NCBI GenBank assembly: GCA_017694995.1
Contig: JADIMB010000001.1
Coordinates: 30,012-94,011 of the forward strand
Direction: 5' to 3'
Source of the DNA: Candidatus Cryptobacteroides faecavium
Lineage (GTDB): Bacteria > Bacteroidota > Bacteroidia > Bacteroidales > UBA932
DNA: 64,000 nucleotides
The stretch's first letter is position 1; every line of letters begins with the position of its first letter. The notes under the pieces are model-generated. The model worked only from the letters and a program-made list of their open reading frames with translations. It had not been told where the DNA came from and did not search any database. The position numbers and the translations under genes are program-made. This document shows positions 1 through 64,000 of this stretch, one piece after another.

Positions 1-196
1 CTATGAGGGAATAAAGGTCGGACACGCAGTATTCCGCGGATTCGCGCGAAGGGGCCACCACAAGGTGCACACCTTCCGCGGCCACGGACGAGAGGACGTG
101 CCATCTTGCGGAGAGATGGAGTCCGCTGCAGTAAACTTCTTTGCAGGAGCGGAGCCTGGATGACAGTTCCGCTGTAGATTTTCCACTTATCAACAT
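1..196 (-). CDS. mfd: Possible N-terminus of transcription-repair coupling factor Mfd (partial, runs off left edge)
   Basis: Minus-strand frame open from ATG at 196 to the edge: MLISGKSTAELSSRLRSCKEVYCSGLHLSARWHVLSSVAAEGVHLVVAPSRESAEYCVSDLYSLI; resembles Bacteroidetes Mfd N-termini. Not in the ORF track, probably because it has no stop in the window. Confidence 0.4.
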   Translation of the reverse strand, partial: MLISGKSTAELSSRLRSCKEVYCSGLHLSARWHVLSSVAAEGVHLVVAPSRESAEYCVSDLYSLI

Positions 197-456
197 TCGC
201 CTCTATTTTTCTGTTGAAAACATGTTGAAAACCCTGTTGAAACTTAATGATAATTATTTTTGGAACATGGCCTCATGCCGTATATACAGACGTCCGTCCG
301 GATTTCAAAATAAAATTATCATTTTTTTCAAGCACGTCCGACATATGGTTATCAACTGCCCATGCACAATTCAACTGTCTGGCTGTCAAGCATCCTTACA
401 CAGTTTTCAACATTTCAACAGCAGTATAAACAACAAAACGTATAAAATTAAATATA

Positions 457-464
457 TATATTTG
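457..464 (+). promoter_or_regulatory. Bacteroidetes-type -7 box (TATATTTG) upstream of ruvB
   Basis: Matches TAnnTTTG just upstream of ATG 479. Confidence 0.5.
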
Positions 465-478
465 TATATAATTTTCTG

Positions 479-1507
479 ATGATGATGAACGGCAGATTCG
501 ACCCGCACGACGTCAGTGACGGCAAAGATAAAGAATTAGACGGAATAATAAGGCCGCAGGACCTCAAAGAATTCACCGGGCAGGACAAGATAATAGCTAA
601 CCTCAAGGTTTTTGTCAAGGCGGCAAAGTTGAGGGGGGAGTCCCTCGACCATGTGCTTTTCCACGGCCCTCCGGGGCTGGGCAAGACCACTCTGGCGCAT
701 ATCATAGCGAACGAGCTCGGGGTTGGGCTCAAGGTCACTTCCGGGCCTATCCTTGACAAGCCTGGTGACCTTGCGGGCCTTCTGACATCCCTTGAGGAGG
801 GAGACGTGCTCTTCATAGACGAGATACACAGGCTGTCCCCGGTGGTGGAGGAGTACCTCTACTCCGCTATGGAGGATTTCGTGATAGACATTATGATAGA
901 CAAGGGACCGGGCGCAAGGTCGGTGAGGATTTCGCTGAACCCTTTCACACTGGTAGGGGCCACCACAAGGAGCGGCCTGCTGACCTCACCTCTCAGGGCC
1001 AGGTTCGGGATAACCTGCGCTCTCGAATACTACGACACAGCCGACCTTGAGCATATAGTGGACAGGAGCGCATCCATACTCAGGATCGGCATAGAGAAGG
1101 AGGCCGCCTACGAGATAGCGCTCCGGAGCAGGGGCACTCCGCGCATAGCGAACTCTCTGCTGAGGAGGGTGAGGGACTTCGCCCAGGTGATGGGGAGCGG
1201 GAAGATAGACCTTGCCATCGCGAGATACGCCCTTGATGCACTCAATATAGACAAGAGGGGGCTTGACGCCGTGGACAACAAGATCCTGCGCACCATCATA
1301 ACCAAGTTCAACGGAGGGCCTGTGGGGGCGAACACCATAGCCACCGCGGTAGGGGAGGACCAGGGCACCCTTGAGGAGGTGTACGAGCCTTTCCTGATAA
1401 AGGAGGGGTTCATAGTGAGGACACCAAGGGGAAGAGAGGCCACCGGGCTTGCCTACAGGCATCTTGGGTACGACAGGGATGCACCTGAAGAGAACCTTCT
1501 TTTCTGA
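479..1507 (+). CDS. ruvB: Holliday junction DNA helicase RuvB
   Basis: 342 aa; [33 protein letters not shown] (Walker A), LFIDEIHRL (Walker B), GATTRSGLL. Confidence 0.98.
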
Positions 1508-1525
1508 CACCATTTTACCATTTGT

Positions 1526-2803
1526 ATGCGCACGATACTGCTTGTCACACTTCTTTTGTCACTGTCCGCCACTGACATGTCCGCATGCACCGCGGCTGTC
1601 ATATCAGGGAGGGCTACACCGGATGGCAGGCCGCTTCTGTGGAAGCACAGGGACACCGGTGTGGCGGACAACAGGCTTGAGCATTTCACAGGCCCAAGGT
1701 TCAGTTTCACCGGCCTTGTGAATGCCGGAGGCAATATCGCCCCGAGTGCCTCCCCGTCCGACAGGGAAGTATGGATAGGGGCCAACACTGCCGGGTTCTC
1801 CATCATGAACACCGCCTCCTATAATATAAAGGATGACGATGTGCCTTCCTCCATGATGGACAGGGAGGGGATACTTATATACAGGGCTCTCGGGATATGC
1901 GGCACGATAGCCGATTTCGAGAATTACCTTGACACTCTTTCCCGTCCTTTGGGGGTGGAGGCCAATTTCGGTGTGATAGACGCTTCAGGCGGCGCTGCGG
2001 TATATGAGGTGAACAACACTTCTTACGTGAAGTATGATGTGGATGACCCTGCCGTTGCCCCTGGAGGATACCTTGTGTTCACGAATTTCTCTTTCTCCGG
2101 CAGGGAAGAGGACGTAAAAGGCTACGAGAGGTACCTTACGGCGTCGGCGATATTCGGCCGTGCGCATGAGGAAGGAGTACCGTTCACCCCGGGGTTCATC
2201 ACAGATTCCCTTTCCCGTTCTTTCCGGCACGAGTTCATGGGGATTGACTACGGGGCAGATTTCCGCAGGATGCTGCAAGAGGGGCTGTGCGGGGGAATAG
2301 TCCCTGACCAGGACTTCATTCCCAGACGGAGCACGTCAGCCTCAGTGGTGGTGCACGGCGTGGCGGAAGGGGAGACCGCCGGGCATGCAGTGATGTGGAC
2401 GTTGCTCGGGTATCCTCTGTGCAGTGTCTCTGTGCCTGTCCCTGTATCGTGCCACGACCACATACCTTCTTATATGAAGAGCTCGGACAGGTCTCCATGT
2501 TCCGGACTGTGTGATATGGCTCTCCGCCTCAAGGAAAGGTATGTCTTCAGGTTCAGGCTAAGCAACGGAAGCGACTACCTTGACCTTGAAAACGTGCTTT
2601 CCGGAAAGGAAGGCAGGCCGTCCCTCCTGTCCTGCTGCCGTGAGACCGAAAAGAAGATAAGAGAGGATTTCTGCATGCTTTACAGATCCTATCTGTCGGG
2701 CGGTATCACGTATGAGGAATATCTTTCCGGATATGACAGCATCTCAGCCCGATTTTTCGAAGCATACATGGAAAGCATGAGTGATTATTTGTATGAATCC
2801 TAA
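1526..2803 (+). CDS. C45-family / acyl-CoA:6-APA acyltransferase-like Ntn hydrolase, secreted
   Basis: Signal peptide followed by CTAAVISGRATPDGRPLLWKHRDTG, typical of C45 autoproteolytic acyltransferases. Confidence 0.8.
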   Translation: MRTILLVTLLLSLSATDMSACTAAVISGRATPDGRPLLWKHRDTGVADNRLEHFTGPRFSFTGLVNAGGNIAPSASPSDREVWIGANTAGFSIMNTASYNIKDDDVPSSMMDREGILIYRALGICGTIADFENYLDTLSRPLGVEANFGVIDASGGAAVYEVNNTSYVKYDVDDPAVAPGGYLVFTNFSFSGREEDVKGYERYLTASAIFGRAHEEGVPFTPGFITDSLSRSFRHEFMGIDYGADFRRMLQEGLCGGIVPDQDFIPRRSTSASVVVHGVAEGETAGHAVMWTLLGYPLCSVSVPVPVSCHDHIPSYMKSSDRSPCSGLCDMALRLKERYVFRFRLSNGSDYLDLENVLSGKEGRPSLLSCCRETEKKIREDFCMLYRSYLSGGITYEEYLSGYDSISARFFEAYMESMSDYLYES

Positions 2804-2868
2804 CTTTTAATTGCTCATTTGCTTAAAAATCACTAAACTTGCGCAGAAATTTCATTAAACATCATAAA

Positions 2869-4815
2869 ATGGCCGAAAAATTAATTTCTAAGATTCCTGA
2901 GGGTCCTTTGTCTGAGAAATGGACAAAGCATAAGTCTCAGATCCGTGTTGTCAATCCAGGCAACAAGAGGAAACTCGAAATCATTGTCGTCGGAACCGGA
3001 CTCGGAGGAGCGTCTGCAGCTGCTACACTGGGTCAGCTCGGTTATAATGTGAAGGTCTTCTGCATAAGCGATTCTCCTCGCCGCGCACACTCGATCGCCG
3101 CACAGGGAGGTATCAACGCCGCGAAGAACTACCAGAATGACAATGATTCTGTCTACCGTCTTTTCTACGAGACCATCAAAGGTGGGGACTACCGCAGCCG
3201 TGAGGCAAACGTATACCGTCTTGCCGAAGTGAGCAATAACATCATCGACCAGTGTGTCGCTCAGGGCGTTCCTTTCGCAAGGGAATACGGCGGACTTCTT
3301 GCCAACAGGTCTTTCGGCGGAGCCCAGGTAAGCCGTACATTCTATGCCAGGGGCCAGACCGGACAGCAGCTTCTGCTCGGCGCATACGCTGCCATGAACC
3401 GCCAGATAGCCCTCGGTACAGTAAAGAGCTACCCGCGTCATGAGATGCTTGATGTGGTGCTCATAAACGGGGAGGCGAAAGGCATCATAGCAAGGAATCT
3501 AGTAACAGGTGAAATTGAAAGATTCGGCGCACATGCAGTGGTAATCGCTACCGGAGGATACGGAAATACCTATTTCCTCTCCACCAACGCGATGAACAGC
3601 AACGGCTCCGCAGCATGGCAGTGCTACAAGAAAGGGGCGTTCTTCGCCAACCCTTGCTTCGCGCAGATCCATCCTACATGTATCCCTGTACACGGCGACC
3701 AGCAGTCCAAGCTGACCCTCATGTCAGAGTCACTGCGTAACGACGGACGTATCTGGGTGCCTAAGAAGAAGGAGGATGTGGAGAGGCTCCGCAAGAAACA
3801 GATAAAGCCTTCACAGATTGCAGAGGAGGACAGGGACTACTATCTCGAGCGCCGCTACCCTGCATTCGGTAACCTCGTCCCTCGTGACGTGGCCTCACGT
3901 GCCGCAAAGGAAAGGTGCGATGCCGGATTCGGCGTGAACGAGACAGGCCTTGCAGTCTTCCTTGACTTCGCTACCGCGATAGAGAGACTGGGTGTGGACA
4001 AGATCCGTGAAAGGTACGGGAACCTCTTCCAGATGTACCAGAAAATCACGGATACGGATCCTTACAAGGAGCCAATGATGATTTATCCGGCCATCCACTA
4101 TACAATGGGAGGACTGTGGGTAGACTACAACCTCCAGACCACTATCCCTGGACTTTATGCTATCGGAGAGGCCAACTTCAGCGACCACGGAGGAAACCGT
4201 CTCGGAGCATCCGCCCTCATGCAGGGACTTGCTGACGGATATTTCATCCTTCCGTACACGATAGGTGACTATCTTGCCACCCAGTTCAAGAATCCTAAGA
4301 CAGATACCAATGCACCTGAATTCGAGGCTGCAGAGAAAGCTGTAAAGGCAAAGATAGACAAGCTCCTTTCAATCAAGGGAAAGCATACTGTCGACGAGAT
4401 CCACAAGAAACTCGGCCATATCATGTGGGAGTATGTCGGGATGGCACGCAACGAGGCAGGTCTGAAGAAGGCCATCGAGCTTATCCAGGCACTCCGCAAG
4501 GAATTCTGGTCAGATGTTTATGTAGCCGGTGACAAGGACAATTTCAACCAGGAGCTCGAGAAGGCGCTGCGCCTTGCTGACTTCCTTGAAATAGGCGAGC
4601 TTATGGCACGTGACGCCCTTCATCGCCGCGAGTCCTGCGGAGGACATTTCCGCGAGGAGATGCAGACCGAGGACGGTGAGACCAAGCGTGATGACGAGCA
4701 CTTCATGTATGTCGGCGCATGGGAGTACAAGGGCGATGATGTAGAGCCTGAGCTCCACAAGGAGCCTCTTGTATACGAGAATATCAAGATAGCTACCAGA
4801 AACTATAAAGACTAA
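2869..4815 (+). CDS. sdhA: Fumarate reductase / succinate dehydrogenase flavoprotein subunit
   Basis: [23 protein letters not shown] motif, [43 protein letters not shown]. Start MAEKLISKI at 2869 preferred over the track start 2839. Confidence 0.96.
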
Positions 4816-4820
4816 TTGAA

Positions 4821-5600
4821 ATGGATTTGACTTTGAAAGTATGGCGCCAGAAAAACGCCAAGACAAAAGGACATTTTGAGACCTATCAGGTCAAGAATAT
4901 ATCTCCTGACAGCTCCTTTCTCGAGATGCTCGACATCCTGAACGAGCAGCTCATACATGAAGGGATGGATCCGGTAGCTGTTGAGAGAGGCTGCCAGAGC
5001 AGCGGCCCTGTATCTTTCGACCATGACTGCCGTGAAGGTATCTGCGGTGCGTGCTCTCTTTACATCAACGGAAGGGCCCATGGACCTGATGACGAGGTGA
5101 CCACCTGCCAGCTGCACATGCGCAAGTTCAAGGACGGTGACACTATCACCATCGAGCCGTGGAGAAGCAACGTCTTCCCTGTGATCAAGGACCTGGTCGT
5201 AGACCGCAAGGCATTCGACAAGATCATGCAGGCCGGCGGCTTCATCTCGGTGAATACCGGCGGAGTCCCTGACGGCAATGTGATTCCTATCTCCCATGAG
5301 ATTGCCGAGGAGAGCATGGACGGTGCAGCATGTATCGGCTGCGGTGCCTGTGTAGCCACCTGCAAGAACGGTTCTGCTATGCTTTTCGTAGCCGCACGTG
5401 TAAGCTCACTCGCGCTTCTTCCTCAGGGCAAGGTTGAGACCGCCAAGAGGGCCAAGGCTATGATCGCCAAGATGGACGAGCTCGGCTTCGGTGCCTGCAC
5501 CAACACCCGTGCCTGCGAGATGGAGTGCCCTAAGCATGTGACTATCTCCCATATCGCACGTCTTAACAGGGAGTTCCTCAAGGCTAAGTTCAAGGATTAG
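4821..5600 (+). CDS. sdhB: Fumarate reductase / succinate dehydrogenase iron-sulfur subunit
   Basis: [18 protein letters not shown] 2Fe-2S motif; [19 protein letters not shown] and [15 protein letters not shown] cluster motifs. Confidence 0.96.
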
Positions 5601-5620
5601 TTTTTCACTTTTCAATATTG

Positions 5621-5651
5621 AAAAGCCGGCTTTCCATGCCGGCTTTTCTTT
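5621..5651 (+). terminator. Intrinsic terminator after sdhB
   Basis: AAAAGCCGGCTTTCCATGCCGGCTTTTCTTT: GC stem plus U tract. Confidence 0.85.
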
Positions 5652-7276
5652 GTATGCTCGGCATGAGTATCAGCTAACGGGTGCAAGTCCCTAATGAGCC
5701 CTGATAGCGGGAATCATACAGCCCAAAGCAAGGGTGTCCATCGCGAGGTGGAATCTGAAAGAAGCTGGCGGCAAACATCTGGTCTGACGGACAGAAACTT
5801 CATATGAATCGGACTTCCGGCAGATAAATAGGACGGCATCCGAAGGGTATTCCGGAGTGCAGACCTTTATGGAGATAGCGGATGATAAACTTGTGGAAGT
5901 GCAATCTGAAGGGAACAATCTGATGGAGCTCATCCTGAGTCCGCATAACCTGAACGCGGCATACCGTCAAGTCATGAGGAACGGAGGGGCAGGAGGTGCC
6001 GATAAGATGGAGACGAGCGAACTGTTGCCATACCTTAAACTCCACAGAGACGAATTGATAGGGAAACTACGCGACGGGAAGTACCGGCCGAATCCGGTGA
6101 AGAGGGTAGAAATCCCGAAGGACAACGGAAAGACACGCCCGTTGGGAATACCCACGGTAGTAGACCGTCTAGTACAACAGTCCGTCAGCCAAGTTCTGAT
6201 ACCGCTTTACGAACCACAGTTCAGTGACAACAGCTATGGCTTCCGTCCACATCGCAGTGCCCAAGATGCATTGCACAGGGTTCAGGAGTATGCAGACCAA
6301 GGATACCGCTACTGTATCGGACTTGACCTGGAGAAGTCCTTCGACAGAGTGAACCACAGCAAGCTGATAGAGGTACTGTCCCGGACCGTGAAAGACGGGA
6401 GGGTGGTGTCACTGATACACAAATACCTCAATGCAGGAGTAATAGTGTCACATAATTACGAGGAAACGACAGAGGGCGTACCGCAAGGAGGCCCGTTGAG
6501 TCCCATATTGAGCAACATCCTGCTCAACGAGCTGGACAAGGAGCTGGAGCGTAGAGGACACCCGTTTGTGCGCTATGCAGACGACTGCATGATACTTGTG
6601 AAAAGTCTACGGGCCACGGAGCGTGTCCGAGACAGTATCTCGGAGTTCATAGAAAAGAAACTGTTCCTGAAGGTAAACAAGGAGAAGACGGAAGTCGGTT
6701 CAATAGTAGGCAAGAAATATCTTGGCTATACGTTCTACTGAAGGAAAGACAGTAAATGTGGACTCTGCCTACACAGGAAGAGCCAATCCAAGTTCCTGAG
6801 AACAATCAAGCAGATGACGAGCCGAAGCAATGGGAAAGGCTATGCATGGATGAAATTACACCTAACCCGTTACATCCGAGGCTGGCTGACATATTACCGC
6901 TATGCCGATATGAAGACCTTTATCATATCAGCAAACAAGTGGTATAACCGCAGACTACGGATGTATATATGGAAGAGATGGAAACGCATCCGAACCCGTT
7001 TGGCAAACCTACAGAAATGCGGCATTCCCAAAAGACAAGCCTGGCAATGGGCGAATACCCGCAAGGGATACTGGCGAATATCCAAAAGTGGGATATTGAC
7101 ACGTTCCATTACCAACGAACGGCTGATATCGGCAGGGTATCCGTCAATCCTGAATCTTTACATCAAATTGCATCGCAGTTAAGAGAACCGCCGTATGCCG
7201 AACGGCACGTACGGTGGTGTGAGAGGTCGGAAAACGAAAGTAGGAAGAAAACTACTTCGTTTTCCTCCTACTCGAT
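5652..7276 (+). mobile_element. Group II intron
   Basis: 5' domain I-like sequence (GTATGCTCGGCATGAGTATC...GGGTGTCCATCGCGAGGTGGAATCTGAAAGAAGCTGGCGGCAAAC), RT/maturase ORF, domain V-like hairpin AGAACCGCCGTATGCCGAACGGCACGTACGGTGGTGTG (about 7183-7221), domain VI ending CCTACTCGAT with a bulged A. Boundaries estimated. Confidence 0.88.
5857..7182 (+). pseudogene. ltrA: Group II intron reverse transcriptase/maturase, interrupted by an in-frame TGA at 6739-6741
   Basis: RT part (KDNGKTRPLGIPTVVDRLVQQ, YGFRPHRSAQDAL, FVRYADDCMI, LGYTFY) and maturase part (TSRSNGKGYAWMKLHLTRYIRGWLTYYRYADMK..., AWQWANTRKGYWRI) lie in the same frame, separated only by TGA. Confidence 0.85.
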
Positions 7277-7303
7277 TTATCTTGTGGAAAAAATAAGAGA
7301 GAA

Positions 7304-8518
7304 ATGACAAGTGTAAAACTAATGCTGAACAAGGACAGGGCGCACAGAGACGGTACCTATCCTGTTGTATTCCAGATTATCCATTGCCGCAAGAAAAAAC
7401 TCGTGTACACGCCCTACAGCCTTTACAGGGAAGAATTCAACGAGAATACAGGTAAGGTATTTTACGTATCTTCATCTGTGCGTCCCAGAAAAGAAGTTGA
7501 TTTTATTAACAATTCCCTTTCGGAACAATTTGAAAAAATAAGGAAAGTGATTTCCCGCATAGGCAAGGACGGGGAATATTCCGTATGCGACATAGTCTCG
7601 AGATTCAGGGATTGTAAGGGATATACTGATATATTATCATATTTCAGGCTGAAAATGGATATTAAGAGGCAAAACGGATGTTTCGGCACAGCGTCTGCCC
7701 TGAAAAGCACTATGCTCTCACTTTCTTCCTATATAGGCGGAGACAGAGTAAGCATAAACAGAATTGACACCGCCTTTGTAAAGGGATATGAGGAATATCT
7801 CATGAGAAGGGGAATAAGCAGGAACACGATATGCTATTATATGAGGAATTTCCGCTCTGTATACAACAGTGCAGTGATGGAAGGCTGTGTGCCGGATACC
7901 GTTTCACCTTTCCAGTATATATCCTCCAGTCCTTGTGTGACATTGAAACGTGCCATAAATGAAGACTCGTTGAGAAGGCTTCTCGAAGCAGACTTTTCCG
8001 ATGACTTGCACCTTGATATGGCAAGAGATCTTTTCATGTTCAGTTTTTTCAGCAGGGGGATGCCGTTTGTAGACGTGATATTCCTGAAAAAAAGCAATAT
8101 TTCAGATGGTGTAATCACCTACCGGAGACACAAGACAGGACAGAAGCTCCAGGTATCTGTCACTCCTTACATATCCATGCTGATAGACAAATACAGAAAT
8201 CCTTCGGAATATGTCTTTCCGATTCTTGAAGGTACCTCACCTTCGGAGTTGCACGTCTCCTACAGGCTGGCTCTCGAGCGTACTAACAGGAATCTCAAGA
8301 ATGTAGCTTCCAGATGCGGAATTACTCTGTCCCTTACTACATACATGGCCCGTCACAGCTGGGCTACACGTGCTAGGAATCTGGGTATACCGCTTCCGGT
8401 GATAAGTGAAAGTCTTGGCCATACATCCGAGAAGACCACCAGGATATACCTCAAGGAGCTAGACCGCAGGATTCTTGATGAAGCCAATGCTATGGTATCG
8501 GACTTAAGAAGTATATAA
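7304..8518 (+). CDS. Tyrosine recombinase / site-specific integrase (Bacteroidetes type)
   Basis: 404 aa; N-terminal arm/SAM-like region, FFSRGMPFVDV, and C-terminal ARHSWATRARNLGIPLPVISESLGHTSEKTTRIYLKEL (HxxR...H...Y). Confidence 0.95.
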   Translation: MTSVKLMLNKDRAHRDGTYPVVFQIIHCRKKKLVYTPYSLYREEFNENTGKVFYVSSSVRPRKEVDFINNSLSEQFEKIRKVISRIGKDGEYSVCDIVSRFRDCKGYTDILSYFRLKMDIKRQNGCFGTASALKSTMLSLSSYIGGDRVSINRIDTAFVKGYEEYLMRRGISRNTICYYMRNFRSVYNSAVMEGCVPDTVSPFQYISSSPCVTLKRAINEDSLRRLLEADFSDDLHLDMARDLFMFSFFSRGMPFVDVIFLKKSNISDGVITYRRHKTGQKLQVSVTPYISMLIDKYRNPSEYVFPILEGTSPSELHVSYRLALERTNRNLKNVASRCGITLSLTTYMARHSWATRARNLGIPLPVISESLGHTSEKTTRIYLKELDRRILDEANAMVSDLRSI

Positions 8519-8554
8519 AAGTAAGTAAAACTCAATATTTTAAAAAAAACTTCC

Positions 8555-8562
8555 TATATTTG
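8555..8562 (+). promoter_or_regulatory. Candidate -7 promoter box (TATATTTG) just outside the left inverted repeat
   Basis: Perfect TAnnTTTG 5 bp before the left repeat; no clear -33 TTTG seen. Confidence 0.5.
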
Positions 8563-8567
8563 ATACT

Positions 8568-8587
8568 GCTCTATCGTGGATAGAGCG
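8568..8587. repeat. Left 20-bp inverted repeat of candidate invertible cassette
   Basis: GCTCTATCGTGGATAGAGCG, exact reverse complement of 9725-9744; itself a near-palindrome with 8-bp arms and GTG centre. Confidence 0.95.
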
Positions 8588-8780
8588 CATATAAGTATTT
8601 ATTGTTTCACAAAAATCTGTGAACCAGGTAAGTGTGTAGTATTTAACAACAATATCATGTTTCAGCAGCATCATTTTACTCAATATTAAGCACTCAATAT
8701 CCTGCTGCGCCATATGTTGAACTGGTCCGTGCTGAAACAGCCATGAAACTTTCTGTTCACCGATATGGAAAAAATTTGAT

Positions 8781-9707
8781 ATGTTTACTTCTGAACATGA
8801 TCTGAAAAAGGGTGAATGCCCTGTACTGATCAATGCCAACGAACACTGGACATGTATGAATTACAGAGCGGATGTTGGCACCGGATTCAGGATAATGGAG
8901 GCAGGTCCGGGCAGGATTGTCACCATAGAGCCTGACGGTTATTTCCATCTGTTGTTTTTCAAGACAGGGGAATGCAGGTCTGAAAGCATGAGATTCTCCA
9001 GAAGAATCTATTTTCCAGGACAGATGCTACTTCTGCCCAGGAACTATCTTTTCAAGGCGACAGCCGTCTCGGATATGAAAATAGTGGACATGTCTTTTGA
9101 CAAACTCCTGAACAGATGTGACAAGCTGCAGCTGGAAATGCTTGTCCCCATATGCAAGAGTATCGAATATGCAGTACAGCCTGTGACAATGAAAAAGCAG
9201 ATCATCGATTTCCTGAATCTGATTACAGAATGTATCGAATCAGGACTAGGATGCGCCCATTACCATGTGCTGAAACATCAGGAACTGATGCTATATATCA
9301 AAGCATACTATACAAAAGAGGAAATCGCAACTCTCTTTTATCCTGTGATAATGACGCAATCTGATTTCAAAGAGATTATATACAGCCATCCAAACATCTA
9401 TTCGGTAAATGAAATGGCGGACGCGGCAAATATGAACAGGACAACATTCCTGAGAAGATTCAAGGAGGAATTCGGAGAAACCGCGGGTGTATGGATAAAG
9501 AAAAGACTTTGCCAGAATATACTGTATGAATGTTCAAATACAAAAAACACTATAAAAGATATAGTATACATATTCAATTTCTCTTCACAGAGCTCATTCA
9601 ACAGATTCTGCAGAAGATATTTCAGGTGCACTCCGGGGGAACTTGTCACAAGGGTACGCGAAGGGCTGGTTATAAGAGAATACGAATCATGTATGGAGGA
9701 AAAATGA
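8781..9707 (+). CDS. AraC-family transcriptional regulator
   Basis: C-terminal double HTH: YSVNEMADAANMNRTTFLRRFKEEFGETAGVWIKKRL...IKDIVYIFNFSSQSSFNRFCRRYFRCTPGELV. Confidence 0.92.
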   Translation: MFTSEHDLKKGECPVLINANEHWTCMNYRADVGTGFRIMEAGPGRIVTIEPDGYFHLLFFKTGECRSESMRFSRRIYFPGQMLLLPRNYLFKATAVSDMKIVDMSFDKLLNRCDKLQLEMLVPICKSIEYAVQPVTMKKQIIDFLNLITECIESGLGCAHYHVLKHQELMLYIKAYYTKEEIATLFYPVIMTQSDFKEIIYSHPNIYSVNEMADAANMNRTTFLRRFKEEFGETAGVWIKKRLCQNILYECSNTKNTIKDIVYIFNFSSQSSFNRFCRRYFRCTPGELVTRVREGLVIREYESCMEEK

Positions 9708-9724
9708 AAAGGAGGAGAAAATCA

Positions 9725-9744
9725 CGCTCTATCCACGATAGAGC
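9725..9744. repeat. Right 20-bp inverted repeat of candidate invertible cassette
   Basis: CGCTCTATCCACGATAGAGC, exact reverse complement of 8568-8587. Confidence 0.95.
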
Positions 9745-9782
9745 CTGACGGGTTTTGTCTGACTTGTGGAGGTCATGCAATG

Positions 9783-9820
9783 AAAGAGGGAGTCCCGGAC
9801 TTTTCCGGAGCTCCCTCTTA
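9783..9820. terminator. Strong hairpin, probable bidirectional terminator
   Basis: AAAGAGGGAGTCCCGGACTTTTCCGGAGCTCCCTCTT. Confidence 0.65.
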
Positions 9821-9943
9821 TTCTGGAAACAATCCATACTGCAGGTCAGAGTCAGTTCCAGGCCAGACAATTTATGGTGTGTTTATGTGTAAAATGTGTA
9901 TTTTGCAAAGCAAACATCGAACAGTCAGTCCACAGCACTGTCC

Positions 9944-10873
9944 TCAGTCATGGAAGTTTCCAGAAATATACTGTTCGGCTTCTTCGGCAGAGACATCCTT
10001 AAGTACTACTTTCATGGACCTGTCCAGGAGATAGATGGTGGGCGTCGCCCTTATTACATACTCTCTGCTTTCGTACAATCCGGGGGAATGTATCACTGTC
10101 CATCCGCCCGGAAGCTCAGGTAGATGCTTTTCCCACATGATGGTGTCCTTTCCGGGGTATACGGCAAGAATGCCGAGTTTGTGTTCATTCACCGCGTCTC
10201 CTATCGCTTCTGAGCCGGAAATGTATTTTTCCACTCTTTCACATTCCGGACATCCGGGTTCATAGAAAATCAGCAGTACAGCTTTTCCGGACATGCTGTA
10301 CAGGCGGAATGATTCTGTTTCACTGTCTGGAAGATACCCTGAAATGTCGGATGCCGGTGTACCCGGGCGGTTCTTCAAAGCGGATTCAAGCTGCCATACG
10401 GGCCTGATCCTGTACTCTTCCGGTATATCCGGAAGCCCAAGGAAACTTTGCAGGCAAGCTATCCAGATATTTTCATTGCGGTAAGGGGAGTTGGGGTCAT
10501 CGAAATAGGTTTCAGCCAATTCTTCTATGCGCAACAGCATGTCTAGTCTGGATGAAGCTTTCCTGAACATAATGGAAGCAGGTCTTGATATATCACCGGA
10601 AGGAAGCCTGAGCATGATCCAGCTCCATGTAGCGAATGCCTGCTCCAGTGAAGCGGAATCCGTGAGCCATGCTTCATCATCCATATCCACGCTGTCCCAG
10701 TAATGTTCAGTTATCCACTTTATTTTCTGATTACCGGCCAGAGAATCAGGTGGAGAAGGAAGTTCCACCTGTCTTCTGACCTGCTGAGGCCCTGCAGCAC
10801 AGGCCCCAGCATTGAAAATAAACAAAAGGTTTAAAGCGAGTATGATATGTATGGCCGTCATTTTTATGTGCAT
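9944..10873 (-). CDS. Thioredoxin-like (DUF5106-type) secreted protein
   Basis: Signal peptide; AVLLIFYEPGCPECERVEKYI (CPEC) and VIRATPTIYLLDRSMKVV thioredoxin-fold features. Confidence 0.75.
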   Translation of the reverse strand: MHIKMTAIHIILALNLLFIFNAGACAAGPQQVRRQVELPSPPDSLAGNQKIKWITEHYWDSVDMDDEAWLTDSASLEQAFATWSWIMLRLPSGDISRPASIMFRKASSRLDMLLRIEELAETYFDDPNSPYRNENIWIACLQSFLGLPDIPEEYRIRPVWQLESALKNRPGTPASDISGYLPDSETESFRLYSMSGKAVLLIFYEPGCPECERVEKYISGSEAIGDAVNEHKLGILAVYPGKDTIMWEKHLPELPGGWTVIHSPGLYESREYVIRATPTIYLLDRSMKVVLKDVSAEEAEQYISGNFHD

Positions 10874-10887
10874 ATTCAGTTAATGTC

Positions 10888-13800
10888 TTATCTGATGAGG
10901 TCTGCTACACAGCGCACGAATATTTTCTGGGTACCGAAGGCCATATTGTCATTATAGACAGGTGTACCGGAAGTGGTGTTTCCCGTAATGGTTACCTTGT
11001 AACCGCTGTGCCAGTATTTCGAGTCCTGTATGTAATAGCCTGTCCCGTGCTTATGCACCACCAGATGAGGATAAAGCTCCATCGACCTGTTTTCTCCAAG
11101 TTTGTACTCAAACTGCCCTGTCAAGAACATGTCCATCTGGTTTGCAGAGCATATGAATCCTCTGCCGTTTGACTCAAAAGAGTTTCCTACACTCATATGG
11201 TCGTTGAACTTTCCTTCGTTCTCCCTTGCTATTATAGCTGCCATTTCCTCGTCTGTAGGATATCTCCAGTTCAGTCCCTGTACCATGTCCTCAGGATGCT
11301 TCGATGCGTATGTGGCGCAAATATTCTCATACCGTCCGTCTATATATCCTCCTCCGATGGAAGATGTCCCTGAAGTCTCCCTGCTCTGGTTGCGGTCGTA
11401 CTCTATGTTAGACAGAGATGAACCGGTGACGTTCTGCCATGACTTTCCTGTCACTTCCATCGCTTCCGGACTTGCTACTATGGTTTTTCCTCTTACCTCA
11501 AGCACTTCTCCTACCCCGGACTGGAATATGGTGGATTTCAGTTCAGGAAGCGGGGAACTTCCGTTGTATATGGATATGTCTATCTGGTCGTTTTTCTGTG
11601 AAGGGAACAAGGCGTTCCTGTTGTTTGCCGCAGAGAAAGTTATGAGCCTTGGGAACAATGCTTTGTATACGGTGAATTCAACCGTCCCGGCATTGTCCGC
11701 ATTATCGGCTATGTTGCTCTGCCTTATGGTAACAGGTGAGGGAAGGGTCTGTGTAACGGCTCCTTTTTCTGTTGAGACAGTGTTGTCATATGCACAGTAT
11801 GTCCCGTATCCCATCAAGGTGACAGTGCCTCTGGTACCCAGATACGGGAAAGTCTGTTTTCCTTGCTCCTTTTCTGCTTCCCTTTCAATAGTGATTTTCA
11901 GCTTGTGGCCTTCAGATCCAGGATTGGCGGCAATGTTCACTTTCTGATCAGAGCGGAAAGCCAGGCGCGGCCTTGTGTAGCCGTATTGTTGCACTGACGA
12001 GGCATCTTTCCATGAACCGTCCCTCGGGTCCTTCCACTGCAGTTTCAGTGTCCTGCTGCCATAGCTGTCATAGGCCGGGAAAGCGATAGCGGACTGTCCT
12101 GAAGGCTGGAACTTATGTACAGACCCCTGCTGTACCCCGGAAGCGTCTACAAATCTCATATCTATCTCCGTCACATTCACACTGCCGCTGAATACAGGCC
12201 CCGCATGTCCTGCCGCATCAGTTTTTCCAGGCATGGCACCTGCGAAAAAGCTGTTTGCATATCCGTCCGCGTCATCTGTCCAGGAGACACTCTCCGGTGC
12301 TTCGACATAGTATTTGTACTGGTCTATAACGAGAGTCCGGGTCTCTCCTCCGGATGAGGCTGTAATTCCTGATGCCCCGTATCTTACGGCTACCTCACGG
12401 GAGAATTTTTCCCCAGGGGCGGAGCCGTATTCGGATATTGCAGGGATATCTATTGTGAGCTTCTGTGCCGAATATGCGGCAGCTGACTTCACTTCAGACA
12501 CATTCCCGCCTGCTGAAACTGTCCAAGCGGCATTTGTCTTTGCGCTTACTACAGCATTGCCTCCGCTTGGAGGAAGTACTGTGACACCTTGATCCTCAGG
12601 AATTATCGATGCCTCATCAAAATATGCAGGAGTTGTACGCAGGAGAGTGACTTTCGTTTCACTCTGTGATACTCCTTGCGGCAGACCGGAGGCATTTGTA
12701 CTGAAAGTTATGTAAGTGGAATGCTCTGTCCCGGCTGCATCAGGGGTATCCGCGTTCGTCGATCCAGCGCTCCTGCCGGTATAGTTGCGCGGATTGAATG
12801 TTATATATCTGCCATCTTCATTCTGTTCACTTTCTCTGACAATATAGATGGTGTTATACGTATCTTCACCCAGCCCTCCTTTCATGGTATTTCTGTCGGG
12901 AGTAACGCTTGTGCACACCCTGTTCCAGTCTGTAGTGCTGTTTCGGTCTTCGGCCATTTTGACATTGGCATTGGTGCTTATTTTCAGCTTTATGCTTCCT
13001 GCTTCCCTTGTATCCCCGAAATCATGTTCTGTCCAGTCTGTGGATATGACAGGGGCCGGTGCCTTCTGGTTTATCTTGAACGGTGTATTGTCAAATTCGG
13101 GATCGTCGCTTGCAGGGTGGAACAGGAATGTGCGCGGCCGCCATGAATTGTTTGGTTCGAAACTGGCAGACAGTACTGTTTCTCCTGACCTGTACGGATC
13201 TTTTGAAGATCCTTTTTTCACTGTTACCTGGTCAGTATCTGTATTTTGATCCTGGGCATTCTCAATGGTGTATTTATAAATCCACCAGTCTACTTCCGAT
13301 GTGACACGGATTTCGAAAGCCTTGTTTCCTGAAGCGGCCACATCATCCAGGGTAATTACCCCGAGGGCGAGGTTTGTGGCGAGCTGCTCTACGGTGACAG
13401 TACGGGCTTCTATCCTTCCAGTGCCGTCCTGCCCGTCATCAGCTATATATATCGTAATGAGACTGGAAAGAATGCCGCTTACATCAGATGTACGTTCCTG
13501 AGGCAGGAGGGAGAATACTTTTGTTACAGTATTTGTATTTTCATCTGTCTGTGTATCATCAAGCTTCAGTATTTCTGTATCTTTCCATTTTATGTCACCT
13601 TCCAGAGACTTGACTGTGAATTTCACTTCTTTGTTGCGAGGCTGCACAGTCACTGTGATTTTTTTTCTGTGCTCTCCGGGGTTTTTCATGAATATCAAAG
13701 AAGTGGGCGTGACTTCTATATTCAGCAACACATCTGCTGACTGGTTCACATAGATTTTCTTTGTAAGGTTTCCTGACTTTATGTAGAAGAATCCTTCACG

Positions 13801-15258
13801 TATGTCATTTATGTCGGCATAGCCTCCGTTGCCTCCTGAAAGTGCAGGCCATCCGTTCACTGACACTTCAAGTTTTGTGCTTCCTGCATTACCTTTTTCA
13901 GTGCTGAATTTTATCCAGTCATAGAGCGCTGAACCGCTGTTTCCTGAGGGTTTCTCTATTGTCCATTCCTGTGACGATGTCACTGAAAGGATGCTTGTAG
14001 AAGCTTCGCGGTAGAAGTCCATGGTGCTCTTGTCCACAGAAAGTCCCTGCTGTCCGTAATCAGCGTCTATATCGGATTCCGACCATTCAAGTACATCGAA
14101 GGTAATGTCTTTTGTAGCATTCTTGAATGCACTTTCCTCGTCAGGGTACCCAGGTCCTGATACAGAGGTGATATTAATACGGTATCTGTTGTTCCTCAGC
14201 AGATTGTAATATCCACCGTCAGATTTGGACATATCTATTCTGTAGTACGATTTTTCCTGTCTTCCGTCATATTTTCCAGCCACGACGACACATGCCCTGC
14301 TTTCTGGGTCTTTTGCGTCAGAGCCGTTGTAGTTTGACGCTTCACCGACATATATCTGACGGAAGAAAAAGTCGGTGCCGTCTGCATTTTCAGCCTCATG
14401 ATGTATTCCGGATTCCATACCAGTCACGGTCAGGCCCCCGCTTAATAAAGTCGGGGCAATGACTTTCTTGGGCTCGTTGTCAACCCAGTTATTTCCTCCT
14501 ATATTCTTGTTCAGAGGTATCAGAAGAGACTTCTGCGGGATGTTATACACTATTGCCTCTGTGAGGATGAAGTTGTCAAGCCCGTTTACTGCCTGAGAGC
14601 CTTCAGCATCCATGTCTGAGTCTGTCCCTGGAGATGACAGCTTGAAGTCCAGTCCTATGTCAATCCTGGCGACAGAACGGAGAGGATGCAGTTCTTTTTT
14701 GACTACACTTGTCTGTGAGCTGACGGTCTCCCTGAATTCAGTGTACATCGGGAGATAGCGTGGTGTGGAGGTGTCCCATCTGCTGCCAGTATCGAAAGAA
14801 AGCAAGTCAATGAACGTTGCTTTCGCTGTTCTGTTATCTATTTTCCCAGACGCCAGCAGCATATCCACTTCATTCGACGCGTTGGCCATCACGACGAACA
14901 GCTGCTGTCCGTCGGCTTTGGGAAGTACGGCCTGCCATGTATCCGGCCCGCTTTTGCTGGCTACAGTCTTGCCCGAATAATATTCGTTTCCTTCCGAATG
15001 TTTTTCAGGACCGAATACAATTATGTCCACGGTCTTGATTTCGCTTTCCTGCGCAGGGGTCAGCGAGCGGGTGGCTGTGCCGGCCTCGGCAGCTGTAAGC
15101 TTGAATGTCACGAGCATTCCCTCCGGGAAGTCTCCTCCAGTATCTATTGTGTTGTCCGGTATCCTGCCATCCGCTTCCAGGTTTTCCCTGGTGCAGGAAG
15201 ACAGGAGTGTCATGGCAGCTGAAAGAGCTGCAACCAAGATATATATTCTTTTTCTCAT
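10888..15258 (-). CDS. Large fimbrial adhesin-like lipoprotein (DUF4906-type N-terminal region, BACON-like repeats)
   Basis: Lipoprotein signal MRKRIYILVAALSAAMTLLSSC; N-terminal TGGDFPEGMLVTFKLTAAEAGTATRSLTPAQESEIKTVDIIVFG fimbrillin-like region; BACON-like repeats; C-terminal IFVRCVADLIR. Start 15258 preferred over 15297. Confidence 0.75.
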   Translation of the reverse strand: MRKRIYILVAALSAAMTLLSSCTRENLEADGRIPDNTIDTGGDFPEGMLVTFKLTAAEAGTATRSLTPAQESEIKTVDIIVFGPEKHSEGNEYYSGKTVASKSGPDTWQAVLPKADGQQLFVVMANASNEVDMLLASGKIDNRTAKATFIDLLSFDTGSRWDTSTPRYLPMYTEFRETVSSQTSVVKKELHPLRSVARIDIGLDFKLSSPGTDSDMDAEGSQAVNGLDNFILTEAIVYNIPQKSLLIPLNKNIGGNNWVDNEPKKVIAPTLLSGGLTVTGMESGIHHEAENADGTDFFFRQIYVGEASNYNGSDAKDPESRACVVVAGKYDGRQEKSYYRIDMSKSDGGYYNLLRNNRYRINITSVSGPGYPDEESAFKNATKDITFDVLEWSESDIDADYGQQGLSVDKSTMDFYREASTSILSVTSSQEWTIEKPSGNSGSALYDWIKFSTEKGNAGSTKLEVSVNGWPALSGGNGGYADINDIREGFFYIKSGNLTKKIYVNQSADVLLNIEVTPTSLIFMKNPGEHRKKITVTVQPRNKEVKFTVKSLEGDIKWKDTEILKLDDTQTDENTNTVTKVFSLLPQERTSDVSGILSSLITIYIADDGQDGTGRIEARTVTVEQLATNLALGVITLDDVAASGNKAFEIRVTSEVDWWIYKYTIENAQDQNTDTDQVTVKKGSSKDPYRSGETVLSASFEPNNSWRPRTFLFHPASDDPEFDNTPFKINQKAPAPVISTDWTEHDFGDTREAGSIKLKISTNANVKMAEDRNSTTDWNRVCTSVTPDRNTMKGGLGEDTYNTIYIVRESEQNEDGRYITFNPRNYTGRSAGSTNADTPDAAGTEHSTYITFSTNASGLPQGVSQSETKVTLLRTTPAYFDEASIIPEDQGVTVLPPSGGNAVVSAKTNAAWTVSAGGNVSEVKSAAAYSAQKLTIDIPAISEYGSAPGEKFSREVAVRYGASGITASSGGETRTLVIDQYKYYVEAPESVSWTDDADGYANSFFAGAMPGKTDAAGHAGPVFSGSVNVTEIDMRFVDASGVQQGSVHKFQPSGQSAIAFPAYDSYGSRTLKLQWKDPRDGSWKDASSVQQYGYTRPRLAFRSDQKVNIAANPGSEGHKLKITIEREAEKEQGKQTFPYLGTRGTVTLMGYGTYCAYDNTVSTEKGAVTQTLPSPVTIRQSNIADNADNAGTVEFTVYKALFPRLITFSAANNRNALFPSQKNDQIDISIYNGSSPLPELKSTIFQSGVGEVLEVRGKTIVASPEAMEVTGKSWQNVTGSSLSNIEYDRNQSRETSGTSSIGGGYIDGRYENICATYASKHPEDMVQGLNWRYPTDEEMAAIIARENEGKFNDHMSVGNSFESNGRGFICSANQMDMFLTGQFEYKLGENRSMELYPHLVVHKHGTGYYIQDSKYWHSGYKVTITGNTTSGTPVYNDNMAFGTQKIFVRCVADLIR

Positions 15259-15272
15259 GTCTAAAATCTTAT

Positions 15273-18200
15273 CTAATCTGCCAGATCGGCTACGCATCGT
15301 ATATACACTTTGTATTGTCCATATATCGGTTGAGGGACTTTATTATAATTAGGGTCCGATTGCGTACCGGTCGACTGGAAGACGTACGCCTGTTCGTCAA
15401 AGTAATATCCTGAATCTGTAATGTTCTTTCTGTTATTGTTGTGCACTACGTATAAAGGCATTATTTTCAATCCTCCGGAATTGAAGTCAGCCACGAATTC
15501 AGCCGTGAGGAACGCTATCTTGTCATTCTTGATATGGCACTCGAAGCCTCCGTTATTGAGATTGATATCGGTTTTATTTGAGAAGTGTCCAAGGCCTTCA
15601 TCGTCAATGATGGCTTTCATTTCCGCAACGGTAGGAAGACGCCATTTCAGCGGTTTGACTTTCTCGCTTCCGTCAAGGGATGTATCAGTCTTGTATCTTT
15701 CACATATCGAAGTTCCGTCATTTGTGAGGAAGCCGGATATATTCTGGCCTTTGTCTTTACTGTAATTGGCTGGTTTTCTCCAGCTTCCACCCTGGTCACA
15801 ATTAAGATATTCCCACATGTTTCCCGGTGAGGTACCGGCAATCTGATACCACGTATGATGATTATATAAATCACTTATATTTACAGCTTTAGGTGCGGCT
15901 ACTATCGGTTTTCCACCTACAGTCAGTACTTTTCCTATACCTTGCTGGTAGATTTTGTTGCCGAAATTATTGGTGGCTGAGTTTGTGATATTCACTTTAG
16001 TATTCCCTGTATCATTTGCAGTAGCCCTGAATGCTATTCTGCGGTTGAACAGCGATTTGGTATTTATGCTTATGTTTGTTGTGTATGAACTGACTTTATT
16101 GTTGTCAAGCACAATGTCTTGCGACATCACACTGAATTCCTTGGCGCTGTAGTCACGATTCGTTGCACTGGCGTAGGTAGCATATGGAACGACTGTGATT
16201 TTACCTGTTGTGCCGAGATATGGACCCAGTTTTCCGCTACCGGGATTATTTGCGGATTCCCGTCCGATAGTGAACTGTATGTTTCCACCGTCTCTGTTCA
16301 GTTCTTGCGGGACGAATGTGATAGAGGACGGTATCTGGTAGCCGTACTGGGTCACTGCATTCCCCACCTGCGTCCACTGGCTGTTCCTCGGGTCCTTCCA
16401 CATGACGATTATACTCCGGTTGCCCCATTTATCCTGAACACCGGTGTTCAAGGTGGTGCTGTTGCCTTTTCCGTCCAGTGTGATATCTACGGGTCCGGCT
16501 ATATCACCGTTAGACTCAGTCTGGTAGCGGAGTTTCACGCTGATTTTTTTGTCTGGGGCATATACATTTTCTCCGAATTTTAGAGTGACAGCATGAGAAC
16601 CGTCTCCACCGTAGGCTATGTTGTTGGGATATGAGTCTTTGTCCTGCCATGACACGGAAGGGGCTGTGACATAGTATTTCAGCTGGCTTAGTGCCGAACC
16701 TTGAACCTGGGTCCCTCCTGAGTTGTTTCCATCAGGCACATTGTAATAAAAATTCACCTGCAGGCTCTTCTTTTCTCCTGGTGTCGAGCCGTACTCTCCG
16801 ACGGCAGGTACAGTCACAGCCGATTCTTTTGTCTGATGGCTGTAGTCAGATGCGCCATAGACACCGGACTGTGCTCCCCCTACTGTGGCTCTCCACCGGG
16901 CATTTGTCCATGAAGACAGAGTAACAGGGCCTCCGTAAGGTGATATAGCCCCGTCTATGTTGCCGTTTCCAGCCACTGCAGTATGGTCGTCAAAGAAGGC
17001 AGGTGTCTCACGCTGTATAGTGAGTGTGGCCGATTTCTGTCTGTCATCTGAAAGGCCTGCCGCCGCTGTGGTGAATACATACTGCACTTCCTTGACAGAT
17101 CCTGCTGCTTTGGGACCGTACAGGTTTGATGATGTCTTCCTGTCTTCGTAAGTCCTCGGACGGAAAGTGACATATTTATCACCAGCTTCTTCATTGACTG
17201 TATATTGCAAGGTGTAAGTATCTTTTCCCACTCCTGAGTTGAATTCTGACCGTGAAGGAGAGACACTGTAGTTCACCAGGTTCCAGGCATTTTCGTCATA
17301 GCCTTGTGCAAAAGCTCCTTTGACCTTCGCATTAGTGTGTATCCTGAGTTTCAGTGTATCGTCTGCGCTCAGTTTGTCAGCCGTGAAACGCAGCGTGTTC
17401 CTGCCGAGTGAAATAAATGGTTCAGGGGCTTCCTGGGTGATTTCGAATCCGCTGTCCTGTACAAATTCATCCGAGCTGCTTCCTGCATGGAAGGTGAATA
17501 CGCGCTGCTGCCAGGAGTTGTTAGGCTTGAATCTGACATTCAGGGTCTGCTCTCCGGACTGGAACGGATTGACATCGTTTTTGCCGCTGATATCTTCCGC
17601 CTGGTCGGTAGGGTTTTTATTCAGGTGGATGGCATTTATCCACCATGATACAGGCGATTCCAGCTTGATGCCGAAAGACTCGCTTCCTTCTGCAGGGACT
17701 ACCTGAGCCGGGTCAAGTCTGTTCAGCGCAATATCTGTAGCCAGCTGCTGGATAGTCAAGGTCCTGGCCTCGATGCGGCCTGTGTCTCCTTTTATGTATA
17801 TGGTGACCATTCCTGCCAGTATACCGGAAACAGTCCCCCCTTGGGATGCTTTCCTGTCGGCCGGCTGGAATGATATGGTGTATGTCTTTGTATTAGAAGC
17901 GGCATCTTCTGATCCTGTGTCTTTTCCGTCTCCATATACCCGGAAAGCTTCACTGAACGGGCTGTAACCATCCACTTTTCCCATATCATTCTCTTCGGAT
18001 ACTGTAAGGGTAGCTGTTGACGGCTGGACAGTCACTGTTATGCTCGCTTTGCTTGCTGTCTTCCTGAATATCAGGGTAGCAGGTGTCACTTCAATGTTCA
18101 GAAGCTCGTCTGCGGACTGTGTGATATTTATCCTCTGGGTCAGTGCGCCTGATTTTATGTAAAAGAAGCCTTCACGGGTGTCTTCGATATTCTTGCTGCT

Positions 18201-19637
18201 GTATTCTTTCACAGATATGCTGGCTACATCGGCACTGTCAGTCTTGACGGCAGCATTTGCATCAGGAAGTATTATCCAGTCGAAAGGGCCTCCTTCTGAT
18301 TCCGGGGCGCTTACCGCCGTCCATCCCTGAGGATGATCGGTGTATATTGAAATAGCACTTGCGGATGCCTGTCTGTAGAAGCTGTGAGAAACCTTGTCCA
18401 CAGAAAGCTGGTATCGTCCGTCATGGACGATGTTGTTCATCTCTCCTCCTTCTTCTATGGACTTTATGTTGTACGTGATGTTTACAGGACCGGAATTGAA
18501 GGCTTCTTCTGCAGTGGAGTAGCCGTTTCCGGTTATGCCTGTGATATTCACACGGTAGCGCCTGTTGCGCAGTATATCATGGAATGTAGTGGCGGTACCG
18601 TCATCATGGCTGACCATGTCTATCCTGTAGAAGGATTCGGCTCCCTGCCTGTATTTCCCTCCGATTACTATGCATGCCCTTTGGGAAGGCTGTTTCGGTG
18701 TGCTTCCGTCATTGTTGGCCGCTTCTCCGGTGTATATCTGCCGGAAAATGTAATTGCCTCCGGATGCAGGTTCAGGTGTGTATTCTATTCCGGAGCTGAA
18801 TCCGGGCGTTGCTAGTCCTCCGTTTGCGATTGTAGGATTCGTTGCCTGTCCCGGCTCGGTACTGCCCTGTCCGGACCAGGCTATATTGTCTGATCCGGGT
18901 ATAATCATGGATGTCTGTGGTATATTGTATACTATGGCTCTTGTAAGGGTGAAGTCTGCAAGTCCGGATGCAATGCCGCTTGTCGCTCCTGGATCCTCGC
19001 TGAGATTCAGGCCGATGTCTATCCTTGCCACTGACCGCAGGGTTTTAAGAGTCCATGGCGTATTGTTGTCATAGTCGATATATTCCTTTTTTTCTGTCCA
19101 CATTGGAAGATGCCGTGGGGAAGAGGTGTCCCAGGCTTTTGAGGTGTCGAATGAAAGAGAGTTGATGAATTCGTTTTTCGAAGTCTGGCCATTTACGTTT
19201 TCAAGGGCTTTCTCTACTTCCTCAGAAGCGTTCAGCACGAATACATAGCAGTGCGGGTTTCCTGTACCTGTAGATGAGGCGTCTGTCTTGGTCAGGACAG
19301 CCTGCCAGAGCTGGCCGGTGCCTTTTGTGGCTGTTGTATGTCCTATATATTTCCCGTCGTTTCCGGTTTCCGTCGTGAATACTATGATATCTACGGTGTT
19401 TATCTCTTCCTCCTGTGCCGGAGTCAAGGATCGTGTGGCTGTCACCAGGGAAGATGCATCGAAACTGAACCTTACGAGCATGCCTTCTCCGAAGTCTCCT
19501 CCTGTCTGTATTGTACTGCCATTGCTGCCGCCTGGGGTGTCAAGCTCCTCACGGGTACATCCGGAGAAAAATCCAATCGACACGGCGGACAGCAGTGCAG
19601 TAAGGACAGCTAGTGTTTTTTTGCTGCAGTATTTCAT
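15273..19637 (-). CDS. Large fimbrial adhesin-like lipoprotein, paralog of the 10888-15258 product
   Basis: Shares N-terminal TGGDFGEGMLVRFSFDASSLVTATRSLTPAQEEEINTVDIIVF and C-terminal LKWRLPTVAEMKAI...YIRCVADLAD with its neighbour. Confidence 0.75.
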   Translation of the reverse strand: MKYCSKKTLAVLTALLSAVSIGFFSGCTREELDTPGGSNGSTIQTGGDFGEGMLVRFSFDASSLVTATRSLTPAQEEEINTVDIIVFTTETGNDGKYIGHTTATKGTGQLWQAVLTKTDASSTGTGNPHCYVFVLNASEEVEKALENVNGQTSKNEFINSLSFDTSKAWDTSSPRHLPMWTEKKEYIDYDNNTPWTLKTLRSVARIDIGLNLSEDPGATSGIASGLADFTLTRAIVYNIPQTSMIIPGSDNIAWSGQGSTEPGQATNPTIANGGLATPGFSSGIEYTPEPASGGNYIFRQIYTGEAANNDGSTPKQPSQRACIVIGGKYRQGAESFYRIDMVSHDDGTATTFHDILRNRRYRVNITGITGNGYSTAEEAFNSGPVNITYNIKSIEEGGEMNNIVHDGRYQLSVDKVSHSFYRQASASAISIYTDHPQGWTAVSAPESEGGPFDWIILPDANAAVKTDSADVASISVKEYSSKNIEDTREGFFYIKSGALTQRINITQSADELLNIEVTPATLIFRKTASKASITVTVQPSTATLTVSEENDMGKVDGYSPFSEAFRVYGDGKDTGSEDAASNTKTYTISFQPADRKASQGGTVSGILAGMVTIYIKGDTGRIEARTLTIQQLATDIALNRLDPAQVVPAEGSESFGIKLESPVSWWINAIHLNKNPTDQAEDISGKNDVNPFQSGEQTLNVRFKPNNSWQQRVFTFHAGSSSDEFVQDSGFEITQEAPEPFISLGRNTLRFTADKLSADDTLKLRIHTNAKVKGAFAQGYDENAWNLVNYSVSPSRSEFNSGVGKDTYTLQYTVNEEAGDKYVTFRPRTYEDRKTSSNLYGPKAAGSVKEVQYVFTTAAAGLSDDRQKSATLTIQRETPAFFDDHTAVAGNGNIDGAISPYGGPVTLSSWTNARWRATVGGAQSGVYGASDYSHQTKESAVTVPAVGEYGSTPGEKKSLQVNFYYNVPDGNNSGGTQVQGSALSQLKYYVTAPSVSWQDKDSYPNNIAYGGDGSHAVTLKFGENVYAPDKKISVKLRYQTESNGDIAGPVDITLDGKGNSTTLNTGVQDKWGNRSIIVMWKDPRNSQWTQVGNAVTQYGYQIPSSITFVPQELNRDGGNIQFTIGRESANNPGSGKLGPYLGTTGKITVVPYATYASATNRDYSAKEFSVMSQDIVLDNNKVSSYTTNISINTKSLFNRRIAFRATANDTGNTKVNITNSATNNFGNKIYQQGIGKVLTVGGKPIVAAPKAVNISDLYNHHTWYQIAGTSPGNMWEYLNCDQGGSWRKPANYSKDKGQNISGFLTNDGTSICERYKTDTSLDGSEKVKPLKWRLPTVAEMKAIIDDEGLGHFSNKTDINLNNGGFECHIKNDKIAFLTAEFVADFNSGGLKIMPLYVVHNNNRKNITDSGYYFDEQAYVFQSTGTQSDPNYNKVPQPIYGQYKVYIRCVADLAD

Positions 19638-19729
19638 TGTTTTATATTGTTTTATGTCGGTTGATACAGAAATTGTCTATTTTTTTTCCAGTTATTTTTC
19701 CGGTCTTATGTCGTATGGATGCCGGATTG

Positions 19730-21172
19730 TCAAAGCTCTACCGGGATGTCGTTGTCTTCCCAGTCGCGGACCTTGAATGTTATCCCGATTTCTATGTTGC
19801 TGTCCGGGTCCGGGACTGAAGGAGAGTCTATCGCACCGTCTTCAGTAGGGTAGCCCGCTCCGGAACACGATGTAATCTTCACGTCAAACCATCTGTTCCT
19901 CTGTACACTGGTCGCAGGTGTCTGGGACTGGTCCTCGAGAAATATCCTGTACCAACACTCGAAGTTCCGGTACGGCACGGATTCCCACAATTCCGTATCA
20001 AAGAACGGGTCGGCTTTAAGTGCAGGATCCTCATAATAATAGTTCACTGAGGCTTCTGAGGCATCCTTACGCCATAGCCTCCAGTATGTCCTATACGTCT
20101 GTCCGTCTACCGACTCGTCCGGAAGACTGTGTCTGTTTCCATCCAGGTCAAAGTAGCTTCTGCTTGATTCATCCCATCTCCATGGGTTCTGCCCGTTCCC
20201 GTCATACAGGACAATAGGACGGAAAGCGGCCTTGACAAGCAGTCCAGTGGTATTTTCCGGTGTGTTCACAGCTACGCGGTTTTCTGTCACATAACTTGTA
20301 TATGTTCTGTATGGCTGGCTGTCGTTATAGTCAGGGGCGTCAGAGTATTTGCCCGTATGGTCAGGGAGGGAATAGAGAGGGGTTGTCCATATCCCATCCG
20401 TACCGGTGCGGGGAAGAAGATAGAACTCGTTGGCTACTGAAAGCGCTTTATAGGAAGGAGTTTTTTCGATATAACCGTACGGGGACATGTCATTGAGGTT
20501 TTCCCCAAGGGCGAGAGATACTCTGGAAATTAAACGTTCAAGGCTGATTTCCAAGATATTCTCCGTATCCGGCTGCAGAGTGACCTGCCTGATGCTGCTC
20601 ATCGGTACAGTGGCTGCATCGTCCGGAAACAGGGTCGAGACTCCTCCTGGAATGGTGCACACTGCCGCCTTGAAGTCAGATATAGGTGTCACCCCTAAAG
20701 TAACTTCAGGATATGTCAGCCATTCAGGTCTGTCTGTACCGCCCTGGGATCCTGAAGTGCCGAAAATCTCCAGGTTTGCGAGTACAACCATGTCTTTTCT
20801 TCCGGAAAGTGCTTCTTCTGTGGAAATGGTCACGCTTCCGTCTGCCGCAGGCAGCAGAGATGATACCGGGCCTACATCGGTCCCGTTGCTGTCCATCCCG
20901 AACATTGTCTCCAGCAGACCTGTAGACGAGTTAAAGAGGTATATCCTGAAATCAGTGATATTGAAATCCATATTCCCAGGATTTCCGTTATATGTGCTTC
21001 CCGCGAAAACTGTTACGGATATTCCGGAGCGCGTTTCCGCATCTGGAGGATTGCCTATGTCATTCCCTGGTGTATGCTCGCTGCGGGAGCAGCTGTATGA
21101 AAGTATGAGAAGGAGTGGCAGCAGCCACAGAAAAAACTTATGGTCCATATGCTTAAAATCCATGACATTCAA
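19730..21172 (-). CDS. Minor fimbrial subunit-like lipoprotein
   Basis: Lipoprotein signal, fimbrillin-like MDFNITDFRIYLFNSSTGLLETMFG, C-terminal RNRWFDVKITSCSGAGYPTEDGA; operon context. Confidence 0.65.
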   Translation of the reverse strand: MNVMDFKHMDHKFFLWLLPLLLILSYSCSRSEHTPGNDIGNPPDAETRSGISVTVFAGSTYNGNPGNMDFNITDFRIYLFNSSTGLLETMFGMDSNGTDVGPVSSLLPAADGSVTISTEEALSGRKDMVVLANLEIFGTSGSQGGTDRPEWLTYPEVTLGVTPISDFKAAVCTIPGGVSTLFPDDAATVPMSSIRQVTLQPDTENILEISLERLISRVSLALGENLNDMSPYGYIEKTPSYKALSVANEFYLLPRTGTDGIWTTPLYSLPDHTGKYSDAPDYNDSQPYRTYTSYVTENRVAVNTPENTTGLLVKAAFRPIVLYDGNGQNPWRWDESSRSYFDLDGNRHSLPDESVDGQTYRTYWRLWRKDASEASVNYYYEDPALKADPFFDTELWESVPYRNFECWYRIFLEDQSQTPATSVQRNRWFDVKITSCSGAGYPTEDGAIDSPSVPDPDSNIEIGITFKVRDWEDNDIPVEL

Positions 21173-21200
21173 ATGCTTAAAATGTTTTGTCCTGCTGCTG

Positions 21201-22169
21201 TCACACTCCTGTATTCTGGTCTTTGACTACCCAGTCATTTACCTGGACAAGTACCAGCCCGGACAGGATGTCTGTCTTAAACTTGAGGTCGTAATGCTCT
21301 ATCTTTGCCAGATCTTCGTCGGTCTTGATTGACGGGTCTTTGCAGATAAGTCCTGTCAGTGATTCGTCAAAGACGACATCCCCTGTTCCGGACAGGCGTA
21401 TTGTCACTCTGGAATCATCCCCGATGTAGAGTGACTGGGTGCGTAAGGTATTATGCCAGCCGCTTTCTTCTGACCTTGAGACCGTAACCGTATGTCCCTG
21501 TTCCAGAGTGGAGAGCGGTTCATTTGGGTTTTCGGGAAGATATGTTATGGCTATCGGGGAGGAATCATCGGCCGGCGTATTGTCAAAACGGTAGTATCCA
21601 TTGGATGCGGACAGGCTTATGTCATATTCCCCGGGACCGGCTATTTGGATATGTATGTCGTGTGTGTCCTGGGTCATATCCATGCTGCATGATGCGATGC
21701 GGCTCATAGGAACCTCAAGCGAAGCCTTTCCCCACAGCACAGCAGGCATGGTATGGCTGACTGTCTTGCCGCTTCCGTTGTCCTCGCATACGGTCTGGAG
21801 GACTGCAGAGTCAATATTCCCTGTGGAGCCAAAAGTATGGCTTGTCTCCTTCACGTTGGCCCAGCCTACTATGGTGTAGGATCCGGCCGGGAGAAGCAGC
21901 ATCTTCTCCGCCACCATCCCATGTGGACCTGCGGTCATTTCCCCTGCAGTCACATGGCATGTCTCTACGAGCGTACCGTCTGCGTCATAGACGAAGAAGT
22001 CCATATGCTCCATTTTTTCAGGGAGCCTGTCCTCTCCTGTCTCGTTCCGGGTAAAGGTGCAAAGTATGTCCACTCCCGGAGCCGGACATTCGGAAAGGTC
22101 TTCTTTCGTGCAGCCGGACAGTACGTTTAGAAAGGCTGCTATGGCCAATATGAAAATAAGTCTCTGCAT
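21201..22169 (-). CDS. FimB/Mfa2-family fimbrial anchor subunit
   Basis: Lipoprotein signal; EHMDFFVYDADGTLVETCHVTAGE...LLLPAGSYTIVGWANVKE. Confidence 0.85.
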   Translation of the reverse strand: MQRLIFILAIAAFLNVLSGCTKEDLSECPAPGVDILCTFTRNETGEDRLPEKMEHMDFFVYDADGTLVETCHVTAGEMTAGPHGMVAEKMLLLPAGSYTIVGWANVKETSHTFGSTGNIDSAVLQTVCEDNGSGKTVSHTMPAVLWGKASLEVPMSRIASCSMDMTQDTHDIHIQIAGPGEYDISLSASNGYYRFDNTPADDSSPIAITYLPENPNEPLSTLEQGHTVTVSRSEESGWHNTLRTQSLYIGDDSRVTIRLSGTGDVVFDESLTGLICKDPSIKTDEDLAKIEHYDLKFKTDILSGLVLVQVNDWVVKDQNTGV

Positions 22170-22307
22170 TGTCTTTGTCCAATAGTTGATACTGTCTTCT
22201 GTTTCTATTTTCCGTCCCCGGTGCGGCGGAGCAGATCTGCTTTTTCAAGTCTGCAGATTCCTCACCTGCACCGTGGAACGGAAAAGTATTTTACAAGGGG
22301 GAGTATT

Positions 22308-23558
22308 TTAAAGGTCTCCGACACCGGTGCTCTGGTCTACTGTAGTCCAGTCTGTAACAGTCACATTTACTGTAAGTTCTGCTGTTTTTCCTATAGGGTC
22401 TGTAGGCTCTCCGCCGCCATCTCCGCCGCCAGGTATGACACCGCCTTCTGTGTTAGACCCAGCTCCGTTGGCATGTGTGATATTGACGTTGATCAAAGTG
22501 TTTCTTGGGATTGCATATCTTTCTGAGAGGCTTGTAGCATCCTGTTTTCCCGTAATGTAGACACGGTAGTATGATATACCGTTAGTATATTCAACAATTT
22601 CTTTTTCCTGACCTTGTACTGTAGGTTTTACCCTATAATAAAGAGCGTCGAATACCCCTGTGGCTTTGGTTCTTATACGGTAAAAAGTCGCGCCTTTTGT
22701 TCCTGCTTGAGGATTGCTTCCATCGGCATCCACTGTCTGGTTCGGTGTGAATTTACCCTTGACTATTATGTATGTAGTATTGCCGAGCTGTGGATCTTTG
22801 ACTTTATTTTCTGATACGTATACAGGATTGGCTGAAAATGTTTGATCTCCAGTTGCAGTACTTACATAGTTGGCTGCTGCAGTGCTTTCATAAAGAGGTG
22901 TGGACCATGCTGAAGACGGATAAGAAAAGTAGTACATTTTCTTGGCTATGTTCATTGCTTTGTATGTTATGTCTGTCAGGGTTCCGGCAGCATCCGGGTC
23001 AGCAGTGATGGCTGATGATTTCGCAGCTATCTTTGCGGCAAGTCTTATTAGGTTGACTTCTACAGAAGAGCCTCCTTCTGTGAGATTCACCGTGCTGTGG
23101 CCTGACATAGAAAAATCTTCTGTACCTCCGGTGGTACGCTGGGCGATTGCTGTTATGTCCTGTATTTCGAGCACGTCCTTCATGAATTGTGTCTCACTGT
23201 ACCCTACTTTGAATTTCGCGTCATAGCTATCAAGGTTTGCAAGTACATAGACGCTTTTCTGGCCTGTGGTCACGGTTGCTGTGGCTTTTTTCTGGGCCAC
23301 CACGAAATCGGCTACGGCTTCCATTGTTCCAAGGTCATTGAATATGTACGCCTTTGCATTTGTCAGTTTCTGCTCTTCGGTTGTCTGGGAGACAGCCTTG
23401 GAAAACGGTTCGGAGTTCGCGAAATCCAGCGAGATGTTCATCGTTGTCAGAGTTCCTGGCTGGATAGGAGTCTCCTCCTTCTGCTGCAATTCCTGTTTGT
23501 TGCATGCCGTGGTGAAAATCAGCGCGGCGGATGCCAGATAAATTAGGTGTCTTTTCAT
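22308..23558 (-). CDS. Mfa1-family major fimbrial subunit (fimbrillin)
   Basis: MKRHLIYLASAALIFTTACNKQE signal; TNAKAYIFNDLGTMEAVADFV, VYVLANLDSYDAKFK, NGISYYRVYITG. Start 23558 inferred. Confidence 0.85.
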   Translation of the reverse strand: MKRHLIYLASAALIFTTACNKQELQQKEETPIQPGTLTTMNISLDFANSEPFSKAVSQTTEEQKLTNAKAYIFNDLGTMEAVADFVVAQKKATATVTTGQKSVYVLANLDSYDAKFKVGYSETQFMKDVLEIQDITAIAQRTTGGTEDFSMSGHSTVNLTEGGSSVEVNLIRLAAKIAAKSSAITADPDAAGTLTDITYKAMNIAKKMYYFSYPSSAWSTPLYESTAAANYVSTATGDQTFSANPVYVSENKVKDPQLGNTTYIIVKGKFTPNQTVDADGSNPQAGTKGATFYRIRTKATGVFDALYYRVKPTVQGQEKEIVEYTNGISYYRVYITGKQDATSLSERYAIPRNTLINVNITHANGAGSNTEGGVIPGGGDGGGEPTDPIGKTAELTVNVTVTDWTTVDQSTGVGDL

Positions 23559-23587
23559 GAGTAAATAATTTAAATTAAGTGATATTG

Positions 23588-25030
23588 TTAATGCTGTTTC
23601 CTGATAATTTCCACTTCTTCCAGATGATGGTACTTGTCCCATTCACGGAGCATTTCCAGGTTGTCTGCCGCTTCTTCCATGTCTGGTTTCAGCTCCAGGG
23701 CTTTCATAAAGTATTCTTCGGCCAGTGCGGTGTCTCCTTTTTTCCAGAAGCAGACTCCACGCAGATTGTACGACTCTGCCTCAGGAAGTGGAAGGTCCCT
23801 TTTCTCAAGGATTTCCAGTGCCTTGTCGTAGTTCCCGGACGAGGCTGCATCTGCGGCTTCGTTGAAACGTATTGCTATACGCTGGTTTATGTCCGAACGG
23901 TTGATGACATCGAAGAATAGCTGCAGGTATCCGGCAGATCTCTGCCGAGGGAAAATCTCTTCAAGGAGGTAGGTATATGCCTCACCGAGTCCTTTCAGAC
24001 GTACTTTACGTGCTTCCATATCCGGCTCTCCGGTAAGGATGTTCAGCACAGAGTCCCTCATTGGTGTGAGAGTGTCTTTCTGCACCTGTCTCAGAAGGTC
24101 GTCCCAGTCTTCTCCGCCGCAGATGATTTCCACTATCGAGTTCTCTGGCCTCACTTTCGCGTCAATCCCGGCAAGGACTGACCTGGCTCTTTCCGTGGCA
24201 AGCCGTTCATTCAGCTCCCTGCTTCCTTCCACGGACGCGTATCCGGTCATGATTACTTTCCTCAGACGCACGTCAGGGTTCTCGCTGATTGCCTTCAGGG
24301 CATCTTCGACAAGGGACATTCTTTTACGGTTGTCCGAAAGGTTCGGGTCCAGATAGCTCGACCCTTGCCTGAACTGGAATGCCAGGGCGGCAGACCTGTC
24401 TGCCCCGTCTTCCTGTGAGGCGCTGATGAAAGAGTTCTTTTCAGCCATTTCTTCTATAAGGAATTTAGGGACAGGGATTTCGCTTATCTTCGGAGAATAG
24501 TATACAGGCGGGAAGTATATTTGCTGAGATGATGTCAACGGAGTTCCTTCAAGTCCTGTCTGCTTGTCGCAGCATCCCTCGTACCAGCTCAGTGTCTCCA
24601 ATTCGAGGTGTTCCATCCACGGTTCGTATGCCCATGTCTCCGTATAGAAAATGCTCTCACCTGCCTTAAGGTATATCGCACCTGTTTCAGAAACCCTTGG
24701 ACGGGAACCGGAGAGGATGTCGGAACGCCTGTCTTTCAGTTCTTTATAAGGACGTTCTATGCGGAATGTCCGGAGTGCTTTGGTTGTACCTGAGTTTGTC
24801 GCCTGCGGTCTTACGACGAATGTCCTGTCGGCGGGAAGACCTTTTTTCACTGTCTTGAGTGTAAATGAGATCCTCACGCTGTCGTCATCCCCCAGTTCCA
24901 TATGTACATGGCTTATCTCCGCGTGCCCGATTCGTACCGGACCGTCGTCTATTTTCACATTTCCTGCAGATGTCGCACAGGACAGAAACAGGATTGATGT
25001 CGCAATGGTGACTGTCATCTTATTTTTCAT
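23588..25030 (-). CDS. DUF3868-type fimbrial-operon protein with OmpA-like and TPR regions
   Basis: N-terminal DUF3868-like region; VIMTGYASVEGSRELNERLATERARSV OmpA-like; C-terminal TPR-like YNLRGVCFWKKGDTALAEEYFMKALELKPDMEEA. Confidence 0.8.
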   Translation of the reverse strand: MKNKMTVTIATSILFLSCATSAGNVKIDDGPVRIGHAEISHVHMELGDDDSVRISFTLKTVKKGLPADRTFVVRPQATNSGTTKALRTFRIERPYKELKDRRSDILSGSRPRVSETGAIYLKAGESIFYTETWAYEPWMEHLELETLSWYEGCCDKQTGLEGTPLTSSQQIYFPPVYYSPKISEIPVPKFLIEEMAEKNSFISASQEDGADRSAALAFQFRQGSSYLDPNLSDNRKRMSLVEDALKAISENPDVRLRKVIMTGYASVEGSRELNERLATERARSVLAGIDAKVRPENSIVEIICGGEDWDDLLRQVQKDTLTPMRDSVLNILTGEPDMEARKVRLKGLGEAYTYLLEEIFPRQRSAGYLQLFFDVINRSDINQRIAIRFNEAADAASSGNYDKALEILEKRDLPLPEAESYNLRGVCFWKKGDTALAEEYFMKALELKPDMEEAADNLEMLREWDKYHHLEEVEIIRKQH

Positions 25031-25049
25031 GGTTGTCCCTCCCGGAATT

Positions 25050-25661
25050 TCATTTGATCACGAATATTAGTGTCACGGCTGCTTTCGTCGGGCCGAAATA
25101 GTCTTTCTTCTTGTGCTCTATATGCCATCCGCATTTCTGGCATGCGTACCGGTCGTATTCAAGCCGTGCGTATCCTCCGCCTATTGTGAATTCAAAGCTC
25201 CATCTGGGAGACATTACCCAGTGATATCCGTATGAGATTCCTGCTCCTGCCGCCCAGCCCTCATGGCGGTATTGCCAGCTTCCTTTCCCGAAAAGCATAG
25301 GGAGCTCGTGTCCTCCTATGTTGTACATACTGTATAGTCCGTGGACTCCCAGGAAATGCCCTGCAAACCTGCTGCAGGTCCACCATCTGAACTCAGGCTG
25401 TACGGCCCAGTGCACAGCTTTCTTGTTCCCGTTTTTTTTACCGTCCAGGTTCCATGGGTTGTATCCGCCTGAAATGTCCAGAGTTGTCTTTTTCCCGAGA
25501 CCGATTTCCATTCCCAGATTCGGAGTGTATGTGTAAGCTCCCTGGAGCAGGTTTGTTTTGATTCCGATTACTTGGGCTGAGATCTTTCCCGACATAGACA
25601 TGGCTGCTATTGCCAGTACCAGTGACAGGACTGTGCGGCTGCCTTTTTTCAGGATTTTCAT
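25050..25661 (-). CDS. DUF3575-type outer membrane protein
   Basis: GIKTNLLQGAYTYTPNLGMEIGLGKKTTLDISGGYNPWNLDG...KKAVHWAVQPEFRWW; start at MKILKKG (25661). Confidence 0.85.
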   Translation of the reverse strand: MKILKKGSRTVLSLVLAIAAMSMSGKISAQVIGIKTNLLQGAYTYTPNLGMEIGLGKKTTLDISGGYNPWNLDGKKNGNKKAVHWAVQPEFRWWTCSRFAGHFLGVHGLYSMYNIGGHELPMLFGKGSWQYRHEGWAAGAGISYGYHWVMSPRWSFEFTIGGGYARLEYDRYACQKCGWHIEHKKKDYFGPTKAAVTLIFVIK

Positions 25662-25851
25662 ATGATTACACACTATATTGATTTTTACGCTGCAAAGTTG
25701 CACTGTCTTGCCGGATATGTTTTTACCATTTTGTGTCTTTATTTTGCCATTGTGTTCCTTGCGCTTTATAAGCCAGAAGTTCAGCTGTCTATTTCAGTTT
25801 CTTTTTATATTTCGTGATGTCTTTTGTGCTTGATTTAATCTGAATTGAGTT

Positions 25852-27246
25852 ATGAGAAAATTTGTTTTTATTGAGGCTTTTGCTGCTGCAGCTCTTCTTT
25901 TTGCTGCCTGCCAGGCGGAGCCGGGTCCCGTGCCTGGGACTGAGGATGAAATCGTCCCGGAAGTTGTCAGAGAGGCTTTCTATTCCCGCTATCCTGATGC
26001 GGTTGAAGTATCATGGACTGTGAGTGAAGGTTTTGCCGTGGCTGAATTTTATCTTTTTTCAGATAGAGCTCTCAAATCGGAGGATGCCGGGGTGTCTTCG
26101 CCGGACATTGCATGGTTTGATATTCTTGACGGTACGTGGGAGATGACCAGAAGCGGTATTGAGTATGTGTCTCTTCCGCAGGAAGTACGTAATGCTTTCA
26201 CTGACAGCAGATACTCTGAAGCCCCGTGGGAACGTTCCGGCAAAGTCGACAGGCTTGAACGTCGGGATGTGATGTCTTCAGTCTCGGAAACTTCACCTGT
26301 TGTCGTGTATGTTATAGGTGTTACCGGTGTACTTTTTTCTGACTTCTCACCTTCCCAGACTGTCTCTGTCGACCTTTATTTTTCACAGGAGGGGGTACTT
26401 GTCGATGAGATTACAGGATCGAATGACGGCAGTTATGTTGACAGACTCCCTCAGGAGCCTTCTAACGGGATTTTTTCTTACCTTCAGGAGAATGTCCTTT
26501 CTGCCGGAGGAAGGGTGATTGAGGTTGACCGCGAGAATGGCAGGACGGAGGTCGAGGCTGTCCTTGACGGCCGCCGACTTGAGATTTTCTTTGATTCGTC
26601 TGAAAATTGGCTATATACCGAGACAGGATACCACAGGCGTGACATTATGTCCGGTTATATCCCTGAAAATATCCTGGCCGCCCTCAGAAGCTCCGAGCAC
26701 TTTGTATCTTATGACTATATTGATGATATAGAGTATGTCCGTGCAAGTTTTCCGGAAGGAATACGCACCTGGTGGGTGTTTGAGATAGATTCAGGACGGA
26801 ATGATTTCGATGTTTTTGTTGATGATTCGGGGCTTATCGAGAAGCCGGCGGTCGGTTCCGGGGATGATACAGGAGGCCTGCCTTCAGGAGGTGATGTGCT
26901 TGATTTTATAAATACTCGCTATCCTGGCGCCCGTGTTCTCGGGAGTGATTATGACGACGGTTTTCTTGAGGTGGATATATTCCATGACGGGAATAAGAAA
27001 GAACTTAAGTTCAATGCCGGTGGTGAATGGGTTTCAACTGTCTGGGAAATCCGTGTGAGTGAGCTTCCTCGGGAAGTTTATGACGCTGTAATTTCCGGAG
27101 GATATACTTTTGATGACAATGAGGTTGAAGTTTTGGAGACTCCTTCCGTGTTATGTTATGTTGTTGATGCGCGGAGCGGCCGCAGGGAAGTAGTCCTTTA
27201 TATCGGAGACGACGGGATGATTCTCAGTGTCCGTCATGATGACTGA
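25852..27246 (+). CDS. PepSY-like repeat lipoprotein
   Basis: Lipoprotein signal (LLFAACQAE) and several degenerate repeats such as VREAFYSRYPDAVEVSW, GDVLDFINTRYPGARVLGSDYDDGFLEVDIFHDGNKKELKFNAGGEWVSTVWEI. Confidence 0.65.
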   Translation: MRKFVFIEAFAAAALLFAACQAEPGPVPGTEDEIVPEVVREAFYSRYPDAVEVSWTVSEGFAVAEFYLFSDRALKSEDAGVSSPDIAWFDILDGTWEMTRSGIEYVSLPQEVRNAFTDSRYSEAPWERSGKVDRLERRDVMSSVSETSPVVVYVIGVTGVLFSDFSPSQTVSVDLYFSQEGVLVDEITGSNDGSYVDRLPQEPSNGIFSYLQENVLSAGGRVIEVDRENGRTEVEAVLDGRRLEIFFDSSENWLYTETGYHRRDIMSGYIPENILAALRSSEHFVSYDYIDDIEYVRASFPEGIRTWWVFEIDSGRNDFDVFVDDSGLIEKPAVGSGDDTGGLPSGGDVLDFINTRYPGARVLGSDYDDGFLEVDIFHDGNKKELKFNAGGEWVSTVWEIRVSELPREVYDAVISGGYTFDDNEVEVLETPSVLCYVVDARSGRREVVLYIGDDGMILSVRHDD

Positions 27247-27290
27247 TGTCCAGCGTTTTTTCACGTGGGTATGGCCGCTTTTTTAAGTGC

Positions 27291-27326
27291 ATGAGTGTGG
27301 CTTATTTTGATTTATGCCACACTCAT
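27291..27326. terminator. Bidirectional terminator hairpin between the PepSY-like gene and hflX
   Basis: ATGAGTGTGGCTTATTTTGATTTATGCCACACTCAT followed by T-rich run, between convergent genes. Confidence 0.75.
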
Positions 27327-27333
27327 GTCTTTT

Positions 27334-28521
27334 TTACCAGAGGAAATTGTCGAACGGATAACGGCCCGCGTGTATTTCCGCGACCATCTTGTATAGGTCG
27401 GAGCGGAGTTTGTCGATACCTATCTTTTGTTTTGCAGAGATGAATATGCAAGGGGTGTTCTCCTTCGCGATCCAGCTGTTCTTGAATTCCTCAAGGGTGT
27501 AATTTACGGGCTTTTTGGGCTCCAGGGAGAACTCGTCGTACTCCTCATACCTGTAGGCGTCGATCTTGTTGAATACGACGAAAATAGGCTTGTTTATCGC
27601 GTTAATATCCCGCAGTGTCTCCTCGACGACCCTGATGTGTTCTTCGAAGTTCGGATGCGAGATGTCTACAACGTGCATGAGTATGTCTGCCTCCCTTACT
27701 TCATCAAGTGTACTTTTGAAAGCTTCAACGAGCTGTGTAGGCAGTTTCCTGATGAATCCCACAGTATCGCTCAGCAAGAACGGGACATTCTCTATCACCA
27801 CTTTGCGCACTGTCGTGTCAAGCGTCGCGAACAGCTTGTTCTCGGCAAACACGTCGCTTTTTGCAAGCAGGTTCATTAGTGTGCTTTTCCCGACATTTGT
27901 GTATCCGACGAGTGAAATGCGCACCAGGGAACCCCTGTTCCCGCGCTGCGAGGCCATCTGTTTGTCTATCTTCTTCAGCTGCTCTTTCAGCTTGGCTATC
28001 CTGTCCTGGATGATTCGCCTGTCTGTCTCTATCTGTGTCTCTCCAGGACCTCTCATTCCGATGCCGCCCTTCTGCCTTTCGAGGTGTGTCCACATCCTTG
28101 TAAGGCGCGGAAGGAGGTACTGGTACTGGGCCAGCTCTACCTGTGTCTTCGCGTAGGCTGTCTTCGCCCTCTGCGCAAAGATGTCAAGGATAAGGTTTGT
28201 CCTGTCCAGTATCCGGCATGAAAGCTCCCTTTCCAGGTTTCTGAGCTGGGTAGGGGAGAGCTCGTCATCGAATATGACTACATCGGTCTCGTTCTCGGCT
28301 ATATATGCCTTTATTTCTTCAAGTTTCCCGCTTCTTATGTATGTCCTTGAGTCCGGCTTGTCTACTTTCTGGATAAACCTTTTTCTACCTTCTGCCCCTG
28401 CTGTCTCTGCCAGGAATTCAAGCTCGTCCAGATACTCCAGGACCTGTCTCTCGTCATCTCCCTGTTTGATTACTCCGACGAAGACTGCTTTTTCTATGTA
28501 TTTCTCTTTTATTTCTATCAT
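27334..28521 (-). CDS. hflX: GTPase HflX
   Basis: LSPTQLRNLE, RGPGETQIETDRR, VGYTNVGKSTLMN, DTVGFIRKLPTQLVEAFKSTLDE. Confidence 0.97.
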   Translation of the reverse strand: MIEIKEKYIEKAVFVGVIKQGDDERQVLEYLDELEFLAETAGAEGRKRFIQKVDKPDSRTYIRSGKLEEIKAYIAENETDVVIFDDELSPTQLRNLERELSCRILDRTNLILDIFAQRAKTAYAKTQVELAQYQYLLPRLTRMWTHLERQKGGIGMRGPGETQIETDRRIIQDRIAKLKEQLKKIDKQMASQRGNRGSLVRISLVGYTNVGKSTLMNLLAKSDVFAENKLFATLDTTVRKVVIENVPFLLSDTVGFIRKLPTQLVEAFKSTLDEVREADILMHVVDISHPNFEEHIRVVEETLRDINAINKPIFVVFNKIDAYRYEEYDEFSLEPKKPVNYTLEEFKNSWIAKENTPCIFISAKQKIGIDKLRSDLYKMVAEIHAGRYPFDNFLW

Positions 28522-28647
28522 ATATTAATTGCTAAAGTTCAAATAGGTTGCAAATATATCTACTGTTTTGGAATTATCTAACGTTAGTTCAACGAATTTG
28601 CGTTAAGGCTGTTTCTCTTCCATTCAGTCATATTATTTACAATAAAA

Positions 28648-28675
28648 AAGGCCCAGCCATTTATGGTTGGACCTT
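28648..28675 (-). terminator. Terminator downstream of tonB
   Basis: AAGGCCCAGCCATTTATGGTTGGACCTT with A-run on the plus-strand left side (U tract for minus transcripts). Confidence 0.7.
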
Positions 28676-28697
28676 CTTAAATCCTTTCTCTCTGAAA

Positions 28698-29393
28698 TTA
28701 TCTCAACTGGAATATTACAGGGAATGTGTAAGTTACCTTCACAGCGCGGTCCCTCTGCTTTCCAGGAGTCCATTTCGGTGACATTGAAACGACTCTGACA
28801 GCCTCTTTGTCAAGGGAAGGGTCAACTCCACGGAGGACTTTGATGTTGCTCACTGTTCCGTCTGTATTTACAGTGAACTGGAGTGTAACACGTCCGGATA
28901 CGCCGTTCTCCTTGGCTATTTCAGGATATACAAGTCTTTCATTCACCCATTTTGAGAAGGCATTTGCATCTCCACCCATGAATGAAGGTTTCTCTTCTAC
29001 AAACTGGAACGGGATGGCCTCTTCTTCCACTACCTCTTCTTCCACTGTCTCTACGTAATCCATGATCTCCACACCCATGCTTGCGTCGTCCTCAAGGTTC
29101 ATGAACATGTTGTCATCCACCTGGACTTCGTCATCCACGATGTCGATCTGGTCTGACAGGACCGGGATTTTCGGAGCTGCCGTAGGAGGAGGTGGAGGGG
29201 TTTCCTGCGTGATAGGGACCATTTCCTCTGCTTCCACTACTTCTGCGGTTTCCTCAAAGACAGAAACCTGCTTCTCGGCTGTACTCCAGTCAAATGCGAG
29301 GTACACGACACCGAGGGCAATTATAAGGCCAATCTCGGTGAAAAGCAGCTTCTTGTTCTCAAGATTGGCTTTAGGTGACTTTTTAATCTCCAT
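28698..29393 (-). CDS. tonB: Energy transducer TonB family protein
   Basis: Single N-terminal TM, acidic/PP linker, C-terminal YPEIAKENGVSGRVTLQFTVNTDGTVSNIKVLRGVDPSLDKEAVRVV. Confidence 0.93.
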   Translation of the reverse strand: MEIKKSPKANLENKKLLFTEIGLIIALGVVYLAFDWSTAEKQVSVFEETAEVVEAEEMVPITQETPPPPPTAAPKIPVLSDQIDIVDDEVQVDDNMFMNLEDDASMGVEIMDYVETVEEEVVEEEAIPFQFVEEKPSFMGGDANAFSKWVNERLVYPEIAKENGVSGRVTLQFTVNTDGTVSNIKVLRGVDPSLDKEAVRVVSMSPKWTPGKQRDRAVKVTYTFPVIFQLR

Positions 29394-29476
29394 ATTACAT
29401 GTGTTTATTTCCGGTTTTGCGGCGTAAAGTTAAAGAATATATTTTTTATTTCATAATTTTTTCATGCTAAGTTTTA

Positions 29477-29484
29477 TATATTTG
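29477..29484 (+). promoter_or_regulatory. -7 promoter box (TATATTTG) upstream of ybeY
   Basis: TAnnTTTG match 15 bp before ATG 29499. Confidence 0.5.
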
Positions 29485-29498
29485 CGAAAAAATTACGC

Positions 29499-29918
29499 AT
29501 GATACTCTACTATTATGAAGATATTGATTTCCAGTTCAGAAACAAGACACGGACAAACCGGTGGCTCAGACTTGTTGCTGAAAGCGAGATCAAGAGGATA
29601 GGGGACATATCTATTATATTCTGTTCGGACAACTATATTCTGGATGTCAACCAGAAGTATCTCCAGCATGACTATTTTACTGATATCATTACATTTGACT
29701 ATTGCGAGGGAGACAGGCTTTCGGGTGACCTTTTTATAAGTGTGGACAGTGTGAGGGAAAACAGCATCGAGTACGGCACTGACTTCGCTGACGAGCTCAA
29801 CCGGGTCATTGTCCACGGCCTTCTGCATCTTATAGGGTACGATGACCATACTGAGGCTGATGTCGCTGTTATGAGAAAAAAGGAAAATTATTATCTTTCT
29901 TTGAGGGAACTTCTCTGA
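29499..29918 (+). CDS. ybeY: Endoribonuclease YbeY (rRNA maturation)
   Basis: Metal motif [33 protein letters not shown]. Confidence 0.95.
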
Positions 29919-32047
29919 TGAAAAAGAAATACGATGTTATCGTCATAGGCGGAGGACATGCAGGGTGCGAGGCTGCGATGGCTGCCGCCAACATGGGTTC
30001 TTCTGTCCTGCTGATTACAATGGACATGAACAAGTTCGCACAGATGTCATGCAACCCTGCCGTGGGCGGGATTGCAAAAGGGCAGATCATCCGTGAGGTC
30101 GATGCTCTGGGCGGGTACACCGGCATTGTCACTGACGCTTCCACTCTGCAGTTCAGGATGCTCAACCGGTCGAAAGGGCCTGCAATGTGGAGTCCCAGAG
30201 CTCAATGCGACAAAATGCAGTTCTGTATAAATTGGCGAAAAATCCTTGAAACTAATTGTAAATTAGATATTTACCAGGATACTGTCACCAGTTTTGCCTT
30301 TTCTGGCTCGCGTATTACGGGCTGTTGTACGACTACCGGGGCAAAATTCGATTCTCAGGCAGTTATCCTGACGGCCGGAACCTTTCTTGACGGCAGGCTA
30401 TTCATAGGAAGGAACTATTTTGAAGGAGGCAGGATAGGGGAGCTGTCTTCTCACGGCCTTACCGCCCAGCTTATGGATATGGGGATTAAGAGTGCAAGGA
30501 TGAAGACCGGCACCCCTCCGAGGATTGACATTTCTTCTGTCGACACTTCCAGGCTTGTAATGCAGGAAGGGGATCATGACCCGGAGAAGTTCTCTTATCT
30601 TCCATATCTCTCCACGGTGCAGAACGGCACTCCGCAGATGCCTTGCTTCATTGTCCATACCAATTCCCGTGTACATGATATTCTAAGGAGCGGATTCGGG
30701 GATTCACCTCTTTTTTCCGGTGTAATAAAAGGTATCGGTCCGAGATATTGTCCTAGCATAGAGGATAAACTCAGAACGTTTGCAGGCAAGGACTCGCACC
30801 AGCTTTTCCTTGAGCCCGAGGGCCGCTCTACTTGTGAATATTATCTTCAGGGTTTTTCTTCATCTCTTCCTCTCGATGTGCAGCTTGACGCCCTCCATGC
30901 TATCGAGGGACTTGAAAATGTAAAGATTTTCCGTCCTGCATATGCGGTCGAGTATGACTATTTCGATCCTGTGCAGCTTAAGCCTACTCTTGAGCTCAAG
31001 AGTATAGAGAACCTTTTCTTTGCAGGGCAGATTAACGGGACTACCGGTTATGAGGAAGCGGCTGCCCAGGGGATTGTGGCCGGGATAAACGCGCATCTTA
31101 AGGTACATGAGAAGGATCCTTTTATCCTCAAGCGTGACCAGGCATATATAGGTGTCCTGATAGATGATCTTATAACAAAAGGTGTGGATGAGCCTTACAG
31201 AATGTTTACTTCAAGAGCTGAGTACAGGATTCTTCTTCGTCAGGACAATGCGGATTTGAGACTGACTTCTCTGTCTTATAATATAGGTCTTGCTGACAGG
31301 TTCAGATATGACTTCACTATGCAAAAATATGACAGGGTATCGAAATACTCTGATTATTTCGGTTCTTCTTCCGTGAGACCGGAAAAAGTGAATCCTTATC
31401 TTGAGTCTATAGGGTCTGCTCCTGTCGAGAACCGAAAAAAATATTCAGACCTCATTGTAAGGCCAGGAGTAAAGTTGGAGGAACTTGTAAAAATTGTTCC
31501 ACGTGGAACAATGATTTCAGGCGATATGGATTTTCACGATGGAATATTGAAGAGCATGCCCTCTCCTGAAGATTGTTTTGAAGACTTTAATTATTGTGAC
31601 GGTCTCTGCGCTCTGAGTGCAGGAGGGAGTCTTGTTCTTAAAAAGGATTCTGTGTATGCTGATGGCGGCTGCCGTTCTTATTCTGACGCGCTTAGTGTTC
31701 TCAGGTGGAACTGCGGCTATCCTCTATGCAGTGAAAAGAGTTTCCATGATGACCGGATGTTGGCAAAAATCAATGACAATGTCAGGACGGAAATCCTTGA
31801 GGCGATAGAAATATCCATAAAGTATGCTGGATATATTGAAAGGGAGCAGCGTATAGCTGAAAAGATAATGAGACTTGAAAACCTTCTCATTCCGGAGGGT
31901 TTTGATTTTGATAAGGTGGAGAGTCTTTCCATAGAGTGCAGGCAGAAGCTCAAGAGGTATGCTCCTAAAACCATTGCCCAGGCATCAAGAATCTCCGGGG
32001 TTTCTCCTGCGGATATTTCGGTTCTGCTTGTTTATTTCGGAAGATAA
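29918..32047 (+). CDS. mnmG: tRNA uridine-5-carboxymethylaminomethyl modification enzyme MnmG (GidA), 709 aa
   Basis: [72 protein letters not shown]-terminal [19 protein letters not shown]. Confidence 0.97.
31493..31512. promoter_or_regulatory. parS: Candidate parS (ParB-binding) site inside mnmG
   Basis: ATTGTTCCACGTGGAACAAT, perfect 20-bp palindrome containing the parS-consensus core TGTTCCACGTGGAACA. Confidence 0.75.
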
Positions 32048-32087
32048 TATTCTGTATGGTCAGGCTGTGGCGTTGTGGCTGTTTTTG

Positions 32088-32121
32088 AAAGAGGAGTGTT
32101 CCACGTGGAACACTCCTCTTT
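32088..32121. terminator. parS: 34-bp palindromic terminator with an embedded parS-consensus core (32097-32112)
   Basis: AAAGAGGAGTGTTCCACGTGGAACACTCCTCTTT, perfect palindrome between convergent mnmG and ruvA. Confidence 0.78.
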
Positions 32122-32128
32122 GTGTGTT

Positions 32129-32716
32129 TTAAAGTTTTTTCAGAGCCAGCTTGATTATGCTCTCAAGTGAAGCATCCGGATTTTCTTTCAGCACTGCCGA
32201 AACAGCCTTGTTGACATTGGCCTTTGTGAACCCGAGCAGGACCAGGGCTGTTGTGGCTTCCTGCACGATACTGTTGTCGACCTGGGAAAAGATTGCAGGA
32301 GTCTCGGCGCCTGCCCCTTTTACCACTTTGTCTTTCAGCTCCAGTATCAGTCTTTGGGCACTCTTCAGCCCGATCCCCTTAATGCTTTTTATTCTGTTGA
32401 TGTCTTCCGCTATTATTGCATTGCGTATCTCGTCTGAGGTCAGTGAGGAGAGCATCATTCTGGCTGTCGCGGCTCCTATACCGGACACTCCGATAAGAAG
32501 TCTGAAAAGTTCTCTTTCGTCTTTCGTCCCGAATCCGTAGAAAAGTTCTTCGTCTTCTCTAAGGTAGTGATGGATGTAGACTGTCACGTCTTTCTTGTTT
32601 TCAAGCTGGGAGAACGTCTGCAGCGAGATGAGTATCTTGTAGCCTATCCCGCCACATTCGACTACCGCGTCGGCAGGGGTCATCTCCACCAGTGTGCCTT
32701 TGATGTATTCTATCAT
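32129..32716 (-). CDS. ruvA: Holliday junction branch migration protein RuvA
   Basis: MIEYIKGTLVEMTPADAVVECGGIGYKI, LIGVSGIGAATARMMLS, IKGIGLKSAQRLILELKDK. Confidence 0.97.
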   Translation of the reverse strand: MIEYIKGTLVEMTPADAVVECGGIGYKILISLQTFSQLENKKDVTVYIHHYLREDEELFYGFGTKDERELFRLLIGVSGIGAATARMMLSSLTSDEIRNAIIAEDINRIKSIKGIGLKSAQRLILELKDKVVKGAGAETPAIFSQVDNSIVQEATTALVLLGFTKANVNKAVSAVLKENPDASLESIIKLALKKL

Positions 32717-32897
32717 TTTTTCCTATTTAAATGTCTGTCGGATTGACATTGCAAAAATAGCATTTTTCTGTATTTCCCTGCAATCCTGCCCCCAATGCCT
32801 GCCTCTTTCTCCTTTCCGTGCGTCTTCCACCGGTGCGACTGTGTCTTTTCATGAAAATTTATGTCTATAAAATTTAAAACAGCTTCTAAACTTTTTC

Positions 32898-32905
32898 TAA
32901 CTTTG
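32898..32905 (+). promoter_or_regulatory. -7 promoter box (TAACTTTG) for the suf operon
   Basis: TAnnTTTG match upstream of ATG 32928. Confidence 0.55.
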
Positions 32906-32927
32906 CAAGTTCTTAAAATGTCTTGAA

Positions 32928-34154
32928 ATGACTGTAGACCAACTTAGATATGAATTTCCTGCGCTTTCACGTAAAGTTTACGGGAAAGACCTCGTCTATC
33001 TGGACAATGCCGCTACGGCACAGCGTCCTCGCAGTGTCATAGGGGAGTGGGAGAGGATAACCGGACAGAGCAATTCCAATATCCACCGTGCTGTACACCT
33101 TCTTGCGGAAGAGGCTACCGGAGCGTATGAGAATGCCCGTGAGGCTGTACGTTCTTTTATAAACGCCCCGGAGAAAGAGGAGATTGTCTTCACGTCCGGT
33201 GCCACTGCGGCGATAAACCTGGTCGCATTTTCTTTCGGGGAGGCTTTTGTCTCCTCCGGAGATGAGGTCATCGTGACGGAATGTGAACACCACTCCAACA
33301 TTGTTCCCTGGCAGATGATGTGCCAGCGGAAAGGTGCGGTCCTGAGAGTGCTTCCTGTGGATGAGCGCGGTGAACTGGACACCGGGAAACTCCCGGACAT
33401 GATAAACGGCCGGACAAGGATTGTGGCCGTGACACATATTTCGAATGTACTTGGGATTGTGAATCCGGTTAAGGATATCGTAAGCTTGTGTCATGAAAGG
33501 GGAGTGCCGGTGCTTGTCGACGGTGCGCAGGGCATAGTCCATTCGAAGGTGGACGTCCAGGATCTGGACTGTGATTTCTATGCGTTTTCCGGACATAAGA
33601 TATACGCTTCCACCGGTACAGGCGCGCTGTACGGGAAAAGGAGATGGCTTGACAGGATGCCGCCTTATATGGGGGGCGGAGAAATGGTCGGGACAGTACG
33701 TTTTTCTGGTACGACATATGCACCGCTTCCTCTTAAATTCGAGGCCGGAACGCAGAATTTCGCAGGTGCGGCGACTCTCTCGCCGGCTCTTGAGCTGGCA
33801 TCTTCCATAAGTTCTGATGCTGACCTTGTATCCAATGAGCGTTCTGTCCGGGACTATGTCCTGGATGCTCTTCTGTCTGACAGCAGGATCCGTCTTTTCG
33901 GATGTCCTGCGGACAGGGACCGTAAGATACCGCTGTTCTCTTTTGCTGTGGAAGGCGCACATCACGAGGACCTGGCCCTTATACTTGACAAGATGGGGAT
34001 AGCCACCCGTTCCGGTCAGATGTGCGCGGAGCCTCTGATGGACAGGTTCGGGGTATCGGGAATGCTCAGGGCTTCGTTTGCCCCGTATAACACTATGGAA
34101 GAAGCGGAATATTTTATCAGGAGCCTGGACAGGGCGGTCGGGATGCTCCGGTAG
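32928..34154 (+). CDS. sufS: Cysteine desulfurase SufS
   Basis: VYLDNAATAQRP, TECEHHSNIVPWQ, DFYAFSGHKIYASTGTGALYGK (PLP Lys), TRSGQMCAEPLM (catalytic Cys). Confidence 0.96.
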   Translation: MTVDQLRYEFPALSRKVYGKDLVYLDNAATAQRPRSVIGEWERITGQSNSNIHRAVHLLAEEATGAYENAREAVRSFINAPEKEEIVFTSGATAAINLVAFSFGEAFVSSGDEVIVTECEHHSNIVPWQMMCQRKGAVLRVLPVDERGELDTGKLPDMINGRTRIVAVTHISNVLGIVNPVKDIVSLCHERGVPVLVDGAQGIVHSKVDVQDLDCDFYAFSGHKIYASTGTGALYGKRRWLDRMPPYMGGGEMVGTVRFSGTTYAPLPLKFEAGTQNFAGAATLSPALELASSISSDADLVSNERSVRDYVLDALLSDSRIRLFGCPADRDRKIPLFSFAVEGAHHEDLALILDKMGIATRSGQMCAEPLMDRFGVSGMLRASFAPYNTMEEAEYFIRSLDRAVGMLR

Positions 34155-34181
34155 GAATTTGGCCCAAATATATCGCAATAT

Positions 34182-34598
34182 ATGGAAAAGACTTTACAAG
34201 AGATTGAAAATGAAGTGGTTGACGAGTTTTCAATGTTTGATGAATGGCTTGACAAATATGAGTATCTCATCGAGCTTGGAAAATCATTGAAAGACTATCC
34301 GGAATCCGACAAGATAGACGAAAAACTTATAAAAGGTTGTCAATCAAGGGTTTGGCTTGATTATAAGGTGGCAGATGGAAAAATATTCTTCAATGCCGAC
34401 AGTGATGCCATCATCACAAAGGGGATAATTTCCCTCCTGATCAGGATCTATTCCGGAAGGACACCGCAGGAAATACTTTCGTCTGATTTTTCTGTAGTGG
34501 ACAGGATCGGGCTCAAGGAGAATCTCTCCCCCACGAGGGCCGGAGGTCTGGCGTCGATGATAGAAAAGATCAGAGAAGTGGCGGCAGAAAACATCTAG
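34182..34598 (+). CDS. sufE: SufE-family cysteine desulfuration protein
   Basis: LIKGCQSRVWLDYKVADGKIFFNADSDAIITKGIISLLIRIYSG. Confidence 0.94.
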   Translation: MEKTLQEIENEVVDEFSMFDEWLDKYEYLIELGKSLKDYPESDKIDEKLIKGCQSRVWLDYKVADGKIFFNADSDAIITKGIISLLIRIYSGRTPQEILSSDFSVVDRIGLKENLSPTRAGGLASMIEKIREVAAENI

Positions 34599-34604
34599 GA
34601 TGCT

Positions 34605-34967
34605 ATGGAGCTGAAGAATATTTTCAGAAAAAGGAAGGAAAAAAAAGAAGACAAGGAGGCAGTTATGGCTTTGGAAAGGGATATTATCATGGCTCTCAGG
34701 CAGGTGTATGATCCTGAGATTCCGGTAAACATTTATGACCTCGGTCTGATATATGAGCTTAAGGTGGATGAGGAGCACAATGTCTATATCAAAATGACAC
34801 TCACAGCCCCGAACTGCCCTATGGCGGATTATGTGGTGGATGCCGTTAAAGCGGCTGTGGAGGACGTCCCTGGTGTGGTGAGCGCCAAAATAGAGCTCGT
34901 TTTCGAACCGGTCTGGGACAAGAGCCGGATGTCCGAGGAGGCGCTTGTGGAGCTCGGGCTTGACTGA
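34605..34967 (+). CDS. DUF59/MIP18-family Fe-S assembly protein (SufT-like)
   Basis: ALRQVYDPEIPVNIYDLGLIYEL...MTLTAPNCPMADYV. Confidence 0.9.
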   Translation: MELKNIFRKRKEKKEDKEAVMALERDIIMALRQVYDPEIPVNIYDLGLIYELKVDEEHNVYIKMTLTAPNCPMADYVVDAVKAAVEDVPGVVSAKIELVFEPVWDKSRMSEEALVELGLD

Positions 34968-35449
34968 TGGAAGTGTATTTTTCTTTGGGTTCGAACCTTG
35001 GGGACAGGCGGGGGAACATCAGAGAGGCGCTGTCCATGATGGACAGGGAGTTCGGGAAGCAATATTCCGCATTGTCCTCTATATTGGAAACTGAGCCGTG
35101 GGGCTTTGATTCCGACGACCTTTTCCTGAACTGTGCGGTGATGTATGACCTCGATATTCCTTGCGATGAGATACTGGCGGTGTGCAAGAAAGTGGAGATG
35201 CTGATGGGGAGGAGTGTACATTGTCCCGAATATGATGAGAAAGGGGAGAGGATCTACCGGTCAAGGATTATTGATATTGACATATTGTTCTACGGGGAAC
35301 ATCGGATAGATACTGATAATCTGAAGGTTCCGCATCCACTTATGAAGCAGAGGGAGTTTGTTATGGTCCCGCTCAGGGAGATTGCCGGAAGGAGGATTAT
35401 GGATGTGTTCCCTGAAATTTTCGGAAACGGTGACGTGCACTGTCCTTAA
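34967..35449 (+). CDS. folK: 2-amino-4-hydroxy-6-hydroxymethyldihydropteridine diphosphokinase
   Basis: YFSLGSNLGDRRGNIREAL, FLNCAVMYD, SRIIDIDILFYGE, VPHPLMKQREFVMVPLREIA. Confidence 0.93.
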   Translation: MEVYFSLGSNLGDRRGNIREALSMMDREFGKQYSALSSILETEPWGFDSDDLFLNCAVMYDLDIPCDEILAVCKKVEMLMGRSVHCPEYDEKGERIYRSRIIDIDILFYGEHRIDTDNLKVPHPLMKQREFVMVPLREIAGRRIMDVFPEIFGNGDVHCP

Positions 35450-35509
35450 CAAGAGGCTGCCACCGGGATACCGGGGATTGGAGATATTGGATTAAACATC
35501 AGTTATTGC

Positions 35510-35517
35510 TATTTTTG
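35510..35517 (+). promoter_or_regulatory. -7 promoter box (TATTTTTG) for glyS
   Basis: TAnnTTTG match upstream of ATG 35554. Confidence 0.5.
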
Positions 35518-35553
35518 CAGGCTGGATTTGGAAATGAATAAACAACATATCTT

Positions 35554-37095
35554 ATGACACAGGATGAACTTTTCAAGACTCTGGTTGCGCACTGCAAGGA
35601 GTATGGTTTCATTTTCCCTTCAAGCGAGATCTATGACGGGCTCGCTGCCGTGTATGACTACGGACAGATGGGAGTAGAGCTGAAGAACAATATCAAGAGA
35701 TACTGGTGGGAGGCCATGGTGAGGCTCCATGAAAATATAGTGGGTATCGACTCGTGCATTTTCATGCACCCGAAGATATGGGAGGCTTCCGGACATGTGG
35801 GGGCCTTCAATGACCCTCTTATCGACAACAAGGATTCCAAGAAGCGCTACCGTGCCGATGTCCTTATCGAGGACTATATCGCCAAGCTCGAGGAGAAGGT
35901 AAAGAAAGAGGTGGAGAAGGCACGCAAGAAGTTCGGTGATGCCTTTGATGAGGCCAAGTTTATGGAGACCAACCCTAACGTCCTCCGCCACAAGGCAAAG
36001 ATGGACGAGGTGCGCAAGAGGATGGCTGACGCCCTCAATGCCAATGACCTTGAGGCTCTCCGCCAGATCATCATAGACTGCGAGATCGTATGCCCTATAT
36101 CGGGCACCAAGAACTGGACAGAGGTACGCCAGTTCAACCTGATGTTCAGCACTCAGCTGGGCAACACTTCCGACGACACCAATGTGATATACCTCCGCCC
36201 TGAGACTGCGCAGGGAATATTCGTGAACTATCTGAACGTCCAGAAGACAGGACGTATGAAGATACCTTTCGGAATAGCGCAGATAGGCAAGGCGTTCAGG
36301 AACGAGATTGTGGCACGCCAGTTCATCTTCAGGATGAGGGAGTTCGAGCAGATGGAGATGCAGTTCTTCATCAAGCCGGGGACCGAGCTCGACTGGTTCA
36401 AGACCTGGAAACAGAACCGCCTTGCATGGCATGAGGCACTCGGGATGGGAGATGAGAACTACCGTTTCCACGACCACGAGAAGCTGGCGCACTATGCCAA
36501 TGCGGCCACTGACATCGAGTTCAACTTCCCGTTCGGCTTCAAGGAGCTCGAGGGTATACATTCCAGGACCGACTTCGACCTGGGCAACCACCAGAAGTTC
36601 TCAGGAAAGAAGATCCAGTATTTCGACCCGGAGAGCGGCGAAAGCTACACTCCTTACGTCATAGAGACTTCCATCGGTGTGGACAGGATGGTGCTTGCCG
36701 TGCTTTCGAACTCTTATCATGAGGAGCAGCTCGAGAACGGGGAGAGCAGGGTAGTGCTCAGTATTCCTGCGCCTCTTGCCCCTGTCAAGGTAGCCGTGCT
36801 GCCGCTTATCAAGAAAGACGGGCTTCCTGAGCTCGCGCAGACTATCATGGACGAGCTGAAGTTCGACTTCAACTGCCAGTATGACGAGAAGGACAGTATC
36901 GGGAAGAGGTACCGCCGCCAGGACGCCATCGGTACGCCGTTCTGCGTGACTGTGGACCACGACTCGCTGGTTGACCGCTGCGTGACCGTGCGCGACCGCG
37001 ACACCATGACCCAGGAGAGGGTGAAGATCGAGGACCTTCACAGCATCATCGGCTCCAAAGTGAATATGAGCAACCTGCTCAGGAAACTGAAATAA
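35554..37095 (+). CDS. glyS: Glycine-tRNA ligase (alpha2 type)
   Basis: GFIFPSSEIYDGLAAVYDYGQMGVELKNNIKRYWW, YLRPETAQGIFVNY, FGIAQIGKAFRNEI, PYVIETSIGVDRMVLAVL. Confidence 0.97.
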   Translation: MTQDELFKTLVAHCKEYGFIFPSSEIYDGLAAVYDYGQMGVELKNNIKRYWWEAMVRLHENIVGIDSCIFMHPKIWEASGHVGAFNDPLIDNKDSKKRYRADVLIEDYIAKLEEKVKKEVEKARKKFGDAFDEAKFMETNPNVLRHKAKMDEVRKRMADALNANDLEALRQIIIDCEIVCPISGTKNWTEVRQFNLMFSTQLGNTSDDTNVIYLRPETAQGIFVNYLNVQKTGRMKIPFGIAQIGKAFRNEIVARQFIFRMREFEQMEMQFFIKPGTELDWFKTWKQNRLAWHEALGMGDENYRFHDHEKLAHYANAATDIEFNFPFGFKELEGIHSRTDFDLGNHQKFSGKKIQYFDPESGESYTPYVIETSIGVDRMVLAVLSNSYHEEQLENGESRVVLSIPAPLAPVKVAVLPLIKKDGLPELAQTIMDELKFDFNCQYDEKDSIGKRYRRQDAIGTPFCVTVDHDSLVDRCVTVRDRDTMTQERVKIEDLHSIIGSKVNMSNLLRKLK

Positions 37096-37160
37096 TCCCA
37101 GGTATTTAACTGACCGGAGGTCAGATATAAGGTGAGGCTGGATTTTTCCGGCCTCACTTT

Positions 37161-37572
37161 ATTTTAACGTCAGTCCGACGAATTTATGTTTAACGAATAT
37201 TATATTAAAAATCAATATTTTATCATCTATGAGCGGAATCCGTCATACTGACGTTAAGGATTTCTTCCAGAAATCCTGTCTGTTCACCCCCAGTCACCTG
37301 CGGTGACAGCCCCGGTGGGCATGCGGCTCCGCTTCGCTGCGCCGGCACCTCCACTGCTTCGGTTTCATCCGGAAACCTCGCTGACGCTCCGGTGCGGCCC
37401 TGTCGGGCCTTCCCATCTTAATCCCCAGTCACTTCGTGACAGCCCCTTGTTAATGGGCGCCACCCCCATCCACCCCCTCGCCGGGGGCCCTGTCGCAGGC
37501 CACAGGCCTGCTCCTTAATAGGTAATTCGATGTAATTTAATAAATTAAATTCATCGAATTCACGTTATTTTA
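37161..37572. repeat. Dispersed intergenic repeat copy A with imperfect terminal inverted repeats
   Basis: AT-rich left end AACGTCAGTCCGACGAATTTATG..., GC-rich core 37271-37417 shared with 46486-46780; right end reads (reverse complement) TAAAATAACGTGAATTCGATGAATTTAAT, resembling the left end. Confidence 0.75.
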
Positions 37573-37591
37573 GAAAAATTTAAGCAGCTTC

Positions 37592-38551
37592 TTAATCCTG
37601 GACCTGCTCCAGAATGGAGTAGACCGCTGCTGATATGCGTGCGATGACTTCCGAGGCCTGCTGTTCAGTGCCTCTGAAATCCTTGACGAAGACAGCCAGC
37701 GTATAGTGAGTCCCGTCCGGAAGGCTGATGTATGCAACGTCATTGTGGGCTGCAAGCACCCCGTTTTCTCTGTAGCCGGATCCAGTCTTGTGTGCGATGC
37801 ATACACCTTCCTTTCCTGCAAGTGGGGCGGCGATCCGGTCTTTCCCGGTAGTGCATTCGCGCAGAGCCTCCTTTATGAAATCCTGTTTCTCGCGGCTTAC
37901 CAGGCTGTCGGTGAACAGCCTGTCCATCAGTTCTGCCGCACCAAGGGGCGAGGTGGTGTTGGAGTATGCCCTGGAATGGTCGGCCGCCATTTCCGACTCC
38001 GAATAGGCTATCCTGAAGCTTGAACGCGGTATGAGTGTGGCTATGAGGCTGTCAGTGCCGGGTACGCTGACCAGGCTGCTGAACATGAAGTTGCTTGCAT
38101 TGTTGTCGCTCCAGATGAGGGAATATCGCATCAGGTCCTTGACTGTCAGCCTGATTACAGGCTCCGGATGCTCTTTCATCATGGGACTCCATGTCTCAGG
38201 GTCGAGCGCATCCCTCCTTATGGTCATCATGGTGTCAAGGGACTGTCCGCTGCGGTCGAAAGCATTACAGACGGCAAGTGCCTGATGGACCTTGAATACG
38301 CTCATCATGGGGTAGATATTCTCGTTGTTGACAGTGACCGTGTCGGTGCTTCCGATGATCAATGCCACGCCTGTTTCCCCCGGACAGCCTGAAACAATCC
38401 TTGATATGGTGTCTGTGATGGCGCCTGTATATGACGGGGAGCCGCCGCTGTCCTTTACCGGCCGGGACAATGACAGTGCTGCAACTGCAATGACAATGAA
38501 AATCAATATGATGCTTAAAGCATATTTGCGGATATTTCGTGTCCTTTCCAT
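37592..38551 (-). CDS. Class A beta-lactamase, CfxA-like
   Basis: YPMMSVFKVHQALAVCNAFD (SxxK), SDNNASN, KTGSGYRENGVLAAHNDVAYISLPDGTHYTLAVFVKDF; long segments resemble CfxA as recalled. Confidence 0.93.
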   Translation of the reverse strand: MERTRNIRKYALSIILIFIVIAVAALSLSRPVKDSGGSPSYTGAITDTISRIVSGCPGETGVALIIGSTDTVTVNNENIYPMMSVFKVHQALAVCNAFDRSGQSLDTMMTIRRDALDPETWSPMMKEHPEPVIRLTVKDLMRYSLIWSDNNASNFMFSSLVSVPGTDSLIATLIPRSSFRIAYSESEMAADHSRAYSNTTSPLGAAELMDRLFTDSLVSREKQDFIKEALRECTTGKDRIAAPLAGKEGVCIAHKTGSGYRENGVLAAHNDVAYISLPDGTHYTLAVFVKDFRGTEQQASEVIARISAAVYSILEQVQD

Positions 38552-38702
38552 GAATTGAAATCCTTTTTCCGCGGCTAATATAAGGAGAAATGTCAGTTCG
38601 ATGAATTAGAACCTGTTTTGAATTTTTCTGAAAATTCTTTTAAGGTAAATCGGATTATGGACTATGGCCGTGGCCCCGGGCCCATCTTTGGAAAAAAATC
38701 CA

Positions 38703-38710
38703 TACATTTG
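38703..38710 (+). promoter_or_regulatory. -7 promoter box (TACATTTG) upstream of the ECF sigma operon
   Basis: TAnnTTTG with TTTGG about 20 bp upstream. Confidence 0.5.
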
Positions 38711-38785
38711 GGGGCGGAATCCGGATCCGGCCGTATGGCTGGTCCCGGTGCTTTACGGAAAGTTTAAAGGAAAACAATATCTGTC

Positions 38786-38989
38786 ATGAACAAAAGTGTA
38801 TTGACTATAGTGCGTCTGGTGTTTTTCTCGCTCATGCTTGTGGTCCTGGTGGTGCTGATGATACTCAATATCACTGAAAGGGGCATCGGGACCGGGATGG
38901 ACAAGATACTGCTTGCCCTCTTTGTCCTGCTTATACTCTGGGCCGCTGCCAGGATATGGACTCTGATAAAGATGTTGAGGAACAGCTAG
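38786..38989 (+). CDS. Small (67 aa) two-TM membrane protein
   Basis: Two hydrophobic segments; lies between the promoter box and the sigma factor gene. Confidence 0.55.
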   Translation: MNKSVLTIVRLVFFSLMLVVLVVLMILNITERGIGTGMDKILLALFVLLILWAAARIWTLIKMLRNS

Positions 38990-39025
38990 GTGTAAGGCCA
39001 GGAGGTGTGGATTCCTGTTTGACGG

Positions 39026-39664
39026 ATGGCGAGGCAGAGACTGCAGAAGACGGATTTCGAGGACCTGTTCCGTTACTGGTACAGGCCTTTGTGCGTATAC
39101 GCCCTGCATTATACCGAAGACACAGACCTGGCGGAAGACATTGTGCAGGAGTGCTATATGTCCTTGTGGGAAAGGACTTCGGCAGCCTGTGATTCGGAGG
39201 GCGGGCAGGGAAGGTGCGCCATGCCAGAAAATCCGAGGTCATATCTTTATTCTATGGTAAGGAACCGCTGTATCGACCATATCCGCAGCAGGAGGACAAT
39301 CAGCGGGGTGGGGATTCCGCTGTCCGTCATCCGTGAGATGGAGATGTCCGCCGGAGATGACGGCCTGGCCCAGCAGAGAGATGGGGCTGCCGGTTCCATG
39401 CCCGGATTCAGTCCCGGGCTTCTTGATGATGAGGCTCTTCAGGAGGATTCCGTCACTGAGGCCCGCCTGTGGACGGCGATAGATTCCCTTCCGGATAAAT
39501 GCCGCGAGATTTTCCTTATGGCCAAGCGCGACGGGCTCAGATACGAGGAGATCGCCAGTGAGCTGGGCATTTCTGAAAACACTGTCCGCAACCAGGTCAG
39601 CAAGGCCCTGCGGATACTTAAGGAAGGGGTCCGCAAGGCTGTCTATTTCCTCCTCGGCCTGTAG
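39026..39664 (+). CDS. RNA polymerase ECF sigma-70 factor
   Basis: FRYWYRPLCVYALHYTEDTDLAEDIVQECYMSLWER (region 2), SLPDKCREIFLMAKRDGLRYEEIASELGISENTVRNQVSKALRIL (region 4). Confidence 0.93.
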   Translation: MARQRLQKTDFEDLFRYWYRPLCVYALHYTEDTDLAEDIVQECYMSLWERTSAACDSEGGQGRCAMPENPRSYLYSMVRNRCIDHIRSRRTISGVGIPLSVIREMEMSAGDDGLAQQRDGAAGSMPGFSPGLLDDEALQEDSVTEARLWTAIDSLPDKCREIFLMAKRDGLRYEEIASELGISENTVRNQVSKALRILKEGVRKAVYFLLGL

Positions 39665-39985
39665 CGCCGCAACTGCCTCCTCCCCGCCCATGTGCTTGTC
39701 TTATGTCTCTCCACTGCCGCCCAGACTGTCACACCTGCAGTGGCGGATATTTGTCAATTGATTGAAATCAAATAGAATACACAGGTCATAAAATGGATAT
39801 TCCTGCAAAGGGAATCAGGAAACCTGCCTGATTGTCTCGAAAAGGTCCTGCCGCCCGGGGTGAATCCGGTTATCTCCATGCCTCTTTGCGAGGCTTCTGC
39901 CCCGTCATTGAAAAATTTCCTGAAAAAAAACGGAATCGGGATAGTACTTTTCAGCCCGTCTTCCGTCATAGGGTAAAAACTCAAT

Positions 39986-40498
39986 ATGAAAAAGAGGATA
40001 ATTCTGGCTATGGTGTCATTCGTGTCGCTCTGCTCTCTGGCGGAAGCTCAGGGGAAGGCACAGTGGCCGGTATCTTACAGAAGGGGATACAGGGCTGATA
40101 TACAGACAGGAGTAGTCCTGAATCTGAACGGACCGAGTTATGTGATGACCACCTCGCACGGCTACTCGTTCGGCAACGGGATTTTTATCGGCGCCGGTAC
40201 GGGACTTTATGCGGATACATTCGCAATGGGGAAAAACGACGTGCAATACCAGATACCTGTGTTCGCCGAATTGAAATACAACCTTACTGCCGGTCCTGTG
40301 AGTCCGTTTGTCAGCGTCAAGGCAGGAGGCCTGTACGACTGCACCCTGAATTCACCAGGCTATATGGTGAGGCCTTCCGTCGGCGTGGACCTTTGGCGGG
40401 TTTCCATCAGTGTCGGCTGGGACAGGACAATGTACAAATATCTTGGCGGCATGACCGGGAAAAGCAATGTATATATCGGACTGTCGTGCAATTTTTAA
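39986..40498 (+). CDS. Outer-membrane beta-barrel-like protein
   Basis: Signal peptide, alternating beta-strand pattern, terminal aromatic NVYIGLSCNF. Confidence 0.6.
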   Translation: MKKRIILAMVSFVSLCSLAEAQGKAQWPVSYRRGYRADIQTGVVLNLNGPSYVMTTSHGYSFGNGIFIGAGTGLYADTFAMGKNDVQYQIPVFAELKYNLTAGPVSPFVSVKAGGLYDCTLNSPGYMVRPSVGVDLWRVSISVGWDRTMYKYLGGMTGKSNVYIGLSCNF

Positions 40499-40501
40499 TA
40501 T

Positions 40502-41377
40502 ATGGAAGATACTGGAAGACATCTTGATTTCGTTCTGAAGCATTACCGAAAAGGGGCTCTGGACACACGCAGGGCAATCAGGCGGTTCAACGCTGCGACA
40601 TCCTCCCGGGCAGGCAGGAGGAACCCTGCCCAGTCACCGTCCGGCCAGGATGCAGGCCGGAGGAAAGTAAGGACACTATGGCTGTCGGTCATTTCATCCG
40701 CAGCGGCAGTAGCGGCCGGAGTCATTGCCTATATGAACACCGGCAGCCGCGCCTGGACTGAAAACGCCACTGCCGGAGCCGTGCAGGTGTGCATCCTGCC
40801 GGACAGCACGTCAGTGACCCTTGCACCCGGATCCAGTGTCTGCTACAGAAAGGGCCGGGCCTTCCTCAGGCACCGCAAGGTGAAGCTGGAAGGGATGGCG
40901 TTTTTCCGCGTGACGAAGGACGCAGCGCATCCTTTTGTGGTCTCATCGGAGAATGCCTATGTGAAAGTCCTCGGCACTGAATTCCAGGTGGAGGAAATTC
41001 CTGGGACAGGGAACACCACCTGCACAGAAGTGTCTGTACGCAGCGGAAAAGTATTTTTCTCGAGAACTCCTGAATCGAAGGGCCTTGTCCTTGTACGGGA
41101 TATGTCCGCAAGCCTCGGCCCCGGGGAAACAATACCTGTTCTTACAAACCATGCACCTAACCCCGAGGCCTGGGCTACAGGAGTTTTTGACTATGAAGAC
41201 ACCCCTCTTGATGTGGTGCTTGACGAATTGTCCGGATATTACGGCGTGACACTCACCCTGGAGAAAGGAAAACCGGACAGGCATCTTACCGGAAGTTTCG
41301 ATGCGGGGGATCTCGACGAGACGATATTCCTGATCGAGGATGCGCTTGACGTGGAGATAAGCAAGGGGCAGGAGTGA
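40502..41377 (+). CDS. FecR-family anti-sigma factor
   Basis: LPDSTSVTLAPGSSVCYRKGRAFLRHRKVKLEGMAFFRVTKDAAHPFVV...VKVLGTEFQVEE; C-terminal YEDTPLDVVLDELSGYYGVTLTLE. Confidence 0.93.
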   Translation: MEDTGRHLDFVLKHYRKGALDTRRAIRRFNAATSSRAGRRNPAQSPSGQDAGRRKVRTLWLSVISSAAAVAAGVIAYMNTGSRAWTENATAGAVQVCILPDSTSVTLAPGSSVCYRKGRAFLRHRKVKLEGMAFFRVTKDAAHPFVVSSENAYVKVLGTEFQVEEIPGTGNTTCTEVSVRSGKVFFSRTPESKGLVLVRDMSASLGPGETIPVLTNHAPNPEAWATGVFDYEDTPLDVVLDELSGYYGVTLTLEKGKPDRHLTGSFDAGDLDETIFLIEDALDVEISKGQE

Positions 41378-41378
41378 A

Positions 41379-43859
41379 ATGGACGGCAGGAAGATCATAA
41401 CGGCAGGGCTGATACCGGTCCTGGCAGTCATGTGCGGCATGCTGTGCGGAGCGTCGCACATTGAGTCCCCGCTTCCGCAGCCGCGGGCGGTCACCTTGCG
41501 CGACAAGGTTATGCAAGTGCGTGAGTCCTATGGGGTTAAGTTTGTCTATGACTCTACGATAGACCTTGATCTCCCATACACCGGAGGTCCGGCAGGGGAA
41601 GGGGAGGGCCTTGAAGAAGCCCTTGACAGGATATTCGGCGGCAGCGGCATAGAGTGGAGGCGCCGCCGCGGCCACATAGTCCTGGTTCACGGCGAACCGC
41701 AGGAGCTCCGTGACAGTATTGGCACCGTGGGTCCGGGGAATCAGGCCGTCGAGCGGCGCGACACCATTACGGAGTCAAGGATCTCCACGGACCGCTACAG
41801 ACGGGAGGTTAACAGGACCCAGACTGGACTCGAGCACATCGACGGCAGAAAGTTCAACAGCGGCTTCGCCTTCCTCAGCAGCCCTGATGTCATAAAGGCC
41901 TTGCAGAATCTTCCCGGCGTGGCCTCCGGGACTGAACTCCTCTCCGGCCTGTATGTGCACGGCGGCACCGGGAGCGACAACCTTTTCCTCCTGGACGGTG
42001 TGCCGCTGTATAATGTGAGCCACCTCGCCGGGCTGTTCTCCTCGTTCAATACCGATGTGGTGGAGTCCCTCGATTTCTACAAGAGCGGCTTCCCGGCGCG
42101 CTACGGCGGCCGTCTGTCCTCCGTGGTTGACGTCAAGACCAGGGACGGGGACTTCGAGGACTACCATGGCGTTTTCTCCATCGGGCTGATAGACAGCAGG
42201 TTGCAGTACGAGGGTCCTATCGTCAAGGGGAAGACATCTTTCAATGTGGCGATGCGCCGCAGCTGGATGGACCTGGTGATGATACCCGGATGCAAGATAC
42301 TGAACAATTCCTTCAAGGGCAGCCGTAAGGTGGATCTGAGGTATTCGTTCCAGGATGTGAATGCAAGGCTCACACATCTTTTCTCGGAAGACAGCCGTCT
42401 TTCCATGAATTTCTATTATGGGCATGACGGCTTGAAATTCAAGGATATGCAGGATTCTGACGAGCAGGAGCAGGGGGAGCCGGTCCTGTACAATACCACA
42501 TTTGCCCGTCTCAGATGGGGAAACCTCTCCGCTTCACTGGACTGGCGGCACAGGATCGGACATTCGGCGGATGTAAGAGTGACAGCGTATTATACCAGAA
42601 GTCCCGGGAGCACACTTGCCTCGGCGGAGAACTGGAACTCCATCTCAAATGAAGAAGGGGGCGGCAATGCCTATGTCGTGACAGGTTCCTCGGAGGACAA
42701 CCTCTCCATGGTGCATGACCTGGGCCTAAATGCCGGTTTCGACCATCCCCTTACGGATGTCCACCATTTCAGGTACGGGGCCTCATACCAGTACCACAGG
42801 TACAGTCCGCAGCGGAGATATGAGAACTATGCCGGCAACGGCACAGAACGCTTCTATACGGACTATGATGCCGTAGACCGCCTGTACCACGGCCATGAGG
42901 CTTCGCTCTACTTCGAGGACGAGATGACTTTCAGCGGCAGGTTCAGCGCCAATGCCGGACTGCGCTACACCATTTTCGGCGTGCCCGGCAAGGTTTACCA
43001 CAGCGTCGAACCCCGGGCCGCCGTCAAATACAGCATCGGCAGGTCTGTGTCTCTCAAGGCCTCTTATACCGAAATGAGCCAGTTCAACCATTCCATATCA
43101 TCCATATATCTGGACCTTCCCACAGGGCTGATGATGCCGTCTACTGCCAAAGTGAAGCCCATGCATTCCAGGCAGGTTGCCGCCGGGGTCTATACAGACC
43201 TTCCCCATCACCTCCACCTGAATGTCGAAGGCTTCTGGAAGACAATGGACAATATCCTCGAGTATGATGGCCTCGGGGTGTTCTTCCCTCCTCTGGACAG
43301 ATGGGAAAGTTCATTCGCGACAGGAAAGGGAAGGGCGTTCGGTGCGGAACTGGACTTCGGGTACAGGACCCCCGCTACAGAGATCAACCTCTATTATACG
43401 CTTTCCTGGAACCAGAGACGGTTTGACCGTTTCTACGCTGACTGGTACCGGGACCGTAATGACAACAGGCACAAGATTACTGTCACCGCCACGCACCGCC
43501 TTTCCGAAAAAATAGACCTGTATATGGCCTGGCACTACCACAGCGGCAACAGGATCACGGTCCCTGACCAGGCGATGCCGGACGACAGGTGGCCGTGGCC
43601 TGATACCGTCATTTATTACTATACAGAGCCGAACAACGCCAAGATTCCTGACTATCACCGCCTGGACTTCGGCATCAACATACACAAGAAGACGAGACGG
43701 GGGAACGAGAGTGTCTGGAACGTGAGTTTCTACAATGCCTACTGCCGCATGAACGCCATGTGGGCCAGGGTCAATCTGGACGACGACAACCGCATCTCGG
43801 GCTATGCCACCGCGGCTTTCCCTCTTATACCTTCATTCAGCTATACATTGAAATTCTGA
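41379..43859 (+). CDS. TonB-dependent receptor with N-terminal STN-like region
   Basis: VRESYGVKFVYDSTIDLDLPYTGG (STN-like), plug DVIKALQNLPGVASGTELLSGLYVHGGTGSDNLFLLDGVPLYN, C-terminal beta-barrel ending SYTLKF. Confidence 0.92.
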   Translation: MDGRKIITAGLIPVLAVMCGMLCGASHIESPLPQPRAVTLRDKVMQVRESYGVKFVYDSTIDLDLPYTGGPAGEGEGLEEALDRIFGGSGIEWRRRRGHIVLVHGEPQELRDSIGTVGPGNQAVERRDTITESRISTDRYRREVNRTQTGLEHIDGRKFNSGFAFLSSPDVIKALQNLPGVASGTELLSGLYVHGGTGSDNLFLLDGVPLYNVSHLAGLFSSFNTDVVESLDFYKSGFPARYGGRLSSVVDVKTRDGDFEDYHGVFSIGLIDSRLQYEGPIVKGKTSFNVAMRRSWMDLVMIPGCKILNNSFKGSRKVDLRYSFQDVNARLTHLFSEDSRLSMNFYYGHDGLKFKDMQDSDEQEQGEPVLYNTTFARLRWGNLSASLDWRHRIGHSADVRVTAYYTRSPGSTLASAENWNSISNEEGGGNAYVVTGSSEDNLSMVHDLGLNAGFDHPLTDVHHFRYGASYQYHRYSPQRRYENYAGNGTERFYTDYDAVDRLYHGHEASLYFEDEMTFSGRFSANAGLRYTIFGVPGKVYHSVEPRAAVKYSIGRSVSLKASYTEMSQFNHSISSIYLDLPTGLMMPSTAKVKPMHSRQVAAGVYTDLPHHLHLNVEGFWKTMDNILEYDGLGVFFPPLDRWESSFATGKGRAFGAELDFGYRTPATEINLYYTLSWNQRRFDRFYADWYRDRNDNRHKITVTATHRLSEKIDLYMAWHYHSGNRITVPDQAMPDDRWPWPDTVIYYYTEPNNAKIPDYHRLDFGINIHKKTRRGNESVWNVSFYNAYCRMNAMWARVNLDDDNRISGYATAAFPLIPSFSYTLKF

Positions 43860-43866
43860 CTGTATC

Positions 43867-44919
43867 ATGACACATGGAATGAAAATATCTCCCTGCATAA
43901 TCATTCTTGCGCTTCTGTGCACATCGTGCAATTACTCCTTTGACCTGAAGGGGCTGGACGGCAAAGGGAAAATATATGTCACTTGCATATCGAGAGGTAC
44001 GGACACCACTGTGTTCGATGTCCGGACCACGGTCTCCATATCCGATGTCCCGGACAGGCCTCTTCCTGTGACAAGTTCACGTGCTTCCCTTACTGTGAAC
44101 GGCTCCGGGGCGGAGCTTCTGCGCAGTGACGGCTCTGTCCCGGGAGTGGCCGAGGGAAGTTTCTATACCCTTGACAGATTCTCCTCCGGGGATGTCCTGG
44201 AATTCAGGGCCTCGGTGGACGGGCTGGACGATGTCTCCGCCAGGACGCAGGTGCCTGGCAGTTTCCCTGAAGTGAGTGTGGATGCAGGCCTGGAGATGTA
44301 TGAGCCTGATGATTACAGCGAGAGCCTGCGCCTGACAGTGAAATTCATGGATGACCCTTCGGAGGAGGATTTCTACGGGATAATCGTCAAGTCCAGAGTC
44401 TCCTATGACACTGGGGGCAACCTGGATCCGGCAGACCTGCCATTTAAAGACTATGAAAGCTATCCTTATGTGATACTGCCTGATGACAATGACGAGAGCT
44501 CTTCAAAAGAAAGAGTCCTGCATGTGGACTATGACCTGAGGAATTCATTCGAGGGCTCCGTTTCCGACGTCCAGCTGATCCTGTGGGATGATGTCGGTTT
44601 CAACGGGGGTACTGCCTCCCTGGATCTTTTCCTTAACCATGAGCCGGATTATTACTTTACATTCCAGGGTGCCCGTGTGGAATGCAGGACGGAATACCGG
44701 CTGCTCCTTTTAAAACTGTCACCGGAGGCATATTATGCAGCCAAGGCCTGCTATATTTACATGCACAACTCGTACGGGGACATAGGCCTGTCCTCACCGG
44801 CTTTCATCTATTCCAATGTAATCGGCGGAATAGGCTATTTCGGTGCGATACACCAATCGGAGTCAGACTGGATCGCCAACCCTGGTGAAATGGTAGAAAA
44901 TCAGCCATATATACAGTGA
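43867..44919 (+). CDS. DUF4249-type lipoprotein
   Basis: Lipoprotein signal (LLCTSCNYSF), position directly after a FecR-linked TonB receptor, DUF4249-like architecture. Confidence 0.75.
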   Translation: MTHGMKISPCIIILALLCTSCNYSFDLKGLDGKGKIYVTCISRGTDTTVFDVRTTVSISDVPDRPLPVTSSRASLTVNGSGAELLRSDGSVPGVAEGSFYTLDRFSSGDVLEFRASVDGLDDVSARTQVPGSFPEVSVDAGLEMYEPDDYSESLRLTVKFMDDPSEEDFYGIIVKSRVSYDTGGNLDPADLPFKDYESYPYVILPDDNDESSSKERVLHVDYDLRNSFEGSVSDVQLILWDDVGFNGGTASLDLFLNHEPDYYFTFQGARVECRTEYRLLLLKLSPEAYYAAKACYIYMHNSYGDIGLSSPAFIYSNVIGGIGYFGAIHQSESDWIANPGEMVENQPYIQ

Positions 44920-45001
44920 ATTACAGGAAAAATCCCTATATTTACAAAGCCCGTGTACAAAGGGCATGTATGGATATAAGGTTTTCTAATTCCAATGTAT
45001 T

Positions 45002-45628
45002 ATGGATCCTGACCTGCATCACCTGTCCGAACTCCAGTGGATAGTCACCAGAATAGACGGAAAGATAGCCTCTGTGGCCCTTGACTGGAAGCCACTCGCA
45101 TGGCTGTCATCGAAGATTTCACCATGGCCGTCCGGGAGGATTTCCGACCTTCACTGCACGAAAATCTCTACACAGGAGCTTTTTGAGATATCGGATAAGG
45201 CGGCCTGGTCTGACCTTATCCTTATTGGCACGCCGTTCCAGAAGAAGGTATGGAGAGCGCTTTTCTGTCTCACCCATCCGTCAGAGGCGGAAGAAGGAAT
45301 GGATTTTCCGGTGAAGAACGGCAGGCTGGACGGGCTTCTCAGCTATACGGAATTCGCTTCTTTATGCGGGAATGTCTCAGGTGTGCGTGCCGTGGCCCAT
45401 GCCGTCGCTCTGAATCCTATGCCTGTCATCATCCCGTGCCACCTGATCATCCCGAAGGAGACGGCAGACCGTATAGAGCAGACTGAAAAAGAGGCCGACA
45501 CCACCCTTTTCGGGCGCGACGGCCTCTGTCTCGATCCTTCCATGTATTTCGGGCAGTTCAGTCTCCCCGGCGGATCCGCCCTCAAACGCGACCTCATTCT
45601 CCGTCATTTCAGCCTCCTTGAAGACTGA
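45002..45628 (+). CDS. Methylated-DNA-protein cysteine methyltransferase-like (Ogt/AGT)
   Basis: GTPFQKKVWRALF...VRAVAHAVALNPMPVIIPCHLIIPK active-site region. Confidence 0.85.
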   Translation: MDPDLHHLSELQWIVTRIDGKIASVALDWKPLAWLSSKISPWPSGRISDLHCTKISTQELFEISDKAAWSDLILIGTPFQKKVWRALFCLTHPSEAEEGMDFPVKNGRLDGLLSYTEFASLCGNVSGVRAVAHAVALNPMPVIIPCHLIIPKETADRIEQTEKEADTTLFGRDGLCLDPSMYFGQFSLPGGSALKRDLILRHFSLLED

Positions 45629-45664
45629 AATGACGATACTGCCAGCCGTCTGGTCTGACGTACC

Positions 45665-46372
45665 CTATTTCTTCAGATAGTAAGTCACTGAGGTCACTAC
45701 GCGTACTTTCTTGATGTTCGGTGTGTTGCTGTCCCTGTTCTCGATGGTGAATGTACCCTGGTTGGCTGTCTTGATCTTGCCCAGGCGGCTGCCTGAATCC
45801 TTGGCGAACTTCTCTCCCACCTCACGTGCGTTCTTGGTGGCTTCCTCTATCATCGCCGGCTTTATATCGTTAAGACCCTCGAACTTGAACTCCACAGGGT
45901 TGCTCCATGCGTTCTCCGACCCCACCACAATTCCTTTCTTGAGCAGTTCGGTCTGTCTGTTCATCAGGTCCATGACCGTATCCACATTCCCTGTGCATAC
46001 TGTCACCACATTGGTGCTGAGATAGCGGAGAGTGCGGTCGTTGTTCCCATATTCCTGGGCGTACTTGTCGGAAATGGCCGGTACCGATACAGTGATTTCA
46101 GCCTCATCTATACCTCCATCTGTGAGGAATTTCTTGATTGTCTCTGTATTCCTGTTGATTTCAGCATAGACGGTCGATATATCGTTGCCCACCACCTTGA
46201 ACACCAGCGGCCAGATGACCTTGTCCGCAGGGACTTCCTTTTCACAGAGACCTTTCACGGTCACTATCCTGTCGAAAGACCTGAAGTCTTTCACGGCTTT
46301 CGGAAGCATCGCTCCCAGAAATATCAGGCCGATCATAATGAACAGTCCTGAAAAGAATTTTCCTCTATCCAT
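45665..46372 (-). CDS. SIMPL (DUF541) domain protein
   Basis: IVTVKGLCEKEVPADKVIWPLVFKVVGNDISTVYAEINRNTETIKKFL. Confidence 0.88.
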   Translation of the reverse strand: MDRGKFFSGLFIMIGLIFLGAMLPKAVKDFRSFDRIVTVKGLCEKEVPADKVIWPLVFKVVGNDISTVYAEINRNTETIKKFLTDGGIDEAEITVSVPAISDKYAQEYGNNDRTLRYLSTNVVTVCTGNVDTVMDLMNRQTELLKKGIVVGSENAWSNPVEFKFEGLNDIKPAMIEEATKNAREVGEKFAKDSGSRLGKIKTANQGTFTIENRDSNTPNIKKVRVVTSVTYYLKK

Positions 46373-46403
46373 AATCAGATTTGTTAAATGAACGTCTAAT
46401 TTA

Positions 46404-46780
46404 ACGCCAGTTCGACGAATTTATGTTTAACAATATTATATTAAAAATCAATATTTTATCATTTATGACCGGATTTCTGAAAGAAATCCGGTCTGTCCAC
46501 CCCCAGTCACCTGCGGTGACAGCCCCGGTGGGGCATGCGGCTCCGCTACACTCCGCCGGCACCTGCGCTGCTCTGTTTCCTTCTGGAAACCTCGCTGACG
46601 CTCCGGTGCGGCCCTGTTGGGCCCTTTCAGAAATCCTGTCTGTCCACCCCCAGTCACCTTGCGGTGACAGCCCCGGTGGGGCATGCGGCTCCGCTTCGCT
46701 ACGCCGGCACCTGCGCTGCCTCGGTTCCCTGACGGAAACCTCGCTGACGCTCCGGTGCGGCCCTGTTGGGCCTTCCCATC
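46404..46780. repeat. Dispersed intergenic repeat copies B/C (two tandem core units)
   Basis: Left end AACGCCAGTTCGACGAATTTATGTTTAACAATATTATATTAAAAATCAATATTTTATCAT nearly identical to copy A; core units at about 46486-46624 and 46631-46780. Confidence 0.85.
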
Positions 46781-46858
46781 TTTTGAATTTTCCCGAAAAT
46801 TAAGGATTTCCCGGTATAAATTTTCCGTTATTATCCTTATGGAAGGCCCGGGCGCGGA

Positions 46859-48292
46859 TCACTCCCCGGCCCTGTTGAGATAGGCCTGCAGGGCCGTGCG
46901 GTAGGCTATGCACTGGTTGATGTACTCGTCGGAGCACTGCTGGAGCTGCGTCTGCGCCTGCAGCAGGTCCGAGACAGGGGACATCCCCGCCCTGTAGTAC
47001 GCCTCCAGCTGCTCTACGCTTGCTCTGGCCGTCTCCACACTTTCCTTTGACACCTGCAGCTGCTCCCATGCCGCTGTCAGGTCCAGCCAGAGCTTACGTA
47101 CCTGCAGGATGATCTGTGCGTCCAGATAAGCCTTTTCGTTCTCCGCCTTTTCTATCTGGTAGTCATACCGCTGGATTTTCCTGGCTGTCTTGCCCCAGTC
47201 CGAGAGCGGTATCTGGACTGTGGCGAATACGGCCCCGTTCATCTGCCCCTTGTCTATGAAGTTGCCATATCCGTATGAGGCTCCTATCCCGATCTGCGGC
47301 AGTGTCTCCCCGACTGTCATCTTCTTCTCCAGTTTCTTGGATCTTACGGACAGGTCCAGCAGCCTTGTCTCGGCCTGCTCCGCCGCTATCTCTTCTTCAG
47401 GCCTGTAGTATTCCTCCGGCGCCTGCAGCTCCTCCAGCCTGTCACAGAGCCGGATGTCGTCTATATACGGGACAGAGTCATTCTGTATAGTGCTGTAAGG
47501 GCTGTATTCCAGCCCTATGGAGTTGAAAAGATCCATCTTTGCGAGCCTTATCCCGTTTTTCACCTGTATCTTCCCTGAGCGGAGCCTGTTTTTCTGCAGT
47601 CTGACCTGGAGCAGGTCGTTTTCTGTGGCCAGCCCCGCGGATACAGCCGCGCTGACATCCCTGTACAGGGTGTCCACCAGGCTCTGCAGCTGGTCCATGG
47701 TACGCATCTTCTCCTCCAGGGACACCACCTGCCAGTATCCTTTCTCCACATCTTCGGAAGTAGTCCTGAGCTGTATTTCCTGTTTGAGCCGCGCCGCTTC
47801 CATACCCAGGGCGGCAAGCCTGTTCCCGTTCACAATCCTGCCACCGGCAAATACCGGCTGGATGGCGGACACGGTAGCCGTGACACCGTGTCTGAGGGTC
47901 GAATATTCAGGGTCGAAGCCCATCTGCCAGCCGAGGTTCGTGAGGAGATTGTCCAGGTTGTTGCTGAAATCATTGTCGCCGAAAATGTCTTTCACCCCTA
48001 TTTCCAGAAGAGGGTCGAATGCCTGGAACGCCAGCGCATTGACTGACACTTTCGGGAAATACTCCGCCACCGCTTCTCTTTTTTGGGCCTGTGCGGCCCA
48101 TATGTCCAGCTGTGCGTTGAGGACATACGGATTGTGCTCCAGGGCCATCTCCTGGCACTGCTGCAGGGAGATATTGAGTTTACCTCCATCGTCCGCTTCC
48201 GCTCCGTAGGACGGCATCCCGGTGCACAATGACACCGCAAGTGCCGCCAGTGGAAAGGCCATTATCCCGCATTTATTCCTGTTTCTGCTCAT
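46859..48292 (-). CDS. TolC-family outer membrane efflux protein
   Basis: NISLQQCQEMALEHNPYVLNAQLDIWAAQAQKREAVAEYFPKVSV; second repeat ending YRAGMSPVSDLLQAQTQLQQCSDEYINQCIAYRTALQAYLN. Confidence 0.93.
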   Translation of the reverse strand: MSRNRNKCGIMAFPLAALAVSLCTGMPSYGAEADDGGKLNISLQQCQEMALEHNPYVLNAQLDIWAAQAQKREAVAEYFPKVSVNALAFQAFDPLLEIGVKDIFGDNDFSNNLDNLLTNLGWQMGFDPEYSTLRHGVTATVSAIQPVFAGGRIVNGNRLAALGMEAARLKQEIQLRTTSEDVEKGYWQVVSLEEKMRTMDQLQSLVDTLYRDVSAAVSAGLATENDLLQVRLQKNRLRSGKIQVKNGIRLAKMDLFNSIGLEYSPYSTIQNDSVPYIDDIRLCDRLEELQAPEEYYRPEEEIAAEQAETRLLDLSVRSKKLEKKMTVGETLPQIGIGASYGYGNFIDKGQMNGAVFATVQIPLSDWGKTARKIQRYDYQIEKAENEKAYLDAQIILQVRKLWLDLTAAWEQLQVSKESVETARASVEQLEAYYRAGMSPVSDLLQAQTQLQQCSDEYINQCIAYRTALQAYLNRAGE

Positions 48293-51200
48293 CAGTTGCT
48301 ACCTCCACTTTTTTGGCTTTTCTGAACACCTGCCAGTATGAGACAGGCATTATAAGTACGATCAATACTATAGAGAGCATGGTGCCGAAGCATATCACTA
48401 CTCCCATAGGCATCCACAGGGCGTCTCCGCTTATTATCATAGGAAGCACGCCGAGGGCGGTGGTGCATGAGGTGAGGAATATCGGCCTCATCCTCCTTTT
48501 ACCTGCTTCTATGGAAGCTTCCTTGACATCCCATCCTTTCTCGAACCGCAGGTATTCCGCATATTCGAACATCAGGATGCCGTTCCTGACAATGATCCCC
48601 ATCAGGCTCACCAGGCCCAGCACGGACGTGAGCCCGAAATCCAGGTTGAACAGCCACAGTCCCAGGAACCCTCCGAAGAAGCACAGTGTGCTCAGTACCA
48701 TGGTCAGTACGGCGATGGATACTTTCTTGAAGTGCACCAGCAGGAACAGGAAGAGGATGGCCACTGCGCACAGGAACGTGGCTGCTATTTCCGGAGCCAC
48801 TTCCTTGTTCATCGAAGACAGTCCTCCGTATGATATGGCTACTCCTTCAGGCAGGCCAGGTATGATCCGGGTCTCGATATATTTCTTTATCTTTTTCATC
48901 ACTTCCGGCTGGCTGTGGCCGAATTTCATGTCCGCACCCACCGTTATGGACTCTTCTCCGCTCGTCCTTGCATGTGTGTCAGGGCCCCAGGCCGGGCTGA
49001 TGCCGGCCACCTGCCTCAGCGGGACGGATACTCCAGGTATCCTGGTGGCGACCATCTGGTTGCCGATGGCGTCGTAGTCCATGTCATCTGTCACGGAATC
49101 GCTGTACAGGCTCACCGGTATCCTTGTGTCACCCTCCCAGACGGAGGCTATAGGAAGCCCGTTGAACGTGCCGGAGAGAGACATGGAGAGCAGGCTGCGG
49201 TTGATCCCCAGCCTTGCGGCCTCGTCAGGGTCCAGGTCTACATTTATGAATGAAGCTGTCCCTTCGCAGTCGCTGTGTATCCACTGCAGCTGGTCATCCA
49301 TGGTGTACAGGAAGTGCTTGATGGTGTCAGCAATAGGCTGCAGCGTATAGAAGTCCGCCCCTTTCACTGTCACTTCCACAGGAGCGGATACCGCCTGGTA
49401 GTCCATCTGCTTGAAACGGATCAGCGCACCGGGGAAATAGTGCTGGTATTTCACCCCGTAGTCTTTCAGGACTTCCTCTGTGGCCTTTGTCGACGTGGTG
49501 TTCACTATGAACTGGGCGAAGTCCGGCGACGGAGTCTGCGGGGCGTAAGTGGCATGGAACCTTGGGGAGCTGCTGCCGATGAATGCAGTCACGGATTCTA
49601 TTCTTTTGTCTTCCAGGAGTATGTTCTGCAGGGAATCGCTCACTTGCGTGGTCTTGTCCAGTCCGGAGCCGCTTTCCAGATATATCTCCACCACGAAACA
49701 CTCCCTGGCGGCTTTCGGCATCATCTGGATGTTTATCCGTGAAAACATGAGCACACCCAGCCCGATGGCCACGACACCCGCCGTGATAGTGAGGCCCGGA
49801 TGCCTGAAGCAGGCGGCTTCCATCACCTCGTAGCCCTTCTGCATGGCATTGAAGAATTTCTCCTGTCCCCGCGCTATGATCCCTTTGTCCTGGCTTTTAG
49901 CGCTTCCTATGAAACGCACCTCGAGCGAAGGCACCACGAAAATAGCGTACATGAGCGATGCTCCCAGCGATATGGCTATCACCCACGGGAAGGTGGTCAC
50001 GAAGTCCCCCAGATATCCTGTAATCAGGACTTTGGCCGGGAATGTCATGATACTTATGGCAAGTGTCGCCGTGAACATAGGGAAGAAAAGCTCTTTCATG
50101 CTCGCACATGCCGCGTCTATCCTTGACATCCCGCGCCCGAGCTTGTCCATATAGCCGTCCATAGTGATGATTGAGTCGTCCACTATCATTCCCAGCACTA
50201 CTATCAGGGCCGCGAGCGACACTGTGTTGAGGTCTATCCCCGCGACGAACATCACCGCAAGCGCCACAGCCGTACATACCGGCACTCCGGAGCTTGCTAT
50301 CAGGGCAGATTTCATCGGGAAGAGCATCAGCATGACCAGGATGACTACAAGCATGGATATCACCAGGTCCCTCAGGAATGACAGGACAGAATCCCCCACG
50401 ACTTTAGGCTGGTCTGTTATCTTGCTCAGGGTCACACTCTCAGGCAAGTCTTTCTCAAAATCCTTGAGGACTTTGTCCACTTCGCGCCCGAATGCCACTA
50501 TATTGTTGTCCGGCCGCATTTCCAGGGAGAGGACAATGGCGGTGTTGCCGTTGTAGTCCACGATTGCCGACGGATCCTTGTATCTTCTCTCCACTGTCGC
50601 TATATCCTTGAGCCTTACAATATTGCCTTCGTGGTCCGAGTAGACGATCCTGTCAGCGATTTCCTGTTCTGTGGCCACGGTGTTGTTTATGTGTATGTGC
50701 GACGAGACATAGTCCGTGTTGAAGTCCCCGCTAGCCACCTGCATCCCTGAAGTCTGGTAGTCAAGCATCAGCGCAGCGGGACTGATGCCGTATGCCGAGA
50801 GCCTTTCCATGTCCAGATGTACGGCAATTTCCTCGTCCTGGGTGCCGATGATGCGGACATTGGCCATGTCGGGGATTCTCCTGAGCATCGTACTCAGCTC
50901 CTGGGCATAATCCTTCATCTCCGAATACCCCTTGTCTGAAGATTCCATGGCTATCAGCATGGATGACACCGCGCTGAAATCGTCCACCACAGCCACCGCA
51001 AGCACTCCTGGAGGCAGTGTCTGCCTGGCGGCTTCAAGTTTCAGCTTGATCTTCGACCAGACTTCGTTCTTGGTCGTGGCCGGTGTAGTGAGGTCGGTAT
51101 AAATGTAGCAGATGCCGTCTTTCGAGTATGATTTGGTGTTGTCCCTGTTTATCTCGGAAAACGAGAACAGCACCTCTTCCAGAGGCTTTGTCAGCTGTTC

Positions 51201-51395
51201 TTCCACCTGGGCCGCGTCCGCTCCCGGGTAGATCCCGGCTATAAGTCCGTTCTTGAGCTCGAATGTCGGGAACTCGTCCTTGTTCATATAGGAGAGTCCT
51301 CCTATGCCGAGCACTATCAGCACGCCTACTATGAAGTAGACGATCCTCTTGTGGGCTATCGCCCCGCGGACAATGTTTTTAGAGTCTTTTTTCAT
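48273..51395 (-). CDS. RND efflux transporter permease
   Basis: 1040 aa, DDSIITMDGYMDKLGRG TM4-like, FGLTSVLGLVSLMGIIVRNGILMFEYAEYL, repeated TM bundles. Confidence 0.95.
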   Translation of the reverse strand: MKKDSKNIVRGAIAHKRIVYFIVGVLIVLGIGGLSYMNKDEFPTFELKNGLIAGIYPGADAAQVEEQLTKPLEEVLFSFSEINRDNTKSYSKDGICYIYTDLTTPATTKNEVWSKIKLKLEAARQTLPPGVLAVAVVDDFSAVSSMLIAMESSDKGYSEMKDYAQELSTMLRRIPDMANVRIIGTQDEEIAVHLDMERLSAYGISPAALMLDYQTSGMQVASGDFNTDYVSSHIHINNTVATEQEIADRIVYSDHEGNIVRLKDIATVERRYKDPSAIVDYNGNTAIVLSLEMRPDNNIVAFGREVDKVLKDFEKDLPESVTLSKITDQPKVVGDSVLSFLRDLVISMLVVILVMLMLFPMKSALIASSGVPVCTAVALAVMFVAGIDLNTVSLAALIVVLGMIVDDSIITMDGYMDKLGRGMSRIDAACASMKELFFPMFTATLAISIMTFPAKVLITGYLGDFVTTFPWVIAISLGASLMYAIFVVPSLEVRFIGSAKSQDKGIIARGQEKFFNAMQKGYEVMEAACFRHPGLTITAGVVAIGLGVLMFSRINIQMMPKAARECFVVEIYLESGSGLDKTTQVSDSLQNILLEDKRIESVTAFIGSSSPRFHATYAPQTPSPDFAQFIVNTTSTKATEEVLKDYGVKYQHYFPGALIRFKQMDYQAVSAPVEVTVKGADFYTLQPIADTIKHFLYTMDDQLQWIHSDCEGTASFINVDLDPDEAARLGINRSLLSMSLSGTFNGLPIASVWEGDTRIPVSLYSDSVTDDMDYDAIGNQMVATRIPGVSVPLRQVAGISPAWGPDTHARTSGEESITVGADMKFGHSQPEVMKKIKKYIETRIIPGLPEGVAISYGGLSSMNKEVAPEIAATFLCAVAILFLFLLVHFKKVSIAVLTMVLSTLCFFGGFLGLWLFNLDFGLTSVLGLVSLMGIIVRNGILMFEYAEYLRFEKGWDVKEASIEAGKRRMRPIFLTSCTTALGVLPMIISGDALWMPMGVVICFGTMLSIVLIVLIMPVSYWQVFRKAKKVEVATDEQKQE

Positions 51396-52423
51396 TTCAC
51401 TGTCACAGCCATGCCGCTGCTTACCTTCTGTGCTCCCCGGGTGATTACCATGTCACCGGCCCGGAGACCTGAAACCACTTCCACGCCTTTCCCGGAGAAA
51501 TCCCCGAGGTCCACGTATTTCTTTTCCACCCTCGAGTCTTTCACTGTCCATACATAGTGCCCGCGGCTGTCAGTGCGTACTGTGGCTGCGGGGACAGAGA
51601 TCCCGGCTGTCGCCGGAGCGTCCATATATACTTTGCACACCATTCCCGGCATGAGTCCGGGTATGTCCTCTACGGGGGAGAGCGTGCATTTGTAGCTGTG
51701 CGAGAGTGCGGATGCCGATATCCCTTTTGTCTTCACTGTGGCGCTGAACCTCAGTCCGTCAAGTGCCGGGACTTCCACCTGCGCCATGCCGCCTTCTTCC
51801 ACGGAGCTGATCTCTTTCTCCGGAACGGGAAAATCAATCTCCACTGACGATACATCCATCAGGCGAACAAGCGGTTCCACTGCATTGACTTCCACCCCCT
51901 CTTCCGAAAACACTTCACCTATTACGCCGGAAAACGGCGCTTTCACTGTGCAGTTGTCAAGGGCGTCCTGTGCAGCCTGCGCCGCAGCCCGGGCCTTGCT
52001 GAGCTGTGTCTGTACTTCTATCATTTTCACTTCCGCCACACTTCCGCTGTCATATATCTGCGAAAGCCTCCTGTACCCGTCTTCCGCCTGTGCCAGAGTG
52101 GCGTCTGCCATCTTTTTTGTACTGAGCACATTCTGGGACACTATGACAGCTATGGTGTCGCCCTGCCTTACACTCCTGCCTACTTTGGCGTCCAGGGTCC
52201 TGAGTGTGCCCGGATAGCTGCAGGAAAGCACCGCAGTCCTTGAAGCCGTCACCGAGCCGACATAGTTCCTGCCCGTGGAGGCCGTCTCTTCCTCCAGGGT
52301 GATCACTTCCACCGGCACCGGGGCCGGATCTCTCTGCTGGCCCGCTCCGGCTGTGCATCCTGCAGAAAGGCAGGCTGCCCCGGCGGCCAGGAGTAAGATA
52401 TATTTTGCCTGTTCCATAATCAA
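51392..52423 (-). CDS. RND efflux periplasmic adaptor (membrane fusion protein)
   Basis: Lipoprotein signal; YVGSVTASRTAVLSCSYPGTLRTLDAKVGRSVRQGDTIAVI; NCTVKAPFSGVIGEVFSEEGVEV. Confidence 0.93.
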   Translation of the reverse strand: MIMEQAKYILLLAAGAACLSAGCTAGAGQQRDPAPVPVEVITLEEETASTGRNYVGSVTASRTAVLSCSYPGTLRTLDAKVGRSVRQGDTIAVIVSQNVLSTKKMADATLAQAEDGYRRLSQIYDSGSVAEVKMIEVQTQLSKARAAAQAAQDALDNCTVKAPFSGVIGEVFSEEGVEVNAVEPLVRLMDVSSVEIDFPVPEKEISSVEEGGMAQVEVPALDGLRFSATVKTKGISASALSHSYKCTLSPVEDIPGLMPGMVCKVYMDAPATAGISVPAATVRTDSRGHYVWTVKDSRVEKKYVDLGDFSGKGVEVVSGLRAGDMVITRGAQKVSSGMAVTVK

Positions 52424-52446
52424 GTCTGTTTCGGTCTGTCCTGCTG

Positions 52447-52968
52447 TCAGCTGTTTTCCTGGGCGATACAGTCTATGTCGCTTCCGGAGATCTGGTATTC
52501 CACCCCGTTTACGGTGGCCGTGCCTGTGTATGTCAGGTCGAAAAGGATCACGTCAGTGAATTTCTGTGCGGTCCCGCTGATAGAGACATAGGCAGTGCCG
52601 GTTCCGTCAGTGGTCTCTATGACAAGCTGTCTTTCCGTATACGGCTCCAGGAGTGTGAGCACCATCCCGTCGGCATTCACATTCTCGAACACTACAGCAT
52701 CGCCGGCCAGGATGTTCATTGTGATAGTCATGTCGGACTTTGACTTCCCTTTTTTGACGATGTTCATCTGCCCGCTTTCGGATATCAGTTTCGCCTGGAC
52801 GGTCTCCGTCTGCTCCGCGTCTTCCGACCCCTGCGGCGACAGAGTGACTGTCCCGCTTGTCTTGAATGAGTAATTCCCTTCAAACCGGGCTGCATCTTCC
52901 TTGGTGCAGCCGCACAGCAGTGCAGCGGCTGCGCCGATTGTGAAAATAAAGGCGGTTGTCTTTTTCAT
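52447..52968 (-). CDS. Small lipoprotein of unknown function in efflux operon
   Basis: MKKTTAFIFTIGAAAALLCGCTKED lipobox; start overlaps the upstream TetR stop. Confidence 0.65.
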   Translation of the reverse strand: MKKTTAFIFTIGAAAALLCGCTKEDAARFEGNYSFKTSGTVTLSPQGSEDAEQTETVQAKLISESGQMNIVKKGKSKSDMTITMNILAGDAVVFENVNADGMVLTLLEPYTERQLVIETTDGTGTAYVSISGTAQKFTDVILFDLTYTGTATVNGVEYQISGSDIDCIAQENS

Positions 52969-53585
52969 ATTGTTCTGTTTCTTGTTGTTCCGTTTGTGAA
53001 ATTGTTTGTAACCAGGACTTCCACAAGTGCATCGTAGGTGCTTCTCATGGCCTGCTTGTCCTCGTAGTTTTTGAACTGTATCTCCAGGCCTTTGAGGATC
53101 ACCAGCATCGTCTTGCCGAACGCGTCCGGTTTCACTGCTTCTGAAAGGATGCCCGCTTCCCGGCCTTTGTTGCATGCGTCCACGAAATATCCGTATTCCC
53201 ATCCGTCCAGTGTCTTCCTGGCTTCCTCGATGGCCTCTTTCACTTCACTCTGACCCTCGAGATAAGGCGACATGATGTAGTGCATGAAAACCTTTGCACT
53301 GAATATCACCTCCATCCTGGACTTGAGGTATGCGATGAGCTGCGAACTCGGGTCGGGATTGGACGAAATGATGTTCTCCTGCGAGGTGATCACCCCTTCC
53401 ATCTCCTTTCTCAGGACCTCCCTGAAGATGTCCAGCTTGCTCGGGAAATGGTAATAGATCGATGCCTTGGCCTTGTGTATGGCCTCGGCGATTTCTTCCA
53501 TCGATGTCTTTTCGTAACCGAACCTTTCAAACAGGGAAGATGCCGCTGAAAGAATTGCATTGCGGATTTTCTCTTTGTCTTTCAT
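52965..53585 (-). CDS. TetR-family transcriptional regulator
   Basis: IRNAILSAASSLFERFGYEKTSMEEIAEAIHKAKASIYYHFPSKLDIFREVL. Confidence 0.93.
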   Translation of the reverse strand: MKDKEKIRNAILSAASSLFERFGYEKTSMEEIAEAIHKAKASIYYHFPSKLDIFREVLRKEMEGVITSQENIISSNPDPSSQLIAYLKSRMEVIFSAKVFMHYIMSPYLEGQSEVKEAIEEARKTLDGWEYGYFVDACNKGREAGILSEAVKPDAFGKTMLVILKGLEIQFKNYEDKQAMRSTYDALVEVLVTNNFTNGTTRNRTI

Positions 53586-53792
53586 TTTAAAATTTTCGAC
53601 CAATACGGTTTTTTGGTACAAATTCCATGCCTTCCATATTGCTTCCGGGAAAGGAGACATGGGGATGTTTGCCTGGCCGAGGTTGGAAAATTTGATTATT
53701 TCCATTATATTTAGCGACAATTGGTACAAGCAGGCCGGGTACGGCTTCTGCACGTGTGTTTTTTATTTAATAATATTAAAACTTTTAACGAG

Positions 53793-54797
53793 ATGGAAAG
53801 GACCGATGCCTTCACGAAGGAGACCAGGAAGATGCTTGAGGAGAAGATCCTCAGGTTCCCGGTCGAGAAATTGCAGGACCCTAAAGGTGGTTTTTACGGC
53901 CGGATGACAGAAGACGGCAGGGTGGACGAGGCCGCACCTAAAGAGGTGATCTTGAACGCTAGAATTCTTTGGACCTATGCAGCAGGATACAGGGTTCTGA
54001 AAAAGAAGGAGTATCTGATGACTGCCACCAGGACAAAGGATTTTTTTGTGGAGCATTTCCTTGACCACAAATATGGCGGAGTGTACTGGACGCTGGATTC
54101 CGACGGACAGAGGCTGGATACCGGGAAGCGTTTCCGTGCGACAGGTGCGGCCATATATGCCCTGAGCGAATATGTGCTTGCTACAGGTGACGCGAGTGTG
54201 CTTTCCTATGCGAGGAATCTTTTCGAGACCACGGAGAAGGAAGGCTATGATGCGGAGAAAGGCATGTACAGGGATATGAAATCCAGAGACTGGGGTGATG
54301 CGGAGCCGCAGCTCAAGGACGAGAGGTTCAACACCCATCTTTTTATACTTGAAGGATATACAAACCTGTACAAGGTATGGAGGGACGAGACTCTCCGCGC
54401 CAGGATAATCAATCTTCTCACGATAATGGCAGACAAGGTGCTTGCCGGCCCTTGCGGGGAGGATGAGCACTCATGCAGGAATGTTGCCGAGGCATCCTGG
54501 CAGATGCTCAAGGCCGCGTTCGCAGTGCGCGACATATATGTCACCAACAAGGTGCGTCCTGTAGTGCAGGAGCTTCTGGGGAAGGTTTCCGGGGTGGACT
54601 GCGGAAGCAGGGCCTGTGTGGCCGCGGAAAGGATAGTGGCTGACTTGTGGGCATGGAAGTACCTCAATGAGACAGAGGCCGCCGACAGGGCCCTGGCATG
54701 CTGGGACACGCTCAAGTCCGCTCCGCTGGAGCACAAGTGCGGCAACTGCATTTTCCGTCTCGGACGTATGTGCACTGAGGTCGCTGACATGTTCTGA
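53793..54797 (+). CDS. AGE-family epimerase/isomerase-like protein
   Basis: KEVILNARILWTYAAGYRVLKKKEYL...YGGVYWTLDSDGQ...DERFNTHLFILEGYTNLYKVWRDETLRARI; start 53793 preferred over 53721. Confidence 0.78.
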   Translation: MERTDAFTKETRKMLEEKILRFPVEKLQDPKGGFYGRMTEDGRVDEAAPKEVILNARILWTYAAGYRVLKKKEYLMTATRTKDFFVEHFLDHKYGGVYWTLDSDGQRLDTGKRFRATGAAIYALSEYVLATGDASVLSYARNLFETTEKEGYDAEKGMYRDMKSRDWGDAEPQLKDERFNTHLFILEGYTNLYKVWRDETLRARIINLLTIMADKVLAGPCGEDEHSCRNVAEASWQMLKAAFAVRDIYVTNKVRPVVQELLGKVSGVDCGSRACVAAERIVADLWAWKYLNETEAADRALACWDTLKSAPLEHKCGNCIFRLGRMCTEVADMF

Positions 54798-54817
54798 GCC
54801 TGCAGGATAGGGCGCGT

Positions 54818-56299
54818 ATGTCCCGTGGACTGATGAAAAACCATAGACAAGATATGTTTACAAAAGAAGTTTATCAAAGAAGAAGGGCGGAGCTGCTCAG
54901 GAGAGTGTCCGCACAGATGCCGGGAGGGAAAGCCGGAATCGCCATTTTCATAGGCAACGCCGAGGCTCCTCAGAATTACAGGGGGAACGACTACAAGTTC
55001 AGGCAGGAGAGTTCGTTCCTTTATTACTGGGGGATTGACGAGCCCGGGTTTGCCGCGCTGCTTGATCTTGACAGCGGGGAAGAGGTGCTTTATGGGGATG
55101 ACGTTGAGATAGGGGACATCATCTGGATGGGGCCGCAGCCTTCCGTCGCTTCCAAGGCGGGGCTGTGCGGTGCGGAGAAGTCCGCCCCGTCGGAAGCTTT
55201 CTGCAAGGCCGTGGCTTCTGCCCGCTCGCTCGGACGGACCGTTCACTTCCTTCCGCCATCGAGATATTACAATGTTCTCAAGACAGTCTCCCTCACCGGA
55301 TGCTCTCCGGAGGATGCCCGGACTGTGGCTACTGTAGCCGACGGGAAGGTGCATGCCTCCCTGGAGCTGGTGAATGCCGTGATTTCCATGAGGCTTATAA
55401 AGGAGGACTGCGAGATAGAGGAGATAGACAAGGCCTGTGAAATCGGCTATCTGATGCATACGGAGGCGCGTATGGGGTGCCGCCCCGGCGTGTGCGAGCA
55501 GGAGATTGTCGGCAGGATGGAAGGCGTGACCATATCCAAGGGATGGGGAGTGTCTTTCACCACCATACTTTCACAGCACGGGGAGACCCTGCACAACCAC
55601 AGGCATGACGGGATCATCACGCCGGGACGGCTGCTCCTGATAGATGCCGGGGCTGAGAGCAATACCCACTATGCCTCTGATTTCACCAGGACAATCCCGT
55701 GCGGGGGGAAATTCTCTCAGCGCCAGCGCGATGTCTATGATATAGTCGTAGCCTGCAATGACCTGGCATACGGCCTCTCCAGGCCGGGGGTCACATACCG
55801 CGACGTGCACCTTGCCGTGGCTGCGAGGATGCTCGAAGGGCTCAGGTCCCTGGACCTTGTGCGCGGTGATGTGCAGGATATGGTGGAGGAAGGCGTTGCC
55901 GGCCTCTTTATGCCGCATGGGCTGGGCCACAATATGGGCATTGATGTCCACGACATGGAGGACCTCGGGGAGGACCTTGTGGGCTATGACCCGGACCAGA
56001 GGCGCTCGCCGCAGCTCGGGCTGGGGTCGCTCCGCATGGCGCGCCGCCTCAAGCCTGGACACGTGATAACTGACGAGCCGGGCATATATTTCGTCCCTGC
56101 CCTGATAGCCAAATGGAAGGCTGAAGGCACCGGAAAGGGTTTCGTGAATTATCCTAAACTCGAGGCGGAATATCTGGACTTCGGGGGTATCAGGCTGGAG
56201 GATGACCTGCTGATTACAGCGGACGGATGCCGCAGGCTCGGGCCTCGCCGCCTTCCTATCTATGCGGACGAGGTGGAGGCGGCCATGCAGGATTTCTGA
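54818..56299 (+). CDS. Aminopeptidase P family protein (Xaa-Pro aminopeptidase)
   Basis: RQESSFLYYWGIDEPGFAALLD, LLIDAGAESNTHYASDFTRTIPCGGKFSQRQRDVYDIV, MPHGLGHNMGIDVHDMED, DEPGIYFVPALI. Confidence 0.93.
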   Translation: MSRGLMKNHRQDMFTKEVYQRRRAELLRRVSAQMPGGKAGIAIFIGNAEAPQNYRGNDYKFRQESSFLYYWGIDEPGFAALLDLDSGEEVLYGDDVEIGDIIWMGPQPSVASKAGLCGAEKSAPSEAFCKAVASARSLGRTVHFLPPSRYYNVLKTVSLTGCSPEDARTVATVADGKVHASLELVNAVISMRLIKEDCEIEEIDKACEIGYLMHTEARMGCRPGVCEQEIVGRMEGVTISKGWGVSFTTILSQHGETLHNHRHDGIITPGRLLLIDAGAESNTHYASDFTRTIPCGGKFSQRQRDVYDIVVACNDLAYGLSRPGVTYRDVHLAVAARMLEGLRSLDLVRGDVQDMVEEGVAGLFMPHGLGHNMGIDVHDMEDLGEDLVGYDPDQRRSPQLGLGSLRMARRLKPGHVITDEPGIYFVPALIAKWKAEGTGKGFVNYPKLEAEYLDFGGIRLEDDLLITADGCRRLGPRRLPIYADEVEAAMQDF

Positions 56300-56310
56300 A
56301 AGAAAACAAT

Positions 56311-56802
56311 ATGGAGATACTCATAGCTATACTGGCAGTGCTTGCCGGGGTGATCGGGATCCTCGGCAGCGTGCTGCCCGCCCTGCCCGGCCCTCCGCTC
56401 ACGTGGGTCGGCATGCTGCTCCTTTATCTGTGGGGAGGCACCGACGGGGCGGGGGAGCATATGTCGCTGACCCTGCTCCTGGTGATGCTGGGCGTCACAG
56501 TCGCAGTGAGCATAATCGATTATGTGGTGCCGCTTTACTTCACGAAGCTCACCGGCGGGACAAAGGCCGCCGAACGCGGTGCGATGGCCGGACTTGTGTT
56601 CGGGCTTTTCGTAGTCCCTCCGGTAGGGATGATCCTCGGCTCGTTCCTGGGGGCTTTCCTCGCAGAGCTGTATTACGCCCGCAAATCCACCGGGGCGGCA
56701 CTGAAATCGGCTTTCGGCTCATTCCTCGGCTTCCTTGCAGGAACCGGCATCAAGCTCATAGCCTGCGGGGTGATGATGTATTATATCATAGTGTATATAT
56801 AA
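56311..56802 (+). CDS. DUF456 domain membrane protein
   Basis: GVIGILGSVLPALPGPPLTWVGMLLLYLWGG, glycine-rich GMILGSFLGAFLAELYYARKS. Confidence 0.88.
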   Translation: MEILIAILAVLAGVIGILGSVLPALPGPPLTWVGMLLLYLWGGTDGAGEHMSLTLLLVMLGVTVAVSIIDYVVPLYFTKLTGGTKAAERGAMAGLVFGLFVVPPVGMILGSFLGAFLAELYYARKSTGAALKSAFGSFLGFLAGTGIKLIACGVMMYYIIVYI

Positions 56803-56962
56803 AAGATAGAGCGTCCGCGATTCCCATCGTAGACGCTCCGCAATTCTAACCTAAAACTTAACCTATGAAAAAACTATTCGTGAAAAAATATTGCAACTCC
56901 TGTGCCAAAACCCCGGAAAAGCCCGGAAAACGACACTCAAGGCAATATTTTTATCGGATTTC

Positions 56963-57598
56963 TTATATTTCCGGGCGGATTGATATGATATGTATGTCTT
57001 TTACCGGCTTGTCGCGTCCGTCTGTCTCCACGGCGGCTATCCTGTCGATCACATCAAACCCTGAAATGGTCTCGCCGAATACAGTGTACTGCCCGTCCAG
57101 CTGGGCGCAGGTCTGCGGTTCCTGTACGATATAGAACTGGGACCCGGAGGATTCCCTCTTAGGGTTGGCCGCATCACCTCTTCTGGCTGCGGCAAGGGCG
57201 CCTTTCTTGTGGGTGAGCCCCGGGATGATTTCCGCAGGGATGGTATAGCCTGGGCCACCGGTACCGTACTGGGCTGATTTTGAAGGGTCCTTGGTGAGCG
57301 GGTCGCCGGCCTGTATCATGAATCCGTCGATCACTCTGTGGAAAAGCAGCCCGTCATAGTAGCCTTCTGAAGCGAGCTTGACGAAATTGTCCCTGTGCAG
57401 AGGTGTCTCTTTGTAGAGCTTCACTTTGATTGTCCCGAGGTCTGTCTTTATGTCCAGTACGGGCTCTTCGGAAAGTACGGTCGCATCGAATGTCATTGTC
57501 TTGTCCTTTTCTTTGTTCTGTTTCTGTCCTGAGTTACAGGCTGCCGCAACGGCCAGGATACCGGCCGCGCACATCGCCTTCAAAAGAAATCTTGCCAT
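56963..57598 (-). CDS. Peptidylprolyl isomerase (cyclophilin type)
   Basis: FVKLASEGYYDGLLFHRVIDGFMIQAGDPL, GSQFYIVQEPQTCAQLDGQYTVFGETISGFDVIDRIA. Confidence 0.95.
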   Translation of the reverse strand: MARFLLKAMCAAGILAVAAACNSGQKQNKEKDKTMTFDATVLSEEPVLDIKTDLGTIKVKLYKETPLHRDNFVKLASEGYYDGLLFHRVIDGFMIQAGDPLTKDPSKSAQYGTGGPGYTIPAEIIPGLTHKKGALAAARRGDAANPKRESSGSQFYIVQEPQTCAQLDGQYTVFGETISGFDVIDRIAAVETDGRDKPVKDIHIISIRPEI

Positions 57599-57733
57599 AG
57601 ATTGTCCTATTAATATTTTAAACATTATAGATTAACAGATGCCGTGCCAGAGCTTAATGTTGCACGGCCGGGACTGAACTTTGTCTGTGAAAATATCCTT
57701 TTTAAAGGAAAGTATTATAATTTTGCGGCCATT

Positions 57734-59272
57734 ATGGCAAATCCGTTGAAACAGCTGGCGGGGGAGACCGCCATTTACGGGCTCAGTACGATACTGGCCA
57801 GGGTCATCAATTTCCTGTTTGTCCCTTTCTATACAAGGCTCCTGACTACAGAGAGCTATGGCGTGGTGACCGAGTTCATGGCGTATATCGCTGTCCTACA
57901 GGTGGCTCTTGTGCTCGGCCTGGAGACCGGGTGTTTCCGGTTCGCCAACAAGGACGGGGTGAATCCCGATTCTGTCTACTCCAATGCGCTTGCAGCCGTC
58001 TTCGGCGTGAGTGCCGCTTTCCTTGCCGCGATGATAGTCTTTGCCGGGCCTATTGCGTCCGCGCTCGGGTATGGCGGCTATGAGAGCTGTATCGTGTATA
58101 TGGGAGGGATACTGTTTCTGGACAGTGTCACGGCGATATTCTTCGCCAGGCTCAGGCAGGAGCACAAGGCGCTCCGGTTTGCCATACTGAAGACTGTGAA
58201 GATACTGACCGAGACCGCTTCCAACCTGGTGCTTTTCTTCTGGTTCCCTTCCTACTGCGCCAGGGTGGCTGCCGTGGCGGGCAAGCAGGTGGCCGACCTT
58301 TCTTCTTCGGACATCTGGATGCTCAACCTGATATCACCTACGCCGGATTTCAGCTATGTGATATTCGCGGTGCTGGTGAGCTGTGTGGTGTGTGCTCTCC
58401 TTTTCCTGCCGGACTTCTTCAGGTTCACATATTCTTTCGACAGGAAGCTCCTTCGCCAGATGCTGGCCTATTCGCTTCCGCTTATGGTGGCTTCGCTTCC
58501 GGGCGTGGCGAACGATTTCCTGGACAGGTATCTGTTCCGTTTCTTCGACTCCGGGGCGGAAAACTGGCGCTCCAGTCTGGGGATTTTCCAGGCGGCGGTG
58601 AAACTGTCGGTCATCATGTCGCTGTTTATACAGATGTTCCGCTTCGCTGCCGAGCCGTTCTTTTTCCAGCGGGCCGGGGAGAAGGACACCAGAGTCCTGT
58701 ATGCCAAGGTCATGGAGTATTTCACGGCTTTCTGCGGCCTGATATTCCTGGGTGTGGTGCTTTATATTGACCTGATTTCACTGATTCTCGGGCGTGATTT
58801 CCGTGTCGGGGTGGGTGTAGTGCCTGTCATGCTGCTCTCCTATATGCTTCTGGGCATGCAGTTCAATGTCTCCATGTGGTACAAGCTTTCTGGAAAGACG
58901 GGATATGCCATATATATCACACTCGCCGGGCTTGCCGTGACGGCTGTGGTGAATATAATTTTCATGCCCGCGTATTCATACTGGGCCTCCGCCTTCGGGC
59001 ATCTTGCAAGCTATCTGGTGATGCTCACTCTGACCGCCTTGCTGGGCCGCAAGTTCTATCCCATACCTTACAAATGGGGCCGCATCATTTTCTTCTTTGT
59101 CCTTATGGGTGTGATTTACGGGGCGTCCCTGCTGATGGACGGGGCTTTTTTCTCGGCCGATGTCCTGGACGGGAAATCCTGGGGCATATTCGCCGTGAAA
59201 TTCATAATGCATACTGTACTTATAATCTTCTACGCCGCTGTTTCCTGGGTGGTGCTCAGGCGCAGGTCTTGA
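57734..59272 (+). CDS. Oligosaccharide flippase-family (Wzx-like) membrane protein
   Basis: MANPLKQLAGETAIYGLSTILARVINFLFVPFYTRLLTTESYGVVTEFMAY; multi-TM. Confidence 0.9.
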   Translation: MANPLKQLAGETAIYGLSTILARVINFLFVPFYTRLLTTESYGVVTEFMAYIAVLQVALVLGLETGCFRFANKDGVNPDSVYSNALAAVFGVSAAFLAAMIVFAGPIASALGYGGYESCIVYMGGILFLDSVTAIFFARLRQEHKALRFAILKTVKILTETASNLVLFFWFPSYCARVAAVAGKQVADLSSSDIWMLNLISPTPDFSYVIFAVLVSCVVCALLFLPDFFRFTYSFDRKLLRQMLAYSLPLMVASLPGVANDFLDRYLFRFFDSGAENWRSSLGIFQAAVKLSVIMSLFIQMFRFAAEPFFFQRAGEKDTRVLYAKVMEYFTAFCGLIFLGVVLYIDLISLILGRDFRVGVGVVPVMLLSYMLLGMQFNVSMWYKLSGKTGYAIYITLAGLAVTAVVNIIFMPAYSYWASAFGHLASYLVMLTLTALLGRKFYPIPYKWGRIIFFFVLMGVIYGASLLMDGAFFSADVLDGKSWGIFAVKFIMHTVLIIFYAAVSWVVLRRRS

Positions 59273-59368
59273 TATGGACAAGTTATAATCATAAAGCAAA
59301 TATGTGCATACATTTAACGTTTTTAATTTATTGTTAAGATTTTTTAACAATATATGGACAATATGCTT

Positions 59369-59376
59369 ATCTTTGC
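59369..59376 (+). promoter_or_regulatory. -7 promoter box (TATCTTTG) for the susC/susD pair
   Basis: TAnnTTTGC match in the AT-rich region upstream of 59433. Confidence 0.55.
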
Positions 59377-59432
59377 AAAGTGTTTTTAACCTGACCACAT
59401 TTATATTATAAGTATAACTAAAAATTTCCATT

Positions 59433-62400
59433 ATGATTAAAACGGTTAAGTCTTCAATCGTTCTTGGACTGGTGTCGCTTGTCGCAGCCGCTTCCTTGAA
59501 CGTTTTGATGCCTTTCGAAGCCTCTGCCCAGAATCAGGCGGGGGTAGTCAGTGGCGTAGTAACAGATGCCATCGGACCGGTCGCAGGTGCGGCGGTCTTT
59601 GTAAAAGACGGGGCAAACGGTGTCACTACCGATCTTGACGGTGCATATACGCTGTCGGACCTGAATCTTAATGATGTCATAGTCGTATCCCTTCTCGGAT
59701 ACGAGACCCAGGAAGTCGTCTATACAGGACAGGCCAGGCTGGACTTTGTGCTCGCGGAAGAGTCCACTCTTCTCGAGGGTGTAGTGGTAACGGCCATGGG
59801 TATTGAACGGCAGGAAGAGTCTCTTACCTATGCTGCCGAAACTGTAGGCGGTAGCGATGTCAACGACATCAAGAGTGTGAATATGATCAACTCCCTGCAG
59901 GGTAAAGCCGCAGGTCTGGTCATCACCCCGAACTCTACGGGAGCCGGCGGATCGTCCAAGATCCTCTTCCGAGGCAGCAAGTCCATCAGCGGAAGCAACC
60001 AGCCTCTTATCGTGATTGACGGTGTGCCTGTAATGAACAGCATCACAACAGCACAGGTCGCATCAAACTATGGCGGCGAGCGAGACGGAGGTGACGTGAT
60101 GTCTACCATCAACCCTGATGACATCAAGTCGATTTCCCTTTTGAAAGGAGCATCTGCAGCCGCTCTTTACGGTGCAGTCGCAGCCAACGGAGCCATCATG
60201 ATCACCACCAAGTCCGCACAGTCCGGCAAGGTGAATGTGAATTTCTCCAGCAATACTACTGTAGAGACTCCTCTTACTCTTCCTAAGTTCCAGAACAGCT
60301 ACGGTATGTCCGACAACGGGTCATACAGCTGGGGAGACAAGCTTTCCTCTTCATCTCCTAACTATCTTAAGGAATTCTTCCGTACAGGTGTCACCACCAA
60401 CAACTCTGTCGCAGTATCAGGAGGCAGCGAGAATTTCGGTGCATATTTCTCATACGGGAACGTCTACTCTCAGGGTATCACCCCGGAGAACGATTACATG
60501 AGCCATAACCTGAGCGCGAAGGTGAATTTCACTGTCCTGAAGAAGGTGCATATCGATTTCAATGCCAAGTACACCAACCAGCACATCGAGAACCAGGCTG
60601 CATCAGGATTCCTCTACAACCCGCTTCCGGGTGCATACCTGTTCCCGAGAGGCGAGGACTGGAACCACTACAAGAACAACTTCGAGGTGTTCGATGCAGT
60701 CCGGAATGTGAATGTCCACAACTGGACAAATACAGCGATGGAACAGTTCGAAAACCCTTATTGGGTGCTCAACAGGGAAAAACCTGTAGTTGACCGCAAC
60801 CGCTATACATTCGGAGGCTCCATCAAGTACGATATTATCGATGGGCTCTACATCCAGGGCCGTCTCACTTATGAAAGAGGTGACGAGCGTTTCCAGCACA
60901 ATCTGTACGCATCCAGTGTAGCTGACCGTTACCCGATGGGAAGGATGAAGGACAACCGCTATTTCAGCAGCCAGATGTATGGCGATGTCCTCATCAGCTA
61001 CAACCATACCTGGAATGACACATACTCACTTTCAGTGACAGCAGGTTCCAGCTTCACACACACAAAGACTTCCCATGTAGATCTCTGGGGAGAGGGTACT
61101 GCATTTGAAAGTCCAGGTTCCGGAAATATATATTTCCCGAACATTTTCACTCCGAACAACTATTACAACAACTTGTCCGTAGTATCCGCATCCGACAACT
61201 GGGAGACAGAGAAGAGGCTTAATGCGGTATTCGCTACCGCTCAGTTCGGATTCAAGGACGGACTGTTCATTGATGTGACTGCTCGTAACGACTGGTCTTC
61301 ATCGCTTGCTTTCACTGACGATATTTCTTTCTTCTATCCATCGTTCGGTGCCAGCCTCCTGCTTGACAGGTTTGTGGATATGGGCGAGAATGTAGATCTC
61401 CTCAAGTTCAGAGGCAGCTACTCTATCGTGGGTAACGACGTTCCGGTCTTCATGTCCAACCTTCTCTACAGCCTTGGTTCACAAGGTGTGATTACCGCTC
61501 CTGACAAAGCTCCGTTCAGGACATTGAAGCCTGAGATGACGCATTCTGTCGAGGCCGGATTTGACGGTGCATTCTTTAACGACAGGTTCAACATTTCCGC
61601 TACCTGGTACAAGACAAACACCAAGAACCAGTTCTTCTCTGTGGCTGCTCCTTACGAGTCAGGTCTGAGAAACAGGTATGTAAATGCAGGTGACGTACAG
61701 AACCAGGGATTAGAGTTCAGCGCAAGCTGGTATGAGCCTTTCACTCCGGACTTCAGCTGGGAGACCGGAATCAACCTCTCTTACAATAACAACACCATCA
61801 AGGAACTTGTCGATGATCTTCCTAACGGTCTGACACTGTCTGATTTCGGAGGTGCGAAGATTATCCTCAAGGAAGGCGGTTCTTATGGCGACCTTTATGT
61901 CCGCCATATCATGAGGGACGAAAACGGAAAACCGCAGAAGAACGAGCAGGGGCAGCCTATACTCAGCGGTGATGATGATTTCACTTATGCGGGCAACATG
62001 ACATCTAAAGTAAACGCCAGCTGGACCAACACATTCCGCTACAAGAACTTCACTCTCTCATTCCTCATCGACGGAAGATTCGGCGGCAAGGTTCTTTCAA
62101 TGACTGAAGCCGCCCTTGACGGTTGGGGAGTATCCCAGAGGTCAGGAGATGCGCGTGATGCAGGCCAGATAGTTGTCGACGGAGTCTCTTTCGAGCCTCG
62201 GGCGTGGTATGAGACTACAGGTCTTTCAAACTACAACTCCCAGTATGCGAACGAGAATTATGTCTACAGCGCTACGAATATACGTCTCCGCGAGTTAAGC
62301 ATAGGCTATACGTTCCGCGATGTATTCGGGGCAGGCAAGAACATCACAGCTTCGCTTATAGGACGTAACCTGTTCTTCTTCTACAAGGATGCCCCTATGG

Positions 62401-62504
62401 ATCCTGATGTTTCAGCAGGTACCGGAAACGGTATACAGGGAGTCGACATGTTCGCTCTTCCTACTACACGCAGCTTCGGTCTGAATTTGAAACTTAATTT
62501 CTAA
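59433..62504 (+). CDS. SusC/RagA-family TonB-linked outer membrane protein
   Basis: CarboxypepD-reg-like N-terminus (GVVTDAIGPVAGAAVFVKDGANGVTTDLDGAYTL), LIVIDGVPVMNS, LKGASAAALYGAVAANGAIMITTK. Confidence 0.96.
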   Translation: MIKTVKSSIVLGLVSLVAAASLNVLMPFEASAQNQAGVVSGVVTDAIGPVAGAAVFVKDGANGVTTDLDGAYTLSDLNLNDVIVVSLLGYETQEVVYTGQARLDFVLAEESTLLEGVVVTAMGIERQEESLTYAAETVGGSDVNDIKSVNMINSLQGKAAGLVITPNSTGAGGSSKILFRGSKSISGSNQPLIVIDGVPVMNSITTAQVASNYGGERDGGDVMSTINPDDIKSISLLKGASAAALYGAVAANGAIMITTKSAQSGKVNVNFSSNTTVETPLTLPKFQNSYGMSDNGSYSWGDKLSSSSPNYLKEFFRTGVTTNNSVAVSGGSENFGAYFSYGNVYSQGITPENDYMSHNLSAKVNFTVLKKVHIDFNAKYTNQHIENQAASGFLYNPLPGAYLFPRGEDWNHYKNNFEVFDAVRNVNVHNWTNTAMEQFENPYWVLNREKPVVDRNRYTFGGSIKYDIIDGLYIQGRLTYERGDERFQHNLYASSVADRYPMGRMKDNRYFSSQMYGDVLISYNHTWNDTYSLSVTAGSSFTHTKTSHVDLWGEGTAFESPGSGNIYFPNIFTPNNYYNNLSVVSASDNWETEKRLNAVFATAQFGFKDGLFIDVTARNDWSSSLAFTDDISFFYPSFGASLLLDRFVDMGENVDLLKFRGSYSIVGNDVPVFMSNLLYSLGSQGVITAPDKAPFRTLKPEMTHSVEAGFDGAFFNDRFNISATWYKTNTKNQFFSVAAPYESGLRNRYVNAGDVQNQGLEFSASWYEPFTPDFSWETGINLSYNNNTIKELVDDLPNGLTLSDFGGAKIILKEGGSYGDLYVRHIMRDENGKPQKNEQGQPILSGDDDFTYAGNMTSKVNASWTNTFRYKNFTLSFLIDGRFGGKVLSMTEAALDGWGVSQRSGDARDAGQIVVDGVSFEPRAWYETTGLSNYNSQYANENYVYSATNIRLRELSIGYTFRDVFGAGKNITASLIGRNLFFFYKDAPMDPDVSAGTGNGIQGVDMFALPTTRSFGLNLKLNF

Positions 62505-62516
62505 AACCTTACAGCG

Positions 62517-64000
62517 ATGAAAAAAATCATAAAATATACTTCAATTGCGGTTCTCGGGCTCGGACTGTTCGCTTCGTGTACAGAAAAGTTCGAGGAAATG
62601 AATACAAGCAATATTCAGGTCGACCCGTCTGACATGCCTTTGGAGTCGCAGTGTGTCGAGCCGATGAACTACTGTTATCCTCCGCAGCAGAATATGTTCC
62701 AGTTCTGGACCAACTTGACTGTGGATCTCTACAGCGGTTATTTCATGACGCCGAACGGAAACTTCACCAACGGTGACATGGGAGAGAACCGCGGACACAG
62801 CGGCGGTATGTATGAAAACTACTATCTGCATATATTCAACAATACACGCCGTGTGATTGCTGCTTATGAGGAAAGAGGCCAGAAAGGTTTGGCCGGAATC
62901 ATGAAAATTGTCCAGGCTTACGGGACAATTATGACTACGGATGTTTACGGGCCGCTTGCCTACAGTTCCATTATTTCCGGAGAATACGAGTCTTATTTCC
63001 CGTTTGACAGCCAGAAGCAGATATATTTCCAGGTTATCGATGATTTGAGGACAGCGGCTACTGATATCGCTGCTATGTCAGATGCTGAGAAGACGATTCT
63101 GAAGGACAATTTTGACGATTCATGGTGTGCAGGTGATCCGGAAATGTGGATAAAGATTGCAAATACCATGAAGTTGAGAGTGGCTTTGCGTCTTTCCAAG
63201 AGGGAAGCTGAAATGAAGGAAGGGGTGACTGTTGCCGGTAAGGAGTATCCTGGAGTAGACCTGAAAGCCCTCGCTCAGGAGGCAGCAGGAAATACCTTGG
63301 CCAACAATGGCAAGGATATCATGATCAACAAGAGTCTGGAGAACGAGATGTGGCTTATGTTCAACTGGGGAGACTGCGGATTCAACGCCAACCTTGTCAC
63401 TCTCATGTCAGGAATGAAAGACCCTCGCCAGCCTCTTTATATGACGAAGAATAACGGGGATATCACTAATGACGCTGGAGTGGTTACAATGCCGAAAGAA
63501 ACGGATTACGTAGGTATCCGTTTTGCCAGCGGGCTCCCTGGAAAACCTAATGCCTGGGGAAACTTCTCATATTGGCTTGATCCATCCAATTCGAAAGGTA
63601 TCTATGCAGCTCCGCTTCCTATATTCAAGCAGGCAGAATCTTATTTCCTCCTTGCCGAAGCAAAACTCCGTTGGGATATCGGTTCTGAATCTGTGCAGAG
63701 CCTGTACGAAAAAGGAATCAGATGCTCTATGGACAACGAGCTTGCCTACAAAGGCAAATATGCAGATCCTGTAATCACTGCATATCCTGCAGGTGCAGTT
63801 GATGCTTATATCAACAATGATACTGATACCCAATTGGATTTTGTTGACCCTGTAGATCCAGAACTCAATACTAAAGCCGTCAATAAACTCTGCGTAAAAT
63901 GGGATGACAATGCTTCAAACGAGGACAAGCTCGCAAGGATCATCACCCAGAAGTACTTCGCCCTCTTCCCTCTTTCTACCGAGGCATGGGCCGAATACAG
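62517..64000 (+). CDS. SusD/RagB-family (SusD-like) nutrient-binding lipoprotein, partial at right edge
   Basis: Open frame from ATG 62517: MKKIIKYTSIAVLGLGLFASCTEKFEEMNT...; MTTDVYGPLAYSSI; MWIKIANTMKLRVALRLSK. Absent from ORF track because it has no stop in the window. Confidence 0.92.
   Translation, partial: MKKIIKYTSIAVLGLGLFASCTEKFEEMNTSNIQVDPSDMPLESQCVEPMNYCYPPQQNMFQFWTNLTVDLYSGYFMTPNGNFTNGDMGENRGHSGGMYENYYLHIFNNTRRVIAAYEERGQKGLAGIMKIVQAYGTIMTTDVYGPLAYSSIISGEYESYFPFDSQKQIYFQVIDDLRTAATDIAAMSDAEKTILKDNFDDSWCAGDPEMWIKIANTMKLRVALRLSKREAEMKEGVTVAGKEYPGVDLKALAQEAAGNTLANNGKDIMINKSLENEMWLMFNWGDCGFNANLVTLMSGMKDPRQPLYMTKNNGDITNDAGVVTMPKETDYVGIRFASGLPGKPNAWGNFSYWLDPSNSKGIYAAPLPIFKQAESYFLLAEAKLRWDIGSESVQSLYEKGIRCSMDNELAYKGKYADPVITAYPAGAVDAYINNDTDTQLDFVDPVDPELNTKAVNKLCVKWDDNASNEDKLARIITQKYFALFPLSTEAWAEY

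Follow-up and report, generated by a model that had tools for sequence, protein, structure and literature searches.

An AraC-type regulator gene in a predicted invertible segment next to a tyrosine recombinase and a fimbrial operon of an uncultured Bacteroidales bacterium

The region considered in the current analysis, referred to as the window, is a stretch of 64,000 nucleotides from Candidatus Cryptobacteroides faecavium (GCA_017694995.1, contig JADIMB010000001.1, positions 30,012 to 94,011 of the forward strand). A complete gene of an AraC-type regulator is enclosed here by two perfect inverted repeats of 20 bp, and the gene of an intact tyrosine recombinase (TR) ends 49 nt before the left repeat. 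The features of the locus are as follows.

7304..8518, plus strand, tyrosine recombinase gene, predicted invertase
8555..8562, plus strand, TATATTTG, a match to the Bacteroidales -7 box TAnnTTTG, 5 nt outside the left repeat and pointing into the segment, with no clear -33 box
8568..8587, plus strand, left inverted repeat GCTCTATC-GTG-GATAGAGC-G, predicted recombination site
8588..9724, no strand assigned, predicted invertible segment of 1137 bp
8781..9707, plus strand, AraC-type regulator gene, the payload of the segment
9725..9744, minus strand, right inverted repeat, predicted recombination site
9784..9819, no strand assigned, strong hairpin between the cassette and the convergent fimbrial operon, probable bidirectional terminator
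9944..25703, minus strand, fimbrial operon (DUF3575, TPR protein, fimbrillin, Mfa2, fimbrillin, two adhesins of about 1450 aa, thioredoxin-like), predicted target
25721..25755, minus strand, two direct repeats ACAAAATGGTAAAA / ACACAATGGCAAAA 21 bp apart upstream of the fimbrial operon, candidate AraC operator (weak)

The TR comprises Arm-DNA-bind_5, Phage_int_SAM_5 and Phage_integrase (2e-12) domains, that is, an arm-binding, a core-binding and a catalytic domain. Its active-site residues fit the R-K-[H/Y]xxR-[H/W]-Y pattern, with the catalytic R, K, R, GH and Y present and with the family-typical YxxRHSW variant, in which a Tyr that is shared by most of its congeneric homologues replaces the first His of HxxR. 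The AraC-type protein has been assigned an HTH_18 domain (1.1e-16). The adjacent fimbrial operon, in which Mfa2, Fimbrillin_C, P_gingi_FimA and DUF3575 have been recognised, is transcribed towards the cassette. A group II intron (5737-7276, plus strand; Rfam D1-D4 5737-5840 and 3' domain 7186-7276) lies between an sdhB-like gene and the recombinase and ends 27 nt before the TR start. Its maturase is split in one frame by an in-frame stop into RT (5857-6741) and maturase-domain (6814-7182) ORFs. Elsewhere in the window two copies of a parS-like palindrome TGTTCCACGTGGAACA (31495-31510 and 32097-32112) are found near the end of and just after an mnmG-like gene (29918-32047).

The sequence GCTCTATCGTGGATAGAGCG (8568-8587) and its exact reverse complement (9725-9744) are the only two copies in the window when up to 3 mismatches are allowed (0 expected), and the only two in the 2.33-Mb genome, which is a MAG-like assembly of 139 contigs and about 85% complete. 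The 20-mer is absent from 199 sampled congeneric genomes and was also not found in the viral contigs searched. The longest exact inverted repeat, with arms up to 4 kb apart, in 30 Markov surrogates of the window was 16 bp. Each repeat is an 8-bp palindrome around an asymmetric GTG/CAC centre. Another short sequence, ACTCAATAT, occurs three times around the cassette (8530, 8678 and 8692; 7 in the window, 0.5 expected) and is a possible binding site.

Homologues of the TR (31-41% identity) have been identified in 14 of the 200 congeneric genomes searched, the window's own included. In 9 of 15 such loci an inverted repeat of 13-23 bp begins within 150 bp downstream of the TR stop, while random placement gives 0.36 on average. 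Most of these repeats are built like those of the window, with short palindromic arms around an asymmetric centre of 3-5 bp, as exemplified by TCAATCTTCT-GTG-AGAAGATTGA and CTCTT-GTT-AAGAG. They bound segments of 150-236 bp, of which 7 of 9 contain the TAnnTTTG box, and are followed downstream by NusG-like, sugar-transferase or DUF3575 fimbrial genes. These look like ordinary invertible promoters ahead of capsule or fimbrial genes. In two congeners (loci L057, 6469-7615, and L055, 1040-3142) the inverted repeats enclose the recombinase gene itself, so the enzyme would flip its own gene. A further TR homologue (locus L065), with RP instead of RH in its active-site motif, lies inside a near-perfect inverted repeat of about 120 bp (1-121 / 1294-1414) and is possibly a mobile element or an assembly artefact.

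AraC homologues were collected from order-wide and family-wide searches, a scan of named genomes and the genus. A search with the single AraC protein revealed no close relatives in the genome contigs and viral contigs examined. Among 58 non-identical loci with enough sequence context, 7 have a related TR within 6 kb, and in all 7 the AraC gene is enclosed by inverted repeats with a palindromic core, which is the case in none of the other 51 (Fisher p about 3e-9, window included and not corrected for relatedness). The seven are the window, two genomes of the window's genus (G748 and G811), Dysgonomonas sp. ZJ279, D. alginatilytica, a genome with the same genus label as Dysgonomonas sp. HGC4 (G331) and Parabacteroides sp. 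PF5-6. Two more, HGC4 and Parabacteroides sp. 52, have the repeats near contig ends. In Parabacteroides sp. 52 two diverged AraC loci (L140 and L149) with nearly the same repeat arm lie on separate contigs, one of which ends inside the AraC gene, and these are possibly multi-copy cassettes. Repeats around AraC in two other loci (L120 and L074) have no palindromic core and no TR and have been treated as chance or unrelated. Each repeat of the window folds as a stable hairpin, and it could therefore be argued that the repeats are two RNA hairpins or regulator-binding palindromes unrelated to recombination. However, only one of the four readings scores as terminator-like, and the exact inverted identity including the asymmetric centre and the strict coupling to TR presence make this explanation most unlikely.

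The AraC tree requires 6 changes of cassette state, at least 5 of them forced by well-supported branches, so the cassette arose or was lost repeatedly and the design is likely favoured repeatedly. A single origin of all the AraC cassettes is rejected by this tree but is unresolved for the TRs, among which that of the window is a long branch not firmly placed with the other AraC-cassette TRs.

Alignment of G331 with Dysgonomonas sp. HGC4 (AraC 82% identical) gives collinear flanks on both sides (3065-5820, 7220-7795 and 9102-13497 of locus L077), while the repeat-bounded AraC segment (5875-7168) aligns in the opposite sense with breakpoints at the repeats. Two related ORFs of 320-346 aa without Pfam match lie between the TR and the AraC cassette in both genomes (L077, 3139-5415). 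A segment of the same design as that of the window is thus found in opposite orientations in two sister species of another genus. Across species AraC is codirectional with the TR side in the window, G748, G811 and HGC4 and opposed in G331, ZJ279, D. alginatilytica and PF5-6. The right arm of HGC4 is partly decayed, so that copy may be locked. In the window only one orientation is assembled and, without read data, no inverted molecules were seen, which would also fit a locked relic of an inversion switch. This is considered unlikely, as the arms are identical over 20/20 bp and the TR is full length with its catalytic residues.

Inverted repeats together with a recombinase, and the small number of close AraC relatives in this genus, could also suggest that the repeats are the ends of a transposon or cassette that carried in the AraC gene. 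No target-site duplication is present at the ends, the linked enzyme is a tyrosine recombinase situated outside the repeats, and in the sister species the same segment is turned round in place and not moved. Linkage of AraC to the fimbrial operon is also seen without repeats. This origin is therefore regarded as very improbable.

Fimbrial linkage is seen in a congener without TR or repeats (G747), which carries the nearest AraC relative of the window (52% identity) immediately after the orthologous fimbrial operon. The TR-bearing cassettes of the other species also adjoin fimbrial genes. In the window the operon is convergent and is separated from the cassette by the hairpin at 9784-9819 (about -29 kcal/mol, z -4.4 and -3.6), so AraC must act in trans. 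The target is inferred from this synteny, and the two direct repeats upstream of the operon resemble an AraC operator but are weak evidence.

The only TAnnTTTG box from 8400 to 9900 of the window is the one outside the left repeat. Exact boxes outside the arm and facing in, within 60 bp of it, are also present in ZJ279, PF5-6 and Parabacteroides sp. 52 (chance 1.5-4% each) and in G811, which amounts to 5 of 9 cassettes. In G811 the AraC start codon is 22 nt inside the arm, leaving no room for an internal promoter. These observations suggest a fixed promoter and a moving gene, although the box of the window lacks a -33 match and four of the nine cassettes have no exact box within 60 bp of the arm, two of these having a one-mismatch TATATTTA. 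Similarity between the AraC promoter region of G747 and the outer promoter of the window was not significant. The 193-bp leader inside the segment could carry AraC's own promoter, in which case inversion would not switch AraC simply, but would mainly change what lies at the edges of the segment, such as read-through into neighbours or antisense RNA to the recombinase, as in conventional invertible promoters. Leaders of 135-230 bp exist in several cassettes, and in G811 (locus L186) the right part of the segment also holds a TATTTTTG promoter-like box facing the fimbrial operon, so that AraC and operon might switch together there. In the window, however, the leader has no TAnnTTTG box, only 17 bp separate the AraC stop from the right arm, and the fimbrial operon is convergent behind the hairpin, so no edge promoter can serve it. 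This alternative is possible but unlikely.

Based on these comparisons, the locus is interpreted with reasonable confidence as a site-specific DNA-inversion switch. The TR is predicted to recombine the two repeats and to flip the 1137-bp segment with the complete AraC gene in front of a promoter that is probably fixed outside the left repeat. In the orientation of the window this promoter would read AraC in the sense direction (predicted ON) and after inversion the antisense strand (OFF), and AraC would then act in trans as an activator of the neighbouring fimbrial operon, whose start lies 16 kb away at 25.7 kb. The sequence-only reading, which had proposed a phase-variable regulatory cassette with the fimbrial operon as candidate target, is confirmed as to the repeats and genes and supported as to the interpretation, with inversion in this species, the activity of this TR on these repeats, the promoter, the polarity and the target being inferred.

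We consider it somewhat more likely than not that Bacteroidales have repeatedly evolved a phase switch whose moving part is the complete gene of a trans-acting fimbrial activator placed behind a fixed promoter, a 'regulator inverton' class assembled several times from ordinary AraC genes and TR/repeat modules, in which one small inversion heritably controls a distant operon and possibly a wider regulon. Inverton surveys mostly look for short promoters that flip in cis, and a class of this kind would let one inversion set the state of unlinked genes and would be missed by promoter-based annotation. It would also provide a directly testable switch for type V pili in Bacteroidales.

Invertons, TR-driven fimbrial switching and inversions that move genes are already known (PMC12632263, PMC11892184, PMC9820224), while no description of an inverton with a complete AraC-type regulator as its payload was found in nine searches of open papers, subscription papers not being covered. 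The invertible promoters of Bacteroidales with a neighbouring tyrosine recombinase (Weinacht 2004, cited in PMC12632263; inverton survey PMC11892184) share with the present locus the inverted repeats next to a TR and, as inferred here, the surface-structure and fimbrial target and reversible switching. There the promoter moves and the genes stay, whereas here a complete regulator gene would move and the promoter appears to stay, and the segment is 1.1 kb instead of about 0.2 kb. In E. coli fimS/FimB/FimE and Proteus MrpI (PMC9820224) a tyrosine recombinase flips DNA to switch fimbriae, as is predicted here, but by promoter inversion acting in cis on the fimbrial operon, in contrast to the action in trans through an activator suggested here, and the fimbriae are unrelated to the type V pili. 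In the known gene-moving inversions whole genes are moved relative to a fixed promoter, as is inferred here, but these are described as moving genes into expression loci, while here a single trans-acting regulator would be switched by orientation. The AraC-type regulator at the end of the type V pilus operon of G747 represents the same regulator and operon without recombinase or repeats.
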